From contig NZ_BCNB01000005.1 of NCBI RefSeq assembly GCF_001485575.1, positions 55,711-119,710 of the forward strand: DNA of 64,000 nt, in the 5' to 3' direction. The stretch's first letter is position 1. Every line of letters starts with the position of its first letter. A model generated the notes under the pieces. That model made no database searches. It was not told the origin of the DNA and saw nothing but the letters and a program-made list of their open reading frames with translations. Source of the DNA: Haloarcula sp. CBA1127. GTDB lineage: Archaea; Halobacteriota; Halobacteria; Halobacteriales; Haloarculaceae. The position numbers and the translations under genes were made by a program. Positions 1 through 64,000 of this stretch are shown here, piece by piece.

Positions 1-746
1 AACGAGAGCAAGGTGCTGTGCAAGCGATCACAACAAAGCCCGGCTGGGAAAATCTCGGATACGAGGTCGTTGATGGCGACTTCCGCCGCACAGGCGAGGA
101 CATCCGAATTCGTCGCCCAGAAGAGAACTCGCCACACCCGCTGAGCGAACACGAAGAGGCTCGTCCATTCGTCCGCTTCTCCGCTGCTGAGACGAAACGC
201 GAGGAAATTGAGCTGATTGCTGAGAGTATCTCACAGGATATTACGGCTCACGGGCTTGATCCAGAGCAAATCATGGTCATTCTCTTGGATCGAGAAACCC
301 AGGAGGATGCGGATGAGCCGACGGATCGTCTTGATGAAGCCTCAGCTGATGACATCGTCTTCAACCGAGTATGGGACGGTGAATCGAGCGTGTTCGCGGT
401 CGACGATGAAGTAACTGTCACTCGGATCAACCGCGCGAAAGGGAACGAAGCAGCAATGGTCTATATTTCCGGGTTAGAGCACGTTGACAATGTCTCTAGT
501 GGACAATCACTGGTTCGGCGGCGCAATCAGGCCTTTGTCGCCATGACCCGAACTCGGGGGTGGTGTCACGTTACTGGGACTGGCTCGTGTGACGCGTTCG
601 ATGAGATGCGGTCAGTGCTTGATGGTGTCACTGCAGATGAGCCTGAAATGCTCTTTCCCGCGCCTGATCCACAGTCACTTGAGAACGAAATGGAAGCTGA
701 GCCCGAACCAACGACGCTCACTGACTTCATTTCAGAAGAAGAGTAA
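1..746 (+). CDS. SF1 (UvrD-like) helicase, C-terminal part
   Basis: The reading frame is open at the left edge, so the gene starts outside the window and the GTG at 18 is probably not its start. The visible ~245 residues contain a UvrD_C_2-like end: an AKGNEAAMVYISG segment (helicase motif V region) and a RNQAFVAMTRTR segment (motif VI with its arginines). These belong to the second RecA-like domain of superfamily 1 helicases and bind the ATP gamma-phosphate. The last 45 residues are acidic and unstructured-looking. The ATPase core lies upstream, so subtype and partners cannot be judged. Its position beside Hachiman and a restriction-type nuclease suggests a defence or repair role, which is inference. 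Confidence 0.75.
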   Translation, partial: REQGAVQAITTKPGWENLGYEVVDGDFRRTGEDIRIRRPEENSPHPLSEHEEARPFVRFSAAETKREEIELIAESISQDITAHGLDPEQIMVILLDRETQEDADEPTDRLDEASADDIVFNRVWDGESSVFAVDDEVTVTRINRAKGNEAAMVYISGLEHVDNVSSGQSLVRRRNQAFVAMTRTRGWCHVTGTGSCDAFDEMRSVLDGVTADEPEMLFPAPDPQSLENEMEAEPEPTTLTDFISEEE

Positions 747-1069
747 AACTCATCAACCGTTTCAAGCTTTCCAACCGAGTTCCGTCTAATTGTATCTGGC
801 TTGGGTACGTAAGCATCGCTATATACCCTATCCGCTCCACTGTTTCTGATTACCAATGACTCCGTTGGGGCCCGAGAGAAATGATGCTTCGTATATGAAA
901 TTGGCGCCAGTATCACCGTCGGGATCATGATAGTCAACCCACTCTTTCAGCAGAGTTACAGCGTGATACCCTGACTTGTTCACTTTCCAGACGAAAAGAA
1001 TTCTCTTAGGTATAAATCACAGATTACTTCGAAATAGCTAATTATAGGCACTTAGTCTGCCGTCTGAGA
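747..1069. other. intergenic, no gene seen
   Basis: No ORF here has the acidic composition of the neighbouring genes. The stretch is moderately AT-rich towards 1000-1040. It separates the helicase tail from a small convergent zinc-ribbon gene. Confidence 0.4.
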
Positions 1070-1222
1070 CTACTCTGGCGCAACGATGTCTTCACATATT
1101 GTACACTCTGTCCAGATGCCCTTTGTGCTATCCTCTCGTTTGAATTCAATCAGAGGCCACGCAGCCGTGATGCGCTCGTCACAGTTTGGGCAACGACCGA
1201 GACTTTGTGTGGCATCAAGCAT
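1070..1222 (-). CDS. small zinc-ribbon protein (50 aa)
   Basis: A short ORF read as MLDATQSLGRCPNCDER at its start, with a second pair CTICEDIVAPE at its end. The CPNC and CTIC pairs, about 30 residues apart, form a four-cysteine zinc-binding site. This matches a widespread family of about 50-residue haloarchaeal putative zinc-binding proteins (DUF7837-like, from memory). The ATG at 1222 is the first start in frame. Function is unknown. Confidence 0.6.
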   Translation of the reverse strand: MLDATQSLGRCPNCDERITAAWPLIEFKREDSTKGIWTECTICEDIVAPE

Positions 1223-1442
1223 GGAAAGTGATGGAAGAGGCCTTTTGCAGCGTCTTCACCACGTGAAACCCGACACCGTTGAGAATATGGATTCACCTAG
1301 CTATCAGATAATAAACGTGTATGTCGGATATCTGCCCGCATATTCAACCAGAAAGTATTCCACAATAACATTATTGCGATTAAATAGCATCCATCTGTTA
1401 TAAACAGGAAAAATATTATATTAAAATATCTTCTTAGAGGAG

Positions 1443-1463
1443 ATGATGGAGTTAGATGAGTGA
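1443..1463 (+). promoter_or_regulatory. possible 6-codon leader cistron coupled to hamA
   Basis: A purine-rich GAGGAG stretch is followed by ATGATG and a six-codon frame whose TGA stop overlaps the GTG start of hamA as GTGA. An in-frame TGA directly precedes that GTG, so hamA cannot start further upstream. The arrangement would couple hamA translation to a minicistron, but it could be chance. Confidence 0.25.
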
Positions 1464-2392
1464 GCGAACCCAACTCTGCTAATGATTCGTGGTCTGTACA
1501 CACACAGATAGACCGGGAAGAATTCCTTGAGCAAATTTTCAAGTGTGCAGAATGGGAAGAGGAGAGGCTCAATATTTCCGCATATTGTGTAGATCCAAAT
1601 CATAATGTGATTGAAACAGGCCCATTCATCGAGTATGTCAGTAATAAATATCCGAAGTTTGTATTCTCCCAAGACGAGATCGAGGAAATGTTCGAGGAGG
1701 GTACTTGGCCATTCAAAGAAGCTCAGAAGCGATCAGATTTTACTGACGACCCAAGTAACGATGGCAAACTTGGGGAGCTAATTCTCTTCCTATTCGTCGA
1801 TGCTGTATTAGATATTCCGATGGTAAGCCACAAAATCGCTTGGACACAAGAACCGGTACAAGAAGTTAAGGGATCTGATGGACTCTTCTATGGAATATAT
1901 GATGGAAAGGAATCTCTTGCACTCAGTGAGTCGAAAATACACAAGCGACGGCATGATGCACTACGAAACTCACTTGAGAGCATCAAGCGGTTCCACGATC
2001 ATAGAGGGAATACGAAAACTAACCATGAACTTAATGTGGCGGCAAAGAATCTCAGCTCAAATCTCTCAGAAGCAAAAATACAAAAATTGATGGATCTGTT
2101 CACCGGACGTGACACTTCGTATCAGCAGATTCACCCGATATTCGCAGCGTATAATGAAAGCTGGATGCTAGACATACAAGCAGAATCTGATGATGAGGAA
2201 GAGTTACGCGAACGTGTAACTTCTGAATTACGCGACTCTGGAGTCAAACAGTACCTAATTAATAAACTAAATGAGGATGAGTACCAGTCACTGAAAAAGT
2301 ACCAACTCATTTTTTTCCTCCTCCCACTGGAGGATGTGGACTCATTTCGTAAGGAACTGCAGCACGCGATTTACCCATTTAAGAATTCATGA
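1460..2392 (+). CDS. hamA: Hachiman protein HamA (DUF1837 nuclease)
   Basis: This 310-residue protein matches the HamA (DUF1837) pattern. GKLGE at 102-106 opens the domain, KGSDG lies at 137-141 and SESKIHK around 156-162, giving the E106, D140, E157, K159 set expected of a PD-(D/E)xK nuclease. In Hachiman, HamA is the DNA-cleaving effector held in check by the HamB helicase and released when HamB senses abnormal DNA. The GTG at 1460 is forced by the in-frame stop just before it. hamA overlaps hamB by 4 bp (ATGA), so the two are translationally coupled. Codon use is more AT-rich than the plasmid backbone genes, consistent with transfer. Family assignment is strong; catalytic activity is inferred from motifs. 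Confidence 0.85.
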   Translation: MSEPNSANDSWSVHTQIDREEFLEQIFKCAEWEEERLNISAYCVDPNHNVIETGPFIEYVSNKYPKFVFSQDEIEEMFEEGTWPFKEAQKRSDFTDDPSNDGKLGELILFLFVDAVLDIPMVSHKIAWTQEPVQEVKGSDGLFYGIYDGKESLALSESKIHKRRHDALRNSLESIKRFHDHRGNTKTNHELNVAAKNLSSNLSEAKIQKLMDLFTGRDTSYQQIHPIFAAYNESWMLDIQAESDDEEELRERVTSELRDSGVKQYLINKLNEDEYQSLKKYQLIFFLLPLEDVDSFRKELQHAIYPFKNS

Positions 2393-5004
2393 CGGAAACT
2401 GGAAAGTCAACATACGAAATCGCAGAAGGGTTTGATGTATTTAATGACTGTCTGGATGCTCTGACAGCTAATCTAATACAGGAAGATTTGGGGGTTTCAG
2501 AACACAATCAAACGGGACTCGATACTTTCCAAGAGGATAGAAACTCAGAGACCATCACTGACGAGGATATTCGGCAGAGTGCGTGGCTTGCCTCGGCGCT
2601 TGCTTCCAGTGACAATGACACTCACAAACTAAAAGCTCTCTCGTTCGGTATTCTAGCTTATCTTAGGTATCAAGGCAATGAGCAAGAATCATTGTATAAA
2701 CGATATTTATACATCATTCTCTCTCGGGTTGGAAACCTTCCTGCGTTTGAGAACATTCGCAGAGCAGAAGACCAACTCGGCTTTGAGACCCAGCTGATTA
2801 ACTCCTTAGACTCAGTGTTAGGACTTGAGCTAGAATCAAATCTTGATGAGTATGAAATAGATGAGGGGAAGATATTGTCAGAATTCCAGATGGAAATTTA
2901 TAATTTACTCATTGAGGGTAAAGACGTTGCCATTTCTGGGCCAACCTCATCTGGTAAGTCGTTCGTTTTACAGGAATATATTGATCATCAAATAACTAGG
3001 GAAGAGGGTTTTGAAGCGATCTACGTCGTTCCAACTCGCGCGCTGATCTCCGAAGTCAGCCGAGATTTATCCACTCGGCACGAAGAGATTGAAGTTCGAA
3101 CTGGAGCTTACTTTGAGAAGGGAGATATTGATGATACTGATGAAGATAATGCCGACGTGTTTCTTGTTGTCACTCCAGAACGATGTCTGAAATTGATTGA
3201 TCCAAGCACCCGACATCAAATCGATCCAAGTCTTGTATTCCTTGATGAACTGCAAAATGTTGAAGAAGACCAACGAGGTGTGCTTTTTGAAAGCATCATC
3301 CAATATCTAACAGACTACTACCCGAGTGCTCAGATTGTCGCTGCAGGTCCATATCTAGATAATCCTGGAAATACACTAGAATCCCTAACAGGTCGCGATG
3401 TTGAGGAGGTCTCAACAGCGTTTACACCGATTCTCCAACTTAAAACTACACTTCGATTTATTAGCCAGAAGTCGAAAATAAACCGCGAGTTGGAACTGGA
3501 AATTCATAGCCCCTCTGGAGATACGATGAGCATCCGGGTTCCAGAACCAGAAAGTATGACTTATTCCGAAGTCAAAGGTAATAAGAAAAAATCACTCCGA
3601 AAAATAATCGAAACCTTCGGAAAAGATACTAAGAACTTGATCTACTCTGCTAGGAAAGACTATGCCGAAGATCGAGCAAGGCATATCGCTAGTTTTCGGG
3701 ATACACAGCCGGTTGAGGCATCAGTTCAGGATTTGATTGATTTTCTTTCCGATGCAATTCACAAAGAATACTCGCTGATCGAATGTCTTGAAAAAGGAGT
3801 TGCATATCACCACGGAATGGTTCCGAAGATTGCAAGAGAAGAAATTGAACAGATTTACGATAACTCTGCATTTCTGGATACAATCATAACAACCCCAACA
3901 CTAATGCAGGGGGTAAATCTTCCTGCTGAAAAGATTTTCTTGGTGAGTGCAAACCGAGGGCGCGAAAAACTCTCTGACTTCGAATTCAATAATCTTATTG
4001 GACGTGTTGGTCGATTAGACACCAAGCTCTACGGTTCTATTTATTGTATTGAAACAGAAGGCGATGAGTGGGCGGACGACAAGTTGGGTAATGACGAAAA
4101 AAAGGAAATTGAGTCTGCCACATCTAAGGCCACAAATAACGCCAAGCAATTGATCGATGCCCTCCAACGGGACGACCTCAGTCAAATTGATGACGATGCT
4201 ATTAGGTATACATCAATTCTGCTCCGTGGTCGGTACTTGAAGGATCAAGATACTGTAGCTGCGTATCTACAAAACAAAGGTTTCGACAAAGAAAATATTC
4301 AAGCTGCTGAGGAAGCCCTCCAATCAACGTTAGTGAACGTTGAGATACCCGAGTCGGTTTTGCGAAAAAACCCAACGGTTGACCCAATCAAACAAAATAC
4401 TCTCTATCAAAATCTCCAGCAGAACCCGGATCCTTGGATCGTGGCTCCAAACCGCCACGAATATTCATATGAACAATTTGAGAGCGTAACCAGTCGACTC
4501 AACTCGATTTTCAAGTTTACGAATGATCCCGAAATGGGGATCGAGACCGAAGTTCGAGAAACGGAAAACTGGGGGCTTGGCCCAATCATATATGCCGGTA
4601 ACGAGTGGCTGAGGGGTTACAATTATAACACCATCATCACTGGTCGGCAGGAATCAGAAGCAGTTAACGATGGAGATATTAATACGTCGATTCGGAAGGC
4701 GCTTCAAACCGTACGGACAGATATCCGATTTGTTCTCGTGAAGTATTATGGGATATTGACAACACTACTCGAACACGGAGATATAGAAGCCCCAGACTGG
4801 ATGCTGCGGTTTGATCAGATGCTTGAGATGGGTTCTATGCGCTACAATCAAATTAGACTCATGTCGATGGGTGTAGACCGATCTGTGGCGGTCAGTCTCA
4901 GGATCCCAGAAGATGTAGATGACGCGGTAGGCTATTTGAACGAAAATCGCGGGAATATCGCCCCGTTCTATAAGCGGCATCTCAAGAACCAAGGAATCCT
5001 CTGA
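2389..5004 (+). CDS. hamB: Hachiman helicase HamB (SF2)
   Basis: An 871-residue superfamily 2 helicase. Walker A GPTSSGKS is at 184-191, motif II DELQ at 286-289, a YHHGMVP motif near 467, TPTLMQGVNLPA around 502 and motif VI GRVGR at 538-542. About 180 residues precede the helicase core and a long alpha-helical region follows it, as in HamB. HamB is the DNA-scanning ATPase partner of HamA in Hachiman antiphage defence. The start overlaps the hamA stop by 4 bp, as in most Hachiman operons. All helicase motifs look intact, so the system is probably functional. The gene is distinctly more AT-rich than the flanking backbone. Confidence 0.9.
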   Translation: MTETGKSTYEIAEGFDVFNDCLDALTANLIQEDLGVSEHNQTGLDTFQEDRNSETITDEDIRQSAWLASALASSDNDTHKLKALSFGILAYLRYQGNEQESLYKRYLYIILSRVGNLPAFENIRRAEDQLGFETQLINSLDSVLGLELESNLDEYEIDEGKILSEFQMEIYNLLIEGKDVAISGPTSSGKSFVLQEYIDHQITREEGFEAIYVVPTRALISEVSRDLSTRHEEIEVRTGAYFEKGDIDDTDEDNADVFLVVTPERCLKLIDPSTRHQIDPSLVFLDELQNVEEDQRGVLFESIIQYLTDYYPSAQIVAAGPYLDNPGNTLESLTGRDVEEVSTAFTPILQLKTTLRFISQKSKINRELELEIHSPSGDTMSIRVPEPESMTYSEVKGNKKKSLRKIIETFGKDTKNLIYSARKDYAEDRARHIASFRDTQPVEASVQDLIDFLSDAIHKEYSLIECLEKGVAYHHGMVPKIAREEIEQIYDNSAFLDTIITTPTLMQGVNLPAEKIFLVSANRGREKLSDFEFNNLIGRVGRLDTKLYGSIYCIETEGDEWADDKLGNDEKKEIESATSKATNNAKQLIDALQRDDLSQIDDDAIRYTSILLRGRYLKDQDTVAAYLQNKGFDKENIQAAEEALQSTLVNVEIPESVLRKNPTVDPIKQNTLYQNLQQNPDPWIVAPNRHEYSYEQFESVTSRLNSIFKFTNDPEMGIETEVRETENWGLGPIIYAGNEWLRGYNYNTIITGRQESEAVNDGDINTSIRKALQTVRTDIRFVLVKYYGILTTLLEHGDIEAPDWMLRFDQMLEMGSMRYNQIRLMSMGVDRSVAVSLRIPEDVDDAVGYLNENRGNIAPFYKRHLKNQGIL

Positions 5005-5043
5005 ATAAACTGGGTTCACACGGGAACGCTGGTCCGAATGTGG

Positions 5044-5190
5044 TCAATTTAAAAGCCAGAGTACGGCGACCACGACGATCGCGAAAGCGAGAATGGGAAG
5101 CAGGTACTGACGGAGTAAAGCAACCGGTGCGAGAAGCACTGCCCGTAGTATGTGATAGACGCGCCGAGTCGTCGCCGCTGTGGTCGGCAT
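5044..5190 (-). CDS. small membrane protein (48 aa)
   Basis: A short ORF with ATG at 5190. It has a basic N-terminus (TTRRVYHILR) followed by one long hydrophobic segment (LLPILAFAIVVVAVLWLLN) ending at the stop. One transmembrane helix is likely. It lies convergent with hamB and overlaps the start of a plus-strand frameshifted remnant, so only one of the two is likely to be expressed. Function unknown. Confidence 0.35.
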   Translation of the reverse strand: MPTTAATTRRVYHILRAVLLAPVALLRQYLLPILAFAIVVVAVLWLLN

Positions 5191-5683
5191 CGGGACACGG
5201 GCGGCCTACTACGCGGTTCGGCGCGTTCGGTACCCGCTAAGTGAGCTAGAGTCGGCCGAACGAGCGCCGTCGCAGGTCCAGATCCGGGCCTATCGGCTCT
5301 GGCAGCCAGCGGTGACGAACGTACTACGCCCGGGTCAACGCTGTCGAAGTGGCCCACGAGGGAGCCACCGCCCTGACCGACGCCGTCTGTGCGGTCGCGG
5401 CGGATCGCTTTGCCGACGGCGAGACTGATCCGTCCGTTGAGCGTGCGTTCGCCGAGGACTTGCTGCGGTTTGGCATCATCAACGTGGCTGAGACGCGACG
5501 GAAGCTCGAAAAGAAGGTCGAGGAGGCGGCCGAGGGGCGGATGCGCAAGCACAGCTGGCAGTATCCCCGCGAGAAACTCGAAACGGGTGTCCTGCAGCGG
5601 ATTCCAGAGAGGATGTTTTCGACGAGAAGCGAGTGCGCGGCGAGTGGATCACCCGCGACGACTACCTCGTGTTGCGAGGATAG
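5159..5683 (+). pseudogene. frameshifted conserved protein remnant
   Basis: Coding sense moves through three frames. The first part reads RAAYYAVRRVRYPLSELE and IRAYRLWQPAVTN. Near 5320 the frame shifts to YYARVNAVEVAHEGATALTD and a helical stretch ending KLETGVLQRIPE. A second shift near 5608, consistent with a 2-bp AG duplication, restores an ending GEWITRDDYLVLRG and the stop at 5681. Joined, this is about 165 residues of acidic, helical haloarchaeal protein of unknown function. A GC-rich palindrome and a T-run follow directly. Decay or sequencing error cannot be told apart here. Confidence 0.5.
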
Positions 5684-5687
5684 CGAT

Positions 5688-5706
5688 GGCCGGCCTGTTT
5701 TTTTTT
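5688..5706 (+). terminator. GC palindrome plus T-run
   Basis: The palindrome GGCCGGCC is followed by a run of nine T residues, five bases after the stop of the frameshifted gene. A T-run after a coding end is the usual archaeal termination signal. Confidence 0.35.
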
Positions 5707-5805
5707 GTCGCACCGATAGCGCTTGGATTCGTGTCGCAAGCGAGCGGCGTAGTGTCTTCCACCAACCCGTATTCTATGATGAGAAGTGTTGGGCGACATA
5801 GCCAA

Positions 5806-5985
5806 CTACCAACCCGTGAAGACTTGGTACAAGCCAATCGAACCAGCGATGGCGGCAGCTGCGAGTAACGCCGGAGATAATCTGTTCATGTCGAGCACAG
5901 GCCCATTAACACCTCCAACACTAAACAGAGCTGCTAATACTACCCCTACGATTGCGAATCCTATGGCCTGATTTCCAAGCGACAC
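5806..5985 (-). CDS. small membrane protein (59 aa)
   Basis: A GTG-initiated ORF that reads VSLGNQAIGFAIVGVVLAAL at the start, then a loop (NGPVLDMNRLSP) and a second hydrophobic helix (ALLAAAAIAGSIGLYQVF). Two transmembrane segments are clear. Only a few in-frame codons and no ATG precede the GTG, so this start is preferred. Two-helix proteins of this size are common in haloarchaeal plasmids; the role is unknown. Confidence 0.45.
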   Translation of the reverse strand: MSLGNQAIGFAIVGVVLAALFSVGGVNGPVLDMNRLSPALLAAAAIAGSIGLYQVFTGW

Positions 5986-6047
5986 AGGTTGTTTAATCGA
6001 TTACTGGCACATAATACGTATGCAGAGTGATTGATAGTACGCTGGGG

Positions 6048-6086
6048 TAACCAACATGGGGGTTGTTTTGACGGTTATGTTGGTTA
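6048..6086. repeat. inverted repeat TAACCAACAT / ATGTTGGTTA
   Basis: Perfect 10-bp arms at 6048-6057 and 6077-6086 are separated by 19 bp. Nearly the same arm sequence forms another inverted repeat at 8466-8507. The two bracket the nuclease region. They may be regulator-binding sites or element boundaries. Confidence 0.5.
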
Positions 6087-6245
6087 GCGGTTGAAATCAC
6101 AGTGATGGCGGTGCTCTTTGCGGCTCACTCGCTTTGGAGTTCGTTTGTCTGCTACCAGCGCGTTCAGCACACGGCGGTCAACATCGGCCAGAACTTGCTC
6201 GTGCATGGAATGTGTGTGGTATTGACATGTGTTCAGGCGGTGGCA

Positions 6246-6551
6246 TTAATAATCTTCTTCTTCATCGGCCGCAGCTTGGTAAATGTATTTTCTGGAACCT
6301 TGTCTCCCAATAGGTCCATCGTTTGCGAGTTCGTAAATAATATCACCCCATTTCTCAGGAGGGACATCGCTCTGTGGATCCTCAACGAGGAAATCACCCG
6401 GACCTTTAGGATACTCAGCATCAAGTTCTGCGAGCGCTTTGTAAAAATCAATCAACATCGGGACAGCATATTCGTTCCCGTCAGCAACAACATGGTGTGC
6501 GAGTTCTTTCAGTTCCGAGTTAGCAGGAAGGTCAACTGTTTCATCTGCCAT
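6246..6551 (-). CDS. conserved acidic protein (101 aa)
   Basis: An acidic, helical soluble protein starting MADETVDLPANSELKELAHH and ending in a run of acidic residues. No domain recognised. The promoter side faces the divergently transcribed nuclease gene at 6681, with an AT-rich 129-bp gap between them that could hold both promoters. It could be a regulator or accessory protein of the nuclease, but that rests only on position. Confidence 0.7.
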   Translation of the reverse strand: MADETVDLPANSELKELAHHVVADGNEYAVPMLIDFYKALAELDAEYPKGPGDFLVEDPQSDVPPEKWGDIIYELANDGPIGRQGSRKYIYQAAADEEEDY

Positions 6552-6680
6552 ATATTGTTATTTGATTGGTATTATAAGATACTGACGGACTGGTAAGTAA
6601 ACAAACTCACTTAGCGTCTGATAAATTGTTGAAACCGGACAGGGTCGGGTATTATTTATTCTGTATCCGTATTCCGACAC

Positions 6681-7649
6681 ATGGCTATTATCAGCTCTGT
6701 TGAATTGGAACCTGGGACAACCTATACAGCTTCTGAGCTTCGGGACATCTTCGATAAAAGCCGCGCCGGTAGGGGAATTGAAACACTCTACGACGACAAT
6801 GATAACCGGTTTATTAGACTATTTTCCAAGGAAGAGAGCGAGTACGGAGACGATTTGGATGCTGATCCAATGCGATACGTCGGTGAGAAAGATTTCAGTA
6901 ATCCTGCTGGAGATCAGGTACTAAATCGAGGGAATGGACTTCTTGCGGAGAGTCAAGATCACGACTGGCCGATCTTTCTTTTTGAGAAGGTCTCAGAGAA
7001 TCCAGTCAAACACTTCTACCACGGCCGTGTCCGAGTCGTCAACTACGACCACAACTATCGGCCGAATAAAGACAAACGAGAATACGACTTCTATCTCAAA
7101 CTAATCCAGGATGACGCCTCGACAACTGCTTCGAGGACGAGTGGATCTGACGACGATCTCGCTCCAGGAGAACTACGCGACGTCAATCCGATAAACCGCG
7201 AGGTACCAGAGTCAGAAGAAGAGATCTCTTACACGTCAAACAAAGAATCTCAAGCTGCAGCTACCAATGAGCATGAGGACACTGTTGCGGAACTGCGTGA
7301 TACGTTAGAAGCAGTTCAATGGGAGTGCCACGAAACCGATGAAACAGATCTATTGGCGCTGGCTGATTCAAAAGCTCTAGTCATCGAAGTCAAATCGGTC
7401 AGTGACTCAAATGAACGGAAGCAGATACGGAAGGCACTCGGCCAAGTTCTGGAGAACGGTTATCGAGACGTACAGAATAGGGGATTAGGAGATAGAGAAT
7501 TGATTCTGTCCATTGTGTTCAGCGAAACTCCGTCAGATCAGTTCTCTGGATATTTCGACTTCTTACAGTCAAGGGGTATCGAGATTCTGTGGAGAGAAGA
7601 GGGCCAAATCAAAGGACTCCCTGAATCTACAGATCAGATACTCGAATAG
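6681..7649 (+). CDS. SRA-like + PD-(D/E)xK nuclease, type IV restriction candidate
   Basis: 322 residues in two parts. Residues ~1-145 resemble the SRA-like domain of ScoMcrA-type enzymes. They show ELRDIFDKSRAGRGIETLYD, then GDQVLNRGNGLLAES, then a YHGRVRVVNYDHNYRP segment that ends in a strand. A charged linker (~146-205) follows. The C-terminal part carries VQWECHETDETDLLALADS and ALVIEVKS, a D...EVK arrangement typical of PD-(D/E)xK endonucleases. The SRA-like part would read modified bases and the nuclease would cut, as in type IV restriction. No helicase or methylase partner is adjacent. Domain calls are by motif reading, so the fine family is uncertain. Confidence 0.7.
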   Translation: MAIISSVELEPGTTYTASELRDIFDKSRAGRGIETLYDDNDNRFIRLFSKEESEYGDDLDADPMRYVGEKDFSNPAGDQVLNRGNGLLAESQDHDWPIFLFEKVSENPVKHFYHGRVRVVNYDHNYRPNKDKREYDFYLKLIQDDASTTASRTSGSDDDLAPGELRDVNPINREVPESEEEISYTSNKESQAAATNEHEDTVAELRDTLEAVQWECHETDETDLLALADSKALVIEVKSVSDSNERKQIRKALGQVLENGYRDVQNRGLGDRELILSIVFSETPSDQFSGYFDFLQSRGIEILWREEGQIKGLPESTDQILE

Positions 7650-7888
7650 GCATCCGCTTCTGCGTGTATACTTGGACACACATGCTGTGTGATCAATAGC
7701 GATGCCTCGATGGAGTACGGGCGGAGCGTCGGTCGATAAACGACCAACCGACATACTACACTACAGATGGGATTCAAAAATATATTTTGCGAAATATATT
7801 TAAAATATAAAAACGTACATATTAACGCGAAAGAGAAGACGATTCCAAGTACTACCGTGCGTGCCCAACCCCAGTCTTGCTAGGCTTC
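7650..7888. other. AT-rich intergenic
   Basis: No gene seen. 7776-7801 contains AAATATATTT twice around TGCG, an imperfect palindrome suited to a promoter or a bending site. It follows the nuclease gene and precedes a tRNA-like fragment. Confidence 0.35.
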
Positions 7889-7913
7889 GGTGGTTCAAAT
7901 CCACCCGGGGGCT
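7889..7913 (+). other. tRNA 3'-end-like fragment (T-arm)
   Basis: GGTGG-TTCAAAT-CCACC forms a perfect 5-bp T-stem with a canonical T-loop. It is followed by CGGGGGCT, shaped like the 3' acceptor strand. No 5' half of a tRNA can be found upstream. Such 3' ends are left behind as attachment sites of integrated archaeal plasmids and viruses. Amino acid identity is not assignable, and the match could be chance. Confidence 0.4.
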
Positions 7914-7980
7914 TCACCGTGGGAGGAATGGCTGGGTCAAAGGTATCGCTAGCAAACTAACGGAGTCTCTGAAAGAAATT

Positions 7981-8124
7981 ATGGTAGGAACAATAACCAC
8001 TGGAATCTGCAGTATAGTGATGGGAACAAACGGCATAACGCTCGGACTCGTAATGAGCACCCTATCGGTGTTGTATGTCGTAATGCAGCCAGCCTCCGAA
8101 TCTCCTGCGGACGCTTCGCATTGA
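7981..8124 (+). CDS. possible small membrane protein (47 aa)
   Basis: From ATG 7981 the frame gives MVGTITTGICSIVMG and a hydrophobic stretch LGLVMSTLSVLYVVM, so one or two membrane segments. The frame stays open upstream through the tRNA-like fragment, so the start is uncertain. No family recognised. Confidence 0.3.
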   Translation: MVGTITTGICSIVMGTNGITLGLVMSTLSVLYVVMQPASESPADASH

Positions 8125-8131
8125 GTCCCAA

Positions 8132-8242
8132 CTATACCTGAATTGCTCCCTCCTCGATGTGGTAGACGCTGACTTTCTCGTCTTCGGCCCATCCACGGAG
8201 GAAATGCTGTGGGACGTAGTGTTGGTTCTTGTACTCTGGCAT
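8132..8242 (-). pseudogene. truncated DUF4238 family gene
   Basis: The 36-residue product begins MPEYKNQHYVPQHFLRGWAE. This matches the DUF4238 N-terminal motif (KNQHYVPQ..L..FA), a family usually of about 250-300 residues and often found in defence neighbourhoods. The frame stops after VYHIEEGAIQV, so the rest is gone. A true N-terminal fragment, probably inactive. Confidence 0.55.
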
Positions 8243-8460
8243 TTAATTGGCCGTCGTATTTTCGGTAGTGCCTCCAGCGTCCTCTCTGCCTAGCTTACGT
8301 GGCCCCTCAATATGGTCTTGGTCGTGATCTGTTTTAACGCTTCGTTCAAAAACAATGATAAAGCCGCTTCGTTGAAATCCTCCGTTCCGTGCGCACGCTT
8401 ACCGATCAATCATTTCGGGAGAGAATCCAAGCAACAAACAACTGTCGGGAAGCGGAACTG
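8243..8460. other. intergenic, no gene seen
   Basis: No convincing coding signal between the DUF4238 remnant and the inverted repeat at 8461. Confidence 0.35.
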
Positions 8461-8507
8461 GGTTAGCTAACCAACACTCAAGACTGCACCCAATTGCGTT
8501 GGTTAGC
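8461..8507. repeat. palindrome and inverted repeat GCTAACCAAC / GTTGGTTAGC
   Basis: GGTTAGCTAACC at 8461-8472 is a perfect 12-bp palindrome. GCTAACCAAC at 8466-8475 pairs with GTTGGTTAGC at 8498-8507. The arms match those at 6048-6086. It sits just downstream of a minus-strand operon, so it may also act in transcription end formation. Confidence 0.5.
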
Positions 8508-8518
8508 GCCCTACTCGC

Positions 8519-8770
8519 CTATACCGTCGCCGCTACGTGCTGATACCCGGCCTGCGACGGCGTCGGCTGTAACGTCAACTCAGCCAACGCCAACTCCCGA
8601 AGTACCTCCGGCGGCACACCCTCAACATCCTTGAGCACGGCATCAAGCGTCCACTCACCATACTGACTCGCGCTTGGCGAAAGCACATCAACCGACTCAG
8701 TCGCTACTTCCTCACGAATCGCCTGAGCAGCACGCCGAACCCGCCGCCGTTCTTCCACGGTACACCTCAC
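8519..8770 (-). CDS. conserved haloarchaeal plasmid protein (83 aa)
   Basis: A small protein with a basic N-terminal helix and the segment LSPSASQYGEWTLDAVL, which I recognise as a conserved signature of a haloarchaeal plasmid/virus family of unknown function. Its ATG overlaps the stop of the upstream gene by 4 bp, so the two form an operon. Confidence 0.7.
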   Translation of the reverse strand: MRCTVEERRRVRRAAQAIREEVATESVDVLSPSASQYGEWTLDAVLKDVEGVPPEVLRELALAELTLQPTPSQAGYQHVAATV

Positions 8771-9168
8771 GCCTCAACACCTCGGACAAGATCCCCAACC
8801 AGCGACCCACCGACGTGCGGCCCGATATTCCACCCTCGTTCGCCACGATTATATTCGCACCACTGTGAAACCGTCTCGGAGGGCATCTCCGACAATTCCA
8901 CTTTCTCAGCGTCACCATCGACCGAGACAACGGCCACGGCAAATTCATAGCTGTCCCAGTAGTGGGCTGCACCCTCGGCATCAACGCCGAGAAAGAGCGG
9001 ACGGCCCTGGGTGAGTAGTTCGCGTGCGGTACGTTCTTGTGGATTGCGTAGTTGCCATTGGTTCTTGTGGGAACCACGCGCCTCGGTGCTCCAACACCGG
9101 GGCGATTTCGAAAGAAATCGACCAGCGGTGCGTGTGTTCCTATCTAATCTGTTGTGGCGACACACCAA
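8767..9168 (-). CDS. conserved haloarchaeal protein, operon partner
   Basis: The conserved part begins about residue 35 with NPQERTARELLTQGRPLFLG and continues VDAEGAAHYWDSYEF, VVSVDGDAEKVELSE and CEYNRGERGWNIGPHVGG. The first ~33 residues are basic and unlike the rest, so the true start is probably internal or the N-terminus is damaged. No ATG or GTG is available in frame near the conserved start. It overlaps the next gene by 4 bp. Function unknown; a common pair in haloarchaeal accessory DNA. Confidence 0.6.
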   Translation of the reverse strand: MVCRHNRLDRNTRTAGRFLSKSPRCWSTEARGSHKNQWQLRNPQERTARELLTQGRPLFLGVDAEGAAHYWDSYEFAVAVVSVDGDAEKVELSEMPSETVSQWCEYNRGERGWNIGPHVGGSLVGDLVRGVEA

Positions 9169-9172
9169 TAAA

Positions 9173-9197
9173 ACTATTGTTCTGATACAACAATAGT
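9173..9197. promoter_or_regulatory. palindromic operator upstream of wHTH gene
   Basis: ACTATTGTT and AACAATAGT are perfect 9-bp arms with a 7-bp spacer, 14 bp before the ATG at 9211. The site overlaps where the TATA box of a leaderless transcript would lie, fitting autoregulation by the winged-helix protein. Confidence 0.5.
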
Positions 9198-9210
9198 CGG
9201 TTAGACACCT

Positions 9211-9450
9211 ATGTCTACGAAAGGTCCGGAACCAACGGTCAGTGATACCGAGCTAATCGAGGCGATCGATCGAACTAACAGACCATTCGCAACAGCTGGA
9301 GAAGTTGCTGAATTGGTCGATTTATCCAACTGGCGAGTGCGTCAGCGGCTGGAGAGACTTGACGAACAGAATAAGATCAACCGTTCACGGATTGGTGGCG
9401 GGCCGTTTATTTATTGGCTCGATGGCTCATTTTCGGACGAATCCAGATAG
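9211..9450 (+). CDS. winged-helix regulator (79 aa)
   Basis: A small wHTH protein. GPEPTVSDTELIEAI precedes a helix-turn-helix (TAGEVAELVDLSNWRVRQRL) and a wing ending FIYWLDG. It shares the GPxPTVSDxEL start with the convergent gene at 9411-9677, so the two are probably paralogues. Their 3' ends overlap by 40 bp on opposite strands. A palindromic operator lies directly upstream. Confidence 0.75.
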   Translation: MSTKGPEPTVSDTELIEAIDRTNRPFATAGEVAELVDLSNWRVRQRLERLDEQNKINRSRIGGGPFIYWLDGSFSDESR

Positions 9451-9677
9451 CGACGCCCGTTGTCAGTGAGCCACCATGCCCTAGCATTTCCAATTTTATC
9501 CGATTCAATCAGTCTCTCTTCCTCTAATCGACTGAGTCTTTTTGACGCCGCCTGTTGGCTGATCCCAACCATATCTGCTATCTCCGTCGTCCCGAGAGCT
9601 GGTTTGTAGGCCATATGCATGGATCTAAGCAGCTCTTCATCAGAGACAGTCGGGTCTGGCCCACGACGGTTGGTCAC
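9411..9677 (-). CDS. winged-helix regulator (88 aa)
   Basis: A wHTH protein with GPDPTVSDEELLRSMH, a helix-turn-helix (GTTEIADMVGISQQAASKRL) and a wing (IGNARAWWLTDNGRRYL). It converges on and overlaps a paralogue at 9211-9450. Both 5' ends carry short palindromes, suggesting each controls itself or the other. Confidence 0.75.
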   Translation of the reverse strand: MTNRRGPDPTVSDEELLRSMHMAYKPALGTTEIADMVGISQQAASKRLSRLEEERLIESDKIGNARAWWLTDNGRRYLDSSENEPSSQ

Positions 9678-9726
9678 ATCCTATCTGTGTCTCTCCTCGG
9701 TAAAAGGGATATTTGTTCTAAAACCA

Positions 9727-9740
9727 TTGTGTCTACACAA
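9727..9740. promoter_or_regulatory. palindrome TTGTGT-CT-ACACAA
   Basis: A perfect 6-bp palindrome 50 bp upstream of the minus-strand wHTH start at 9677. A similar TTGTGG..ACACA sequence occurs at 9152-9165, near the other wHTH gene. Confidence 0.4.
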
Positions 9741-10008
9741 CCTATAAGTGGGCCCAACTGCCTTGGTTATCATATACGCCGCTGACCGAAGCGGAGGCTT
9801 CGAGGCAGCGTCGCATCGAACCCATGACCACACGGATGCTCACCCACGAAGAGTCGCATCGCTCGCCAGCCTCGATTTCCGGTCATTCGGAAACCACCAG
9901 ACTGCGGTACTTTCGCCCACTTCCATTCATCTTCCGTTCGCGCGCGTCCCAGACCCTTTCCATGTCTTGTCCCAGTTTGAGCCAGATGCATCCCACCGGA
10001 GGCCACCA

Positions 10009-10326
10009 ATGACGACCTACCACGCCCTGTTGGGCTTCCAGCGCGACCTGCTGGAAGCCATCGCCGCCCTCGAGAACGATCCCTACGGTCTCGTACTGAA
10101 AGCGTACCTCGACGAGCGTTACGCCGAGCCGATCAACCACAGCCGACTCTACCAGAATCTCGGCACAATCGCTGAACAGGACCTGATCAACCGCGACGAA
10201 CTCGACGCCCGGACGAATGTGGATCTGTTGACCGACGCTGGCAGACACCTCGTTCGACGTCAGGCCGACACACTTCCAAACCTGTGTGACCTGCCACGAC
10301 TCGTCGTTGAAGGGGGTGCGCAGTAA
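10009..10326 (+). CDS. PadR-like transcriptional regulator
   Basis: From ATG 10009 it reads MTTYHALLGFQRDLLEAIAA, then HSRLYQNLGTIAEQDLINRD and RTNVDLLTDAGRHLV. This is the haloarchaeal PadR-like winged helix, in which GFQRDLL, GRLYPNLDTL and LT.RG are hallmarks. The ATG is chosen over earlier in-frame codons because the family starts here. It is 105 residues, normal for the family. The TAA overlaps a downstream ATG. Many viruses and plasmids of haloarchaea use such regulators. Confidence 0.75.
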   Translation: MTTYHALLGFQRDLLEAIAALENDPYGLVLKAYLDERYAEPINHSRLYQNLGTIAEQDLINRDELDARTNVDLLTDAGRHLVRRQADTLPNLCDLPRLVVEGGAQ

Positions 10327-10750
10327 TGTCTCTGCAGTTAGCGCAGCAGCATGGAAAAGCGGCGGAATACCGGGACACAGTCGGTCGATGCTGTCAGAGG
10401 CACACGGTCACTGGGCAGGTGATTACCGACTGGTACCCTAGCATAATAAATAGACACTTTGTACATAATCGTTGCTATCAGGGCGCCTCTTACAGTTTGA
10501 TCCGTGGAGTGGGCCACCGCCGAACCCGGCGGCAGACCCTATTGGGTGCCCCTGACAACATCCACGACAACAGGTCCCCAGCCCCAAGCCAATCGATGAA
10601 TTGGGGGTGGATTGGAGAGCGATTGACCGAGGGCCGGAACCTAACCGACCAGTATAAAACCGGTATCAAAAACGTTTGTGATTCAGGGTTACAGTCGGTC
10701 AATCTGGTGAGGGCCGAATGCCCTCCATTTTGCTCCCAGGAGGCGGGCCG
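10326..10750 (+). other. weakly coding stretch after PadR gene
   Basis: An ATG overlapping the PadR stop (TAATG) opens a frame (MSLQLAQQHGKAAEYRDTVG) that continues to 10754. Its later composition is rich in Arg and Cys, unlike haloarchaeal proteins. I see at most a short or decayed coupled gene. Confidence 0.25.
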
Positions 10751-11050
10751 ATGACTCCCCGGCCGACCGTCGGCGAGATTGTCGCAGTCACGACCATCGA
10801 CAGTGACCCACTGCTACTGGCCTGTCACCTCTACGACGATCACATCACAGGCGTGTTGCTGGCGGACCTCCCAACAGAGCCGCTCCGACGGCTGCAAGCG
10901 TCCGATCCGGACACAGCCACACGTCGACAGGTGGCTCAGACACTTGGTCGGACTGATGACCGCATGCCGTTCACGGTCCCACACACAGACTACGCACTGG
11001 TTGAACGCGACAGCAGCCGTCCTCACCCTTTCGCAGGAGGTGAGAACTGA
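10751..11050 (+). CDS. conserved small protein (99 aa)
   Basis: ATG 10751 gives MTPRPTVGEIVAVTTIDSDP, a beta-rich start, then HLYDDHITGVLLADLP and a helical half. No domain recognised. Its TGA overlaps the ATG of the next small ORF, so they may be co-translated. Confidence 0.55.
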   Translation: MTPRPTVGEIVAVTTIDSDPLLLACHLYDDHITGVLLADLPTEPLRRLQASDPDTATRRQVAQTLGRTDDRMPFTVPHTDYALVERDSSRPHPFAGGEN

Positions 11051-11187
11051 TGGCCCATGCTGACCCTTCGTCGGCACTTGCGACCGATACAGCGCCCCCA
11101 GACACGACCCAGCGGCGACTCCCCCACGTGGTCGGCGACCGAACCCACGAAGTTGCTATCGAGCGCCGGGCGGTGCTCAAAGAATGA
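11050..11187 (+). CDS. possible small protein (45 aa)
   Basis: It starts at an ATG overlapping the previous stop (TGATG) and reads MAHADPSSALATDTAPPDTT, ending AIERRAVLKE. The overlap and Thr/Pro/Ala-rich composition are the only support. Confidence 0.35.
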   Translation: MAHADPSSALATDTAPPDTTQRRLPHVVGDRTHEVAIERRAVLKE

Positions 11188-11468
11188 CCGGCCATAGCAC
11201 TCACTCCAGCGTCGACCACGACTGCAGCCCTCCCACCAGTGGGCGTGTCCCGGTACCGGTGAACCCAGTGCCACGCTGGCCCGGACGGCGACAGTCCATC
11301 CATATCGCTAGTCACCGCCAGCGCGGTGCCACGACACAAATTCACTAGCCGGAGCGGGGTTGCCACGAGCCAACTGCCACGTCCAGAGAGCGCCAGCCAC
11401 GTCACCAAGAGCCCGTGCTGTGGTCAGCCCCGCTCGGTTCGATTCCGGGCACGGGTCCTGTGGTCACG

Positions 11469-12347
11469 ATGCCACGACACCCAACCGCCGACGACGGCAC
11501 CGAGAGTACAGCCACCGATCAAGCGCTCGCCGATGCACTCGACATGGACCTCGGACAAGATGACACGGATACCGATGAACTACAGTCCCTCTTCGCCCAA
11601 CTCGACGACGAAGTGTCACCCCCTGTTTCGAGTGTTCTTGAGCTATTGGTCGCAACCATCGATGACCTCCAGAAACGCGTCACCGAACTAGAGGACGAAC
11701 TTGAACAGACCCATGACGTTGCCACCACCGCGGTCGGCGACGCCGCCACGAACGAACAGCGTCTCGAAGACCTCGAAACCCAGCAGGAGACGACTCACGA
11801 CGTTGCCAAGAGTGCTATCGCCAAAGCCCAGCAACTCGACGCCGAGACCGACCACCAGGAAGACGCCGAGCAGCTACCCGAAGGGATCGAACCCAGTAGC
11901 TCGCCGCTGGATTTCTTCGCGAACTGCCGCCAATCAAAGGTCAAGACAATGTTCGTCGAGCGGTCGAATCGCCAGAACACCTACCGCGCGATCACCGTTG
12001 CCAAGCGCTGGCCGGAGTTTGCCACGAAGCGAACCGACGGTAGCGGCGTGTTCATGACCAAAGCTGACCTGCAAACAGCCCTGACCGCCGAACTCGGGAA
12101 GGAACCACATCGCCAGACAATCAAGCGTGTCTGGGAGAAGTTAGTCGAGATCGGCGGCGACGATATCGTCGAGAAGATTCGACAGGTCGGCCGGGACCAG
12201 ACACAGACAGAGATCCTCGCAATGGATATGGAGACCGCCGAAGGCTTGCTTGAGAAACGCTATATCGGCCTCGATTTGCTGGAGCATAGCGACCACAAAG
12301 CCACGACGGGTGGCGTCACACCCGTTGTGGTGGAGTCCGCACCCTAA
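11469..12347 (+). CDS. coiled-coil plasmid protein (~292 aa)
   Basis: ATG 11469 (MPRHPTADDGTEST) is preferred over the upstream GTG-type codons because the acidic composition begins there. An acidic region leads into a long coiled coil (LVATIDDLQKRVTELEDELE and later QRLEDLETQQETTHDV). A conserved globular C-terminal half follows (DFFANCRQSKVKTMFVERSN, AKRWPEFATKRTDGSGVFMT, QTIKRVWEKLVEIGGDDIVE) that may contain a DNA-binding helix pair. Similar proteins occur on haloarchaeal plasmids. A role in plasmid maintenance or replication control is plausible but unproven. Confidence 0.7.
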   Translation: MPRHPTADDGTESTATDQALADALDMDLGQDDTDTDELQSLFAQLDDEVSPPVSSVLELLVATIDDLQKRVTELEDELEQTHDVATTAVGDAATNEQRLEDLETQQETTHDVAKSAIAKAQQLDAETDHQEDAEQLPEGIEPSSSPLDFFANCRQSKVKTMFVERSNRQNTYRAITVAKRWPEFATKRTDGSGVFMTKADLQTALTAELGKEPHRQTIKRVWEKLVEIGGDDIVEKIRQVGRDQTQTEILAMDMETAEGLLEKRYIGLDLLEHSDHKATTGGVTPVVVESAP

Positions 12348-12583
12348 CCCTGTGACACGCACCGACTACGACGTGAGTCGGCACTGAACCGACGCTGCTG
12401 GACGCGGTGGCACGTGCCCTGCCACTGCCGACGCCGCTGTCTGCTAGCTGCAGGAACCGGGAGCGACCCCCTGTTGTCAGGCGTGTAGTGAGTAATCGTA
12501 ACACGAACGGAGCAACCACAGCGATTCCAGCCCTCACAACGGGTGTGACGGCAAAAGTCCAGCAAGCTCTGGCGATTGCTTCA

Positions 12584-13009
12584 TTAGAATGGATTGTTCG
12601 GCGTCTCTAGCCGCGCTATATCATTGACCGCGTCAAAGTCATCATCGAACGAATACAGATATTCAATCCCTTCTCGCTGCATGTACGCGACAATAGTTGC
12701 GTCACCGAGGGAGAGTCGGTCGTACGTTTCAAACAGCCCGAGGGCGTTGGTAAAATCCTTCTGTGCTGCGTGGAGGATCTCAAACCCCGCAGACCGGTTG
12801 AGCCGCTCGTACGTCTCGACAGCCGTCTGCTGGTGCTTTCGATTGTGTATCCAATTGAGTGTTTCAAGGGCGACGTAGTTTGTTACATGTCCTGTCGGTA
12901 GTTCACCGTGATCCATCCCACGAACGATCTCCATGGCGGTACCGTGGTGCTGATCATCGGCATCTGCCATCCCTATGAGGACACCTGTATCCACAGCTGC
13001 AACTGCCAT
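12584..13009 (-). CDS. vapC: PIN-domain toxin VapC
   Basis: 141 residues. The AVDTGVLIGMADADD start supplies the first acidic residue, HVTNYVALETLNWIH the second, and LSLGDATIVAYMQ with SFDDDFDAV the last acids, as in PIN ribonucleases. VapC toxins cut tRNA or rRNA and are neutralised by VapB. The ATG overlaps the antitoxin stop by 1 bp. All four catalytic acids appear present, so the toxin looks intact. Confidence 0.85.
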   Translation of the reverse strand: MAVAAVDTGVLIGMADADDQHHGTAMEIVRGMDHGELPTGHVTNYVALETLNWIHNRKHQQTAVETYERLNRSAGFEILHAAQKDFTNALGLFETYDRLSLGDATIVAYMQREGIEYLYSFDDDFDAVNDIARLETPNNPF

Positions 13010-13284
13010 CAGTTATCTCCCGTAAAGCCAGACTTGTCCTCATGACCAGCGATGTCATGCGTTTCTTTGCCGTCGCCACCCATCGAGACGGGCTCAAAAT
13101 CATCGAAGGCACCGTAGTGTTGCTTGACAACCTCGACGACGAGCGTCCCATCATCGTCAGTGTCCCAGCGGAGCTTATCACCCGGCTCTATATCGAGCCG
13201 ACGGCGTAGCGATGCCGGAATGGTAACCATTCCTCGGTCACTAACTTTGGTCTCTTCAGGAGCGTCGTCTGTTGCCATACTCAA
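13009..13284 (-). CDS. vapB: AbrB/MazE-type antitoxin VapB
   Basis: It carries a SpoVT-AbrB swapped-hairpin domain: KVSDRGMVTIPASLRRRLDI then EPGDKLRWDTDDDGTLVVEV. The C-terminal ~30 residues would bind the toxin. It is upstream of and overlapping vapC, the standard order, and such antitoxins repress their own operon. ATG 13284 or the next ATG two codons on could be used. Confidence 0.85.
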   Translation of the reverse strand: MSMATDDAPEETKVSDRGMVTIPASLRRRLDIEPGDKLRWDTDDDGTLVVEVVKQHYGAFDDFEPVSMGGDGKETHDIAGHEDKSGFTGDN

Positions 13285-13425
13285 TTATACCGCCGCGTAG
13301 GCCATACATGTTGCGCCACATGTGCCTCTGAATGAGTCACGAAAACTAGCCAATCAGTCACGCCAGAAAATGCTCATCACCTGCAGTGGCGGTCGAAAAA
13401 ATGTGCTGGTGACACTGTCTGCCGA

Positions 13426-13473
13426 TTACCGCCGTATTATCTGTTCGTCGACGGACTGCTGTTCAGTGTTCAT
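13426..13473 (-). pseudogene. 15-codon remnant behind a leader hairpin
   Basis: A leader element of the recurrent type is followed by ATG 13473 and only MNTEQQSVDEQIIRR before a stop. The leader shows a gene once started here. What remains is a stub or a very short peptide. Confidence 0.3.
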
Positions 13474-13509
13474 GATGGGAACCCCTCACCCAATTGGGGC
13501 TCACAAAAC
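13474..13509 (-). promoter_or_regulatory. leader hairpin element (stub gene)
   Basis: Minus strand: TTTTGTG, then AGCCCC-AATTGGGTGA-GGGGTT, an ATG 8 bases later. The stem pairs with one G-T wobble. The loop holds GGTGA, complementary to the 16S rRNA 3' end. Confidence 0.5.
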
Positions 13510-13533
13510 GAGGGGCGAGTCTCCCCCATCAGA

Positions 13534-13779
13534 CTAGGACTGCTCTAGCGGCTCGACCCATTCGGGAGCAGCATCGTGGGTGCCGCCGTAGATCGAGTTC
13601 TCGGGATACTGGTCGTCGTCAACCTCGACAGCAACGATCACGTCGCCGCCGGAGCGTGAGATACCAGAGACGGTGCCAATGACCTCATCGAGTGGGCTGC
13701 TGCCGTCTGTCCAGTCGACTCGGACGCGGTCACCGCGGCCGAATCCATACTTCTCGAACGAAGGCTCTGTAGTACTCAT
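13534..13779 (-). CDS. beta-rich conserved protein (81 aa)
   Basis: It starts MSTTEPSFEKYGFGRGDRVR and continues VIGTVSGISRSGGDVIVAVE, an SH3-like beta-barrel pattern, with VEVDDDQYPENSIYGGTHDA after it. No named family. It has a leader hairpin directly upstream whose 3' arm is the ribosome-binding GGAGGAG. Confidence 0.7.
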   Translation of the reverse strand: MSTTEPSFEKYGFGRGDRVRVDWTDGSSPLDEVIGTVSGISRSGGDVIVAVEVDDDQYPENSIYGGTHDAAPEWVEPLEQS

Positions 13780-13810
13780 GATCTCCTCCGGCTACAAGGA
13801 GACACAAAAT
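13780..13810 (-). promoter_or_regulatory. leader hairpin element (13534-13779)
   Basis: Minus strand: ATTTTGTG, then TCTCC-TTGTAGCCGGA-GGAGA, then TC and the ATG. The 3' arm is itself a Shine-Dalgarno sequence, so pairing would hide it. Confidence 0.55.
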
Positions 13811-13861
13811 CGCTTGCAGGCAGCCAGAGCGCTGATGTCTTTCGCCAAGATAAGATGGGTA

Positions 13862-14122
13862 ATGACCGAGTTCCGGGTTCGGAAACCCGATGGCTGGACA
13901 ACCGTTTCGTTTCCCGACGCAGTCGACTCAATCTCGGTCGTTGGCGGCAAAGTTGACGGCCAGTTGTGCCTGACCCTCTCCGGTGAGCGGGAAGACGGTC
14001 CCCGTATCGTCGAAACCGGTGTCCTCGACGTCGACGAAAGCGATGAGCATCTGCTGGAGAATACAGTGCCCCGGACTGAGGATGGGATGAGTGTCGTTTT
14101 GGCTCACTTATTGTCAGACTGA
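13862..14122 (+). CDS. conserved acidic protein (86 aa)
   Basis: ATG 13862 gives MTEFRVRKPDGWTTVSFPDA, a beta-rich protein with acidic C-terminal half (VLDVDESDEHLLENTVPRTE). It is the only plus-strand gene in a minus-strand block and lacks the leader hairpin. Function unknown. Confidence 0.6.
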   Translation: MTEFRVRKPDGWTTVSFPDAVDSISVVGGKVDGQLCLTLSGEREDGPRIVETGVLDVDESDEHLLENTVPRTEDGMSVVLAHLLSD

Positions 14123-14143
14123 CTACAATCTCAACAGTGGGGA

Positions 14144-15157
14144 TTACCGTTCCCACGGGAAGAAGCCATTCCGCTCGCGATAGGCACTGATCTGGTCCTG
14201 AAACTCTTGTTCCCGGAAGTCTGGCTCGTCGCCGTGGATATCTTCGGGAGAGACGCCGTCGGGAAGATGCTCATAGCCCGTGATGTCCTCCGTGTCATCC
14301 TCCTGCTCGGGCTCGTGGCGGTGCTGTCCACACTCCCTGCAGGTCCAGATTAGCCGGTCAAGATGTGAGTGGCACTCGAAGCCATCGAGCCCGTGAGATT
14401 CGTGTCCTGTCACGGCGCCACACTGGCGACAGTAGAACCCGATTCCGACTATCTCCGGTTCGGCTCTTGCCTGATGGCGCTGTACGACACCGGGAACAAG
14501 CCAGTACGTGCCGTCGTCCTGGCGGAACTCATCCGTGAGCTGCTGGAACTCCGAGCGGTCGGTGACTGGTGACCCGTCCTCAAGATAGATCCGTGGCTGG
14601 ACGTCGTCCCCGTCCCAATCAGTCTGTTCATCGGCTGTCTCCAAGAGCGCCTGTCCGGGTTCCTCGTCGAGCGTGGTTTCGGTCGGAAGCTTGGGCCACC
14701 CCTTGGTGAGATTGGTGGCTGGCTCGGTCCCGAACGCTGCACGGCACTTCACCGTTCCGTGAGAGGTGTCCTCGCCGCTCGCGATACTATCGGACACCGA
14801 AAAGGCCGCAGCGCCGAGGGCTCGTGCGTGGAAGGTAGTGTTTGCCTCGACGAGCGCGAGCACGACCCGACCGAACGTCCACTCCCCGAGTGGGCTGCTA
14901 TCCTGATCGTCTGAAGGAATCTCTGAGATGCCGGTTTGAGCGCAGAACGGACACTGGCGTTCACCACGGGGAATATCCTGTCCACAGGTCCGACAGATGC
15001 GAGTATCATCCTCTGTACGGTCGGGATACTTGGTGGATTCGAGGACCCGTTCTCGTCCGTTCCCCCTCGTTTCAGGGTCGGAACTTGCTGCACCGCGGAT
15101 ATCAGCAGGGTCGTACTCAGGATTTCGGTCAGTCACACGCTTGGTTGCGTTCGTCAT
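14144..15157 (-). CDS. multi-zinc-ribbon protein (337 aa)
   Basis: ATG 15157 is used because the ~45 codons upstream are basic and span the leader. It reads MTNATKRVTDRNPEYDP. A first zinc ribbon is CRTCGQDIPRGERQCPFC (~62-79). The C-terminal part has CRQCGAVTGHESH, then FECHSHLDRLIWTCRECGQH, a second Cys/His cluster. Between them lies an acidic globular region with GEWTFGRVVLALVEANTTFH. It probably binds nucleic acid or a protein through zinc. No named family recognised. Confidence 0.75.
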   Translation of the reverse strand: MTNATKRVTDRNPEYDPADIRGAASSDPETRGNGRERVLESTKYPDRTEDDTRICRTCGQDIPRGERQCPFCAQTGISEIPSDDQDSSPLGEWTFGRVVLALVEANTTFHARALGAAAFSVSDSIASGEDTSHGTVKCRAAFGTEPATNLTKGWPKLPTETTLDEEPGQALLETADEQTDWDGDDVQPRIYLEDGSPVTDRSEFQQLTDEFRQDDGTYWLVPGVVQRHQARAEPEIVGIGFYCRQCGAVTGHESHGLDGFECHSHLDRLIWTCRECGQHRHEPEQEDDTEDITGYEHLPDGVSPEDIHGDEPDFREQEFQDQISAYRERNGFFPWER

Positions 15158-15192
15158 GGTATTTAAACTCCAGCCCCGAGGGAAGCACAAAC
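15158..15192 (-). promoter_or_regulatory. leader hairpin element (14144-15157), weak
   Basis: Minus strand: GTTTGTG, then CTTCC-CTCGGGGCT-GGAG, 14 bases before the ATG. The stem is imperfect, but order and spacing match the other leaders. Confidence 0.4.
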
Positions 15193-15389
15193 CGACAGAG
15201 AGCGAGAGTCTTGCCTGATCCAGTGAAACAGCTGTCGACCTGATGATGTTGTCACTGGTTGCCGTGCAAGATGTAGAGGGTGTAGTCAGCACGCTGAGGC
15301 GCTTTATATCCGGTCACTGGTGATGAAATGGAGAACTGGAACAGGAGCCGGCAGCAACGGAGCCGATATGAACAGACCAGAGGACTAAG

Positions 15390-15590
15390 CTAGTCGTTGT
15401 CGCGATTTTTGAAATAATAGGTGAAGACTCCGAAAGCCAACCCCCCTGCTGCCCCCGGAATCGCAGCAGAAATCACACTACCGTCCCCGAGAAGCGCATC
15501 TATCGAAACCCACAGCAATATCCAAACGACGACGCTCATCGGAATATATAGCCACGAATTCGTTAATCGACTCCGTACGCTTTCAGCCAT
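15390..15590 (-). CDS. small membrane protein (66 aa)
   Basis: MAESVRSRLTNSWLYIPMSV starts a two-helix membrane protein, with a second helix around IPGAAGGLAFGVFTYYF and a charged end. It overlaps the 3' end of the upstream frameshifted gene by 28 bp. Function unknown. Confidence 0.6.
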   Translation of the reverse strand: MAESVRSRLTNSWLYIPMSVVVWILLWVSIDALLGDGSVISAAIPGAAGGLAFGVFTYYFKNRDND

Positions 15591-16367
15591 CTTTTCGCTC
15601 TCACTCCGCTTGTTACGTAGTTCTTCTGTATGTGTGGTGACTCGTCAAAGTCTTTCAGTTGGAAACTGGTGACCGACTTGCGCTGTGCATCTTGCACAGC
15701 CCGATCTACCAACCCCGAGACAGATACCAGTGTTTCGCTGTCTTTGGTAAGAGCCGAGACCAAGACAGGACGAGTTGGCTACTCGTCGCCCCGTGCTGTC
15801 CGTCACTTCTGCCATGAACGTGTCTGTTGAGGTGTCCAGATCGTACTGGTTGATGAGTTCGAGGGCAGCTAGTGCTGCGCCTGTGTCTGCGAGGTCTGCG
15901 GCGAGCAACTGTTTGAGACGAAGGGCAGCCTTGTCGGCACGGTCGGAATCTGAACCACGCATCTGGGAAAACTCCATGAAGATACGTCGCCAGGCGGTCG
16001 CCGAGCCGGTCACCGTGAGATTCCAGTCCGAGGCTTGAAACCTTGAGGACGACTGCCGGCGGTAGTGTCCTTCAAGTCTGTCGAGCAAGTCGTCGATGAT
16101 CGTGCCCTTCTCAACGGTCTGTCCGTGTTTGACGTAGTCCGGGTCGATGAGATCCCGCCACTCGTCGATGGAGTCGATCTCGTACTCGACAGCTAGCTCA
16201 ACCGGGGCTGTTTCGAGACAGTCGGCTTTCGAAGTTTCGTCGACGCGCCGAAGTCGGTTTGCAGTACCTTCGGCTTGGACTGTGAGTTCTGGAAACTGCG
16301 CTTCGGTGGATTTGGTTTCTGGGTGCTGTTCTCCGTTCTGACCGCTTTTGGTGGTCTTCGATGCCAT
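15563..16367 (-). pseudogene. conserved plasmid protein with a frameshift
   Basis: From ATG 16367 (MASKTTKSGQNGEQHPETKS) about 200 residues of helical acidic protein follow, including VEYEIDSIDEWRDLIDPDYV and RRIFMEFSQMRGSDSDRADK. At about 15,765-15,775 the sense moves by one base. The continuation (SALTKDSETLVSVSGLVDRA, ending RAKRWLKAYGVD at 15563) is in another frame. A single indel would restore a ~268-residue protein. It has a perfect leader hairpin. Decay or a sequencing error are both possible. Confidence 0.6.
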
Positions 16368-16424
16368 GGTATAGTCAGGGGCGCTCTCACTGAAACGCCC
16401 CTCACCTGACCGGGGCGAAAAAAT
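16368..16424 (-). promoter_or_regulatory. leader hairpin element (15563-16367)
   Basis: Minus strand: TTTTTT, then CGCCCC-GGTCAGGTGA-GGGGCG, a perfect 6-bp stem with GGTGA in the loop. A second, weaker hairpin around GAGAGCGCCC follows before the ATG. Confidence 0.6.
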
Positions 16425-16580
16425 GGGTCCCATGCCTGTGATACCAATCGTTGAATATAGTCTCTTCACCTGTGAAAGCGAGTGAACCAGCTGCAAGGTA
16501 GACCTGCGTATCATGCATAGTGTGCCTTTCAAGCACAGACCACTTGATGCGGTATGTGCGGCTGATGATGTGCCGCTAGC

Positions 16581-16862
16581 TCATCTATTGCTGTCCGGAG
16601 CAAAAGCTCCGGTCTCGTGACAGAGGGCACACGGATTTGTGTCCGAACGTAACGCTTCCTCGACCGAGTCATATATGTCTTCCGAGGTGATAGTCGGCAC
16701 GTTCCCTGAGGCGAGGCCACAGACGGACTCGAAGCGATTTTCTCCATCCTCATGAACCCGCTCACAGGCGTGAACAGCCGCCCAGACATCCTGTACGCGG
16801 TGGACGTAGTAGAAGTCAATATCTTGTGGAGTCAGGTCACTTGGCCGGCCCATCAGTCGCAC
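16581..16862 (-). CDS. conserved small protein with CxxC (93 aa)
   Basis: Begins MRLMGRPSDLTPQDIDFYYV, or from the second ATG three codons later. Helical, with VCGLASGNVPTITSEDIYDS and CALCHETGAF near the end. Three cysteines and a histidine could bind a metal. No family recognised and no leader hairpin seen. Confidence 0.6.
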   Translation of the reverse strand: MRLMGRPSDLTPQDIDFYYVHRVQDVWAAVHACERVHEDGENRFESVCGLASGNVPTITSEDIYDSVEEALRSDTNPCALCHETGAFAPDSNR

Positions 16863-17232
16863 GTCGTCGTCGGCTTACAAAATGGTTCTGGCGAGGAGAG
16901 CGATACGAGTGTAAAAACTGTATTCATAGGACTGAGGGCTCAAAGTGGCCTATTGCGTCACGGCAGACTCACCCTCTGTACTGACCGATTCACGGCTTGT
17001 GTGAGAAGTCGATGCTTTCGAAGTCACATAGTTTCAACCCGACTGAGCACAGCCACCGTTCAGTGGCACTACGTAGCTACCGCTATATTTATTGTAAAAT
17101 ATATTATAATTACTCCGAGTCGTACAAGATACAGGGCGCATATCGGTCATAGCTGATGGTGAAATCGCGCAACATAGAGGGAAAAATGATACTGGTAATT
17201 ACTAAGTGTATTGATTGTATGACTAATAACAG
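16863..17232. other. AT-rich intergenic, divergent promoters
   Basis: No gene seen. 17085-17115 is almost pure A/T (TATATTTATTGTAAAATATA), suitable for a promoter or a replication-associated unwinding site. Confidence 0.35.
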
Positions 17233-18303
17233 ATGGGGCTGAATCGACAAGCTATTGAGGATAAAATTAGAGTACACGGAATTAAAGCTGCGCTTATCGG
17301 TGGTGTCTTCACCATAGCCGTGTTCGGGTTTACGTATCTTCTCCCATTCCCATTTTCCCGTACGATTTCGTTCATTGGCGTAGCATTTAGTCTCTCGACG
17401 GGAAGTGCCAGTACATATCTTAGTTATCAAACTGAGCAGCGGGAACGCGACAATGAAGAATTCGGAAGGGCTGCGAAAGCGGTTGAAGAGGAGCGTGAAG
17501 CACGTGATGAACGAGATGAAGCACAGGCGGATCTCCGTGAGTATCAGCGGATGATTCGTATCCTCGAGGACCGTGATGTGGATTTGGCAAAGCTCATCGA
17601 TAATCAGACTGAATCAAGCCAGATTGCACTTCTCGTATTCCGTGACCAAGAGGCCCCAGAAGACCACGACTACTACCAAACTGAGAACGAAAATAATCAA
17701 AATAAGTTCCTCAGGTACCGCACAATGGAGGAGTACGGTGGAGACACAATTTCCTCATTTACTTGGATGCTGCCACCGAGTGTCGTCGCTGAAGAAGGTC
17801 TTGAAGATGCGACTCGTAACGAACTGAAGCAGTGGTTCCTTGAGAATATTTACGACTATTATGGTGATGAGGAGTTCCAAGCAAACGTTTTGATGATGGG
17901 TTTGATGGATGTGAGTTCCATCTTCTCTATCACAAAGGAGGCAACGAAGCTTGGAAAATTCGCCGAGAATCTCATTGAATATGACGACGGGTTTACCGAG
18001 GAAGATTTCTATGAAGCGTTGGCAGAGGAGCGTGTGAACATGCTGGAAGAAGTAAAATCGGGTCGACTTGTTTTTTTCCTCCCTGATAGTCTGAGCAAAG
18101 ACACCGTGGATGTTATTCGTAACCACAGTGAAGTTGTCAAGTCAGATCTGACTGATGGCGGACTACGAGAGCTAGCTGCCGAAGAAAGCGTTAAACCGCT
18201 GACTGAGGGTTTCCAGAAACTTGATGTCCCACAGCCGGAGGAGTTAGCTAGTGAGGTCGTTGAAGAAGCTCAAATGTGGAAAAAGAAAATCAGTGAGGCC
18301 TAA
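17233..18303 (+). CDS. membrane-anchored coiled-coil protein (356 aa)
   Basis: Two transmembrane helices near the N-terminus (AALIGGVFTIAVFGFTYLLP and ISFIGVAFSLSTGSASTYL) are followed by a charged coiled coil (FGRAAKAVEEEREARDERDE ... RMIRILEDRDVDLAKL, ~75-125). A ~230-residue cytosolic domain follows, with TISSFTWMLPPSVVAEEG, VLMMGLMDVSSIFSITKEA and RLVFFLPDSLSKDTVDVI. The last part resembles a small alpha/beta fold. No family recognised. The TM-coiled-coil-sensor layout is seen in defence effectors and stress sensors, but nothing here proves that. Confidence 0.75.
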   Translation: MGLNRQAIEDKIRVHGIKAALIGGVFTIAVFGFTYLLPFPFSRTISFIGVAFSLSTGSASTYLSYQTEQRERDNEEFGRAAKAVEEEREARDERDEAQADLREYQRMIRILEDRDVDLAKLIDNQTESSQIALLVFRDQEAPEDHDYYQTENENNQNKFLRYRTMEEYGGDTISSFTWMLPPSVVAEEGLEDATRNELKQWFLENIYDYYGDEEFQANVLMMGLMDVSSIFSITKEATKLGKFAENLIEYDDGFTEEDFYEALAEERVNMLEEVKSGRLVFFLPDSLSKDTVDVIRNHSEVVKSDLTDGGLRELAAEESVKPLTEGFQKLDVPQPEELASEVVEEAQMWKKKISEA

Positions 18304-18359
18304 TATTTATTTTTAATTGAGGTTATCGATACACTTTCTGTACTGACCGCTGGAGCAAC

Positions 18360-19184
18360 CTACACTTCGAGTCGTTCCATCGGCTCAACCTCGAAAGTCA
18401 GCAGATGGGACCGGAGACGGGCATAGGCCCCGTCGCCGTCAGTCGTCACACAGTACCGATTTGGCCTCGCCTCGCGAGGATTGCCATCGTTCTCTTTCCA
18501 TTCCTCCAGCGTGAACTCAAGCGTCTTCAACTCGCTGTCAGCGCCCTCAAAGACGGCTGCGACCGACGGTGTTCCGTGATTGTCAGCGATGTAGGCCACC
18601 CTGACAGCGTCGTGGTCGGCGTCAAGTTTCATCCACCCATCGAGTTCCTCCGGCGGGTCCTCAGCAAACTGCTCGATCTCACGCTGTGTCAGTTCGGCCT
18701 CTGCTGCGTCCCGCCACGCTTGCTTGATATCATCGGCTTGAGACTGCTCAATATCTTGGAGGACGTCGGTGTCGATACAGTCCGCAGCCCAGGCAAGCAC
18801 TGTCTTGGCTTTCTTGTGCTTTTCCTCGGGCTCGCCGTTTAGCTGGCCGAAGTTCATCTCCTGTGGGGACATCAAGAGAACTGACGACCGCCAGTGGCCG
18901 GGGTCAGCGTCGCGATCTTCATCGGCATCGGGAGCCCACGATTCCATTGAGGTCCTGACTTCCTCGTGATGACTGAAGCCAGTACGGACGCCGCCGGCAC
19001 GCAGGATGCGTTCCGCGAGGTCGATGGTTCGCTCACGCTCGTCAGCAGGCGCTTCGTCTGGACGGTCAACGTCGGTGTAGAATGGCAAGCCGACGTTGTC
19101 GATGATCGTCTGTTCGTAGTTTGGACTGAGTGGCGGTTCCTCGACGAAGATCGGATCGAACGGTGGTTTGGCTGTAGGCAACAT
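18360..19184 (-). CDS. conserved plasmid protein (274 aa)
   Basis: ATG 19184 follows a leader hairpin; the 11 codons upstream lie in the leader. It starts MLPTAKPPFDPIFVEEPPLS and continues TIDLAERILRAGGVRTGFSH and VLAWAADCIDTDVLQDIEQS, ending in a beta-rich part (YCVTTDGDGAYARLRSHLLT). Acidic and soluble. No domain recognised. It is co-directional with a similar leader-bearing gene 51 bp upstream. Confidence 0.75.
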   Translation of the reverse strand: MLPTAKPPFDPIFVEEPPLSPNYEQTIIDNVGLPFYTDVDRPDEAPADERERTIDLAERILRAGGVRTGFSHHEEVRTSMESWAPDADEDRDADPGHWRSSVLLMSPQEMNFGQLNGEPEEKHKKAKTVLAWAADCIDTDVLQDIEQSQADDIKQAWRDAAEAELTQREIEQFAEDPPEELDGWMKLDADHDAVRVAYIADNHGTPSVAAVFEGADSELKTLEFTLEEWKENDGNPREARPNRYCVTTDGDGAYARLRSHLLTFEVEPMERLEV

Positions 19185-19220
19185 ACTGGAAAGCCTCCAG
19201 CCAGTGAGGCAGCACAAAAT
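19185..19220 (-). promoter_or_regulatory. leader hairpin element (18360-19184)
   Basis: Minus strand: ATTTTGTGCT, then GCCTC-ACTGGCTG-GAGGC, a perfect 5-bp stem holding GGAGG, 9 bases before the ATG. Confidence 0.6.
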
Positions 19221-19235
19221 CGCTCTGAGGCGGCG

Positions 19236-19520
19236 TCAGGTCGAGAGGTACTGGTCGGCAGTGTCATCGTGGTTCGCTTCTAGAGCGTCCCAGTCAGCCA
19301 TCGAATCGTACTCTGGGCGGATCTCACCGTCCAAGAGCATGTCGTCGGCGAAGGCTTGGACTTGTTCGTCGACGGGTGCGGCCTGCAGGTCGCGCTCCTG
19401 GACGATGAACTGGATGCCGCAGAACGTGCGCCCGTCTGCTGCAAGCTGCCAGAGCATGAGCTTTCGATTCTGATGGGTTGCGAGTTCGGTCAGCAATGCG
19501 TCGTCTGTTGGATTGGACAT
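19236..19520 (-). CDS. conserved plasmid protein (94 aa)
   Basis: ATG 19520 follows a leader hairpin. The protein reads MSNPTDDALLTELATHQNRK, LMLWQLAADGRTFCGIQFIV and an acidic end. The two halves look like a helix followed by beta strands. It lies upstream of the 274-residue gene and probably in the same transcript. Function unknown. Confidence 0.7.
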   Translation of the reverse strand: MSNPTDDALLTELATHQNRKLMLWQLAADGRTFCGIQFIVQERDLQAAPVDEQVQAFADDMLLDGEIRPEYDSMADWDALEANHDDTADQYLST

Positions 19521-19555
19521 CGTTTGGAGCCTCCACGCAAGAGGGGTGCATAAAA
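19521..19555 (-). promoter_or_regulatory. leader hairpin element (19236-19520)
   Basis: Minus strand: ATTTTATGCAC, then CCTC-TTGCGTG-GAGG, followed 11 bases later by the ATG. The 3' arm is a Shine-Dalgarno sequence. Confidence 0.5.
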
Positions 19556-19674
19556 TGAACATTGTAGATAAGGTGAAGTAGCAGTACAGTGTTTGAAAAG
19601 GGCATTAAGTGGAATTACGCTAAGTACGAACGGATAAGATTATGACTCTCGCAGGTGGCATTTGGCTTGACAGG

Positions 19675-19968
19675 ATGTACGATGTGAATAGCTTCAAGCG
19701 CGACATGATGGTCGTTATCGCAGGTATGGACAGTCCGATGGGGACAGAATTGACCGCAGAACTGCAGGAGTACTACTCTGAGGAAATCACAGTAGGACGT
19801 GTCTATCCACAGCTGGATGATCTGGTCGAAAAGGGACTTATCAAAAAGAAGGCTAAGAACGGACGAGAGAACGAATATCAGTTGACGAGGCGTGGTGTGC
19901 GAGATCTTCAAGCCCATCGGGAATGGGAAGACGAGTACTTGGCTCCGATTGATGAGCTATCTGCATAG
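19675..19968 (+). CDS. PadR-like transcriptional regulator
   Basis: ATG 19675 gives MYDVNSFKRDMMVVIAGMDS. Then come GRVYPQLDDLVEKGLIKKKA and NEYQLTRRGVRDLQAHREWE, a textbook haloarchaeal PadR-like winged helix. An ATG 11 codons upstream is possible but adds a non-conserved segment. It converges on the par operon and ends next to the iterons, so it could act on that locus. Paralogous in kind to the gene at 10009. Confidence 0.8.
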   Translation: MYDVNSFKRDMMVVIAGMDSPMGTELTAELQEYYSEEITVGRVYPQLDDLVEKGLIKKKAKNGRENEYQLTRRGVRDLQAHREWEDEYLAPIDELSA

Positions 19969-19983
19969 TAACGTTCTAGAATG

Positions 19984-20022
19984 TAGGCTATACCTATAGG
20001 CTACAGCTACAGGCTATGAATC
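19984..20022. repeat. three 13-bp iterons (YAGGCTA)
   Basis: TAGGCTA at 19984 and 19997 and CAGGCTA at 20010 recur with exactly 13-bp spacing. They lie between the PadR gene and the 3' end of the parA partner gene. A centromere-like (parS) or replication iteron role is likely by position. Confidence 0.5.
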
Positions 20023-20416
20023 AAATCGTGGTTGTTTGACGCTCTTCAACAGCCTCTCTGAGGTCATACATGACGCTGTCGGTGCCCTCTTGAAGACCGA
20101 CACGCACGGCTAGCCTGATAATGGCACTTCGGCTCTCGTCTGTTAGACCAGACTCTCCATCATACGCCTCGCGCAACTGATCAAAGACATCCTCCATTTG
20201 GTCACTCTCATCAAGTGCTTGCAGGACGGCAGCGAGCGTCGGGTCATATGCAGTGACCGTCTCAGATAAGTCTCCATCTTCAGCTGAGTCAAGCGCGCCA
20301 ACAAGAATATCAACGAAAGAACTCTGCTCCTGTGGATCATCTCGATCCAAGCGATTACCGGTTGACTCCTCCTCGCGCAGTTCACCTAATCTCTCGTCAA
20401 TGTCGTCATCAGTCAT
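20021..20416 (-). CDS. ParA partner protein (131 aa)
   Basis: A short acidic protein, MTDDDIDERLGELREEESTG at the start and SAIIRLAVRVGLQEGTDSVM near the end, where a ribbon- or helix-type DNA-binding segment could lie. It overlaps the parA stop by 4 bp, exactly where the centromere-binding adaptor (ParB/ParR-like) sits in small plasmid partition operons. No family recognised by sequence; the role follows from context. Confidence 0.6.
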   Translation of the reverse strand: MTDDDIDERLGELREEESTGNRLDRDDPQEQSSFVDILVGALDSAEDGDLSETVTAYDPTLAAVLQALDESDQMEDVFDQLREAYDGESGLTDESRSAIIRLAVRVGLQEGTDSVMYDLREAVEERQTTTI

Positions 20417-21285
20417 TGTTTTTCTCCAAGTCGGTAGTACAGCTCTTCGGCGTTTGTGAGGAATGCATCACGCGCGTCTTTCCCAGTCTTTAGGAGGCTA
20501 TCTTCATCGAGATCAAACAACGTTTGACCCGCTTCAGTGACGGTCCGAATCTGTTGTGAGTCAACGACAAATTCTGGAGCCACAAGATCCGCGAACTCTT
20601 TCTCGAACCGTTCCAGCAGGTCGGCATGGAGCGTAGTCCGTCTGTCGAACAGATTTGGAATAATCATTCTTAATTGTACGTCTTGTCCATAGTTCGAGCG
20701 AATCTGTTCGAGATCATTTTCAAGCGAGCGCGCTTGCTTCAGCTCGAAGCTACCCATACTAACTGGTGCCACAACATTTTGAGCCGCCCAAAGGCCATTA
20801 TAGGTGATATTGTTAGCGAGCCCCGGCATATCCAGCAGTACCACATCCCATCGCTCAAGTGGATCTACAAATTCGTCTAGGAACGTCCGGAGTCGGTTGT
20901 ACCGCTCGTCCACGTCATCAATATTACCCAAGTCAGCATCAAGTCCGTCAAGATCTGGATGTGCCGGAATAAGGTCGATACCGGCGTTAGTCTGGTAGAC
21001 TAGACGGTCAACTGCTTCCTTATCACCTACCATATCTGCTACGTCGCGCCACCGGCTCCCCATCGTTGTCGCGATGTTTGGGAAGTCATCCTCATTCCCA
21101 ATGTCAGTGTGGACTTCTTCGAGAATACCGAGTGCATCGGCGCAGTCTCCTTGTTTCCCAGCTAAGTCCACAACGAGCACACTGTGACCAAGTTCATTGA
21201 GTGCAGTGCCTAGATGGACGGCGCTTGTTGTCTTTCCGGTACCACCTTTGTCGAGGTACAGTGCTGCACGCAATGTTTCAGACAT
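20413..21285 (-). CDS. parA: ParA/Soj partition ATPase
   Basis: ATG 21285 (MSETLRAALYLDKGGTGKTT) places the deviant Walker A motif KGGTGKTT about residues 13-20. DVVLLDMPGLANN is the Walker B region and MIIPNLFDRRTTLHADLLER fits the ParA C-terminal part. ParA ATPases move plasmids along nucleoid DNA with a ParB-type partner, here the overlapping gene. The length (~290) is typical of small plasmid ParA without an N-terminal HTH. The upstream AT-rich palindromes are probably its control region. Confidence 0.9.
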   Translation of the reverse strand: MSETLRAALYLDKGGTGKTTSAVHLGTALNELGHSVLVVDLAGKQGDCADALGILEEVHTDIGNEDDFPNIATTMGSRWRDVADMVGDKEAVDRLVYQTNAGIDLIPAHPDLDGLDADLGNIDDVDERYNRLRTFLDEFVDPLERWDVVLLDMPGLANNITYNGLWAAQNVVAPVSMGSFELKQARSLENDLEQIRSNYGQDVQLRMIIPNLFDRRTTLHADLLERFEKEFADLVAPEFVVDSQQIRTVTEAGQTLFDLDEDSLLKTGKDARDAFLTNAEELYYRLGEKQ

Positions 21286-21345
21286 CGCCACCACCCTGTA
21301 GGTGTACCATATAGATATATCCTATAGGTCAATGGTATATAAATC
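21286..21345 (-). promoter_or_regulatory. parA control region
   Basis: It contains CCTATAGG (palindrome), ACCATATAGATATATCC and GGTATATAAA, a likely TATA box on either strand. The CTATAGG core echoes the CCTATAGGCTA at the iterons, so the same protein may bind both. Confidence 0.4.
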
Positions 21346-21549
21346 TCAGTCAGACATTTGAAGAGTGAGTGACGGGGCAAGTCTGTTGCATATCTATACA
21401 GAATTTCGTTTCGGAACGAGCTGAACTAAAGGGCTTTTCGGACTATAGAGCATCTATCGCGTTGATTCCTATTTGAAAGACACAACCTCGGAGGATGATT
21501 TTGATGTGTACCTTAGTTTCACCAATGAGGATATCGTATCTATTAGTAG

Positions 21550-22374
21550 TCAGACTCCTTCGAGTTTTATTGTACTGCCGACGCCTGCTGGTTCGAAGAT
21601 CTCTGGAAGGCGTTCATTGAGAATCCCCATCGCTGCTGTTCCTGTACAGTGGGCACTGACGAGTAAATCGAGTTTCCCCGCCAGCCAGTCAGCTATCGTG
21701 TGAATTTCCTCGGAATCCACGGCGATGAGGTGTGTGCCACCGATTATGTATCGGACGTCCCCGTTACAGACCGACTCCGCGTGCTTGACCGTGTTCCGCA
21801 ACCCGGCGTGACAGCAGCCCAGCACCAGTGCCAATCCGTCGTCAGTCTCGACGACCACTGACTGATCGTCCACGATTGGATCGTCAATATCACCCTTTTC
21901 GCGCTCGACTTTCCCGATCACGTAATCCTGATCGGAACGTGGAATTTGGCCGAGTGCGTGGACGCCGTCAGTGACCTCGACAGGGTCTCGATGTTCGACG
22001 ATATCTGCCTTCGCTTCGACGGTCGACTTCGTGTACGGAATGCCCAATGGGGCGCCGTCGAACTGTCCTTCTTGATCGAGATAGCGGTGGTCCCAGACAT
22101 CGGGATGGCAATAGAGGCTGGGCTGGTCCATAACGTTCAATACATCAAGTAACCCGCTCGTGTGGTCGAAATGCGAGTGGCTCACGACAACCGAGTCGAA
22201 CTCCTCAACCGGCACGTCCAGCAATTTCGCATTGTGGACGGCAGCCGATTGACCAGTATCCAGAAGCACGTCTCCGATAGCGACCGAAAATCCCCACTCG
22301 CCACGTAATCCCCGCGGGTACGGGCTCGCGACTCTGTTATCGGCCAAAATAGTTATTTCTGGCATTACGGTCAC
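21550..22374 (-). CDS. metallo-beta-lactamase-fold hydrolase (copy 1)
   Basis: 274 residues of the COG1237-like MBL group. HSHFDHTSG supplies the HxHxDH metal site, and LVLGCCHAGLRNT and SAHCTG supply further His/Cys ligands. It starts MPEITILADNRVASPYPRGL. Its ATG overlaps the S-component stop by 4 bp, so it is co-translated with the ECF substrate-binding protein. Copy 2 at 26295-27122 is closely similar throughout. The substrate is unknown; pairing with an ECF S component suggests it processes what is imported. Confidence 0.85.
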   Translation of the reverse strand: MTVMPEITILADNRVASPYPRGLRGEWGFSVAIGDVLLDTGQSAAVHNAKLLDVPVEEFDSVVVSHSHFDHTSGLLDVLNVMDQPSLYCHPDVWDHRYLDQEGQFDGAPLGIPYTKSTVEAKADIVEHRDPVEVTDGVHALGQIPRSDQDYVIGKVEREKGDIDDPIVDDQSVVVETDDGLALVLGCCHAGLRNTVKHAESVCNGDVRYIIGGTHLIAVDSEEIHTIADWLAGKLDLLVSAHCTGTAAMGILNERLPEIFEPAGVGSTIKLEGV

Positions 22375-22970
22375 GCCTCCAGACCCACGTCGTCGACGAC
22401 TGGATATGCCGAGAGAACGCCAGTGTCCGCGAGCTTGTCAGATAGCAGTTTTCCGAGGAGACCACTCAGAATCGCACCACTGAGACCGTGGCCAACGATG
22501 AGCGCACCCTGAACCGGTACTGCCAGGTTCTGGAAGCTGGAGGGTATGTAGATAGCGCCGAGTGAGAGGAGTCCTGCGGACGCGCCACTGATCAGCATCA
22601 TGGCTCGGTCGTATCGACGGTATCCGGTGAGGAGGAAGGGGAGCTCCGAACCGATCCTGGCCACGATTGTCGGGATGGTAACTGCCAGGCCGAACGGCGT
22701 GAGTGGGATCCAGACGAGTCCCACGAAGACACCGTTGAGTATTGACGCACCGGGTTTGCGAACAATATACAGCGACATCAATCCGGGGAGGTAAAACAAT
22801 CCGGCGTTCAGAATCGTCCCGAGCGGGCCCAGTGCTGCCCGAATGGTGAACCCTGCGAACACGACTGGCAGTAGCGCTATACCGGGGACAATCCCCAATG
22901 CGGCGACGACCAGCAAGTCTCTCGTCTCCCAGTTCCTGAGTGTCGTCCACTGCTTAGTGAGTGCTGACAT
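22371..22970 (-). CDS. ECF transporter S component
   Basis: 199 residues with about six membrane helices: WETRDLLVVAALGIVPGIAL, AALGPLGTILNAGLFYLPGL, VFVGLVWIPLTPFGLAVTIP and MLISGASAGLLSLGAIYIPS. Length and the WxTRDL start fit YkoE-type S components, which bind a vitamin or precursor in the membrane. T and ATPase genes follow upstream on the same strand, separated by 120 bp with a DtxR-type palindrome. Metal-dependent control would be unusual for thiamine precursors, so the ligand is open. Confidence 0.8.
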   Translation of the reverse strand: MSALTKQWTTLRNWETRDLLVVAALGIVPGIALLPVVFAGFTIRAALGPLGTILNAGLFYLPGLMSLYIVRKPGASILNGVFVGLVWIPLTPFGLAVTIPTIVARIGSELPFLLTGYRRYDRAMMLISGASAGLLSLGAIYIPSSFQNLAVPVQGALIVGHGLSGAILSGLLGKLLSDKLADTGVLSAYPVVDDVGLEA

Positions 22971-23001
22971 CTATCGCGGCTTCGAACCGCCTCCGTTTAA
23001 A

Positions 23002-23019
23002 TTTTAGGCCTGCCTAAAA
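23002..23019. promoter_or_regulatory. DtxR-type palindrome TTTTAGGC-CT-GCCTAAAA
   Basis: Perfect 8-bp arms with a 2-bp spacer, 32-49 bases upstream of the S-component start, over the expected promoter. TTAGG...CCTAA arms are the core of DtxR/IdeR/SirR operators, which haloarchaeal metal-responsive repressors use. Confidence 0.6.
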
Positions 23020-23090
23020 ATAAGCAAATGTACGACTATCTCGACTGAAAGCGGTTGTGGACCAGTAACCGTTGGACGAAATACTAACGT

Positions 23091-23921
23091 TCATCTTAGA
23101 ATAGCCAAAGTTCCAAGCGCTCCGATATACCATAATGTCCCAACGATTCCGACCGACAGCGTCCAGAAGAGGACGACGAACGCGACGTCCGTCCCGGTGA
23201 CCGATTGTTTGTGGTAGTGGGTTCGCTCAGCGTAGGCGCCGAAGGCCCGAGCATCCATCGCGAGAGCCGTACGCTCGGCGCGACGGATCGCGTTCACGAA
23301 CAGGGGTATCGCATAGCGACTCGCCCGTTGGAGACGGTCACGAAGTCCGTCAGGGTCCGGCGCGCCTCTGACTGTATGGGCAGCGCGGACAGTTTCCACG
23401 TCGGACCGCATCATCGGTGCGAAACGAAAGACAGCCATTGCGCTGTAGCCGATCCGATAGGGGAGACCGAGGTTCTGTACCAGCGCGCGGAGGAAGGATT
23501 CCGTATCCGTTGTCAGGACGAACAGTAGGGAAAGGACCGATAGTGCGAGGATGCGCAGCCCTGTGGCCGCCCCGACTCGAACGCCCGCTTCTCGAACCAC
23601 GAGTGGGCCAAAAGACGCTAGCACCGCAGATGAGGCCCCATCGGGGCTGCTGACGACGAACGGATAGACGAACACGAAACTGGCCGCAAGCGCTACGAGC
23701 GGGGCCGCCACACTGAGGTATTTGATTGGGGAGAAGCGGCCCAGGAGCACAGTCATTGGAGCGCATACCACGACGAAGGCCAGCGGTGTGTACGGATCAG
23801 TGACGAGCATCAGCAGCCCTATCGCCGGTGTGATAGCCAGGAGCTTGCTTACAGGGTTGAGGCGCTGGAGCACTCCAGCGGTATCTGCCTCGTTGTGCAG
23901 TTCGACCCGCATCGGATTCAC
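23091..23921 (-). CDS. ecfT: ECF transporter T component (EcfT)
   Basis: 276 residues. Hydrophobic helices (SKLLAITPAIGLLMLVTDPY, GLRILALSVLSLLFVLTTDT) are followed by the two coupling-helix signatures of EcfT. One is MRSDVETVRAAHTVRGAPDP (A-R-G type) and the other RAERTALAMDARAFG (A-M-D-A-R-A). These contact the ATPases. It overlaps the ATPase stop by 4 bp. Similar in size and order to YkoC of the YkoEDC system. Confidence 0.9.
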   Translation of the reverse strand: MNPMRVELHNEADTAGVLQRLNPVSKLLAITPAIGLLMLVTDPYTPLAFVVVCAPMTVLLGRFSPIKYLSVAAPLVALAASFVFVYPFVVSSPDGASSAVLASFGPLVVREAGVRVGAATGLRILALSVLSLLFVLTTDTESFLRALVQNLGLPYRIGYSAMAVFRFAPMMRSDVETVRAAHTVRGAPDPDGLRDRLQRASRYAIPLFVNAIRRAERTALAMDARAFGAYAERTHYHKQSVTGTDVAFVVLFWTLSVGIVGTLWYIGALGTLAILR

Positions 23922-25807
23922 CGCCCTTCCCCCTGATCCAAACCGGAGCCCTGCTGATCACTGGCCAGCACCTCTGTATGCTTGCCGGTACAGTACTCGT
24001 AGCAACACTCCAGCGTTTTAGACCCCTGGAAACCGGGGATACGGTCAGCAAGTTCGGCCAGTGGCGGTCTGGAGAGGTGTGCCGCAGCGACTGTCTCTGA
24101 ATCCTTGAACAGGGCAGATGGGGATCCAGTGAAACATATTTCGCCGTCGACCAGTACGGCAACAGTGTCTGCGTGTTCTGCAACAATCCGCATGTCGTGG
24201 GTGAGCACGATGACTGTCCGCCCGGAGCCGTGTAACTCGGCCAAGGTTTTCATCAGAGCGTCAGTATTCCCACGATCCTGTCCATAGGTTGGCTCGTCGA
24301 TGATGAGTATGTCTTGGCCGACCACGAGCATCGTCGCTACGCTGAGTCTGCGTTTTTCGCCGTGGCTGAGGGTGAACGGATTCTTCTCAGCGTAGCCAGT
24401 CAAGTCGAACTGCTCAAGTGCATCTTCGACCCGGCGTTCGATCTCGTCGGCGTCGAAATCGAGCTGTCGAAGTCCGTACGCCAACTCCTCCCGGACGCTA
24501 TCGGTGACAAACTGATACTCCGGGTTCTGGAACACGTATCCGACGTGCTGACTGATTTCACGTGATGGAAGTGTCGTCACGTCACAGCCGTCAAGGAACA
24601 CCGTCTCTGGTGGTGGGGACCGGACGCCGACACAGTGTTTCGCGAGCGTCGATTTGCCCGCTCCGTTGGGCCCGACCAAGCCAAGAAAGGAGCCATCCGG
24701 GACTGAAAGATCGATATCTTTCAGCACTGGTTTCGATGCCTCGTCTGTTCTATACCGAGCGTCTAGCCCACAGATTTCGAGTGCAGGTGAGGCTGGGGCT
24801 GCGTCGGAGGCCTCTGGCTCCTCGGCTTCGTTCGCTGGGAGCTTGGCTATATCTGATCCGGCGACATTCCCATCCGGTTCGGCACCGTTATTAGTCGATT
24901 GAGGATCGCACCGCGTCCGTCCGTACCGCTGCTCGGTTAGCACCTCAGCAATGGTTTCCGCTGCCTGATCAGCGGTGACAGGGAGCGACGTCGAATCGGG
25001 CCAGACCCCCTCCGACCGGAGCTCAAGTGCGAGTCGTGTAACCGCAGGGATTCTGACTCCTTCATCGAGGAGCTGTCGCGGGTTTTCCGCAAAGACCGTC
25101 TCCGGGGCCCCGTCGAGTAATATCCGTCCGTCCCCGTCCAGGACAAGCGTCCGGTCAACGGCGTTGATAAGCGATCCGTACCGGTGCTCGATCAAGACGA
25201 TCGTCCTAGATTCGTTCCGAGCCAATTCTTCGAGCAGCTCGTAAACAGCTTCGGTTCCCTGTGGATCGAGATTCGCTGTCGGTTCGTCTAATACGAGAAT
25301 CTCCGGTTCCATAGCTAGCTGGCATGCAATCGCAAGCCGCTGTTTCTCTCCACCAGAAAGCGTGTCGATCCGGCGACTCTCGAACCCTGAAAGGCCGACA
25401 GCATCGAGTGCGTCGTCGATTCGCTCCGAAATTTCGGGTGGCTGAACGCAGATATTCTCGAGTCCGAAGGCGATCTCGGTTTCTACCGTCGAGGTGACGA
25501 ACTGTAAGCTGGGATTCTGGAAGACGAGACCAACCCGTTTTGCGAGTTCCGCCTGCGATGTCTCGGTGACCTTGCGCCCACAGACTTCAATTCCTCCTTC
25601 AAGTTCGCCGGGAACGGAGTGTGGAATGAGGCCGTTAAAACATCTCGCGAGCGTACTCTTTCCGGAACCTGAGGGGCCCAACAAAAGGACAAATTCACAG
25701 TCATGAATATCGAGGCTCACTTCCGATAGCGTCCACTCTTGGCTTCCTCGATATCTATACTGTAGGTCTCGTATTTCGATCCGTGACATGGGACCCGCTT
25801 GGCTCAC
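23918..25807 (-). CDS. ECF double ATPase (two ABC domains fused)
   Basis: 629 residues with two complete ABC domains. The first has Walker A GPSGSGKST and signature LSGGEKQRL with LVLDEPTANLDP. The second has Walker A GPNGAGKST, signature LSHGEKRRL and ILIIDEPTYGQDRG. A ~75-residue acidic linker joins them. This is the YkoD-like arrangement for ECF importers, energising the S and T subunits. First gene of the T-ATPase transcript; its promoter region carries a 12-bp inverted repeat at 25896-25959. Confidence 0.9.
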   Translation of the reverse strand: MSQAGPMSRIEIRDLQYRYRGSQEWTLSEVSLDIHDCEFVLLLGPSGSGKSTLARCFNGLIPHSVPGELEGGIEVCGRKVTETSQAELAKRVGLVFQNPSLQFVTSTVETEIAFGLENICVQPPEISERIDDALDAVGLSGFESRRIDTLSGGEKQRLAIACQLAMEPEILVLDEPTANLDPQGTEAVYELLEELARNESRTIVLIEHRYGSLINAVDRTLVLDGDGRILLDGAPETVFAENPRQLLDEGVRIPAVTRLALELRSEGVWPDSTSLPVTADQAAETIAEVLTEQRYGRTRCDPQSTNNGAEPDGNVAGSDIAKLPANEAEEPEASDAAPASPALEICGLDARYRTDEASKPVLKDIDLSVPDGSFLGLVGPNGAGKSTLAKHCVGVRSPPPETVFLDGCDVTTLPSREISQHVGYVFQNPEYQFVTDSVREELAYGLRQLDFDADEIERRVEDALEQFDLTGYAEKNPFTLSHGEKRRLSVATMLVVGQDILIIDEPTYGQDRGNTDALMKTLAELHGSGRTVIVLTHDMRIVAEHADTVAVLVDGEICFTGSPSALFKDSETVAAAHLSRPPLAELADRIPGFQGSKTLECCYEYCTGKHTEVLASDQQGSGLDQGEGR

Positions 25808-26294
25808 TCCCCTCTGCTCCGTGGGTAAGTGGAGACAGTGTTATGCCCGGTTGGTCTGGTCATTTGGGGTGCCTGAACGTTCGGACGGTGTTCTTAATGG
25901 AGTTTGCACTAGAAAAAGAAAGACAGAGCGAAATCGAACCTTGAAAAGCAAACTCCATTCTGCAACCCGTCGGAAACCCTGACAGCGGATTCTATCGGCG
26001 AATCTGTCGAATGAGCGAAGAAGTAATTGACTGGAAAACGGCCAACTCCCTGCTACTCTGCGGGTCGCCCTGTCGATTGACGACCTTCACAGGAGGTTAT
26101 GGATTTAATATCCAATGTTGAACTTCTCTGTACTTCGATTTTCAATCGGAAACCGCAATCAGAAACCCGTTCCTACCAATCCCTGTGAGCGCTAAGTTGA
26201 CTCACCGCTTGAGAGTTGCATTGGCCGATGACCGAAATCTGCATCGTCTCCGTCCCAGTACGACGTACCGTGCCGAATCCACCAGTCGAGACGT
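25808..26294. other. divergent promoter region
   Basis: A 487-bp gap between the divergently transcribed ECF ATPase and MBL copy 2. No gene seen. It holds the long inverted repeat at 25896-25959, presumably with both promoters. Confidence 0.4.
25896..25959. repeat. 12-bp inverted repeat AATGGAGTTTGC / GCAAACTCCATT
   Basis: Perfect arms at 25896-25907 and 25948-25959 flank a 40-bp A-rich spacer. Placed upstream of the ECF ATPase gene, it could be a leader hairpin, paired regulator sites or a small mobile remnant. Confidence 0.5.
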
Positions 26295-27122
26295 ATGAAC
26301 GTTACAATTCTAGCGGACAACACCGTTGCGACGGGAATACCGAAGGGTCTTCGTGGCGAGTGGGGGTTTGCGGCGGCGGTCGGCGACGTGCTGTTCGATA
26401 CCGGCCAGTCTTCGGCGGCCTTGGAGAACGCTCGACTCCTCGACGCCGGCACGGCGTTTGAGGACATCGTCTTGAGTCACGCACACTACGACCACACCGA
26501 AGGGCTGGCGGCTTTCCTCGACCCGTCCGAGCGCCCCACCGTCTACTGTCATCCCGATGTATGGAGTGCGCGATACATCCGGGAACCGGCGGACGGCAGC
26601 ATTCTGGAAGAACCGGTCCACATTGGTATCCCCTACGCTCGGTCTGAAGTCGAAACAGGCGCCGACATCGTCGAACATCGCGACCCAGTTGAGGTACGCG
26701 ATGGCGTGTACGCACTCGGTGAGATTCCCCGTACCCACGCGGACAATCCCGTCCATCTACGCGAGGCCGATGGCGGTCTAGTCGAGGACTCGGTGCCAGA
26801 CGATCAGTCGGTCGCCGTCGAGACAACCGACGGGGCGGCGCTGGTGCTCGGGTGCTGTCACGCTGGCCTCCGGAACACTATCGAACACGCCGAGTCGGTA
26901 ACCGGTCTGGACGTTCGCTACATCGTCGGCGGCACCCACCTCGTCGCCCGTGGGGCAGACGAGATTCACGAGCTTGCGGACTGGCTGGGGGGAAAACTCG
27001 ACGTGCTCGCCGGCACTCACTGCACAGGTTTCCAGGCTGAGAAGATACTCTCAGAACGGCTTCCCGACGCCTTTCGGTCGGTTGGTGTCGGGAGTTCGAT
27101 CGAACTCCCGCCGATGGCCTGA
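26295..27122 (+). CDS. metallo-beta-lactamase-fold hydrolase (copy 2)
   Basis: 275 residues, very similar to copy 1: MNVTILADNTVATGIPKGLR, LSHAHYDHTEG (metal site), LVLGCCHAGLRNT and GTHCTGFQAEK. It is more GC-rich than copy 1. Divergent from the ECF ATPase gene. Two copies bracketing one transporter suggest a duplicated processing enzyme or two substrates. Confidence 0.85.
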   Translation: MNVTILADNTVATGIPKGLRGEWGFAAAVGDVLFDTGQSSAALENARLLDAGTAFEDIVLSHAHYDHTEGLAAFLDPSERPTVYCHPDVWSARYIREPADGSILEEPVHIGIPYARSEVETGADIVEHRDPVEVRDGVYALGEIPRTHADNPVHLREADGGLVEDSVPDDQSVAVETTDGAALVLGCCHAGLRNTIEHAESVTGLDVRYIVGGTHLVARGADEIHELADWLGGKLDVLAGTHCTGFQAEKILSERLPDAFRSVGVGSSIELPPMA

Positions 27123-27245
27123 CACCTATAGAACTGTAGCGAACGAGTCATAAGGCGTCGTCTGTGGACTGTCGCGGAGTGTTTATTTTCTGTCAAGTTC
27201 CCTCAGAAATGTTTTTGCGGTGTCAAGAACTGGATTTCGACCCGC

Positions 27246-27832
27246 TCAGACGCCTTCCTTGAGTCGGTTCAATTGGTCTTTGAATTGGCGCTGGCAGGTC
27301 GAACAGCAGAAGTGATACATTTGATCCTCGAGCCACTCGGACTCGCCCTCGCTGTCGACGGTATTCCCACACTCTGCACAGGTGAGCGCGAAGTCTGTTC
27401 CGTCGAGCGACGGTTGCCACTCGATCTCGTCGATGAGCGTCACAGTGTACTCCGCGTCGTCTGCTGGTTCCAGCAAACCTCGTAGCCAAGGGTGGACGTT
27501 ATGAACGTCGACCCTCGCGTTGAACCAAAGCTCGCCGCCAGCGGTCACCATCACGTGCTCCACCGCGTCGGATTCGTCGAGACGCGACCGGAGCGTGTCG
27601 AAGGAACCCCCGGGTCGACTTGGACGAAAATCTGTGCCCCAGCGCCGAGCTGGGTCCGGTCGATGTCCACAGTGAAGCGGTTGATGACTCCCGCGTCTTG
27701 CAGCCGTTCGATACGGTCGGCGACAGCGGGATCCGAGAGATCTACTTCTTTGGCGATGTCAGTGTACGAACGTCGGGCGTCGTGACTGAGCAGTTTCAGA
27801 ATCTCGATGTCGGTCTCGTCGAGAGACGCCAT
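27246..27832 (-). pseudogene. Lrp/AsnC-TRASH metal regulator, frameshifted
   Basis: The N-terminal part (MASLDETDIEILKLLSHDAR, VDLSDPAVADRIERL) is an AsnC-type winged helix. After a run of five C at 27607-27611 the sense moves to another frame: TAGGELWFNARVDVHNVHPW, then a TRASH zinc ribbon CAECGNTV...YHFCCSTC near the end. One base change in the homopolymer would restore ~195 residues, like the haloarchaeal copper regulator VNG1179C. A homopolymer indel is a classic sequencing error, so the gene may be intact in the organism. It may govern the metal-type ECF locus. Confidence 0.75.
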
Positions 27833-27949
27833 ACTCTCGATAGAAAACGACGGGAGAAGTAACCCATGGTTAGAAAAAGCAAACCCTATACTTACATTCC
27901 TATCATTTTAATGAAAACTGCATTGTTTAGTTAGACCTCCTGTGGAAGT

Positions 27950-29596
27950 GTGATACCAATGGATTCGGAAACGACAGCCAATACGCTTGACCCGCTCTCT
28001 GACCGTGGCTGCTGGATGACCGACGCCTACAAGACCGGAATCGAGCTCAGAGAAACGCTGCGAGATGGAGCGTGTCTTCGGGCCGCGGTGAGTGAGGTTA
28101 CTATCTACACGGAGCATCTCGAAGACGGTTATCCGGAGTGGCACCCGGCACCCGATTCGTTTCAAGGGATGCTCCGGCTGTTCATCTATCGGGAGCTGAC
28201 GGGCGACAGCTACCGAACGCTCGAAACGTATCAGGAACTGGCCAAGCCGTTCGGTCTGAATCATGTTCCCGACGAGGCGGTGCTCTCGCGAACGTGGCGC
28301 AACCGCTTCGACGATGGCGTCCGCGAGTACGTGACCGTCGCTGCTCACTACGTGGTCAAAGAGACCCACGACTACGGTCCTGCTGTCCCCGCGGTACGCC
28401 CGAGAGAGGAGGTTACAGACTCTGAGACAGACTCAGGAGCTGAAAGTCAGGAAGACGAGTCTGGGGCCGGTGAGTTCTCGGACGAGCAGATTCGTCGAAC
28501 AACACGCCTCGCACGGGACTACGGCTTCGACGGATTCGACTCTGGTCGAGCGCAGAACGCCTCCTACGAGGATACGCAGTTCTTCGAGCTGCAGACGTTC
28601 ATGGGGATGGTCGGCTGTGGCACCGCGCAGGGTGCCGCTCGGTTTCAATTCCGACGTGGCGAGGAGTATGGCCCACACGGAGATACCCACCTACGGACGG
28701 TCAAACAGTTCGAACCGGACGCACTCATCGAGGGCTTCGACGAAGCCTGCGACCGGCTGCTCTCAGCAATTGGATCGGAAGCCTCGTTTCGCCGGCCGGT
28801 GACTGCAGCAATCGACATCACCACGATCCCCTACTACGGCGACATCGAGGAGATGCCAATGGTCAGCGGCTTGCCCGGCGAGAAAGAACGGGCATTCAAG
28901 TTCGCGACCCTGTCAATTATTGGAGAGAACATTCCGCTTGTCTTGGCGGTCGAACCCATCCGCGAGAGCTCTGCCTGGGACAAGAATCAATCGAATCAGG
29001 TCCACCGTGTCGTCCGGCGACTCGTCACGCGAGCGAAAGAACACGTACCAATTGAGACTGTCCTGTGTGACCGCGAATTCGATTCGATGGACGTGTTCCA
29101 GACACTCTCCAACCTCGGGGTTAACTATCTCATCCCGAAGCGGATTACCAACTCCGAACGCGAGGTAATCGAGCGGATGGACACGGACGATCAGGATGTC
29201 GCCGTCGAATCGGCGTCTGTTCACGTCGAGACGGGGTCACACCCGATGCGGTTCCTGTACGTCCCATCGACAAGTGGCCAAGGAACGACTGGCTTTGCGA
29301 CGAATCTCCGAGTCGGCCCCGATGAAGCCGAGAAGTTCTGTCGGCGGTATAGCCATCGGTGGCAGATCGAAAATGAGTACAAGAGCATCAAAGGTGATTT
29401 TCTGGCGAACACCTCCTCAAGGGACTACCGCGTCCGGTTGTTCTATTTCGTGTTCGCGGTACTTTTGTACAATATCTGGCGGCTCGCCGACTTCCTGCTG
29501 AAAGCGGATGTCGATGGGGAAATGAAGTACCCGCCCGTGTTGACTGCCGGTGAATGTGTCGAGATCGTCGTCTCGGCGTTGATTCCACCCGACTGA
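27950..29596 (+). CDS. DDE transposase, IS4-like (548 aa)
   Basis: A full-length ORF. An N-terminal helical domain (PDSFQGMLRLFIYRELTGDS, PDEAVLSRTWRNRFD) is followed by the DDE core. First Asp is in TAAIDITTIPYYGD, second in VLCDREFDSMDVFQ, and the Glu in HRWQIENEYKSIKGDFLANT, a Y-R-E-K-type signature. The acidic insert ~145-180 is unusual. The reading frame looks intact, so the element may still move. I could not identify terminal repeats or a target duplication with confidence. GTG 27950 or ATG 27959 may start it. Confidence 0.8.
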   Translation: MIPMDSETTANTLDPLSDRGCWMTDAYKTGIELRETLRDGACLRAAVSEVTIYTEHLEDGYPEWHPAPDSFQGMLRLFIYRELTGDSYRTLETYQELAKPFGLNHVPDEAVLSRTWRNRFDDGVREYVTVAAHYVVKETHDYGPAVPAVRPREEVTDSETDSGAESQEDESGAGEFSDEQIRRTTRLARDYGFDGFDSGRAQNASYEDTQFFELQTFMGMVGCGTAQGAARFQFRRGEEYGPHGDTHLRTVKQFEPDALIEGFDEACDRLLSAIGSEASFRRPVTAAIDITTIPYYGDIEEMPMVSGLPGEKERAFKFATLSIIGENIPLVLAVEPIRESSAWDKNQSNQVHRVVRRLVTRAKEHVPIETVLCDREFDSMDVFQTLSNLGVNYLIPKRITNSEREVIERMDTDDQDVAVESASVHVETGSHPMRFLYVPSTSGQGTTGFATNLRVGPDEAEKFCRRYSHRWQIENEYKSIKGDFLANTSSRDYRVRLFYFVFAVLLYNIWRLADFLLKADVDGEMKYPPVLTAGECVEIVVSALIPPD

Positions 29597-29957
29597 CCGG
29601 CTGAGCCCTCGCTGAGTCCACTGCTCGGGAGTGGCGACACTATTCAGCAGCGCCAGAATTCACGCAATTTCTCAGGTCTATCCGATAATCTCGTCCATAC
29701 CGGTTCAATATCTACCGCTGACCGCCGAGAAAACCGCGGGTCAGCGTAGATTTGCGCCAAAACGGACCTATCCTCCGAAACTGTGAACTTTCAAACACGA
29801 AAATTCGGTATAGCAATATACACTTTATCAATATCAGTATATCTATTCTAAGCAGCATAGAGGGTGCTGAAATACCGAAATTCTGGTTTTGGGTTTAGGT
29901 TTGTATTACCGCAGTAAGCACCACCAGTTTTACCCGGACCGCCGCTGTACGGGAAGC
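29597..29957. other. intergenic between transposase and integrase
   Basis: No gene seen. 29714-29748 holds the stem CTACCGCTGACC / GGTCAGCGTAG with a GC-rich loop. It could be the transposon right end or a terminator. Confidence 0.35.
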
Positions 29958-30209
29958 ATGGATCGTCTTCCGCCTGAGTACGACGCTACGCCCGGGGATG
30001 ACGCCCTCGAAACAGCCATCGAGAAACGACTGGTCGATATCGACTCCGGGCGCTACCGAACAAACGTCGCAAGCGTGCTGCGAAAGTTCGCGGCATGGAG
30101 TCGGGACCAGCATGGTATCACCAACCCCAAGCACATTGACGATGATCTCTGCCGGCAGTACGCTCGTGATCTAGCCCGAGCCGACGATCGGGACGATATC
30201 TCGCCGGAA
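29958..30209 (+). pseudogene. tyrosine recombinase, N-terminal part
   Basis: ATG 29958 gives MDRLPPEYDATPGDDALETA and a core-binding (SAM-like) domain: YRTNVASVLRKFAAWSRDQH, CRQYARDLARADDRDDISPE. At the 10-bp repeat CTCGCCGGAA the coding sense breaks. The continuation (TARRYFAYVRSFLTWAVYEG) is found 4,173 bp away at 34383. This half supplies DNA binding but no catalytic residues. Confidence 0.8.
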
Positions 30210-30409
30210 CAATCACCTTCGCTGGAAAACAAATGAACAAGCAAGGCCTTCGGGACGGCATTTCCAACACGGCCTCTGCTGTCTCAGACCTGACCGTTGA
30301 CGCCTACTCAGACTTCAAGGAAAGCATGGCTCAATCCAGAGTGGCTGCCGAAGAGGCGCAAGGGGCTGCAGGGAACGGAGGCAAGCACAGCAGTAACCGG
30401 TTTGATTAG
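30200..30409 (+). pseudogene. glycine-rich protein 3, C-terminal part
   Basis: Frame from 30200 reads LAGTITFAGKQMNKQGLRDG, then SNTASAVSDLTVDAYSDFKE and an end NGGKHSSNRFD. It is in the same phase as the head at 34199-34372. Joined through the shared LAG codons they give a 127-residue protein with the same layout as the other two glycine-rich proteins. Confidence 0.6.
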
Positions 30410-30429
30410 GGAAACATCATTTGATAAAA

Positions 30430-31155
30430 ATGAGAATAGACATACTAGGTCACGATGATCAGGCCATCGGCGTAGAAGTGTATGACGAACGAGATGTTCG
30501 TCACATAGTTAATGTAGAATGGACAGGAAATGTTGAGAAGCACACACTTGACGAGAATTCGTATCCATTTAAAAAAGAAAATCGAACCGAGGAAGAGCAG
30601 CGAATAATGACTCAGGTCGAAGCCCGCGCACGGTTTGCAGCCCAACAGGAGTTCCCAGAGGCGGATATCCTGAGCCCGATGTGGCGGCCAGAACACATCA
30701 AGGCTGGTATCGAGGCATTCAGCAACTACCCCATGGAACAATTCTTAGAAGATTTCCGAGAGTACTACGAAGCGCTCAGAGACCCGATGCAGTACATCGA
30801 CGATAGTCCCGTCAATCAAGAGTCAATTATCGTCAACTTAGCCGTCCACTTCGATGATAGCGAAGTACTCGACGTATCAGACGTGGTTATCGACTACAAA
30901 CTCACCGATGGTAGTGAGCACCGCATCGGCTCCAATCCGTCGTACCCCAACAAGGAACTCATCTTCGCGATGCCGGAACTGGAATTCGCTGACGGGTTCG
31001 AGTATGAAGAAGAATTCACTGATGTGATTATGTCACACCTGATGGCCCAAATTCGGGATATCTACCTCAACATGGGCGAAGACCCACCGGCAGAGTATCG
31101 CGTCGAAGGTATCGGCAAACTCAATATCGTCGGCGATGGTATCGGTGCAACGTAG
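30430..31155 (+). CDS. module protein A1 (241 aa), unknown family
   Basis: ATG 30430 (MRIDILGHDDQAIGVEVYDE) is favoured over the TTG at 30421 by comparison with its paralogues. A conserved block (NRTEEEQRIMTQVEARARFA, QEFPEADILSPMW) is followed by a variable middle. A highly conserved end follows: LMAQIRDIYLNMGEDPPAEY then GIGKLN. Very acidic, soluble, no signal peptide. Paralogues A2 and A3 follow in the same module, each next to a glycine-rich protein. An immunity or chaperone role for the partner is my inference; no family recognised. Confidence 0.85.
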   Translation: MRIDILGHDDQAIGVEVYDERDVRHIVNVEWTGNVEKHTLDENSYPFKKENRTEEEQRIMTQVEARARFAAQQEFPEADILSPMWRPEHIKAGIEAFSNYPMEQFLEDFREYYEALRDPMQYIDDSPVNQESIIVNLAVHFDDSEVLDVSDVVIDYKLTDGSEHRIGSNPSYPNKELIFAMPELEFADGFEYEEEFTDVIMSHLMAQIRDIYLNMGEDPPAEYRVEGIGKLNIVGDGIGAT

Positions 31156-31157
31156 AA

Positions 31158-31532
31158 CTCAACAGTAAACACGAGGACGGCTCCGTTGGCCAGAGCCTCG
31201 CAGCCGAAGCGCTCAAATCTGTCGTCGGCAAAGAGGTCGGTGCGCTCATTGGCGGCGCGGTTGGCGGCATTCCGGGCGCGCTCATGGGCGGCGCCGCAGG
31301 CTGGGCCACACAGAAATCTGTCGAGCGCTACGGTGACGGCATTTCCAAACGTCTGCCCGACGATGTCCGCACTCGCTTTGCCGACACCGTCGACACCGTC
31401 ACCACCAAAGCTGATATGTGGGCCAGTGACGTGAGAATTGGATGGGATGCCGCCACCGGTGGGGTTCAGTCCAGCGACCACTCTGGTGGTGCTAAAACTG
31501 GGTCCAGTGTGGACGATTATAAATTCGATTAA
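31158..31532 (+). CDS. glycine-rich protein 1, start missing
   Basis: The frame is clearly coding: GSVGQSLAAEALKSVVGKEV, then a glycine-zipper stretch ALIGGAVGGIPGALMGGAAG, then a polar helical end finishing VDDYKFD. No ATG, GTG or TTG lies in frame between the A1 stop and the coding part, so the start is lost or unusual. Glycine-zipper helices pack in membranes and occur in pore-forming peptides and in scaffold proteins. It lies between A1 and A2. Confidence 0.5.
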   Translation, partial: LNSKHEDGSVGQSLAAEALKSVVGKEVGALIGGAVGGIPGALMGGAAGWATQKSVERYGDGISKRLPDDVRTRFADTVDTVTTKADMWASDVRIGWDAATGGVQSSDHSGGAKTGSSVDDYKFD

Positions 31533-31537
31533 CAACC

Positions 31538-32266
31538 ATGAAAACACAATACGATGGACATGACGAGGAAAGCATTGGTGTCAGCGTGTATGATGAAAAT
31601 AATTTCAGACACCCTATAGAGATCACCTGGGATGGGGAGGTAGCTTTCCATGGAACAGACGACTACCCCCACGAACCTGAAGATCGAACCGAGGAAGAAC
31701 AGCGAATCATGTCCCAAGTCGAGGAACGAGCGAAGTACGCTGCTCAGCAGGAGTTTCCGGAGGCGGACATCTTGGAGCCGATGTGGGACCCAGACCATAT
31801 CAAGCGGGGAATAGAAGCGCTGAAAGCGTACCAACTCGATGATTTCCACCGGGAGTTCCGGGATTTCTACGAGGCGTTAGACGACCCCGCTGGATACGCC
31901 TCTGAACCTCGGGAGTCCGTCGTTGTCGAGTCGGCGCGTATCTACAAAGCGTTCACCATCACGCCGGAGAACCGTATCGATGAAGTGCTTGATGTTGTGC
32001 TGAGCTATGAACGACCGGACGGCAGCGATGGGACTGTCGGCCAGACACGAGAGTTAGACGACAGTCTCATCCTCTGTGTGATACCCGCACTAGACATCGG
32101 CGAAGGCTTCGACTACCAAGAGGAGTTCCACAAGCTCGTTCTGACCCACCTCCTCGCTCAGATCCGAGATATCTACCTCCACATGGGTGAAGAACCGCCA
32201 GACGAGTACAAAATCCAGGGCGTCGGCAAGCTCAATATCCACGGCGACGGTATCGGCGAGACCTAA
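31538..32266 (+). CDS. module protein A2 (242 aa), paralogue of A1
   Basis: MKTQYDGHDEESIGVSVYDE starts it. The shared block is NRTEEEQ-like (DRTEEEQRIMSQVEERAKYA) and the shared end LLAQIRDIYLHMGEEPPDEY. The middle region differs from A1 and A3, as expected if it sets partner specificity. Five bases separate it from the previous glycine-rich stop. Confidence 0.85.
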   Translation: MKTQYDGHDEESIGVSVYDENNFRHPIEITWDGEVAFHGTDDYPHEPEDRTEEEQRIMSQVEERAKYAAQQEFPEADILEPMWDPDHIKRGIEALKAYQLDDFHREFRDFYEALDDPAGYASEPRESVVVESARIYKAFTITPENRIDEVLDVVLSYERPDGSDGTVGQTRELDDSLILCVIPALDIGEGFDYQEEFHKLVLTHLLAQIRDIYLHMGEEPPDEYKIQGVGKLNIHGDGIGET

Positions 32267-32391
32267 CAGTAGTGTGTTGAATCCATCTGCGACTACTGAT
32301 AGTCTGATCCAATATTGCCTGTTCTACTGACGGCCAGCCGGGTTCAGCAGCGACCGATACCACGGCTCAAGAGCTGTCAGCCACCTCAGCA

Positions 32392-33045
32392 GTGGCTCCG
32401 GATGGTGGCAGTGCTGACTCACAGCCATCAGGGCCGTCGGTCAGCGACTCCTCATACCAGATGGAGTCCGTTCGGGACATCAGGGATAAACTGGGCCACG
32501 GGACGGATGAGGACCTTGCACAGAAACATGACCTCGACGAGATGAGCAGCTACGAGTTCCGCCAGAAATCAGAGGAGGTCCAACAAGAAATTATCGAACA
32601 AGCCTTCGAGAACGACGACATCGATGCACTGAGCGAAGGCATCGGCGAAATTGGCGACAAAGACTTCAGCGACCACCTCAAAGCCGGCGGCAAGAAAGGT
32701 GCGTTCAAGTCAATCGCAAAAGGCGGGATTGCTGGTGCAGGTCTCATGCTTGGGACGGCTAGTGGTGGCCTCCCCGCCATTGCCGCCGCTGCGGCCATCG
32801 GCGGCGCAGGCGGCTTCGGGAGCGGAGTCGCCAAGTCCATTGGTCTCGATAAACTCGACAGAGACTACCAGAGCTTGGATGGCATCACAAACGAAGTCCC
32901 GAAAGACGCCAGCAATGTCGCCGACAGTGTCCGCGATTGGGTTGGCTTCTCCTACGGGGGCGACGATACTCAGAAAGCGACTGGCGATGCTAAAACAAGC
33001 GCTAGAAAGGATGAGTTTTCGCTCAACAATAACGAGGAAAAATAA
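32392..33045 (+). CDS. glycine-rich protein 2 (217 aa)
   Basis: GTG 32392 is the first regular start, but the frame is open and plausible back to 32308. An acidic N-terminal helical part (SVRDIRDKLGHGTDEDLAQK, SSYEFRQKSEEVQQEIIEQA) is followed by a glycine/alanine-rich hydrophobic stretch (GIAGAGLMLGTASGGLPAIA, GGAGGFGSGVAKSIGL). A polar tail ends SLNNNEEK. Two bases separate its stop from A3. Same layout as the other glycine-rich partners but longer. Confidence 0.7.
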   Translation: MAPDGGSADSQPSGPSVSDSSYQMESVRDIRDKLGHGTDEDLAQKHDLDEMSSYEFRQKSEEVQQEIIEQAFENDDIDALSEGIGEIGDKDFSDHLKAGGKKGAFKSIAKGGIAGAGLMLGTASGGLPAIAAAAAIGGAGGFGSGVAKSIGLDKLDRDYQSLDGITNEVPKDASNVADSVRDWVGFSYGGDDTQKATGDAKTSARKDEFSLNNNEEK

Positions 33046-33047
33046 CT

Positions 33048-33788
33048 ATGGAAACTGAAATAATAGGTACAAAAGATGACATAATCGGCGTTAGAGTATA
33101 CGATGAAAACGGTGACGAACATCTTCTCGAGTTGGACTGGAACGGCGATGTAGAATTCCACGGACAAGACGTATACCCTCTTGAGGCTTCAGAGCGCACG
33201 GACGAACAAGAGCGGATCATGCAGCAGGTCCGCATACGCGCTGAATACGCAGCACACGCTCACTTCGAGGACGAAGACATTATTGAAGACCCGGCCTGGC
33301 TCCCGGGCGAGATAGAGCGAGCGATGGAAGTTATGCGTACCCTGCCCACGGAGACATTTGCTGAACACTTTCGCGAGTATTACGACGCCGTTCGGGACCA
33401 CACGGGCGAGCGTATCGACGACGATGTCCAATCTGTTGACCGCATTCGAAAACTCATCCACATTTCAGATGATAATGAGTTTATCGGGTCCTCAGCAACA
33501 ACCATTCAATACACGGACAAGAATGGGGAAACGCAGGTAACGAAGCGAGATGTTGATGAACCTGCACACGCTGACTCGCATGTCGTCACGCTCCCAGCAC
33601 TAACGTTCGAACGTGACGATTTCGAGTTCCCCGAGTCATTCCAGGCACTCGTCGTCAGCAATCTCATGTGCCAGATTCGGGATATCTATCTCAACATGGG
33701 CGAAGAACCACCCACCGAATACCAAGTCGAAGGCATCGGTAAAACGGCGACTCTCCACGATGGACTTGTCTCCCGGCCGGATGGCTGA
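33048..33788 (+). CDS. module protein A3 (246 aa), paralogue of A1
   Basis: METEIIGTKDDIIGVRVYDE at the start, ERTDEQERIMQQVRIRAEYA in the conserved block and LMCQIRDIYLNMGEEPPTEY at the end. It is the most diverged of the three. The last residues (HDGLVSRPDG) differ from the others. It is followed by a small membrane protein rather than directly by a glycine-rich gene. Confidence 0.85.
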   Translation: METEIIGTKDDIIGVRVYDENGDEHLLELDWNGDVEFHGQDVYPLEASERTDEQERIMQQVRIRAEYAAHAHFEDEDIIEDPAWLPGEIERAMEVMRTLPTETFAEHFREYYDAVRDHTGERIDDDVQSVDRIRKLIHISDDNEFIGSSATTIQYTDKNGETQVTKRDVDEPAHADSHVVTLPALTFERDDFEFPESFQALVVSNLMCQIRDIYLNMGEEPPTEYQVEGIGKTATLHDGLVSRPDG

Positions 33789-33926
33789 TACACGACCTGA
33801 ATAAGCGATGGGGCCAATACTGACTGGCCGACTCGTTGGCACTGATGCAAAGAGACAGACGCAATCAGAGTTTCTAGCAGCATAATATCGGCAATTATAT
33901 TCCGAAATAAATACTGTATTGAATTA

Positions 33927-34160
33927 ATGGTCGAATACAGTTGGGGGCTGTTTGGGCTGCTCGCAGTGGCACAGTTTATTGGGACCGGAATGTACGTTCG
34001 GCACTTGACTGACAGGCCCGAAGTTCCCGACATGATTGTCTCGCTCTTATTGATCATCGCTGGCACCGTAATCGGGCTTATCTGGACGCTTCAATGGGCG
34101 GTTCTCGTCATGCTTGGAGGGGCGGTGACCAACGTCTGGGATGACAGGCATATGGAGTAG
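33927..34160 (+). CDS. two-helix membrane protein (77 aa)
   Basis: MVEYSWGLFGLLAVAQFIGT and VSLLLIIAGTVIGLIWTLQW mark the membrane segments, with a short charged loop between and a charged tail (NVWDDRHME). It is the only membrane protein of the module and lies between A3 and the head of glycine-rich protein 3. It could be an immunity or export component if the glycine-rich proteins are toxins. Confidence 0.7.
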   Translation: MVEYSWGLFGLLAVAQFIGTGMYVRHLTDRPEVPDMIVSLLLIIAGTVIGLIWTLQWAVLVMLGGAVTNVWDDRHME

Positions 34161-34198
34161 TGAACCAACGGCTCCGCTTGAGACACCAGTTCTGATTA

Positions 34199-34372
34199 AT
34201 GGACTCAAATCACGATGCGGTCGGCGTGGGAGACTACGAACAGGATTCAATGCAGTCGGGCCGCAAACTCCTCGGGGAGATGATGGGGCCAGCCGGGGGC
34301 GCAGTGGCCGGAGCCGCTGCCACCGCAGTCGGACTCTCTGGCGGTCTCGCCGTTGCCGCCGGGACTGTCGCC
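34199..34372 (+). pseudogene. glycine-rich protein 3, N-terminal part
   Basis: MDSNHDAVGVGDYEQDSMQS leads into a glycine-zipper stretch GPAGGAVAGAAATAVGLSGG ending at the 10-bp repeat. Past the repeat the frame runs into integrase sequence. Its in-phase tail lies at 30200-30409, at the other end of the module. Confidence 0.6.
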
Positions 34373-34382
34373 CTCGCCGGAA

Positions 34383-35106
34383 ACAGCACGGCGGTACTTC
34401 GCCTATGTCCGCTCGTTTCTCACCTGGGCCGTCTACGAGGGCCTGATTCCGACGAACCCAGCCAAGACCAACCACGCCGAAGGCCCGCTTCCGACCGACG
34501 AGACTGAAACAGACCAGCAATACTGGAGCACACGCGACCGCGAAGCCATTTGCGCGACTGCCACTGCCCGCGTCGACAAAGCCGGCAAAAGTGACAGTGT
34601 CGACCGCACGGCGGCCTATCGCGACCAGGCGCTCGTCTTCTTACTCGCCTACTCCGGAGCCCGCAGCGCAGAACTCGTCGCTGTCTCTGACGATGAGGAA
34701 CGGAACGGCCTGCGGTGGCGTCACGTCAACCTCGATGCTGGCACGATGCAGGTGTTCGGAAAAAACCGAACCAGAGAGTCTGCACCGATTCTCGACGACG
34801 CGCTTCACCCACTCCGGCGCTGGAAGCAACTTCGAGAGCCCGACGAGAATGAGGCCGTCTTCCCAAGACTCGACAACGCGGCGAAAGCACTTGACCCGAC
34901 GCCGTCGATCACAACGCAATCAGCTCGGGATATCCTCGCCGATCTCTGTGAGTGGTCTGAGTATGACTTCAAGGAGCCACTGAAGACACACGGTGCCCGC
35001 CGTGGACTTGGACGAGAAATCTATCGAGACGACCCACAAGGGCTACGCACAGGAGGCCGCGAAGCGGACGCGCGATGAAGCGAACGATATTATTGGAAAG
35101 CAGTGA
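34383..35106 (+). pseudogene. tyrosine recombinase, C-terminal part, with deletion
   Basis: TARRYFAYVRSFLTWAVYEG completes the core-binding domain. The catalytic domain has the first Arg in LAYSGARSAEL and a THGARRGLG box (H-x-x-R). After REIYRD the frame is wrong, and the conserved tail SIETTHKGYAQEAAKRTRDE with the nucleophilic Tyr is in another frame, ending at 35106. The same bases (TCTATCGAGAC) fit both REIYRD and SIETT, so a microhomology deletion removed the segment between them. The enzyme is therefore broken twice. Confidence 0.75.
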
Positions 35107-35195
35107 AAGATACAGCTATTGCAAAGGGTGCTGAGTAGTTCGAGCTCTGGAGTGCGATCCGTGCCTGTCACCCCAGATCACAATTACGGGTTCAG

Positions 35196-35462
35196 TGGCT
35201 CTGTTGAAATCATTGCAGATTTACATGATTGAGCAGTGGTTTGACCGAATGCAGGCCCTCCCAAAGTCACAGTTGCTACGGTTTGTTGAGCAAACATATC
35301 ACTTGGCTCGGGAAGCTGTCGCTCGTTACTCATCGAAATTCTCGAAACGGTGTACACACTTCATCAACACATCGTCCTCCTCTGTCTCAGGTTCGGAAGA
35401 ATACGACGTATCGAACGCTCCTTGACGAATTAATCGAGATCCAGAGGATTTCAACAGAGCCA
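35196..35462 (+). mobile_element. 267-bp deletion derivative of an IS (MITE-like)
   Basis: Perfect 16-bp terminal inverted repeats, TGGCTCTGTTGAAATC and its complement, bound the unit. Inside are broken pieces of a transposase N-terminus (MQALPKSQLLRFVEQTYHLA, RKNTTYRTLLDELIEIQR) in two frames. No catalytic part remains, so it could move only if a full element supplies transposase. Confidence 0.65.
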
Positions 35463-35892
35463 ACCAAGCTATGACCGACCAGCCGTGACCGAGAAGGGTC
35501 CCGTATGTGACCCAACTTGTGGCACCTTCACAGGACAAGAGAGTGTACACTAGTTGAGACTGGTGCTCTCGATGCATACGGCTATGCTTCCCGCAGTTTC
35601 ATTCAAACGGCCGTGGCGAATCGCCAGAAGTAGTGTGATTTCACTGCTTCATCATCTACTTACTGACATGAAAATTACATATCAACCTATGCTAAAGAAG
35701 TTCACTGTACAAAGTTCGCGTACACGGCGTCGTCAAACGCGTGCTTGATCCTCACGAGCCGGCGTCCGGTGGATCTACTTGGCAGGGAGTCGAAGGTGGA
35801 ACTGACCGGTGAGTATGAACACTCGCCGCGGATTAAAGGTATAACACGTTTACATCGCTGAAGAAGGAGGCAGGAATCGGATCATGGGATTT
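35463..35892. other. no gene recognised
   Basis: Between two IS remnants. A short frame ending YGYASRSFIQTAVANRQK near 35628 may be the tail of a lost gene, but it is too short to assign. Confidence 0.3.
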
Positions 35893-36070
35893 TCTATCTG
35901 GGTTAGCGGGCCGCCTGAGTGCCTACACTACTGAAAGTCTCCGGAATTCGGCGATATGGTCAGTAGTGCAATAGGGACGAGTGATTGAGAGCTATTCTGG
36001 AGCGATTTCCGACCGACGATTCGTCCAAATACACGCATTACAGCCCCGCTAAACCCGCCGTAGTCTCATC
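35893..36070. repeat. solo IS end, copy of 40983-41160
   Basis: About 175 bp repeat the segment upstream of the IS1595-like transposase at 40030-40902, in the same orientation. The last 60 bp are nearly identical (ATTCGTCCAAATACACGCAT, TACAGCCCCGCTAAACCC). No transposase accompanies this copy. Confidence 0.55.
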
Positions 36071-36664
36071 TTCCACCCATGTTTCCGTGATATATAAGTG
36101 CTACAAACCAACATCATTTGCATTGGTCAGGATCAGAGAGATGAGGGAGTACGCTCTATGCGTTGCCTCCTAACTAATTCGGGGCGAGATCAGCCCCCGA
36201 CATTAGCTAAATACTTATCGTAGTTCTAAATACGGAAGGTATGGATTTTAGCCGCCACGATATTCTCTAAGCCGACTATTTCAGATATGTAGTGAGCTTA
36301 TCGATAGCTAAAACACTGATATCGACAATCAAATTTATTACTAGCGTTATAGCGTGGTCGAATTTGATATTCCGAAATCTCGTACTCTGGTGGAGTTTCC
36401 GGCTTACACACTCAGAATATCACTTTCAGACTTGTTACCAACCCACTCAAAATAATGCATGTACACTTGTTATTTAAGGCAACAATTGGTTAAACTTGTT
36501 TTCTCAAGCACAATTCAAATAACAGACAAGGATGGATTGATAAGGACGGGCTCCGTAACGACTGACTGCCAGTTTTGGGCTATCTCCACGAGTTCTCCGT
36601 GTATATTCGAGTTTAGTAGAAATATGGATTAGGATTTTAATTAGATGCTGTCACAAAAGAGTCC
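36071..36664. other. AT-rich stretch without genes
   Basis: Strongly AT-rich, with no coding composition on either strand. Bounded by IS remnants. Confidence 0.4.
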
Positions 36665-37560
36665 TCACACCGTGATCACGGTATTACCCGGATTGTCTCC
36701 CCGTTCGTAGTGGTGATTGCGATGACGAGACGCAGACACTGCCCGATGATAAACCTGTACCCGTGCGTGGACGCGGCCTCGGGCGAACACACGCCCGAGG
36801 CCGCAGTCCTTCACTGATTCGTTGGTTCGTTTAACTCCAGTGCGGCGATTATACATTTCGTCGATCGATTGTTTCAGCTGAACGTCTTCACTGTGTTCGG
36901 TGATGTGGTCTTCGACCCTATATTCGATATCTTTCGAGTCGGCGGTGTTTCGCGCGTTGTAGGGAGCGACTGGCACGACCACCTACTAGCTGCAGGGGTC
37001 GTGCCAGTCGAGCGTATCGTAGGCACTGTCACTGACCATCCAGATCACCGTGGCGACGGCGAGCGCGTCACGTATGGCACGTATCGCCGTCTCTTCTGGT
37101 GCTTGTTTGCTCTCTGTGAACTCCGCTGCGATTGGTATCTCTTGCCTGGTTAAGACGATCGTACAGCCGTAGTGGTAGTTGTATTGGTCTTCGGTTGGAT
37201 CATAGCACTTTGAGGCGTCTGGGTCGGTTGGCATCGCTCTCACATCAGTCGAATCGATGCTGTGGGTCAAGTCGAGCAGGCCGCGGGCGGCAGTCTGCTC
37301 GACGAGACTGATGAGGACATCGCCAACCATGTGTTCAAGATCAATAAGGAAACGATGGACCGCCGTCGAGAGATGCGGTCGATCGAAGCCACAGCACAAC
37401 TGAACAATCGCTTCCGAAGCTCTCGCTCAACGGGTCGAATACCGTAGATGTCTTTGTAGTAGCAGTGAAGGAAGCCACACATCAGTTCGGGTGGTTCAAG
37501 ATCTCGTGTTCGCCCTGTCTCCGCTGGGGCGAACACGTCGTACTCCAGTAGAAACCCAAG
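36665..37560 (-). pseudogene. decayed DDE transposase
   Basis: Pieces in shifting frames read from the 5' end at ~37,540: FAPAETGRTRDLEPPELMCG, FLHCYYKDIYGIRPVERELR, then SIDSTDVRAMPTDPDASKCY, SDSAYDTLDWHD and VKDCGLGRVFARGRVHARVQ. Several frameshifts break it. A second fragment of the same family lies at 53602-53888. Confidence 0.65.
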
Positions 37561-37760
37561 TCAAGATACAAACAGCGGAACTTTCTCGGTAGCCGCTGCA
37601 TTTAAGAACTCGTTGACCGTATTTATGTTCTGCAGGGATTTAGAGTTCGTGGACACGGTTTCCAAACCCTGCTGCTTCGCACGTGACGTATTCTATAACA
37701 GGCTCGCTTAAAGAAGGGATTTATATGCAAAGATAACTAACATTATTAGCATCGGGAGAA

Positions 37761-38810
37761 ATGATAGACTTTATATACAAAAACGCTAATGTAGATAATG
37801 TGAAGAGAAGAAAAATTCTTCAGGCCATGGGAGCGGGTGGCATAACTCTATCAATGACGGGAATTGGATCAGCGAAGTCGGGCGATAGCTCTCCGAAGGA
37901 GAGTGAAGTGGTTGAAATGGAAGAGTTAGAAGGTAAGAGTCTGGTAAAAGCCCGACAAGACGTCATGTCTAATGAGGATGTAAAGAGATTAATTCAGGAA
38001 GCATCTAGAATGGGCTGGAGGTCACAGTCAAACGAAATGAGTGTGGTGAGAAAGACTGTCGAAACACAAGATGAGACCGGAACGATCGATACAGCTGTCA
38101 TCACATTTGAAAGTCTAGAAAAACGTGGAAGAGGTAAGGACGGAGACCAGGAGAACCGAGACGACCCAGAGTCGGCCGATGCTGACGAAATGTACCTTCA
38201 TTTCGATGTGAATGTGGATGAAGAGGTGCAATCAGCTCTTGTGGGGAGTGTAAACCGGCCAGAACTAATACATTTTAAATATGACCACTCATCTGATAAA
38301 GAATCAGAAAGTACGAGTAGTTCGCTTTTCGATCAAGTGACTGTCCATTACGTGGGCAACAATCAGGTACAGTCAGACACAATAGTTTCCGAGGAGCCTA
38401 GATATAAAACAGACACAAATTCCAAAGCCACCACTCAATCAACAGAGTATTGTGAGGTGGATGCTAAGGTATACGATACTCCGTCCCTAGACGAACCGTG
38501 TGTCGATACGGAGTGTATAATCAAAACTTATGCAGGTACGGTTGTCACTGTCGTTAGCTGTCTAGCTGGTGGTGGACTACTGTGTCTAGCTGGTCTCAGC
38601 CTAAATGGTGCCTCTCTGGTGGACTGTATCTCGTGTAATACTGTTTATGAGGGGCGTATCTCCTTTGAAAAGGAGTGGCTGGAGGAACAAGCACCCAGAC
38701 AAGTTGACGATCCTTGTTCCGAGCTTACATCTGAACATGTTATGGCAATATCAAAATGTGGAGTCCAAAAGGCCCCAACTAAAGAGAGCTATAACTACCC
38801 AGAGTGCTAA
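37761..38810 (+). CDS. halocin C8-like precursor (secreted, Cys-rich end)
   Basis: A 349-residue protein. KRRKILQAMGAGGITLSMTG (~14-34) resembles a twin-arginine signal. A ~200-residue acidic middle follows. The C-terminal ~120 residues hold ten cysteines around a glycine-rich hydrophobic helix (VVTVVSCLAGGGLLCLAGLS ... DCISC). Halocin C8 precursors have this plan: Tat signal, immunity-like N-terminal part and a ten-cysteine microhalocin released by cleavage. The assignment rests on layout and cysteine count, not on alignment. Secreted proteases and a 49-residue membrane protein lie nearby. The gene is AT-rich, suggesting recent transfer. Confidence 0.6.
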   Translation: MIDFIYKNANVDNVKRRKILQAMGAGGITLSMTGIGSAKSGDSSPKESEVVEMEELEGKSLVKARQDVMSNEDVKRLIQEASRMGWRSQSNEMSVVRKTVETQDETGTIDTAVITFESLEKRGRGKDGDQENRDDPESADADEMYLHFDVNVDEEVQSALVGSVNRPELIHFKYDHSSDKESESTSSSLFDQVTVHYVGNNQVQSDTIVSEEPRYKTDTNSKATTQSTEYCEVDAKVYDTPSLDEPCVDTECIIKTYAGTVVTVVSCLAGGGLLCLAGLSLNGASLVDCISCNTVYEGRISFEKEWLEEQAPRQVDDPCSELTSEHVMAISKCGVQKAPTKESYNYPEC

Positions 38811-39029
38811 CCTGACTTTATGATATTCTCCAGTCACTGACTTTGTAGCATAACCCTTTATTTTCTGAAGAGGCGCCCACTTTTTGTTATCAATTTTGTG
38901 TTATATGAATCTTGTACGTAATATATAGGAACCCTTTGAGCGGATGTATTTCCTTGTGAATAGTAGTATGAGGACGTAAGGGTGTATTTGGATCGGTATT
39001 TTTAATATCAATCTTCTATATTTACTAGT

Positions 39030-39179
39030 ATGGAAAAAAAGCAGGGTCTTATAATTACTAGCTTAGGATTTTTTTTGGTAGGCTCTTTCTCTATCTATTT
39101 TAATTCTGGGCCCAAATATATCCAGATCGGATATCTTATTTTGGGTTTTTGGGCCCTCATGAAGTACATTAGATTATGA
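39030..39179 (+). CDS. small two-helix membrane protein (49 aa)
   Basis: ATG 39030 gives MEKKQGLIITSLGFFLVGSF and a second hydrophobic part GYLILGFWALMKYIRL. Both segments span a membrane. It is the next gene after the halocin-like precursor, where a dedicated immunity protein might sit. Too short for usual gene finders; coding is supported by the hydrophobic pattern only. Confidence 0.45.
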   Translation: MEKKQGLIITSLGFFLVGSFSIYFNSGPKYIQIGYLILGFWALMKYIRL

Positions 39180-39250
39180 GACGTGATTAATTAGACAAGA
39201 TCGAATAACAGTATCAAAGTCATATAATCTTTCGTAAAATCGTTTCAGCG

Positions 39251-39937
39251 GTGTTTAGTTAAGCGTGAAAAGTGAGGCGGACGGGTTTCTTGCTGGTTCA
39301 TGACAGAAATCAGCCGCCTCAGCGGACATAGAGACTGGATTGATTTGGATTTTGTGGAGCGCGAGCGGACACCCGAGTCGGCGATGGCGTTGGGTATTCA
39401 ATCGCATGTTGCAGGACTGTCGTTGTCGAATACCGTCGAATTACTCGAAGATCTGGGCGTCAACGTAGTCGCAAAGCCGTCCACGATTGGGTGCAGAAGG
39501 CCGATCTACAGCCAGAATCCGGGAAATCTCCGAATCAGATTGCACTGGACGAAACAGTGATTCAAATCAACGATCAGCAATTCTGGCTGTACGCCGCTGC
39601 CGATCCGCGGTCAAACGAACTGCTTCACGTTCGGCTGTTTGCGACGACTACGACCACCCTCACAGAATTTTCCTGAGCGAACTTCGGCACAAACACAATG
39701 TCGAAACTGCCGTCTTTCTCGTCGATGGCGCTCAACACCTTCAAACTGCACTGCAACGAGCTGGACTCCGATTTCAGATGTGTCGCCACGGAAATCGGAA
39801 CGCTGTCGAACGGATTTTTCGAGAGCTGAAGGGCCGAACCTTGTCGTTTTCAAACTGCTTCAGGCACGTCGAACCGGAAACCGCCGAAAACTAGTTGCAG
39901 ACCTTCGCTCGATGGCTTAATGCTACTGACTAAACAC
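39251..39937 (+). mobile_element. degenerate IS6-family element
   Basis: Short inverted ends GTGTTTAGT and ACTAAACAC bound a transposase in pieces: TEISRLSGHRDWIDLDFVER, then (shifted) NQIALDETVIQINDQQFWLY, FLVDGAQHLQTALQRAGLRF and RHGNRNAVERIFRELKGRT. The DDE residues are all present but at least two frameshifts separate them. Such small IS6 (ISH14/15-like) elements are common in haloarchaea. Confidence 0.75.
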
Positions 39938-40029
39938 TACCATCGTTTGAGCAGCAGATATTTTTTCTTCGCTCTTGAAGCGTAGATTGTTGGTAAATCA
40001 TAGCGCAGTTTGGAGGATGGTTCTCAGTG

Positions 40030-40902
40030 TTCCTTTCATCGGTTTTCGATAGACGTGTCGACGGAGCTGGAATGCTCTGTGATACGGCTGAGGTTGTCCT
40101 TAGAGACGCCTCGATGGGGCGAGAGCTGATCGCGCCACCGATCCGGGCTCTTGCAGGTATTGACGTGCACATTGTCGTCGACGTATTCACCGTCTCTGTG
40201 GACGACGTATTCGCGCTCGAATGCATCGTCTTCGTCGAGTGATTCGTACGCCTGAAAGCCGTCCGTGTAGACAGTCAACCACTCCTCTTTCCGGTCAACA
40301 AGTAGGAGTCGAATCGTCGATTCGTCGGCGCCTTTCGCTGGGATCACGTAGCGGTCGCCGGTACCGCGATCCGCAAGAATAAATACGGGTAGCTTATCCT
40401 ATTCGTACGATCCCCATCCGCACATGGACAGGTCACGCGAGTGCGACGGTCGGTCGCGCCCGGGACCTTTTTTCGACTTTCACGTACAGTTCGTCGATCT
40501 TAACTGGGCCTTCGAGTTGTGGGTGAGGCGCGTCCAGCGCCCGTAAGAAGCGTTGGACGCCACGGTACACTGTCTTGTAGGAGACATCGATCTCCACGTC
40601 TAGCTGGCGAAGACTGATGTTGAGCGGATGTAGGTGTAGATGGCGAGAAGCCACCTCTGGAGTGAGACTGCTGAGTGTTCGACAACGGTGCCAGTCTGAT
40701 CGTTGAACGTGCGGTCGCAATTCTTACAGCGGTATCGCTGAAATGCCCGATAGCTGCCGTACCGAATCATAGATTCACCAAGACAGCGTGGGCAATAGAC
40801 GCCGTCACGCCAGCGAACCTGCTTGCACAGATCGCGGCGCGACGCTCCGAGACGAGTGTCTTGATTGGCATCATCGTTCGTCGGGTGGCGTGGTCGCGTC
40901 AT
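40030..40902 (-). pseudogene. decayed IS1595-like transposase
   Basis: ATG 40902 gives MTRPRHPTNDDANQDTRLGA and a zinc ribbon CPRCLGESMIRYGSYRAFQR...CKNC, typical of the IS1595 group. The rest is shifted: LRQLDVEIDVSYKTVYRGVQ, VKIDELYVKVEK and DGEYVDDNVHVNTCKSPDRW. Several frameshifts make it inactive. The element end upstream (40983-41160) recurs alone at 35893-36070. Confidence 0.65.
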
Positions 40903-40982
40903 CCTTGCCTGATGTGATTTCCAGTTACTGCTGGGTCCTGACCAACGTTGCAGAAGGAGACTGGAATGAGGTAGAGATAACT

Positions 40983-41160
40983 CGATCTGGGGTAGCGCGG
41001 TGTCTGAGTGGCTACACTCTTGGAAGTCTTCGAAATTCGGCGATACAATCAGTTGTACAACAGAATCGAGTGATTGAGAGCTAACCTGGAGTGATTTCCG
41101 ACCGATGATTCGTCCAAATACACGCATTACAGCCCCGCTAAACCCGTTGTAGTCTCAACT
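40983..41160. repeat. IS end repeated at 35893-36070
   Basis: Upstream end of the IS1595-like element. It matches 35893-36070 over about 175 bp in direct orientation. Confidence 0.55.
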
Positions 41161-41368
41161 TGGGGAGTGTAAACGCCGCATACTCGGTCACCCGGCCCCG
41201 TCGCCACAGCGGTTGGGACGCCAGTAATGACGATATGCGCCCACCGAACAATAGATCGTACGCCCCGAGACTCCCTGAAATCGGAACGACGATTACGATT
41301 CAGTCCGACTCGGACAGAGACTCCCCCTCACTGTATCTGATTGCTAATCTTATGACATATCAAAGTCT

Positions 41369-42181
41369 CTATGTAGTAGTGTAAGCTTCAAAGCTGATAG
41401 AATCTTCTCGGAAATCTTGGTAGGTGTCTTTCGCCCATCTAATAGACTCCAGATTCTCCGAAACGACTAACCCTCGAATCGTCCCGATCTCATCGTGAAT
41501 GACTATGACTACTTTTTTAGTTGGTTCTAAGACAGTAATAAGTCCAATTGGGGGAGCCTCTTGACTGACCCGTATCGAGTAATCTCCACTGTTATAGAGT
41601 GTATCTATCTTCCCGTTAAAATTAGATTGGAGATATTCGATTGCTCTGTGTGGGAGAATAAATTCAGCGGTCAAGTCATCAACAGTAGTCTTCTCAAGAT
41701 GGAGATCAACTTGACTAGGGAAGATTGTTGGTAAAGCCCCATAGATATGTGTGGCTTCAGAAACGGACGATTGCAACTTCTTATATATCTCTTCCACTAC
41801 ATGATTATTGGTTGATATAATCTCCGCTCCTTGGAAAAGAGATGGGTGGAGAACTTTGTTGATCGGTTGTTTTGTATCGAATACTTCCCTATTTTGAAAT
41901 ATGGAGTTTATCGTCTTTGAGAACCGACGATATTCCTCGAAAATCAACATTCCAAATGGGGTTAGTTGATACCCATCATCTTGTTTCTCTATTAAGCCAT
42001 ATTCCTCCATAGAGTTGAGTCCACGATAAATTGTAGATTGTGACTTGTCCAGCTCTTGGTTAAGTTCCTTCTGGCTAGCAGACGAGTTCGACAAGAAGTC
42101 GAAGAAGTCAGCACGTTGATGGACCTCAGAAATGAACTTCGCAAGGGAGGGGGATGGAGGTACCATAGTATGAATTGACAT
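41369..42181 (-). CDS. wHTH regulator of the borosin operon
   Basis: 270 residues. The N-terminal winged helix (SASQKELNQELDKSQSTIYR, GLNSMEEYGLIEKQDDGYQL) and a ~170-residue C-terminal sensor half (EAEFILPHRA-like region, VVIVIHDEIGTIRGLVVSEN, SIRWAKDTYQDFRE) fit the haloarchaeal FilR1/TrmB-like regulators. It is last in the minus-strand precursor-methyltransferase-peptidase operon, 46 bp after the peptidase gene. It probably senses a ligand or the product and controls the locus. Confidence 0.75.
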   Translation of the reverse strand: MSIHTMVPPSPSLAKFISEVHQRADFFDFLSNSSASQKELNQELDKSQSTIYRGLNSMEEYGLIEKQDDGYQLTPFGMLIFEEYRRFSKTINSIFQNREVFDTKQPINKVLHPSLFQGAEIISTNNHVVEEIYKKLQSSVSEATHIYGALPTIFPSQVDLHLEKTTVDDLTAEFILPHRAIEYLQSNFNGKIDTLYNSGDYSIRVSQEAPPIGLITVLEPTKKVVIVIHDEIGTIRGLVVSENLESIRWAKDTYQDFREDSISFEAYTTT

Positions 42182-42227
42182 CAGATTACATTAGTTTTAT
42201 CTTAAATTATATTATACTTCTATCCAG

Positions 42228-44276
42228 TCAACCCTTACTTTTTTCCATTATATTCTCAAAAATGACTGTCCACTTATCAAGTTCGTTGGTCAGTTTCCCA
42301 TGTGTTGAGGTTCCTACGCCATGACCTGCATCTTCTGTAGTCCGGAGAAGGACTGGATTATCTCCTTGCGCCTTTGCCTGCATCTTTGCAGCCATTTTCC
42401 AAGCATGGTATGGAAGGACACGTGTATCACCGAGAGCAGTACGAAATAGCATTGTAGGATATTCAGCCTCGCTGATGCTGTGATATGGAGAATATGATTT
42501 CAGATGCCGATACGCACATTCCTCATTCGGATCACCATACTCCGAGACCCAAGTTTCCCCGATACCAATCTGGTCAAATCGGACCATGTCTAGGAGAGGG
42601 ACCTCACAGATAGCGGCGCTAAATAGTTCTGGCCGTTGCATTACAGTCGCGCCAACAGTAAGCCCACCATTGCTCTCGCCGGTGATTGCCAGCTTTTCAG
42701 GCTTGGTATAGCTGTTCTTGATGAGATGTTCGGCGAAATTGATTGTGTCGTCGAAAGTCCGTTGTTTTTGATCTTGCATTCCCTGTTGATGCCACGATTC
42801 TCCGAACACACCCCCTCCTCTAATATTGGGCTGTAGATAGATACCACCGTCACGAAGAAACGGAATGATAAACCGATCAAAGCTCGGAGTCATCGTCACG
42901 CCAAATCCACCATAAACGTTAATCAGGGCTGGGTTAGGAGTCGCAAGATCTATACCTTTATTATAAACAATAAAGAATGGAATCTCAGTCCCATCATCAG
43001 CTGAAAACCAGCGCTGACTGACCTCAAATTCCGATTGATAATCCATTTCCGGCTCATTTATGACTGTTTTAGAGAGAAAACGGCCACAATTAGACTCAGT
43101 GGCCACTTGATTAATCTGAATCTCTATTGTGGATGGTGAGGCCACAAAAGATGTGAGGTTGAAGACAAATGCGTTCGAACTCGCCGTCAAAGTATTTGGC
43201 ATTAGAGTACAATAGTCTGGCAATTCCACCGGTTGAGCATATCGTCCTGAGCGATTGTAAACGGTAAGCCGCGTGCTAGCGTTCTTTTGATAGTGGCCGA
43301 CAATATAGTCATCAAGCACCGAGGCGTTGCAGAGAATCCGATCGGTTTGGAGTATACGCTTACTGTTGGCCTGAAGGGAGTCTCTATCAGGATATGTTTC
43401 GGAAGCGGAGAGAGAAATCAATTCATAGGTTAATGACTGGACATCGGTAAGTAGATACGCTTCACCGCTGTCCGTGTATTTCACCGGTCTAAAATGATCA
43501 TCACTCTTGGCGTATATAGGATCGAACCCGGATGGGGAAAGATGATATAACTCGGTTCGATTCGTACCATCATGTAGTGCAACGATCGCGTTATCCGCTC
43601 CTTTTTGTGAAACAATTTGTGGCCACAACCGTTGTGCTATATCATCCACGACGGTGTTAGATTCAGCAGTATTTATATCGTAGTAATCGATGGTTTTTTT
43701 AATTCGTCCCTCGGTGCTGGGCTCCGTTTGAAGATAGTAAAATCCGTCTTCACCCCACGCAAACCCACCAGCGTTTGTCCTACCACAATTGGGCTCTACC
43801 AACACAGTCTGGCGCCCGCTATGAACGACGTGAATATCATACTGCTCACGACCACCCTGTGATACGCCAAACGCAACGTATTCACCGTTTGGAGAAGGAA
43901 CAAACCAATCAATTGCACTCAGATCATTATCCAAGTCTTCTATTGGGTCACAGATGGTCGTCGGTGAATCAGTAAGGGTTTGTCGAAACGTTAACTCTGA
44001 TTGGTCCTTACCTTCTGTTCGCCCTAGGTGGTAATATCCGTTTTCTGTCGGGTTTGTTGTCCCTGAGTCCGGGATATTAGTGGTGAATTCGGGCTGCTTC
44101 TTGAGATAATCCCGGGTCTCTGTTGAAAGAATATTCTCAGTATGGGAATTCTGTTTCCTTACCCATTCGAGAACTTCTTCGTCTTCGTTTTCGAGCCATT
44201 GGTATGGATCAGAGACGACCTCACCATAAAAAATGTCGCTCGTGTTAGACCGTCTTGTCTCGGGCGGATTGTCCAT
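42228..44276 (-). CDS. prolyl oligopeptidase (S9) of the borosin locus
   Basis: 682 residues with the full prolyl oligopeptidase plan. The N-terminal FYGEVVSDPYQWLENEDEEV is followed by a beta-propeller (~70-410) and an alpha/beta-hydrolase domain. The latter has the nucleophile box TGESNGGLTVGA and the histidine in TEDAGHGVGTSTHGK. No signal peptide, so it acts in the cytoplasm. POP enzymes cut after proline in short peptides. In fungal omphalotin biosynthesis the POP OphP follows the N-methyltransferase. Here it is 20 bp downstream of the methyltransferase gene, so leader removal or cyclisation is the natural role. The precursor has a single proline, in its last residues. Confidence 0.88.
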   Translation of the reverse strand: MDNPPETRRSNTSDIFYGEVVSDPYQWLENEDEEVLEWVRKQNSHTENILSTETRDYLKKQPEFTTNIPDSGTTNPTENGYYHLGRTEGKDQSELTFRQTLTDSPTTICDPIEDLDNDLSAIDWFVPSPNGEYVAFGVSQGGREQYDIHVVHSGRQTVLVEPNCGRTNAGGFAWGEDGFYYLQTEPSTEGRIKKTIDYYDINTAESNTVVDDIAQRLWPQIVSQKGADNAIVALHDGTNRTELYHLSPSGFDPIYAKSDDHFRPVKYTDSGEAYLLTDVQSLTYELISLSASETYPDRDSLQANSKRILQTDRILCNASVLDDYIVGHYQKNASTRLTVYNRSGRYAQPVELPDYCTLMPNTLTASSNAFVFNLTSFVASPSTIEIQINQVATESNCGRFLSKTVINEPEMDYQSEFEVSQRWFSADDGTEIPFFIVYNKGIDLATPNPALINVYGGFGVTMTPSFDRFIIPFLRDGGIYLQPNIRGGGVFGESWHQQGMQDQKQRTFDDTINFAEHLIKNSYTKPEKLAITGESNGGLTVGATVMQRPELFSAAICEVPLLDMVRFDQIGIGETWVSEYGDPNEECAYRHLKSYSPYHSISEAEYPTMLFRTALGDTRVLPYHAWKMAAKMQAKAQGDNPVLLRTTEDAGHGVGTSTHGKLTNELDKWTVIFENIMEKSKG

Positions 44277-44296
44277 GAGTAAATATAATGGGCTAT

Positions 44297-45139
44297 TTAG
44301 CTATCTCTGACAGTTATCTCCTCTAGATGGTCTTCTGATCGAACTTCTTGTAACAGCTCCTCATTTTGGAGGTCTCGTTCATTGATCGGAGGTAGATGCA
44401 GAATGTAATAACCCTGGTCGAGTATCGGAGCCATCTCCTCAAGATTTGAAAGCTCAAACTCGTGTTTTTGTGATTCAGCAATTGGGTAGGTAGCTGTTTG
44501 GAGTAAGTACCCGATATGATCCTCCGGATAGAAATTCTGGAGATATTCTTTGAAACGGGTGAATCGACTTTCTTTACTTCGCTTTTCTGTATGGCGATCT
44601 GTCTCCACCACGCTAACCTGCCAAATCATTGCTGGAACTTCCGGATTAAGTTCCCATTCTCGAAGTAGTAAATCAGTCGCCTCAAACATTTGAACACCAT
44701 TTGCCGCAGGATCAAAGGCAATATCTGAATACACACAATCAATAGCAGATATGCCTGGCTGAACTTCGACGTTCAATCCTTGTTCTCGCCCCTGTCGAAT
44801 GACACTCCGACTTGGATTGACAAATATCATCGGATGCCCGTAGAGAGCAAATGTAATCGGTCCATCGACCTCAGTAGCTCCTCTAAGAACCTCTTCTGAC
44901 ATCCGGTCGTATGTAGCAACCCGGTCCTCGCCCTCGTTATATTCCCGGTTAAGCATAACTACATCTTCGGTATAATTCTCTTTGATATGGTTTTCGACCA
45001 TCGGTTGACCGTCAAGTAGGTAGACCCGCTCAGAAGCTTGGAGTGCGTTTTCAGCTTCGCGAGTGAGTTGAGTGTAGCCCACCATTCCAGTCCCGATGAT
45101 GTATATGTCAATTGGGTTCTCTTGGGTGCTTGTAGTCAT
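44297..45139 (-). CDS. borosin-type peptide alpha-N-methyltransferase
   Basis: 280 residues of the tetrapyrrole-methylase fold. IIGTGMVGYTQLT (~14-26), ALYGHPMIFVNPS (98-110), VQPGISAIDC, FDPAANGVQMFEATDLLLRE and MIWQVSVVE match the SonM/OphMA group almost motif for motif. Y67, R73 and Y77 have exactly the spacing of OphMA Y66, R72 and Y76, the residues that deprotonate the amide, and Y100 matches Y98. Such enzymes methylate backbone amides of a ribosomal peptide using SAM. Unlike fungal OphMA it is not fused to its substrate; a SonA-like precursor is encoded 24 bp upstream, so it is a split borosin system. Confidence 0.87.
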   Translation of the reverse strand: MTTSTQENPIDIYIIGTGMVGYTQLTREAENALQASERVYLLDGQPMVENHIKENYTEDVVMLNREYNEGEDRVATYDRMSEEVLRGATEVDGPITFALYGHPMIFVNPSRSVIRQGREQGLNVEVQPGISAIDCVYSDIAFDPAANGVQMFEATDLLLREWELNPEVPAMIWQVSVVETDRHTEKRSKESRFTRFKEYLQNFYPEDHIGYLLQTATYPIAESQKHEFELSNLEEMAPILDQGYYILHLPPINERDLQNEELLQEVRSEDHLEEITVRDS

Positions 45140-45163
45140 TGATAAAAATATGAGGCTATATTC

Positions 45164-45445
45164 TCAAGCCTCGGATGATGGCAGGACGATACCTGCGATC
45201 TGGATACCGTTCGCCCGCTTCTCGACGATCTCATTCAGCTTGTTCTGATTACCAGACTTCAGTGCTTTAGCCTCCTCTTTAGTCAGGTCATCATACTCCT
45301 GGAGAATGGTTTCCGGATCTGATTTGAAACGATGCGCGAAGGTCAGGTCACTCATCGATCGCTCGATGATGTCAACCACTGTTTGGTGCGACATTGCAAA
45401 CTGATGTGTGAATCGGTTGATGTTATAATTACTGGAAATTTTCAT
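45164..45445 (-). CDS. borosin precursor peptide, SonA-like (93 aa)
   Basis: Residues ~30-75 form the borosin-binding helical bundle. SDLTFAHRFKSDPETILQEY followed by DDLTKEEAKALKSGNQNKLN parallels SonA (YKQNPEAVM..HGLTDEQ). The last ~16 residues, ANGIQIAGIVLPSSEA, are the likely core, rich in Ile/Val/Ala/Gly as in known borosin cores. The first ~30 residues (MKISSNYNINRFTHQFAMSH) are extra compared with SonA; an internal ATG at residue 18 is a possible start. First gene of the operon. The core has not been shown to be methylated. Confidence 0.8.
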   Translation of the reverse strand: MKISSNYNINRFTHQFAMSHQTVVDIIERSMSDLTFAHRFKSDPETILQEYDDLTKEEAKALKSGNQNKLNEIVEKRANGIQIAGIVLPSSEA

Positions 45446-45658
45446 CTCAATGGATAGAGAGTCTTTCGTCCGATGGTAGTATTTTCAATCTATGGGACTT
45501 ATTTTATTCTCTGAAAAGGTACGGTCATTCACACTGGCTTGCGAATTTGTCAAGTCAACGATTGGGCGTCCTGCGTTCAGATCTTTCCGTAGCTTTAGAT
45601 AAGATAGTCTCAGGTGATGGATTCTTAAGAGCGTCCACCGAATAGGAGAGCGCAAACG
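45446..45658. promoter_or_regulatory. divergent promoter region of the borosin locus
   Basis: A 213-bp gap between the precursor gene (minus) and the ABC exporter (plus). It includes TTATTTTATTC at 45489-45499 and TTCTTAAGA near 45621-45629, plausible TATA-like elements for the two directions. The regulator encoded at the operon end could act here. Confidence 0.4.
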
Positions 45659-46666
45659 ATGCACCCCCGCTCAACTGAGCCTCCAAAACATGATCCTGTA
45701 GTTTCGGTCACGGACCTCACAAAACATTATACAGGAGAAGCAGGACGGGTCACAGCCGTTGATGGCGTTTCCTTTGATATTCAGCCCGGCCAGATTGTTG
45801 GACTCCTCGGCCCAAACGGTGCCGGCAAAACAACAACCGTCAAAACTGTTCTCGGGCTCATCACTCCCACACGTGGCAGTGTTTCCATTCACGGCATTCC
45901 TGTACATGAAGCCCGTTCACGCACATACAAGTACGTGGCCGCTGTCCTCGAAGGTGCACGCAACGTCTATTGGCGGTTGAGCGTCCGGGAAAATCTTGCG
46001 TTTTTCGCCGGCCTCCACGGCATCGACCCGCAGGCACGTGTCGACAGACACGAGGAGATTATTAACACGCTCGGACTTACTCGAAAGGCAGACGAGCCGG
46101 CGAAAAATCTCTCGCGTGGCATGAAGCAAAAAGTCGCACTCGGCTGTGCACTCGCCCGCGAAACGCCCGTTCTTTTTCTTGACGAACCAATGCTTGGGCT
46201 TGATGTAGAAACAACCCGTGACCTCCAGGTCGAATTACAACGTCTCGTCCGGGAAGAGGACAAAACTATCGTGATTACGAGTCATGATATGGATATCATC
46301 GAAGCTGTCTGCAACCGTGTGATCGTCCTCAGTGATGGCGACATCGTCGCTGATGATTCCGTCGACAACTTGCTTGACGTCTTCCAGTCCCAATCGTACC
46401 GTATCCAACTGACCGAAAACCCGTCAGCACCTCTCCGGGAGCAACTCGATACCCGCTTCCAGCTTCTTGAATGGCAGACCGACGCTGACTCCATAGAATT
46501 CGAGATCACGCTTGCAGGCAGTGAGGAGTTCTACGAGTGTGTCGACGTGTTGCGAACGGCAGAGGCGACCATCCAGTCGTTCACTGAAATCGAGCCCGAT
46601 CTGGAGGATATCTTCGTTAAGCTGACGACAGCTTCGTCATTGTCTCCAGATGAGGTTGTGCCATGA
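45659..46666 (+). CDS. ABC exporter ATPase (borosin locus)
   Basis: 335 residues. Walker A is LGPNGAGKTTTVKTVL, signature LSRGMKQKVALGCALA and Walker B PVLFLDEPMLGLD with a C-terminal ~90-residue extension, as in CcmA/NatA-type exporters. It overlaps the permease by 4 bp. It is divergent from the borosin precursor and is the natural exporter or self-resistance pump for the product, though it could belong to another function. Confidence 0.88.
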   Translation: MHPRSTEPPKHDPVVSVTDLTKHYTGEAGRVTAVDGVSFDIQPGQIVGLLGPNGAGKTTTVKTVLGLITPTRGSVSIHGIPVHEARSRTYKYVAAVLEGARNVYWRLSVRENLAFFAGLHGIDPQARVDRHEEIINTLGLTRKADEPAKNLSRGMKQKVALGCALARETPVLFLDEPMLGLDVETTRDLQVELQRLVREEDKTIVITSHDMDIIEAVCNRVIVLSDGDIVADDSVDNLLDVFQSQSYRIQLTENPSAPLREQLDTRFQLLEWQTDADSIEFEITLAGSEEFYECVDVLRTAEATIQSFTEIEPDLEDIFVKLTTASSLSPDEVVP

Positions 46667-47436
46667 ATCGGCATCTCACCTTGTTTCGAGTGATTGCGAG
46701 TAAATCAGTGACGCTCTCGCGTCGCTATCTCGTGAATACAGTAGTGGGATTCGTAACGTTGTATGTGTTTTTCGCACTCGTTTTTTTCGGTGGGCGGTTT
46801 GTGGCGGAGGATTTGATTTCACGGTCAGTAGGGCTGCTTGTCGTCGGGTATTTCCTCTTCACGATGGCAGTATCGGCATATGCCGATCTCACACATGACT
46901 TGACTGACGAGGCACAGTGGGGGACACTGGAGCAGTTGTCGATGTCTCCATTTGGCTTTACCGAGGTTGTGGCGGTCAAGACTCTGGTTAACCTCTTAGG
47001 CACATTTGCTACCGGCATCGTTCTTCTAGTGTTGATGATGGTAACAACAGGGGCGTGGCTTTTTGTTGCACCGCTTTCGCTTGTCGTTCTCGGTGTGCTG
47101 ACGTTACTCCCTGTGGTCGGTCTCGGGTTCATTTTTGGTGGGGTGGCGCTTGTCTATAAACAAATTGAGAAGATGTTCCCGCTGATCCAACTCTCGTTTG
47201 CAGCCCTGATCGCCTTGCCAGTCGAGCAGTATGCTCTGTTGAAGCTTCTTCCAATGTCACTGGGGAGCCACTTGTTGCAACGAGTGATGACGGATGGAAT
47301 CCGCGTGTGGGACCTTCCAGCATTCGACCTTGGGGTATTGGTCGGGCAGTCAGTTGCCTACCTAGCGGTTGGGGTATTTGTCTTCCGGGTTGGAACAGCT
47401 AAAGCACGCAAACAGGGTATTCTTGGGCACTATTAA
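46663..47436 (+). CDS. ABC-2 type permease (borosin locus)
   Basis: 257 residues with six membrane helices, such as VVGFVTLYVFFALVFFGGRF, GTFATGIVLLVLMMVTTGAW and LTLLPVVGLGFIFGGVALVY. The cytosolic EQLSMSPFGFTEVVAVKTL loop between helices 2 and 3 is typical of ABC-2 permeases and contacts the ATPase. It overlaps the ATPase gene by 4 bp. Confidence 0.85.
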   Translation: MNRHLTLFRVIASKSVTLSRRYLVNTVVGFVTLYVFFALVFFGGRFVAEDLISRSVGLLVVGYFLFTMAVSAYADLTHDLTDEAQWGTLEQLSMSPFGFTEVVAVKTLVNLLGTFATGIVLLVLMMVTTGAWLFVAPLSLVVLGVLTLLPVVGLGFIFGGVALVYKQIEKMFPLIQLSFAALIALPVEQYALLKLLPMSLGSHLLQRVMTDGIRVWDLPAFDLGVLVGQSVAYLAVGVFVFRVGTAKARKQGILGHY

Positions 47437-47937
47437 TTAGTGGGGCAGTGGCTTATACTGTGCTAGATACAGACGTTGAATCGGTGCTATGGAATGTCAT
47501 TTAATATTTCCCATATATTATAGCTTGAACTTACATGCTTAAACACAATCAGCATGACATAACAGGCGTACACTTGTAAGAATAATCTACGAGATACCCT
47601 TTCGCTTCTTCATGTTGCAAGATGCCACAGATTGGATCATAAATCAGCGCTGATTGAGTATTTCGATTGCCGTCCGGCACTCTCCAAACAGTTGCGCTTA
47701 GAGAGTCACAGTCACACAGATTAGTCAGTCTGGAGAGTACCGTGGTGGTGGCAGCGAGCCTCTTCGCCCGCACACCCTGCCCGCAAATCGATTCTGGCTG
47801 GACTCATCGACACGTCGCGAGTGAATCTGGGATATCTATACCGATACCAATAGTTCACCCTGTGGCGACACCGTTCCAGGCTAGTTGCACAAGTGACTAT
47901 TACGCGAAAGTAGTATAATTGGGAGTTGTTCGCTGAC
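47437..47937. other. intergenic, holds a shared 32-bp repeat
   Basis: No gene with convincing composition in 500 bp. It contains the repeat at 47550-47581, shared with 51429-51460. Confidence 0.35.
47550..47581. repeat. 32-bp repeat, copy 1
   Basis: CAGCATGAYATAACARSCGT followed by ACRCTTGTAAGA, matching 51429-51460 with about four differences. Both copies lie in gaps between genes. Confidence 0.5.
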
Positions 47938-48768
47938 TCAACCGAGGTTGCCTCTTGAAAGGCTGAGCAAACCCTCATAGTACGCAAAATAGAGAAGGAT
48001 AGGGAAAAGAGCAATTGCTACAACCGTAGCTATTGTCCAAGAGAGGAGATTCGCTGGATGCACTGCTACTGCAATGATCATTGACAGTCCTAACAGTCCG
48101 CACACAAATACACCGGCGGTGTATGCTGGTAGCGATGAAGATGGCTGAGTAGACCTCACTTGGCGACCAAGGTGATACAATGGAAGGGATAGAATCAACG
48201 TGACTGCTACAACGATATAGATCGCTGCAAAATGAGTCCAAGCGACGATTGAATCTGACTGAAGAATAAAAATTGAGCTTTGGACTAAATGTAGTGAGGC
48301 TAATCCTATAAACAGGACTGCTAGCCACTGGAGAGCCCGTTGCCGCGCTGATCCAAGTATAAAAGCTACAACTCCACTAACAGAGGCAATCTCCCATGGA
48401 AAGGCTGTTACAGGACGCCTCAGATCACCCTGGAGAATGCTCTGAAACCAGTGAGATACCGACCCTTTCAGTTCGATGAGGATAATCGGCAGCGCCAGCA
48501 CAATTACTTCAATACACACAATAGTCGCCACAGCTAACGAAGTCGGGAATTGATCCTGAATTAATGTGAGACCAGCAACTCCGCCAACAACTGCATACAC
48601 AGTACCACCTCCTATTAAGACCAATCCGAGTCTCGTTTGATCGACCAATCCATGTGCAATGAGTCCTAACACTATTGCGGCAACTCCTACAATATGTATA
48701 CAAATTGCAGTCTCTTTCTTATCCACATTCGACACTCCCATCGTTGCTGGTATCAATCTTTCACTCAA
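47938..48768 (-). CDS. polytopic membrane protein (276 aa)
   Basis: About eight membrane helices from AICIHIVGVAAIVLGLIAHG to ATVVAIALFPILLYFAYYEG. The true start may be the second ATG (residue 10, MGVSNVDKKE). The LSLPLYHLGRQVRST loop near the C-terminus resembles IPLYWWGTRLRNN in the protein at 53983-54747, and helix number and order match, so the two seem to be paralogues flanking the protease genes. Function unknown. Confidence 0.7.
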   Translation of the reverse strand: MSERLIPATMGVSNVDKKETAICIHIVGVAAIVLGLIAHGLVDQTRLGLVLIGGGTVYAVVGGVAGLTLIQDQFPTSLAVATIVCIEVIVLALPIILIELKGSVSHWFQSILQGDLRRPVTAFPWEIASVSGVVAFILGSARQRALQWLAVLFIGLASLHLVQSSIFILQSDSIVAWTHFAAIYIVVAVTLILSLPLYHLGRQVRSTQPSSSLPAYTAGVFVCGLLGLSMIIAVAVHPANLLSWTIATVVAIALFPILLYFAYYEGLLSLSRGNLG

Positions 48769-48829
48769 ACGATCCTATATATCCTCAGTCAATCCTTTTA
48801 TCTAACCATCTTGTCTGGAAATTAAGGTA

Positions 48830-49813
48830 CTAGGACGGATGCTCCTTTGCATCGTCCTCAGGGAGTGGATGTTCGAAAAGTCGCTCACCGGACTCCTCGC
48901 AAGTAACAGCAACCACCTTATGTGAACTACAGCAAGATTCTACGACTTCTTCACCCATTTGAATGTCTCCGCCTGTTGTCGGGCAGATTTCGATGAACAT
49001 TCGGAGCGCATTGAGAATCTGGCCCTTCTTTTCAAGCCGATAGTCGCTCCAGCCAGTGAGCTCTGACCGAAGTACGTGACAGGCGGCGATATCCGCGAGA
49101 AGCGCTGCTTTGGAGGGCCACTGTGAGACCAGTCGGTCATTAGTCTGTAATATTCTGGTATCACCTTGTTCAGTGAGTTCGAACTCTTTGCCCTCAGTTT
49201 CGATCCCAATAGTATCCGTAATTAACGCTGCCGTGATTTCCGTCGTATTCAGCGAATCAACCTCGTCTATCCAAGCGGTCTCAAAGGAGTCTGTGAGACA
49301 AAGATCATCTGAATCAGGGCACGGTTCGAGTATGCCGTGGTCAGTGAAGAATAGTTCAAGATCATCCTCCGATGGTGGTTGGTTATCCGCTGATGTGTGA
49401 TGTCCGTTAGTTGCAATGTCGTCAGTAGCCACTTCTGTGTCAGCTGTCTCCTCACTCCCGGTTCCAACAGCTGCTCTGTTGGAGGACGTGTCATCACCAG
49501 TCTCGATGTCGGCAAAGCCCGTAGCCAGCTCGGGTTCCGGGTCTTTCCCAAACCAGCGGAGCACCTCTGTAGGAAGATACCGCTTAGTGAGTGTCGGGGT
49601 TCCTGGCACGAGGTAGCCGCGCAGATAGATCAACCCGACTGAGATACCGAATCCAACGATCCCACCCAATTTTGATTTCCGGGCGATAGTAGATCCAAGT
49701 ATCGTTGCAATAGCTAGATTGAGGGCTGTACATGGCTCACACCGGTTCTCGCCAGTATATTCTGGTTGTCGGAGGGTATCTACTACATCTATGTCCATAC
49801 AACTCTTGCTCAT
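48830..49813 (-). CDS. conserved haloarchaeal membrane protein (327 aa)
   Basis: The N-terminal block RQPEYTGENRCEPCTALNLA carries a CxxC, followed by two hydrophobic segments (LAIATILGSTIA, IVGFGISVGLIYLRGYLVPG) and LTKRYLPTEVLRWF. I recognise this block from conserved haloarchaeal proteins. A long acidic linker and a globular end follow, with ALLADIAACHVLRSELTGWS and CPTTGGDIQMGEEVVESCCS. The cysteine-rich end could bind metal or form disulfides. It is divergent from the halolysin-like protease gene, 83 bp away. Confidence 0.7.
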   Translation of the reverse strand: MSKSCMDIDVVDTLRQPEYTGENRCEPCTALNLAIATILGSTIARKSKLGGIVGFGISVGLIYLRGYLVPGTPTLTKRYLPTEVLRWFGKDPEPELATGFADIETGDDTSSNRAAVGTGSEETADTEVATDDIATNGHHTSADNQPPSEDDLELFFTDHGILEPCPDSDDLCLTDSFETAWIDEVDSLNTTEITAALITDTIGIETEGKEFELTEQGDTRILQTNDRLVSQWPSKAALLADIAACHVLRSELTGWSDYRLEKKGQILNALRMFIEICPTTGGDIQMGEEVVESCCSSHKVVAVTCEESGERLFEHPLPEDDAKEHPS

Positions 49814-49896
49814 GTGTTGATAAGGTATTTAATTTTATATTTGACCAAGACATAAACCGCGATTCGGAACGATACCTATACAAACAACCACGCGGA

Positions 49897-51294
49897 ATGT
49901 CACACGATATAGTGTTCACAAGACGATCATTTCTTGAAAGCATTGCCGCAGGTAGTGCCGCCATAGGTACTGCTGGGACTGGACTTGCAGACGACCAGTC
50001 AATGGTCAATAACAAAGAAGTGTATATTGTCCTTGGCGATGGGGAAGGCCTAGGTGATCGGCTTGCAAGTAGAGGGTATAGAGTACTGCAGGAGTTGGCA
50101 GGAGGCTCACTCGTTCTAATTGTGGGTCCTAGAGACAGCGAAGACGACCTTCGGTCACTCCCCACCGTCAATGATGCTGTTGCAAACCAGACCTTTGAGG
50201 TCGGCAATCTCACACAGCAGACGAAGGGGTCTGTCTCGGATACAACATCACTGTCTGAACAGCAGTGGGACAAGGAACTGACAAATACGTTCGCCGCTCA
50301 CGACATCGCCACTGGTGATGGGACCACGCTTGCGGTTATTGACACTGGTGTTAGTCCCTCCCATCCAGATCTTGAATCGAGGGTTGATTTGGAACAAGGC
50401 CGATTGTTCCGAAACGGCCAAATCCACGCCGGACAGATACTTATCAGACCACATGAAGATGGAGAGTTCGGTAGGGATACGGTCGAACTGCCGGTCGGAG
50501 CTGATATCGACGGGCATGGCACCCATGTTGCGGGGATTGCCGCTGCCAATGGTACCGACTCCGGAATTATCGGCACTGCACCCGCTACAACGATAGTTCC
50601 ACTTCGGACGATGTTTTACAGACAAATCAGTGACCACTCCTCTGTGAAACAGATAACCGTAGCTGATACGCTGCACGCGCTAGACTATGCCGTCGAGATT
50701 GGGGCTGACGTGGTCAACATCAGTCTTGGAGCAGGACCGCTTTCCGCCTCTGTAACACGACAGAGATTGTTTTCCGCGTTTCGACGTGTGATTCAGCACG
50801 CGGTCAAACAAGGCACTGTTGTCGTTGTTGCTGGAGGAGATCAGGGAGCGGATTTTCACCAGGATCCTCCATATGAACTCCCCTCAGCGAACAGAGGCGT
50901 GATCAGTGTTGCCGCAACCGGGCCAAACGACAAACGTAGACACGACTCTAACTATGGGGACAATGTCATCGATGTCGCTGCGCCAGGTGGTGGGTATGAC
51001 ACACAAGAAAAAACGTGGAACGCAGATATCTCCGAATGGGGTATTCTATCGTCACTACCCAAGTATATCGGAGGCGAACAATACGGCTACAATGCTGGCA
51101 CATCAATGGCAGCCCCCCAAGTGACCGGACTTGCCTGTCTCATCCGCGAAATCGCGCCAGGGCTCCATCCCCGCCGTGTCAAGCAAGCTATCGAAAAAGG
51201 TGCAGTTGAACTCTCGGGAGAAAACACTGCTGGGCTTGGAGCAGGGCGTATCGACGCGATTAGGTCAATTGAACGTGTTTCTAGTCCACAATAA
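49897..51294 (+). CDS. halolysin-like secreted subtilase
   Basis: ATG 49897 is used because the twin-arginine signal (TRRSFLESIAAGSAAIGTAG) follows it; 55 codons upstream are not conserved. A propeptide of about 110 residues is followed by the subtilisin triad: Asp in LAVIDTGVSPSHPD, His in DGHGTHVAGIAAANG and Ser in YNAGTSMAAPQVTG. The oxyanion Asn is replaced or shifted (VVVVAGGDQGADF). Tat export of folded proteases is the haloarchaeal norm. It could mature the halocin-like or other secreted peptides. Length fits halolysins without a C-terminal extension. Confidence 0.88.
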   Translation: MSHDIVFTRRSFLESIAAGSAAIGTAGTGLADDQSMVNNKEVYIVLGDGEGLGDRLASRGYRVLQELAGGSLVLIVGPRDSEDDLRSLPTVNDAVANQTFEVGNLTQQTKGSVSDTTSLSEQQWDKELTNTFAAHDIATGDGTTLAVIDTGVSPSHPDLESRVDLEQGRLFRNGQIHAGQILIRPHEDGEFGRDTVELPVGADIDGHGTHVAGIAAANGTDSGIIGTAPATTIVPLRTMFYRQISDHSSVKQITVADTLHALDYAVEIGADVVNISLGAGPLSASVTRQRLFSAFRRVIQHAVKQGTVVVVAGGDQGADFHQDPPYELPSANRGVISVAATGPNDKRRHDSNYGDNVIDVAAPGGGYDTQEKTWNADISEWGILSSLPKYIGGEQYGYNAGTSMAAPQVTGLACLIREIAPGLHPRRVKQAIEKGAVELSGENTAGLGAGRIDAIRSIERVSSPQ

Positions 51295-51428
51295 GTAATT
51301 TATACCGTTATTTTCGGTGAACAGCGTGATTAGCGCAGTAGAGGCCTACTGAGATCTTGGTATTGGCATAGAATATTATGTCAAATATTATTATGGCATA
51401 TACTTGAATTTGCAAGATTAGATGTACA

Positions 51429-51460
51429 CAGCATGATATAACAACCGTACGCTTGTAAGA
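51429..51460. repeat. 32-bp repeat, copy 2
   Basis: Matches 47550-47581. Lies 100 bp upstream of the metallopeptidase gene. Confidence 0.5.
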
Positions 51461-51560
51461 TTGATTGGTTAGTGCTTCTGAGGACATTCTATGACGGATA
51501 ATCATGACAGAAAAAAGACTATATGGTTTGGGTTTAAATTGCTGATTGTAGTTCAAAGCT

Positions 51561-52886
51561 ATGAAACGACGAAACTTCATACAAGCAGCTGGATCGGCTA
51601 CCCTCTTCCCAATGGCTGTAGATACAGTATCGGCAGAATCAACAGAAGATATTAAAAAATCTGAGCAGCTAGTTATTGGGGTTAGTATAAACGATGACCG
51701 TTTAAGAAGTGAAGCAGATATACTTCGCTACCCTCCAATCATCACAGAAAAAAAGGGATATATTCGTGATTACAATGATCGCCGTATTTCTATTCAAGAT
51801 GACCAAATTTTAGCATATCGTGAAGATGGGGCTATCCAAACTGGAAAAAACGATTCAGTTGATATTACGGATCTCTCCGGACTACAACATGTAGAAGCAT
51901 CTAGTAAGGATGTTCAAAAACTTAAGCTAAGTCGAAGTAACAGGAACATATCCCTGGATATCAATGGAGAATCTACTACGGTTCCAGAACAAAGCAGTAA
52001 AACAGTAGAACTCAGTTCTACTAAGAATCCGGCCTCAATAGACATAACTAATCATGGAGTGATAAAATTATTTGCGCATAGAGATAAACATCTACTCCCT
52101 AAAAATAGCCGCCTTGGTCAAGACGTTATCAATGCCAGAGTTCGGGCGAAGAGGCAAGGATCTTCGGCAGACAAATTCATCTCCTCAGAAACAGTTGAGC
52201 GAGATGTTACCGAAATCCCAAGTATAAATGCAATCGCTGTAGCGGAAGAGCGCACTGGCAAATCCAGTCCAACCCAAAACAAGACACCACGAGCAGGTAC
52301 AAACAGTGTAGGTTGTATAGCTAATAATGTAGCATTTATTACTACTGAAAAGGGAGACAATAGAGATCCACAGTCACACTCAAACACCGTTGCTGATGTA
52401 TGGTCAAAGGATATTGAAGATGGATCTTGTGAATATCTACTCTCTACTTCAACGCCTGGTCAAACAGTCTCTCTCAGCGACCCAGATTCACCAGATGATG
52501 CTCTTGATCAATTAAAGAATAATTCAACTATTCAAGACATCCTTAGTGACAATACTAACGGTGTTGTTGTCTTGGATACGCGGCAATATCAATTAGAAGT
52601 TGGTGGCCAAGTTCATACAATAGGATCCGCTGGGCAGGATAATGCAATCGCATATATAACCCAGGATGGTGACGAAAAAGCCTCAACACACGAAGTCGGT
52701 CATTTATATGATGCGACTCATGAGCATGCGGAGAATTGGGGGTTAGCTGAATACACTACCGTCTCACGTTATGATATTGACACGTGCCATAACAACGAAC
52801 TTCAGCCTTTCTTGAAAAACCGATTTAGCTCATGTAATACAACAGACATTCGTAATCATATTGACTCGATATATGGCCGCGATTAA
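51561..52886 (+). CDS. secreted zinc metallopeptidase candidate
   Basis: 441 residues. MKRRNFIQAAGSATLFPMAV is a twin-arginine signal. The long middle is beta-rich and polar (DDQILAYREDGAIQTG, SLDINGESTTVPEQSSKTV). Near the end HEVGHLYDATHEH gives an HExxH zinc site followed by a third histidine, as in metzincin-like peptidases. Several cysteines lie in the last third. The gene is AT-rich. It may act with the neighbouring subtilase on secreted peptides; substrate unknown. Confidence 0.72.
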   Translation: MKRRNFIQAAGSATLFPMAVDTVSAESTEDIKKSEQLVIGVSINDDRLRSEADILRYPPIITEKKGYIRDYNDRRISIQDDQILAYREDGAIQTGKNDSVDITDLSGLQHVEASSKDVQKLKLSRSNRNISLDINGESTTVPEQSSKTVELSSTKNPASIDITNHGVIKLFAHRDKHLLPKNSRLGQDVINARVRAKRQGSSADKFISSETVERDVTEIPSINAIAVAEERTGKSSPTQNKTPRAGTNSVGCIANNVAFITTEKGDNRDPQSHSNTVADVWSKDIEDGSCEYLLSTSTPGQTVSLSDPDSPDDALDQLKNNSTIQDILSDNTNGVVVLDTRQYQLEVGGQVHTIGSAGQDNAIAYITQDGDEKASTHEVGHLYDATHEHAENWGLAEYTTVSRYDIDTCHNNELQPFLKNRFSSCNTTDIRNHIDSIYGRD

Positions 52887-52948
52887 TCACTAGACGGCGT
52901 CGGATCAGGTCGGCAGAATGACGACGTTGGAGCAGGAGACTTTGGAAT

Positions 52949-53601
52949 GTGCCTACCCTAATCTCCCGCTTCACTAAGCGAGTTAACTTCGCAGCCAAAA
53001 GAACTGGCGATGATTGGGATGAACCTGCCGCCCCAGAAGGGGGCGGCGGGTTCACCGATGCAGCGATGATTTCCATCCACTGTCTACGGATTTACCTCGA
53101 TACGACCTACCGAATGACAATCGACCGTCTGAAAGAGATGCCACAAATATCGCGGGATATCGGCCTCAAAACGGCCGATCTTCCGCATCCATCTACGTTA
53201 TGTCTCGCTTTCGATAGAATTAGGATGGCGGCTTGCCGGACCCTTCTCCAACAGTCCGCTGATCTTCACGACACTGGACCGATCGGAGCTATTGACGCCA
53301 CATTCTTCGAGCGGTCGCCTGCGAGCCGCTCGTACTGCAATAAGACGAAATACGAAGTACAAGATCTCAAAGCCACGAAACTCATCGATACAGAGACGAA
53401 CGCTATCCTTGACCTGCACTGCACGACCACTCGGGAAGGGAGTAACGCCGATATCTGCAAGCAACTTGCCCGCAGGCACGCGGGCGAGTTGCAGATCCTC
53501 ACCGCCGATAGAGGATTTGACGGTACATGGTTCCGTGAGCACCTCCGAGAAGAGCTCAGGATCCGTCCGTTGATTAAGCACTGCATCAACAAGCCCTACG
53601 A
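52949..53601 (+). pseudogene. truncated IS5-family (ISH1-like) transposase
   Basis: MPTLISRFTKRVNFAAKRTG, EPAAPEGGGGFTDAAMISIH and YLDTTYRMTIDRLKEMPQIS match haloarchaeal IS5-type transposases. The first Asp is in IGAIDATFFERS and the second in LTADRGFDGTWF. At INKPYDH the homology stops and antisense sequence of another element begins, so the catalytic Glu region is lost. Confidence 0.7.
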
Positions 53602-53888
53602 TCACGTCTCTCGACGGCGGTCGATCGAACCCACAGCTAAGCCAGACAACCGTATTCCGAAGCTCCTCCTCAACCGGGCGAATCCCGTAGATGTCGTGAT
53701 AGTAGCAATGAAGGAAGGCACACATCATCTCTGGAGGCTCGTGTTCGCCCCGTCTCCGCCGGGGCGAACACGTCGAAATCTTCGAGAAACTCGAAGGAGA
53801 GATGCTCAAACAACGCTAGCGTCTCGGTCTCCGCGACATTGAAAAACGACTCTACCGAAGGATCATCTTGCAGGGTCGCTGGACTCAT
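53602..53888 (-). pseudogene. N-terminal fragment of a DDE transposase
   Basis: Minus strand: MSPATLQDDPSVESFFNVAE, ALFEHLSFEFLEDFDVFAPA, then in a shifted frame GEHEPPEMMCAFLHCYYHDI and YGIRPVEEELRNTVVWLSCG. Same family as 36665-37560. It is fused tail to tail with the IS5-like fragment, showing a deletion or recombination between elements. Confidence 0.6.
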
Positions 53889-53982
53889 CCATCTCAGCGT
53901 TCACCCTGCTCTTTGGCGTGGGAACTGTTCTATGACACCCTCTTGGAGAAAGTTGATAAGGAACCGCAGCCAACAATGTCAT

Positions 53983-54747
53983 ATGAAATCAAAAACCATC
54001 TCACTAGCGCTCCTACTTGCCGGGTTGCTCGGATTTAGTGGTGGTATGATCATATTCTATACTACATCTATATCGGCAGGGACCACATTAATTCAAATGG
54101 GGATCCCATACATTGCAGTAGGAGCAGTATCACTCGGTATCATCTTTCGCAATAATAACTCTCTGAAAGTGTCAATAATACCATTACTATTCACAATCAG
54201 TTCTGTTGTTCTATTAGGTGTAATGATGAAGGAATTCTCTTACTTGCCACATTGGATAGGAGCCGTTCTTAACAACAGCACATATATATGGGTTTTAGTA
54301 CCATCAGGAGTTTCGCTCGCATTTACTTTAGGATTTGTCTCATCTAAACGGGATCAATGGCTTATTACTGGTATTTTCGGTATACTATTGCTACCACTTG
54401 TGGCTACCGGTGTTCAGACAGTACAAACGATGACACCAGGGATCTCTCTACGATATATTTATCCAAGAGTGTTTGCGACTGGTACTGGTACATTACTAGG
54501 AATCCCCCTATATTGGTGGGGAACTCGACTAAGGAACAATATTAATCTGGAAGCTGTTTCTTCTACTCCCAAGGTGTTGCTATGTTCTGTAATTTGTTGT
54601 CTTCAAGTGGTTCTCCTCGTAATGGGGCTCAGTCTACACCGCCCCCAATTAGCATCGCAGGCATACCTACTACTAGTTGCAGTGTCGATACTTCCGCCGA
54701 TGTTCGCAATAATCAAGATCAGTTCCTCACAAAGTATCGTTAGTTAG
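53983..54747 (+). CDS. polytopic membrane protein (254 aa)
   Basis: ATG 53983 (MKSKTISLALLLAGLLGFSG) begins eight hydrophobic helices ending LVAVSILPPMFAIIKI. The codons upstream to 53839 lie in IS remnant sequence and are not part of it. The IPLYWWGTRLRNN loop and the overall order resemble 47938-48768. AT-rich. Function unknown. Confidence 0.7.
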   Translation: MKSKTISLALLLAGLLGFSGGMIIFYTTSISAGTTLIQMGIPYIAVGAVSLGIIFRNNNSLKVSIIPLLFTISSVVLLGVMMKEFSYLPHWIGAVLNNSTYIWVLVPSGVSLAFTLGFVSSKRDQWLITGIFGILLLPLVATGVQTVQTMTPGISLRYIYPRVFATGTGTLLGIPLYWWGTRLRNNINLEAVSSTPKVLLCSVICCLQVVLLVMGLSLHRPQLASQAYLLLVAVSILPPMFAIIKISSSQSIVS

Positions 54748-55437
54748 CCTGATTTGAGTTGCCTGTTCTGTCGTGATAATCGTCGATAACGGTTGAACAA
54801 CACTAATCGAAGACAGAGCTGGCGGGGGAGACCAGCCGCCGACAGCGCCAGCGTAGCCACTCACAAGATGGCGTTCTCGGTCGGGGACTATCGGTGGAAC
54901 CGGTCACAGTTGGATGGTTTGCGGAGACGGCCCGGCGCACCGAGAAAGTCGCCCACGCAGCCCGCCGAACCATACTGATGGACTTCTTGAATGGCCACCA
55001 CCAGAGGTCACCCGCCTCGGCGGAGCGTTGCCACGTATTCGTAGTGAAGATACCCTCAAACATATATAGCGGGCACGGAACGAACCCAACCGGGATCCCA
55101 ATATATCGAGGACTGTCAACAGTCGTTCCAGAAACAGATTGACCACCTTGGCAGAGTTTCTGTCGATGATACGGGCTCTAGCGGCCATCGAACTCTAAGT
55201 GGACGAACCAATCGATTGATAGTGGCGATTGCTTCGCGTTTTTCGATTCGTGATTGATGTATTAGCCACGAACAGCGAGAGATTAGCAGCGATAATCATA
55301 TTATTCGGCGGGTTGAGGATGAACTCTCTACCGAGCCGTGAGAAATTGAGAAGTCCGACCCAACGACCGTCTACGCACAAAATTAGCGCCGAAATGTGGC
55401 TTTTTATTGATATTCTCTCCGATTCTCTCTTAAGCCA
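54748..55437. other. no gene recognised
   Basis: A 690-bp stretch with several ORFs of non-haloarchaeal composition. It is probably IS debris, because a transposase fragment follows at 55438. Confidence 0.3.
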
Positions 55438-55683
55438 CATTATACCGAGGACCGGGAGGCTATCGACATATTTGGCTTCGACCGCTACTCCGCCAGTCGT
55501 TACTACGCAAAACGTATAGACTACATCTTCAGGTCGGTCAAGACAACAGCGTTGGTAGACTGTGAGTGCTATCCTACATATCCACTGTCCGATGCAATCC
55601 CACGACGCCCAAATCAGATAGCGGGTTCTCACTCAGGGTCTCAACTGATTACAGACGTTATCCTGACAAGAAGATCACTGTAA
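55438..55683 (+). pseudogene. IS5-type transposase fragment
   Basis: The frame reads HYTEDREAIDIFGFDRYSAS, RYYAKRIDYIFRSVKTTALV and DCECYPTYPL. The D..GFDR..ASRYYA...TF.SVKTTALVDC pattern is the centre of haloarchaeal IS5-type transposases. No start, no C-terminal part. Confidence 0.5.
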
Positions 55684-55727
55684 ATATGAACAGAGCGTTG
55701 CTCTACGTCTGAACAAGCTCAAGAATC

Positions 55728-55970
55728 CTACTCGTCTTCCTCGGGCTGAACATCCCGAAGCCGACCACTGATATCCTGCTCGTACTCTTTTAAGAGCGTG
55801 TAGAAATCTGCAATCGTCTCCTCAGCAGTCTCACCCTTCGCTTTGATCGTCACAGTGTCTTCGTCTCGTGTCCCGGTTCCTCGTTTCAGCCGAGCCTCCA
55901 TACTACAGCCGACATCTGTTCGTTCTACTTTCTCAACTGAGCCTGGCTCTGTGTCTGATTCGTTTGACAT
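55728..55970 (-). CDS. conserved plasmid protein (80 aa)
   Basis: ATG 55970 follows the leader; the upstream 17 codons are the leader itself. It reads MSNESDTEPGSVEKVERTDV, then RLKRGTGTRDEDTVTIKAKG and IADFYTLLKEYEQDISGRLR. The KRGTGTRDED...KGET block recalls a haloarchaeal DUF (DUF7389-like, from memory). Very acidic ends. Function unknown. Confidence 0.72.
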   Translation of the reverse strand: MSNESDTEPGSVEKVERTDVGCSMEARLKRGTGTRDEDTVTIKAKGETAEETIADFYTLLKEYEQDISGRLRDVQPEEDE

Positions 55971-56028
55971 GGTGCTTCTCAGGACGCTCTCACTGGAACG
56001 CCCCTCACCCGACTGGGGCACACAAAAC
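55971..56028 (-). promoter_or_regulatory. leader hairpin element (55728-55970)
   Basis: Minus strand: TTTTGTGT, then GCCCC-AGTCGGGTGA-GGGGC, then GTTCCAGTGAGAGCGTCC, a possible second hairpin, and the ATG about 30 bases after the first stem. Confidence 0.6.
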
Positions 56029-56194
56029 AGCCCAGGGCGTCATACAACTCTTCACAAGGTATTGGTTTCAGACAATATGGCCTGAATTGACCACACAGTT
56101 GAGCGTGCGTACTGACCAATATCAACTGGGGAGCTACTAGAGACCCTGTAATTCCATCAATCAGTTTAATTAAATCCCGAGTTCATTCGCACAT

Positions 56195-56719
56195 ATGTCG
56201 GAGAAAGGAAACTCAGCCGTTGAAATTCGTCGGTTTCAGTCCGAGGACGGCGAGCGTATCCGTGAGTTAAACGAAATTGCAATGGCAACGACTCCTGAGT
56301 ATGAGCCAGATATTCCAGATAAAGACCTCCAAGATGTTCAAAACAACTACCTCGACAGTGGCGGGGAATTCCTCGTTGCGATTGTAGATGGCACAATTGT
56401 TGGTATGGGGGCCTATGCGACACCGAATGAGTGGAAAGAGGACCTCATTCAACTCAATAGCCAAACCACTGAACTAACACGAATGCGTATTGATCCTGAG
56501 TGCCATGGGCAGGGAGTTGGAAGTGTTGTCTACCACGAGCTTGAACAGCGTGCGCGGCACGATGGATATGAACAGTTTGTTTTGGACACAGGTGTTGAGA
56601 ACGACACCGCGCGTGGGTTCTACGAAAACCTTGGATTCCAATTCCAGCAGGAGGTGTCCATCGACTTTGGAGATCTAGCATTTGAGCTGGTTCTGTACAA
56701 AAAGTCCATTACTGAATAG
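56195..56719 (+). CDS. GNAT-family acetyltransferase
   Basis: 174 residues. VEIRRFQSEDGERIRELNEI starts the GNAT fold. ELTRMRIDPECHGQGVGSVV is the acetyl-CoA-binding motif A (R/Q-x-x-G-x-G/A type), and GVENDTARGFYENLGFQFQQ is motif B. The substrate cannot be read from sequence; N-terminal, amine or antibiotic acetylation are all possible. Its own promoter is in an AT-rich gap. Confidence 0.85.
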   Translation: MSEKGNSAVEIRRFQSEDGERIRELNEIAMATTPEYEPDIPDKDLQDVQNNYLDSGGEFLVAIVDGTIVGMGAYATPNEWKEDLIQLNSQTTELTRMRIDPECHGQGVGSVVYHELEQRARHDGYEQFVLDTGVENDTARGFYENLGFQFQQEVSIDFGDLAFELVLYKKSITE

Positions 56720-56793
56720 TTGTACTGTATTGAGCGGGCGGGGGAGAGCAGAACGAGTATGCGAACCGTTGTATGACACCCTCAAAACAGCCG

Positions 56794-57618
56794 TCAATCG
56801 CTACTCTTGAACGCATCCAGACCGGCCTGCTCGCTCGGGACGGATGTTGCAACTGGAGCTGTTCGATCCTTCGAGCCCGCATCCCTCTGTTGCTCTGGAC
56901 TGGGCTGGTTGCCTTCCTCAACCGTATTCTCGAAGGCGTCGGTCACCCACTCACGAAGTTCAGAGACTTCCTCCTCGTCTAGCTCGCAAACGCTGCCACC
57001 CAACGAAGAGTACGAGGTCTGCCACGCTCGCTGGAACTCGACAGTCAGTGAGTCGCCCTGGATAACGTAGGCATCCAGATTCAGGAAACAGCAGTTCAGT
57101 GCTGTCATCCGTGCACATATCGGGTCCTTGTCTTGCCCGAAAAGTAGCGCGTCTGGCTGCTTTCGACCGGCAACCAGTAGCATCCGACCGCTCCCACAGG
57201 CCGGGTCAAGAACCGTCTGCCGGTCGTCGGTATCACTCTCGCCTGCAACGCCGGCGATCTCGGTCATCGTCTCGCAGACGGTGTGTGGGGTGAAGTGCTG
57301 GCCGAAGGCATCGCTCGACATCCCGTATTCCTCGTAAACAGCGCCTAGGACGTCCGCATTGGTGGCTGCCATTCGCTCTTGGAGCTGACCGAACGCTTTC
57401 GAGAAGAGGTCGACTGACCGTTGTCCCTCGGGATGGTCCATATCGCCGCGCTCGCGGTAGTCGTCGACGATCTCCAGATATGGGTCGTCCCGGCGCTGAA
57501 GCGCGAACAGCATGAGGTTGACCCAGTCTCGAAAGACCGTGTGGGCACTATGCCCGCGCTGGCGGATCTGCTCAAGCGTTTCAACAATCCCGTCGACGTC
57601 GATCTGTGGCGAAGCCAT
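56794..57618 (-). CDS. N6-methylase-like protein lacking the NPPY loop
   Basis: 274 residues. GQHFTPHTVCETMTEIAGVA and DPACGSGRMLLVAGRKQP are the SAM-binding motifs of type I-like N6-adenine methylases, and LFGQDKDPICARMTALNCCF follows as in HsdM. The catalytic NPPY/F motif expected about 30-40 residues later is absent; after VIQGDSL the protein runs into an acidic low-complexity end. So it likely binds SAM or DNA without methylating. It has a leader hairpin immediately before the ATG, and no restriction partner is adjacent. Confidence 0.75.
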   Translation of the reverse strand: MASPQIDVDGIVETLEQIRQRGHSAHTVFRDWVNLMLFALQRRDDPYLEIVDDYRERGDMDHPEGQRSVDLFSKAFGQLQERMAATNADVLGAVYEEYGMSSDAFGQHFTPHTVCETMTEIAGVAGESDTDDRQTVLDPACGSGRMLLVAGRKQPDALLFGQDKDPICARMTALNCCFLNLDAYVIQGDSLTVEFQRAWQTSYSSLGGSVCELDEEEVSELREWVTDAFENTVEEGNQPSPEQQRDAGSKDRTAPVATSVPSEQAGLDAFKSSD

Positions 57619-57649
57619 TCTCTCTCAGCTCAGAGAGAGGCACAAAATC
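57619..57649 (-). promoter_or_regulatory. leader hairpin element (56794-57618)
   Basis: Minus strand: ATTTTGTGC, then CTCTCT-CTGAGCTG-AGAGAG, then A and the ATG. The stem sequence differs from the GCCCC type but pairing is perfect. Confidence 0.6.
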
Positions 57650-57772
57650 TGGCCTGCCGGTTAGCGTCGCTCAGGGAATTCTATCCGTCGATCGGTCTGG
57701 TTGGTACAGGTCGTCTATTGGCCATCAAGTGATACACCGAATTTTAATAGTGTAATAGAGATTAGATGAAGT

Positions 57773-58132
57773 ATGAGTTCCAGTCCCTCCCTCAGAAACC
57801 GAATCCGTCCGAGAGCGTTTTTGATTATACTAGTGTTTGTTGTGGGCGGTACCTATTTCGAGTTTATATTTTCTGGGCCACCAAGTCTGTATTCAGTTGC
57901 TCTCTGGATAATTGTCGTTCCGTTGTTGTTCTCCACGACAGTGAATGGTGTCCGGAGTCACTATCTCTACCAACCGCTCGCGTATGGCAGTTTCATCGCA
58001 ATCGGTGTCCTCAACTATCTTGACGGTACTTGGTTCCTTCTCGCAGGGTTGTTCATCCTCGCAGGGATTGTCGGACTGGCTTCTGAACTTCACAATCAGT
58101 ATACCCCCACAGTTTCCAGACCGCAACAATAA
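57773..58132 (+). CDS. membrane protein (119 aa)
   Basis: MSSSPSLRNRIRPRAFLIIL with four hydrophobic segments (FLIILVFVVGGTYFEFIF, VALWIIVVPLLFSTTVNG, LAYGSFIAIGVLNYL, FLLAGLFILAGIVGLASEL). No family recognised. Plus-strand gene without the leader element. Confidence 0.7.
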   Translation: MSSSPSLRNRIRPRAFLIILVFVVGGTYFEFIFSGPPSLYSVALWIIVVPLLFSTTVNGVRSHYLYQPLAYGSFIAIGVLNYLDGTWFLLAGLFILAGIVGLASELHNQYTPTVSRPQQ

Positions 58133-58198
58133 GTTCGCACGCTCACTGAATGTTCGTTTCAACCGCGCTCACAAGCAAAGAAACTCGTTCTGCAGCAG

Positions 58199-58639
58199 CT
58201 ACAGTAGGTCGTACAGGTCTTGGGCCAAGCGCCGGTAGCAGTCTTGACTGGAGGCGGGAACAGGATCAGCCTCTTCTCTGTCCTTCGCGATGACACTGGC
58301 GAACTGCTTGGGCGGTTTCCAACCGTCGTCTGTTTCCCGGGCATCCAGCTCTTTCATCAGCGCGTGTTCACCGTCAGCGGTGACGTACAGTACGCGAAGC
58401 CCCGGCTTCTCGCTCAGTGGTCCTCTGAGTAGCTTCCCAGTTCGTGGATTAACCAGCCACTCAAGCAAAAGCCCAGCCCGACACTGGATTGCGTACAGTT
58501 GTACCTCATCTTCTTCGGGAGATTCTGTGCGACCCTTATCGGCCCACGATTGGGGCAGCGGCCGGTTGTCTGTCTCATCTTTCCAGCGCCATTTTAGCTT
58601 TTTCTGACCGCGATTGCGACGTCGGTATTTACTGCTCAT
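58199..58639 (-). CDS. conserved plasmid protein (146 aa)
   Basis: A basic start (MSSKYRRRNRGQKKLKWRWK) is followed by a globular part: VQLYAIQCRAGLLLEWLVNP, LRVLYVTADGEHALMKELDA and CYRRLAQDLYDLL. The basic N-terminus could bind nucleic acid. It has a leader hairpin. Function unknown. Confidence 0.68.
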   Translation of the reverse strand: MSSKYRRRNRGQKKLKWRWKDETDNRPLPQSWADKGRTESPEEDEVQLYAIQCRAGLLLEWLVNPRTGKLLRGPLSEKPGLRVLYVTADGEHALMKELDARETDDGWKPPKQFASVIAKDREEADPVPASSQDCYRRLAQDLYDLL

Positions 58640-58675
58640 TATTGGATTCTCTCAGCCGCTAGAGAAACACAAAAT
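58640..58675 (-). promoter_or_regulatory. leader hairpin element (58199-58639)
   Basis: Minus strand: ATTTTGTGT, then TTCTCT-AGCGGCTG-AGAGAA, 8 bases before the ATG. Perfect 6-bp stem. Confidence 0.6.
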
Positions 58676-58745
58676 TCGCTTCTCGTTGTCTCTATAGCAA
58701 CTTTCTTGCTGTTTGGGGATATATGTGTTAGTACGAGGACTCACC

Positions 58746-59114
58746 ATGAAAACAGCCGAGTCCCCCACTACGATTAGCGAGTGTTTGCCCCCAGACCAGT
58801 GGATATCCCGCCAGCCCAGCGGGACCCGTGATCTCGACTTCCAGCAGATCCGAGAGCGCCAGTCAGCGACGTGGAACGCTGCGCTCGATGCCGATGTCGA
58901 CGTGACAGAGGGTAGTCGTCCGGACCTGTTTCTCGTCTCCGTCGACGGCGACTGTCCGGTAAACTGCTCGCTGGCCGAGCATCCCAACGGGACCCACGCC
59001 GGCTGGTGCAGCTGCGAGGTCTTCCAGACGACGACCGTCTGTCCACATCTCTGTGTCCTTCGTCAGTACGCTGCTCTCGGCGATCTCGGCCTGCCAATGC
59101 GAGAACAGGCCTGA
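58746..59114 (+). CDS. SWIM zinc-finger protein (122 aa)
   Basis: ATG 58746 (MKTAESPTTISECLPPDQWI). The middle binds SLxVDG-like strands, and WCSCEVFQTTTVCPHLCVLR near the end is a SWIM finger (CxC...CxH). SWIM fingers bind DNA or proteins and occur in several plasmid proteins of haloarchaea, including the one at 60527-61212. Confidence 0.75.
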   Translation: MKTAESPTTISECLPPDQWISRQPSGTRDLDFQQIRERQSATWNAALDADVDVTEGSRPDLFLVSVDGDCPVNCSLAEHPNGTHAGWCSCEVFQTTTVCPHLCVLRQYAALGDLGLPMREQA

Positions 59115-59121
59115 ACTACGA

Positions 59122-59508
59122 TCAGTCCTCACTCACTTGTATGCCAGCCAGTGGCCGGACATCAACACGTCCAGACCGGTCGTGGTCAAGACACTGGCAC
59201 AGTCGCCTCCGAACCGTCGCTCGCGAACACGGTTCCACAGCAACACCTACTCGTGGATCGTCTCGAATCTGAACATACTCCGCGTCGACGTCCAGTTGCG
59301 TGTGCTTGACCCGACACCAGATTGTCTTCTTCCCTTCCTGCCCTAGATCGGTCACATACCGAGCAGCCAGCGCTTCGTGGTGAAGCTCGACGAGAACGCG
59401 TTCGACAAACGATACGACCATCGTTGGCGACCGCAGCGCCGAGACTGACGCAAGAACAGTCTCAGAGTCGTGCTGTGCCGCCGATTCGGGAGTATCAGTT
59501 ACAGACAT
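59122..59508 (-). CDS. conserved plasmid protein (128 aa)
   Basis: ATG 59508 gives MSVTDTPESAAQHDSETVLA, then LRSPTMVVSFVERVLVELHH and a beta-rich half TIWCRVKHTQLDVDAEYVQI. No family recognised. A leader hairpin lies upstream. It ends convergent with the SWIM gene, seven bases away. Confidence 0.65.
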   Translation of the reverse strand: MSVTDTPESAAQHDSETVLASVSALRSPTMVVSFVERVLVELHHEALAARYVTDLGQEGKKTIWCRVKHTQLDVDAEYVQIRDDPRVGVAVEPCSRATVRRRLCQCLDHDRSGRVDVRPLAGIQVSED

Positions 59509-59567
59509 ATTTCTCTCGCAGGACGCGCTTTCGGGCTCGCCCTGCACCTCATCGGGGCACGCAAAAC
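59509..59567 (-). promoter_or_regulatory. leader hairpin element (59122-59508)
   Basis: Minus strand: GTTTTGCGT, then GCCC-CGATGAGGTGCA-GGGC. About 35 bases separate the stem from the ATG, where a second hairpin may form. Confidence 0.5.
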
Positions 59568-59583
59568 AGCCCGTCACGACGCC

Positions 59584-60483
59584 TCATTCAACGATGTGTT
59601 CCTCGATCTGCTGGAACCACTGGCGGATCGTCTCTGGGTGCAAATCCAACGGCTCGCTGATCGTCCCCTGTGTGAGTCGGATATCTGACTCCCGACTGGC
59701 GAGGTACAGAGCGCCGGCTGCAACCCCATCCGGTCGCCCGTTGACCTCAGCGGACTCGGTTGCCCGCTCTGCCAGTTCGAGTGCCCGCTGTCGAACCTCC
59801 GGCGCAACATCAAGCGGGAGATCCGAGCAAATCCGTGCCACCCAGTCCACCGGGAGCGATACTGGAATTGAGAGTTCGAGTTCCATCAAAAACGTCCGGT
59901 AGCAGTTCCAAGCGTGCGATGCAGAACACCGAGCAACGTCAGCTACTGTACCCATCGTCACGAGCCCGGTGCATCGGCAGGCAGCATACACAGCGGCCGC
60001 TGCACCGCCTTCAATCGACCGTCCGATTAGCAGGTCCTCGTCCTGCGCCTCCCGGAAGAACGTGGATGCCTGCTCTTTGACCGACCGACTCTCAGACAAC
60101 GCACTCGCAATGCGTCGGACTTCACCGAGCCCGTGAGCAAGGTTCCGGTCGCGCTTGCTGGAGTACTTCGACCGACTGTGGAGCCGCCGCTGGCGAGCAA
60201 GCTGTCGACGCCGTCTTGGAGAAATGTCCGAACTCTCAGCCGAGCCGATGTTCGTCGACAGGCCCCGGTCATGGCGAGTGGCCGTTCGGGGGGCACCCGT
60301 CCGCTTCTGTTCCTCCCGATTGTACGTTCGCCACTCCGGCCCGTGGTCGATCTGGTCTTGTTCGGTCACCAGGCCACAGTTCTCACAGTGCGTTTCCCGC
60401 CCGCTGCTATCGAGCGTGCCGCCGCACTCGGGACAGCCCTGTGCAGCTGCAAACAGCTCTGTCTGGACAGTTTGTGAAGACAT
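59584..60483 (-). CDS. tfb: transcription initiation factor TFB (plasmid copy)
   Basis: ATG 60483 (MSSQTVQTELFAAAQGCPEC). The zinc ribbon CPECGGTL...CENCGLV is followed by the B-finger/linker (GPEWRTYNREEQKRTGAPRT) and two cyclin-like repeats (RNLAHGLGEVRRIASALSES ... EGGAAAAVYAACRCTGLVTM and RALELAERATESAEVNGRPD ... GALYLASRESDIRLTQGTIS). TFB recruits RNA polymerase and recognises the BRE next to TATA. Haloarchaea use several TFBs with different promoter sets. A plasmid TFB beside SWIM and leader-bearing genes could drive that plasmid gene set. Confidence 0.92.
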   Translation of the reverse strand: MSSQTVQTELFAAAQGCPECGGTLDSSGRETHCENCGLVTEQDQIDHGPEWRTYNREEQKRTGAPRTATRHDRGLSTNIGSAESSDISPRRRRQLARQRRLHSRSKYSSKRDRNLAHGLGEVRRIASALSESRSVKEQASTFFREAQDEDLLIGRSIEGGAAAAVYAACRCTGLVTMGTVADVARCSASHAWNCYRTFLMELELSIPVSLPVDWVARICSDLPLDVAPEVRQRALELAERATESAEVNGRPDGVAAGALYLASRESDIRLTQGTISEPLDLHPETIRQWFQQIEEHIVE

Positions 60484-60509
60484 TAACACCCTACTGGAGG
60501 CTCAGAAAA
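60484..60509 (-). promoter_or_regulatory. possible leader element (tfb), weak
   Basis: Minus strand: GTTTTCTGAG, then CCTCCAGTAGGGTG and the ATG. The box and spacing fit, but the stem is only two or three pairs. Confidence 0.3.
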
Positions 60510-60526
60510 CACGCTGTGGCGCCCGG

Positions 60527-61212
60527 TCAGGCGTCGGGCAGTTTCCCATCCGGGCGCGGGACTCGCTTGGCTTCGATCTCGATCTCGACCCGGCGACGGT
60601 GCTTGCATCGCTCGGCGGTATCGGGACAACTGCATGTCTCCTCAAGCACGTCAACCTCGTACCGGCTCCCTGACGCCGAATGGATCTCGTAGCGACCGGG
60701 CTTTGCGAGAAAGGAAACGTCGATATCTTCCTGTTTTGCTCGCTTCGTGCGTGGCGCGTCCTCAGAAGTGACGGCCAAGGGGTCCCCTTTGGGGTCTGTG
60801 ACGCCGCCGTCGTTGAACCGAACCTGCATGACCCCACCGTCAGCGACCGCTTTTCGAGGTTCGCCGTCGACGTGCATACCGAACTGGTCGTCCAATGCTT
60901 CGTCGTCCACCCATTGTGGGATGGGTCGCTCGCCGGTCGCGAAGGCGACTCGCTTCTCGTGCTTGCACTCCTCGTTGGGATTGTACTGCTTCCACGGGCA
61001 TTCGCAACTCCCTGTTCGAGCGTCGACAAGGTACTCTGAGCCAGAGCCAGAGTTGACCAGGAAGAGATCGTCGGCGTTGCGTGCCCGACCAACCGAGTCC
61101 ATCACCGTCATGACTTCGGTCAGCGCTCGAACGGTTCGGCTGTTTGGACTGGCCTCTGCAATCTCACTCTCATCGATGCTGCGGCATCGCTACTAGATTC
61201 TGTGGTAGCCAT
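60527..61212 (-). pseudogene. double SWIM-finger protein, frameshifted N-terminus
   Basis: ATG 61212 after a perfect leader gives MATTESSSDAAA. One frame change near 61,175 continues IDESEIAEASPNSRTVRALT and the long frame from 61111. It holds two SWIM fingers, CECPWKQYNPNEECKHEKRV and CSCPDTAERCKHRRRV, around RNADDLFLVNSGSGSEYLVD and DVSFLAKPGRYEIHSASGSR repeats. The two halves are internal duplicates of a strand-rich unit plus finger. Translation might start again at ATG 61111, leaving both fingers intact. Confidence 0.7.
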
Positions 61213-61270
61213 GAATAACAGGCGGCACGCCCTCTCTGGGACGCCCCTCACCCCGCTGGGGCGCAGAAAA
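61213..61270 (-). promoter_or_regulatory. leader hairpin element (60527-61212)
   Basis: Minus strand: TTTTCTG, then CGCCCC-AGCGGGGTGA-GGGGCG, then CCCAGAGAGGGCGTGCC, a second hairpin, and the ATG. Confidence 0.6.
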
Positions 61271-61364
61271 TTCGAGGGTTAGAGTTTGTGAAGACGTAAG
61301 TCTACTATCGGGCAGAAGTGGGCAGTACAGGGGGCGCACGTATCGGTTAGGACAGAGAGATTGC

Positions 61365-61760
61365 TCAGCAAACCGCGTACGTCGATGAGGGAGTACCGTC
61401 TTCCTGAATCATCACATATGCGCCTCCATAACACTGATTCGTTTTGATAGTTACCTGCCCGGCTTCATTACGCGCAGTCCAATAGATTTGAAACGTCTCG
61501 ATACCATCAGGAGACGCTCTATCGGTGTTGTAGACCTCTCGGTCTTCGTCGGGGTCAAGTACATAACTTTGATTGTGAACGGTCTCCCCCGTCGCATTTC
61601 GTACAACAGTAATGTCGAACGATGCGCTCTCATTGCCATAGTTTTCGAGATACACTGGATGATCTGAGGCCGGTTGTTCCGAAGCGGGAATCCCCATACA
61701 TCCAGTTACGAATAATATCGCTGTGAAAGCACAGAACGCCTTCAGCCAGCGGTCACGCAT
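61365..61760 (-). CDS. lipoprotein (131 aa)
   Basis: MRDRWLKAFCAFTAILFVTG with a lipobox FVTGC at residues 17-21 marks a secreted lipid-anchored protein. The mature part is beta-rich (YLENYGNESASFDITVVRNA, YVLDPDEDREVYNTD) with a Cys pair near the end, an immunoglobulin-like pattern seen in many haloarchaeal surface lipoproteins. No leader element of the recurrent type. Confidence 0.8.
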   Translation of the reverse strand: MRDRWLKAFCAFTAILFVTGCMGIPASEQPASDHPVYLENYGNESASFDITVVRNATGETVHNQSYVLDPDEDREVYNTDRASPDGIETFQIYWTARNEAGQVTIKTNQCYGGAYVMIQEDGTPSSTYAVC

Positions 61761-61871
61761 GACTTGAGCATATAGTAATCAGCATGAATACTTTCTGTTG
61801 CATACGCACGCTTATTGAGCAGGCGTTGCAGCCGGCACCATGGCTAAAGAAACTGCCTTCTCACCGCCCGA

Positions 61872-62086
61872 TCAGAGCTCGGTCGCCTGCATCTGCTCGT
61901 GGGCGTCGGGATTGACCACCGGAATGACGCCCTCGATATCCTCCTTGCCGTACCTTCACGAATCAGATCATGGATATCGTTCGCGAGGGCAACAGCCTCG
62001 TCTTGCTTGGTGGAACTCGCCTCGTTCTCCGGGAAGTCAGCTGGCCCGACACCCTCGACAACGATGAACAGGTGGTCGTCACTCAT
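61872..62086 (-). pseudogene. small conserved protein, frameshifted
   Basis: ATG 62086 gives MSDDHLFIVVEGVGPADFPE and AVALANDIHDLIREG. Then the sense moves one base to YGKEDIEGVIPVVNPDAHEQ and stops at 61872. A single indel near 61,960 would restore about 71 residues. Its ATG overlaps the stop of the gene upstream (ATGA). Confidence 0.55.
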
Positions 62087-62281
62087 TGTCGACCTCCTCG
62101 ACGAGTAGCGTCGTTTCGGTCAATGGATCGCGGGAGGTCGACAGGTTCTCCGAAGTTTCCAGCGTTTCCTCGACCAACTCGACCAGTGCCTCCGGTGCAT
62201 CGCCAAAGTGAACGATAGCGTCGGATCAGGATAGTTGTCGTACTGCTGTGTAGTCGCCTTGTCTGTCTCATTCTTACTCAT
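62083..62281 (-). pseudogene. duplicated unit gene, copy 1, frameshifted
   Basis: ATG 62281 after a leader gives MSKNETDKATTQQYDNYPDP; after a shift near 62,225, DAIVHFGDAPEALVELVEET and TETTLLVEEVDNE follow. Its start is paralogous to MTENKTDETAAQQCDSLDID at 62874. It overlaps the next gene by 4 bp. Confidence 0.55.
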
Positions 62282-62338
62282 AATCGGTAGGCGGCACGTC
62301 CTCTCTGGACGCCCCTCACCCCACTGGGGCACAGAAAT
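62282..62338 (-). promoter_or_regulatory. leader hairpin element (62083-62281)
   Basis: Minus strand: AATTTCTGT, then GCCCC-AGTGGGGTGA-GGGGC, then CGTCC-AGAGA-GGACG, a perfect second hairpin, then the ATG. Confidence 0.6.
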
Positions 62339-62512
62339 TACCCGATGGCGCGCTCCTTGGCGGCCGGTTCATCACGACGGGCCTTGCCTGCCTCTAGAAG
62401 CGGGACCGCCGGACCGGCCTGCCGGTCCAAGGTGGAGCGTGTCCCCCGAGCGCTTGCGCTCGGGAACCGTGAGCGTGAGAGAAAGCGAAAGAGAGGCTGG
62501 TACGACCCTCGA
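62339..62512 (-). pseudogene. tail of a duplicated gene
   Basis: Just upstream of the copy 1 leader the minus strand ends KARRDEPAAKERAIG, matching the end VRRDESDAEEKAVA of the gene at 62930-63158. Only the last ~20 codons survive; the rest of this stretch has no recognisable gene. Confidence 0.4.
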
Positions 62513-62874
62513 TTAAGTCGCGATGACGTTCCCGTTTTCGTCGATGGTGTACTGAGTAGTACACGTTGCCGTCGATATGCCGGACTTCTTCGGGAGCGTC
62601 TCGTTTAACCACTCTTCACGGTCGGCGTCGGTTTGGATGTCCTCGTTCGGAGAATGGACGCTGAACAGGTCCATGCTGACCCAGCGATTGACCGTCTGCT
62701 CGCCGGACGGGGAGTACACCTTCACCTGCTCCTTCTCAGCGTCACACCGACGACAGCGACTGCAGACGTTCCCTCAGCCGTTTTCAGTCCATCGCCGATA
62801 TCCACGGCTTCGGGGTCGATGTCGAGGCTGTCGCATTGCTGTGCAGCTGTCTCGTCTGTCTTGTTCTCAGTCAT
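62513..62874 (-). pseudogene. duplicated unit gene, copy 2, frameshifted
   Basis: ATG 62874 gives MTENKTDETAAQQCDSLDID and VDIGDGLKTAEGTSAV. A shift near 62,755 continues SRCRRCDAEKEQVKVYSPSG with a CxxC, WVSMDLFSVHSPNEDIQTDA and an end QYTIDENGNVIAT. Restored, it is about 119 residues. Function unknown. Confidence 0.55.
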
Positions 62875-62930
62875 AATCGGTATGTAGAGCGCCCTCCGTG
62901 GGACGCCTCTCACCCACTGGGCACAGAAAT
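62875..62930 (-). promoter_or_regulatory. leader hairpin element (62513-62874)
   Basis: Minus strand: ATTTCTGT, then GCC-CAGTGGGTGAGA-GGC, then CCCACGGAGGGCG, then the ATG. Copy of the 62282-62338 leader with a shortened first stem. Confidence 0.5.
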
Positions 62931-63158
62931 CACGCGACGGCTTTCTCCTCGGCATCCGACTCATCGCGACGGACTTCGCGTGCCCGCAGTCGAAGCTGAG
63001 ACTGGACTGGCGTCCGGCTCTCGTGCTGGTTCTCGTAGGCGAGATACTGCTGGATCGTCTCGATGGAGTCATACAGTTGATGCCAGCGACGATTGGCTGG
63101 AGGTGGTCGGCGTCTAATAGCCGTTCAGGAGGAGTTTGTCGAGAATTGGGTCGCTCAT
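62930..63158 (-). pseudogene. small helical protein, frameshifted
   Basis: ATG 63158 gives MSDPILDKLLLNG, then a shift to RWHQLYDSIETIQQYLAYEN and RTPVQSQLRLRAREVRRDES, stop at 62930. Restored length about 75 residues. The tail of a paralogue remains at 62339-62410. Confidence 0.5.
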
Positions 63159-63947
63159 GTGGCTTCCTCCCGAAATTATCAAGTGTTGTCCTTCGCTTGT
63201 ACCGACAGTCCGGGTAGTGAGCTAGAAGCGTCTCGTCGATGGCCTCCCAGAAGCCGACCTTGTGTGGCATAACCGACTGCCAGAGGCGAGCGCGTGCCAG
63301 TGCTGCCCAACACGCTGGCGTTCTTCGCGGCGCCACTGCTCGCGCTCAATCATCGCCATGGCGACGCTCCCTCCGGTCTGTCTGCCATGTATGAGGTGGC
63401 AAGCTCCCAGCCAGCATCGAGGTGCTTCGCGTCCCGACCAGTTTGGTCGCCCGTTCAGCGTCCAGCCAACGTTGCTGTGTTTAGCAAGACGTCGTCCGGT
63501 GTCGAATAGCCACCCGATCGTGTCGTTGCCGACAGCGGAGAATTCCCATTCACCGACAGCGGCTTTTGTGCCGCGCTTTGCTTGTCAATCAACGCATCCG
63601 ACGTGGCCACCAGCGCCGAGTCACCCAGCGTGGCTGTCCTACTGAGTTCATGCAAAGACCTCCGGCGGTCCCAGCCAGCGAGTTCGGCTTCAATGCGCTG
63701 ATGATACTCGTAATCCGAGATTCTAGCGTGTCTGCCTGCTCACCGTCGACGTCTAGAAGCAGCGAAGTTCGAGTACATCCGGCAGGGCAACGCTGTCCGA
63801 TTGCCGGGCCACCGCACGGAGGACAACCGCTTCAACATCGGCGCTCCCGGACTGCGCTCGAACAGTTGTCGCGATGGATTCGACGAACTGCGGAGTGGTT
63901 GGCTGAGACAGGCTTTCCGAACGACGGCAGGACATATTCTGAGACAT
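63159..63947 (-). pseudogene. plasmid protein broken by several frameshifts
   Basis: ATG 63947 after a leader gives MSQNMSCRRSESLSQPTTPQ and SADVEAVVLRAVARQSDSVA. Further sense in other frames: LLDVDGEQADTLESR, DYEYHQRIEAELAGWDRRRS, ATLGDSALVATSDALIDKQS, GEWEFSAVGNDTIGWLFDTG and HLIHGRQTGGSVAMAMIERE. At least three shifts. Restored, the protein would be about 260 residues. No family recognised. Confidence 0.5.
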
Positions 63948-63975
63948 CCTCTCACCCGCCAGAGGAACACAAAAT
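63948..63975 (-). promoter_or_regulatory. leader hairpin element (63159-63947)
   Basis: Minus strand: ATTTTGTGT, then TCCTCT-GGCGGGTG-AGAGGA, whose last A is the A of the start codon. Perfect 6-bp stem; GGTGA spans the loop and stem. Confidence 0.6.
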
Positions 63976-64000
63976 TGGGGCTCACTACCCCTGTGGATGG

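Follow-up and report, generated by a model that had tools for sequence, protein, structure and literature searches.

Borosins are described from fungi and bacteria in the accessible text of PMC11395268 and PMC11285071. Among the fused fungal borosins, omphalotin and dendrothelin are made with OphMA or dbOphMA and the prolyl oligopeptidase OphP, while SonA and SonM of Shewanella oneidensis form a type IV split borosin in which the precursor is a separate protein. The arrangement in which a borosin-binding domain (BBD) and core share one protein, with the methyltransferase (MT) on another, is the class 3 architecture of PMC11395268 according to its figure legend, and is the same as that found here; in the part of that paper available, the tree shades fungi and bacteria only, whereas the present cluster is archaeal. 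The word archaea is absent from PMC11395268 and the methyltransferase review PMC11285071, by a term search of the available text. The archaeal RiPP survey PMC12144867, in the portion seen, treats YcaO, radical-SAM, lanthipeptide and lasso classes, and its text contains neither the word borosin nor the word N-methyltransferase. The haloarchaeal class II lanthipeptides described there are RiPP clusters from the same group of organisms, but rely on LanM thioether chemistry instead. Within the literature searched, of which coverage was partial, we found no archaeal borosin, and an earlier mention in papers on borosin mining or products is possible.

Here we show how a Haloarcula locus compares with these systems. 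The window, meaning the whole stretch of 64,000 nucleotides that was analysed, contains at 41369-47436 what is very probably a split-borosin gene cluster, comprising a BBD precursor, an MT, a prolyl oligopeptidase (POP), an ABC exporter and a likely regulator, with activities predicted from sequence and structural models. Its features are as follows.

41349..47581, both strands: stretch of six genes that is also conserved in a second Haloarcula species (G026), in two aligned pieces of 83-84% DNA identity
41369..42181, minus strand: predicted winged-helix regulator of the FilR1_middle/HVO_A0261 type (PF08350, 1.5e-20; PF25213, 4.6e-18)
42228..44276, minus strand: prolyl oligopeptidase (S9), 682 aa, predicted post-proline cutter or cyclase (Pfam S9, E 3e-52; motif residues)
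44297..45139, minus strand: borosin-family peptide backbone N-methyltransferase (predicted activity), 280 aa (PDB comparison, fold, conserved residues, tree, dN/dS 0.027)
45164..45394, minus strand: precursor gene, 76 aa from MSHQ (profile A6, NF038399, divergence pattern); a longer frame begins at 45445
45167..45178, minus strand: predicted follower SSEA, after Pro72 (sequence; fungal followers as analogues)
45179..45211, minus strand: predicted core, residues 62-72, NGIQIAGIVLP, N-terminal border inexact (identity in relatives; SonA core position)
45212..45394, minus strand: leader, residues 1-61, BBD with five predicted helices (AlphaFold2 model; weak Foldseek/VIA matches)
45423..45432, minus strand: TATA-like GTAATTATAA, 28-37 nt ahead of the MSHQ start, with a presumed role (kept as GTAnTTATAA in G026)
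45659..46666, plus strand: ABC transporter ATPase, predicted exporter (PF00005, 2.4e-30; DrrA-like, 2.1e-62, below cut-off)
46663..47436, plus strand: ABC transporter membrane protein (homologue in L020, E 6.6e-62)

All six reading frames lie where a preliminary description of this DNA had put them (including its longer precursor frame, 45164-45445), and its spacings of 24 bp between precursor and MT, 20 bp between MT and POP, and 213 bp between the divergent frames are correct. The compared stretch, 35300-54139 (18,840 bp), matches plasmid unnamed4 of the solar-salt isolate Haloarcula sp. CBA1115 with 100% identity; the public record of that plasmid labels the six cluster genes only as 'hypothetical protein', 'SAM-dependent methyltransferase', 'prolyl oligopeptidase family serine peptidase' or 'ABC transporter ATP-binding protein'. 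Against G026 the stretch aligns as 41349-45504 and 45519-47581, while the flanks are rearranged, with common pieces only at other places. The interval between the divergent genes is about 0.7 kb longer in G026, which means that any promoter region they share is not conserved in its length.

To the left of the cluster, frames give piecemeal matches to transposase domains (PF01609, 1.3e-7, at 36989-37399; PF12760, 6.3e-6, at 40603-41127), and a 180-nt direct repeat, 84% identical (35893-36072 and 40982-41161), flanks the stretch that holds them. The same region encodes a 349-aa protein (37761-38810) whose N-terminus looks twin-Arg-like by eye and whose C-terminus is Cys-rich, a possible secreted protein without a Pfam or NCBIfam match. 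The transposase pieces and the repeat could speak for a decayed or silent plasmid remnant that yields no product, yet all six genes are open, dN/dS relative to G026 is low in five of them (MT 0.027, POP 0.15, regulator 0.13, ABC genes 0.17 and 0.13), and the precursor has a dN of 0.03 against a dS of 0.17, so that we regard such decay as very improbable. An anti-phage defence role was also considered and set aside, PADLOC giving no match for the four proteins submitted to it.

The first component to be identified is the MT. In the PDB comparison it matches dbOphM at 2.2e-29 and SonM at 1.9e-21, making the fungal enzymes its closest by sequence. Residues Y67, R73 and Y77 and the YGHP motif (100-103), noted earlier, are indeed present, and the positions of OphMA Y66, R72, Y76 and Y98 are all retained. 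By alignment, R73 and Y77 are the counterparts of OphMA R72 and Y76 and of SonM R67 and Y71, and are kept in 93/94 and 92/94 rows, respectively. The proposal that this Tyr-Arg-Tyr spacing is common to OphMA and SonM holds for OphMA but not for SonM, in which the tested active-site set is Y58, R67 and Y71, and where Y58F lowers kcat about 15-fold. Judging from its equal distance to the Arg, OphMA Y63 would correspond to SonM Y58; this position is Asn64 in the present MT, and Tyr in only 4/94 rows. The enzyme thus lacks the full SonM set and is not classed as SonM type IV in the narrow sense. Could it instead be a tetrapyrrole (cobalamin or siroheme) methylase, with the small neighbouring protein unrelated to it? 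The PDB comparison, the tree (95/96), the predicted fold and the scores (26 vs 126-131 bits, in a BLASTP control using matched stretches of the genome's own TP proteins) all place it with the borosin enzymes, outside the cobalamin/uroporphyrin methylases, and we give that alternative practically no weight. By sequence and model, then, the MT is a borosin alpha-N-methyltransferase homologue.

The second component is the precursor, for which 93 residues had been given. The inner ATG at 45394 (MSHQ) is the likely start, leaving 76 residues, because the two Haloarcula species differ in the first 17 codons of the longer frame as if no constraint acted there (dN 0.35, dS 0.30) and G026 has not kept the outer ATG, whereas from MSHQ onward dN falls to 0.03. 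A third possible start, giving 71 aa, is annotated in the public plasmid record. The precursor's dS is far under the MT's dS of 0.80, with a single difference in the last 45 coding bases, although the sites are few.

A profile built from four haloarchaeal precursors outside Haloarcula retrieved this frame at E 1.9e-14 from the 925 stop-to-stop frames of at least 40 aa in the window, with the next best at 2.3; on this comparison the frame is more than chance. Furthermore, profile A6 finds seven SonA-type matches among PDB sequences (E 0.0029-0.0078), and in the AlphaFold2 model helices span residues 6-15, 17-25, 27-32, 39-47 and 50-61, with residues 63-76 below a pLDDT of 50. The model resembles the OphMA clasp region and SonA by Foldseek/VIA, at Foldseek E-values of 1.7 or worse in a comparison where helical bundles match easily. 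As such, the view of this protein as a separate, SonA-type precursor with recognition helices is borne out by the profile link to SonA and a fitting five-helix model. It should be noted that a fragment of a nitrile hydratase alpha-chain (6lk7, 3.4e-5) ranks ahead of SonA as the top PDB match of the precursor profile, and that the NCBI family matching the precursor (NF038399; E 1.9e-9, 37.5 bits, below its 40-bit cut-off) is named 'Os1348 family NHLP clan protein'. Both would suit a nitrile-hydratase-leader or Nif11-like RiPP precursor whose modification falls to other enzymes, the MT having its target elsewhere. However, that profile also picks up SonA; the 11 genes annotated in the 18.8 kb around the cluster, several of them 'hypothetical', include none named as a cyclodehydratase, lanthionine synthetase or radical-SAM enzyme; and the MT was the sole modifying enzyme noticed in every locus, in a non-exhaustive look at neighbours. 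An origin of this kind is therefore improbable, and the precursor is best read as the partner of the MT.

As in split borosins, the predicted core lies C-terminal to the leader and is encoded adjoining the MT, and it coincides in position with the SonA core (alignment; PMC8429565 numbering). The presumed core, earlier described as short and of Ile/Val/Ala type, also holds Pro72, four residues from the end, which had gone unmentioned; the only other proline, Pro27, lies within the leader. The core is identical in the window, G026 and the protein P0094, so evidence for core variation comes from other genera. After Pro72 the tail SSEA resembles the short, serine-containing fungal followers SVMSTE and SVVSSA (PMC12235650, in the part available), which we take as its analogues.

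The POP is intact, as had been stated, with propeller and S9 domains and, by motif and alignment, the catalytic residues Ser535, Asp617 and His652 and the P1 tryptophan W576 of an OphP-type macrocyclase. Its nearest match is a bacterial prolyl endopeptidase (2bkl, 1.9e-81), ahead of the cyclases PCY1 (6.3e-71) and OphP (7zb0, 4.7e-55); it is thus nearer to those endopeptidases than to OphP, and no characterised cyclase is its closest relative, yet it may still work like one. According to the available text of PMC12235650, at P1 OphP favours MeGly, then Pro, then MeAla, and it removes a short follower; unrelated test peptides were far slower than its own substrate, and one Pro-P1 peptide was unreactive. 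Given this preference and follower loss, and the position of Pro72, a cut after Pro72 is favoured by analogy, with ring closure by the POP possible; the predicted P1 would here be Pro rather than the MeGly of the fungal system. Leaders of class III lanthipeptides are also reported as POP substrates (PMC10885120, as far as accessible).

The role of the POP has to be weighed against its distribution. Among seven other haloarchaeal loci (about 20 kb each; L003, L010, L017-L021) only that of G026 has one, so a POP as part of every such cluster is contradicted, with MT-adjoining copies confined to Haloarcula among the loci read; in 3/7 other MT-bearing genomes tested a POP lies elsewhere in the genome, and POPs of 33-37% identity occur in 10/144 family genomes without a detected MT. 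These observations, together with the likeness to bacterial endopeptidases, would fit a precursor-MT pair that makes an N-methylated peptide beside an ordinary peptidase confined to degrading or trimming peptides, without forming a ring. Conversely, the POP is held beside the MT in two Haloarcula species at 80% identity, the next S9 match in the same genome reaches just E 1.3e-12 and 25% identity, and a core-final proline followed by a four-residue tail suits a POP cyclase. We put the ordinary peptidase at close to an even chance.

Under the split-borosin reading, the leader would dock on the MT and feed the core into its active site, where SAM methyl groups would be placed stepwise on the backbone amides of the core. 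The leader would be removed by a further protease, and the POP, with a methylated NGIQIAGIVLPSSEA peptide as candidate substrate, would act at Pro72 and drop SSEA by hydrolysis or by transamidation, the latter giving a ring of about 10-11 residues. The product would be exported by the ABC pair, with the winged-helix protein, which is conserved in G026, as likely regulator of the cluster. No leader protease was seen at the cluster, and the earlier wording of a 'complete' pathway was too strong, while an archaeal RiPP pathway of split-borosin type is supported by the MT family and by the precursor profile. As for the exporter, the membrane protein itself has no Pfam or NCBIfam match, and its homologue in the Halobaculum locus (L020) matches ABC2_membrane_3 at 6.9e-7, just below the cut-off. 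There, an ABC pair of the same family lies ahead of the borosin genes (ATPase 6.4e-89, membrane protein 6.6e-62), and in Haladaptatus the MT is followed by an MFS transporter.

Whole-genome searches found the MT in 2/146 genomes of the family, 7/392 of an order sample and 9/391 of a class sample, with overlap between the samples. In all nine MT-bearing genomes a BBD-type frame lies no more than about 300 nt from the MT; at E 0.1, profile A6 detects it in eight (G447 at 2.3e-6, G469 at 0.04), and that of G418 was detected only by a six-seed model (1.1e-4). Across the 146 family genomes, strong matches to the precursor profile occur nowhere but next to the two MTs, and two weak ones (6e-4, 9.5e-4) fall in long frames. 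Precursor tails read ...AAAVLVVVVNN in Haladaptatus, ...VSVTIIVRIR in Halovivax and ...STVVIIVVV in Salinilacihabitans, and two tails, ...DVLVAVVVTIARA and ...VYTITITYVSRKRD, are found in Halobaculum. A protein search for precursors returned 22 proteins, some metagenomic, with tails such as VVVIVIK and TIVVVVVF. In 13 chosen precursors (omitting P0100 and P0103, which are shorter copies, and P0107-P0114, which are LigA-like or doubtful precursors, and adding one Halobaculum sequence from L020), Asp and Glu make up 27% of the leaders and Val, Ile and Leu 45% of the last 14 residues. Judged on these sequences, the leader is constant and the core variable across other haloarchaea. Three Halobellus genomes have an MT and a BBD-type frame. 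In Halobellus clavatus (L003:9388-9741) the BBD-type precursor is divergent from the MT and has six tandem DDNIGYTGD(S) units, likely a haloarchaeal multi-core borosin precursor whose core is polar.

Beyond these, a contig scan with the single MT sequence gave 15 stretches and no relative, an alignment-based scan gave six loci, one of them haloarchaeal, and 32 stretches of viral contigs held no relative. In two plasmid relatives, H4 and H6, the MT protein is much longer, and none of the genes within 8.8 kb is named as a POP. In a Gemmatimonadaceae locus (L005) a POP lies about 2 kb from the MT, a weak association because other long frames intervene, and in Nocardia beijingensis (L007:10785-12716) an S9-type peptidase frame (PF00326, 6.5e-25) adjoins a borosin-type MT. 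Bacterial frames adjoining borosin-type MTs at L002:9622-9978 and L004:9470-9976 carry long Thr-rich tracts in the presumed core, the leader match of the latter being weak (E 0.15). Four longer MT relatives (P0065, P0069, P0087, P0092) have a BBD-like stretch fused N- or C-terminally and appear to be fused counterparts of the same family, with matches of only E 2e-4 and 4e-4 in P0065 and P0069.

The nearest likeness in gene content is on plasmid p155_2 of Bradyrhizobium sp. 155 (L039:3692-6763), where a small BBD-type protein, a borosin-type MT and an S9 peptidase adjoin, but with an Arg-rich core, a convergent peptidase (33% identity over 249 aa), and an extra dioxygenase and MT. Its precursor tail is ...QVAFRVIRIRNIRIRFGV, its MT matches dbOphM at E 1.3e-55, and the TauD dioxygenase lies upstream. 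This locus contradicts the combination of POP and split precursor as unique and, with the restriction of the MT-adjoining POP to Haloarcula, leaves the novelty claimed for split precursor, POP and exporter not robust. The Haloarcula cluster departs from the fungal systems in having MT and core on separate proteins, and from SonA/SonM in its Asn64, its POP and ABC transporter, and its archaeal host. Split-borosin architecture is already known as class 3 in the accessible text of PMC11395268, and it is the archaeal branch that looks new. The better-supported new point is accordingly a haloarchaeal clade of split borosins, recognised by sequence in at least six genera, ahead of the pairing with POP and exporter. 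That haloarchaea have their own old branch of N-methylated peptides, and that Haloarcula independently assembled the fungal recipe (methylation, a POP cut at the last residue of the core, ring closure) to export a cyclic peptide of about 10-11 residues from NGIQIAGIVLP, we propose tentatively, at somewhat below even chances.

Haloferax volcanii is an established host for expressing archaeal RiPP clusters, according to the part of PMC12144867 available, and the prediction is therefore directly testable. The Haloarcula cluster is compact, with six genes, and includes a candidate release or cyclisation enzyme. With a haloarchaeal clade whose leaders are acidic and whose cores are very hydrophobic, ribosomal backbone N-methylation would reach the third domain of life, and enzymes adapted to molar salt.
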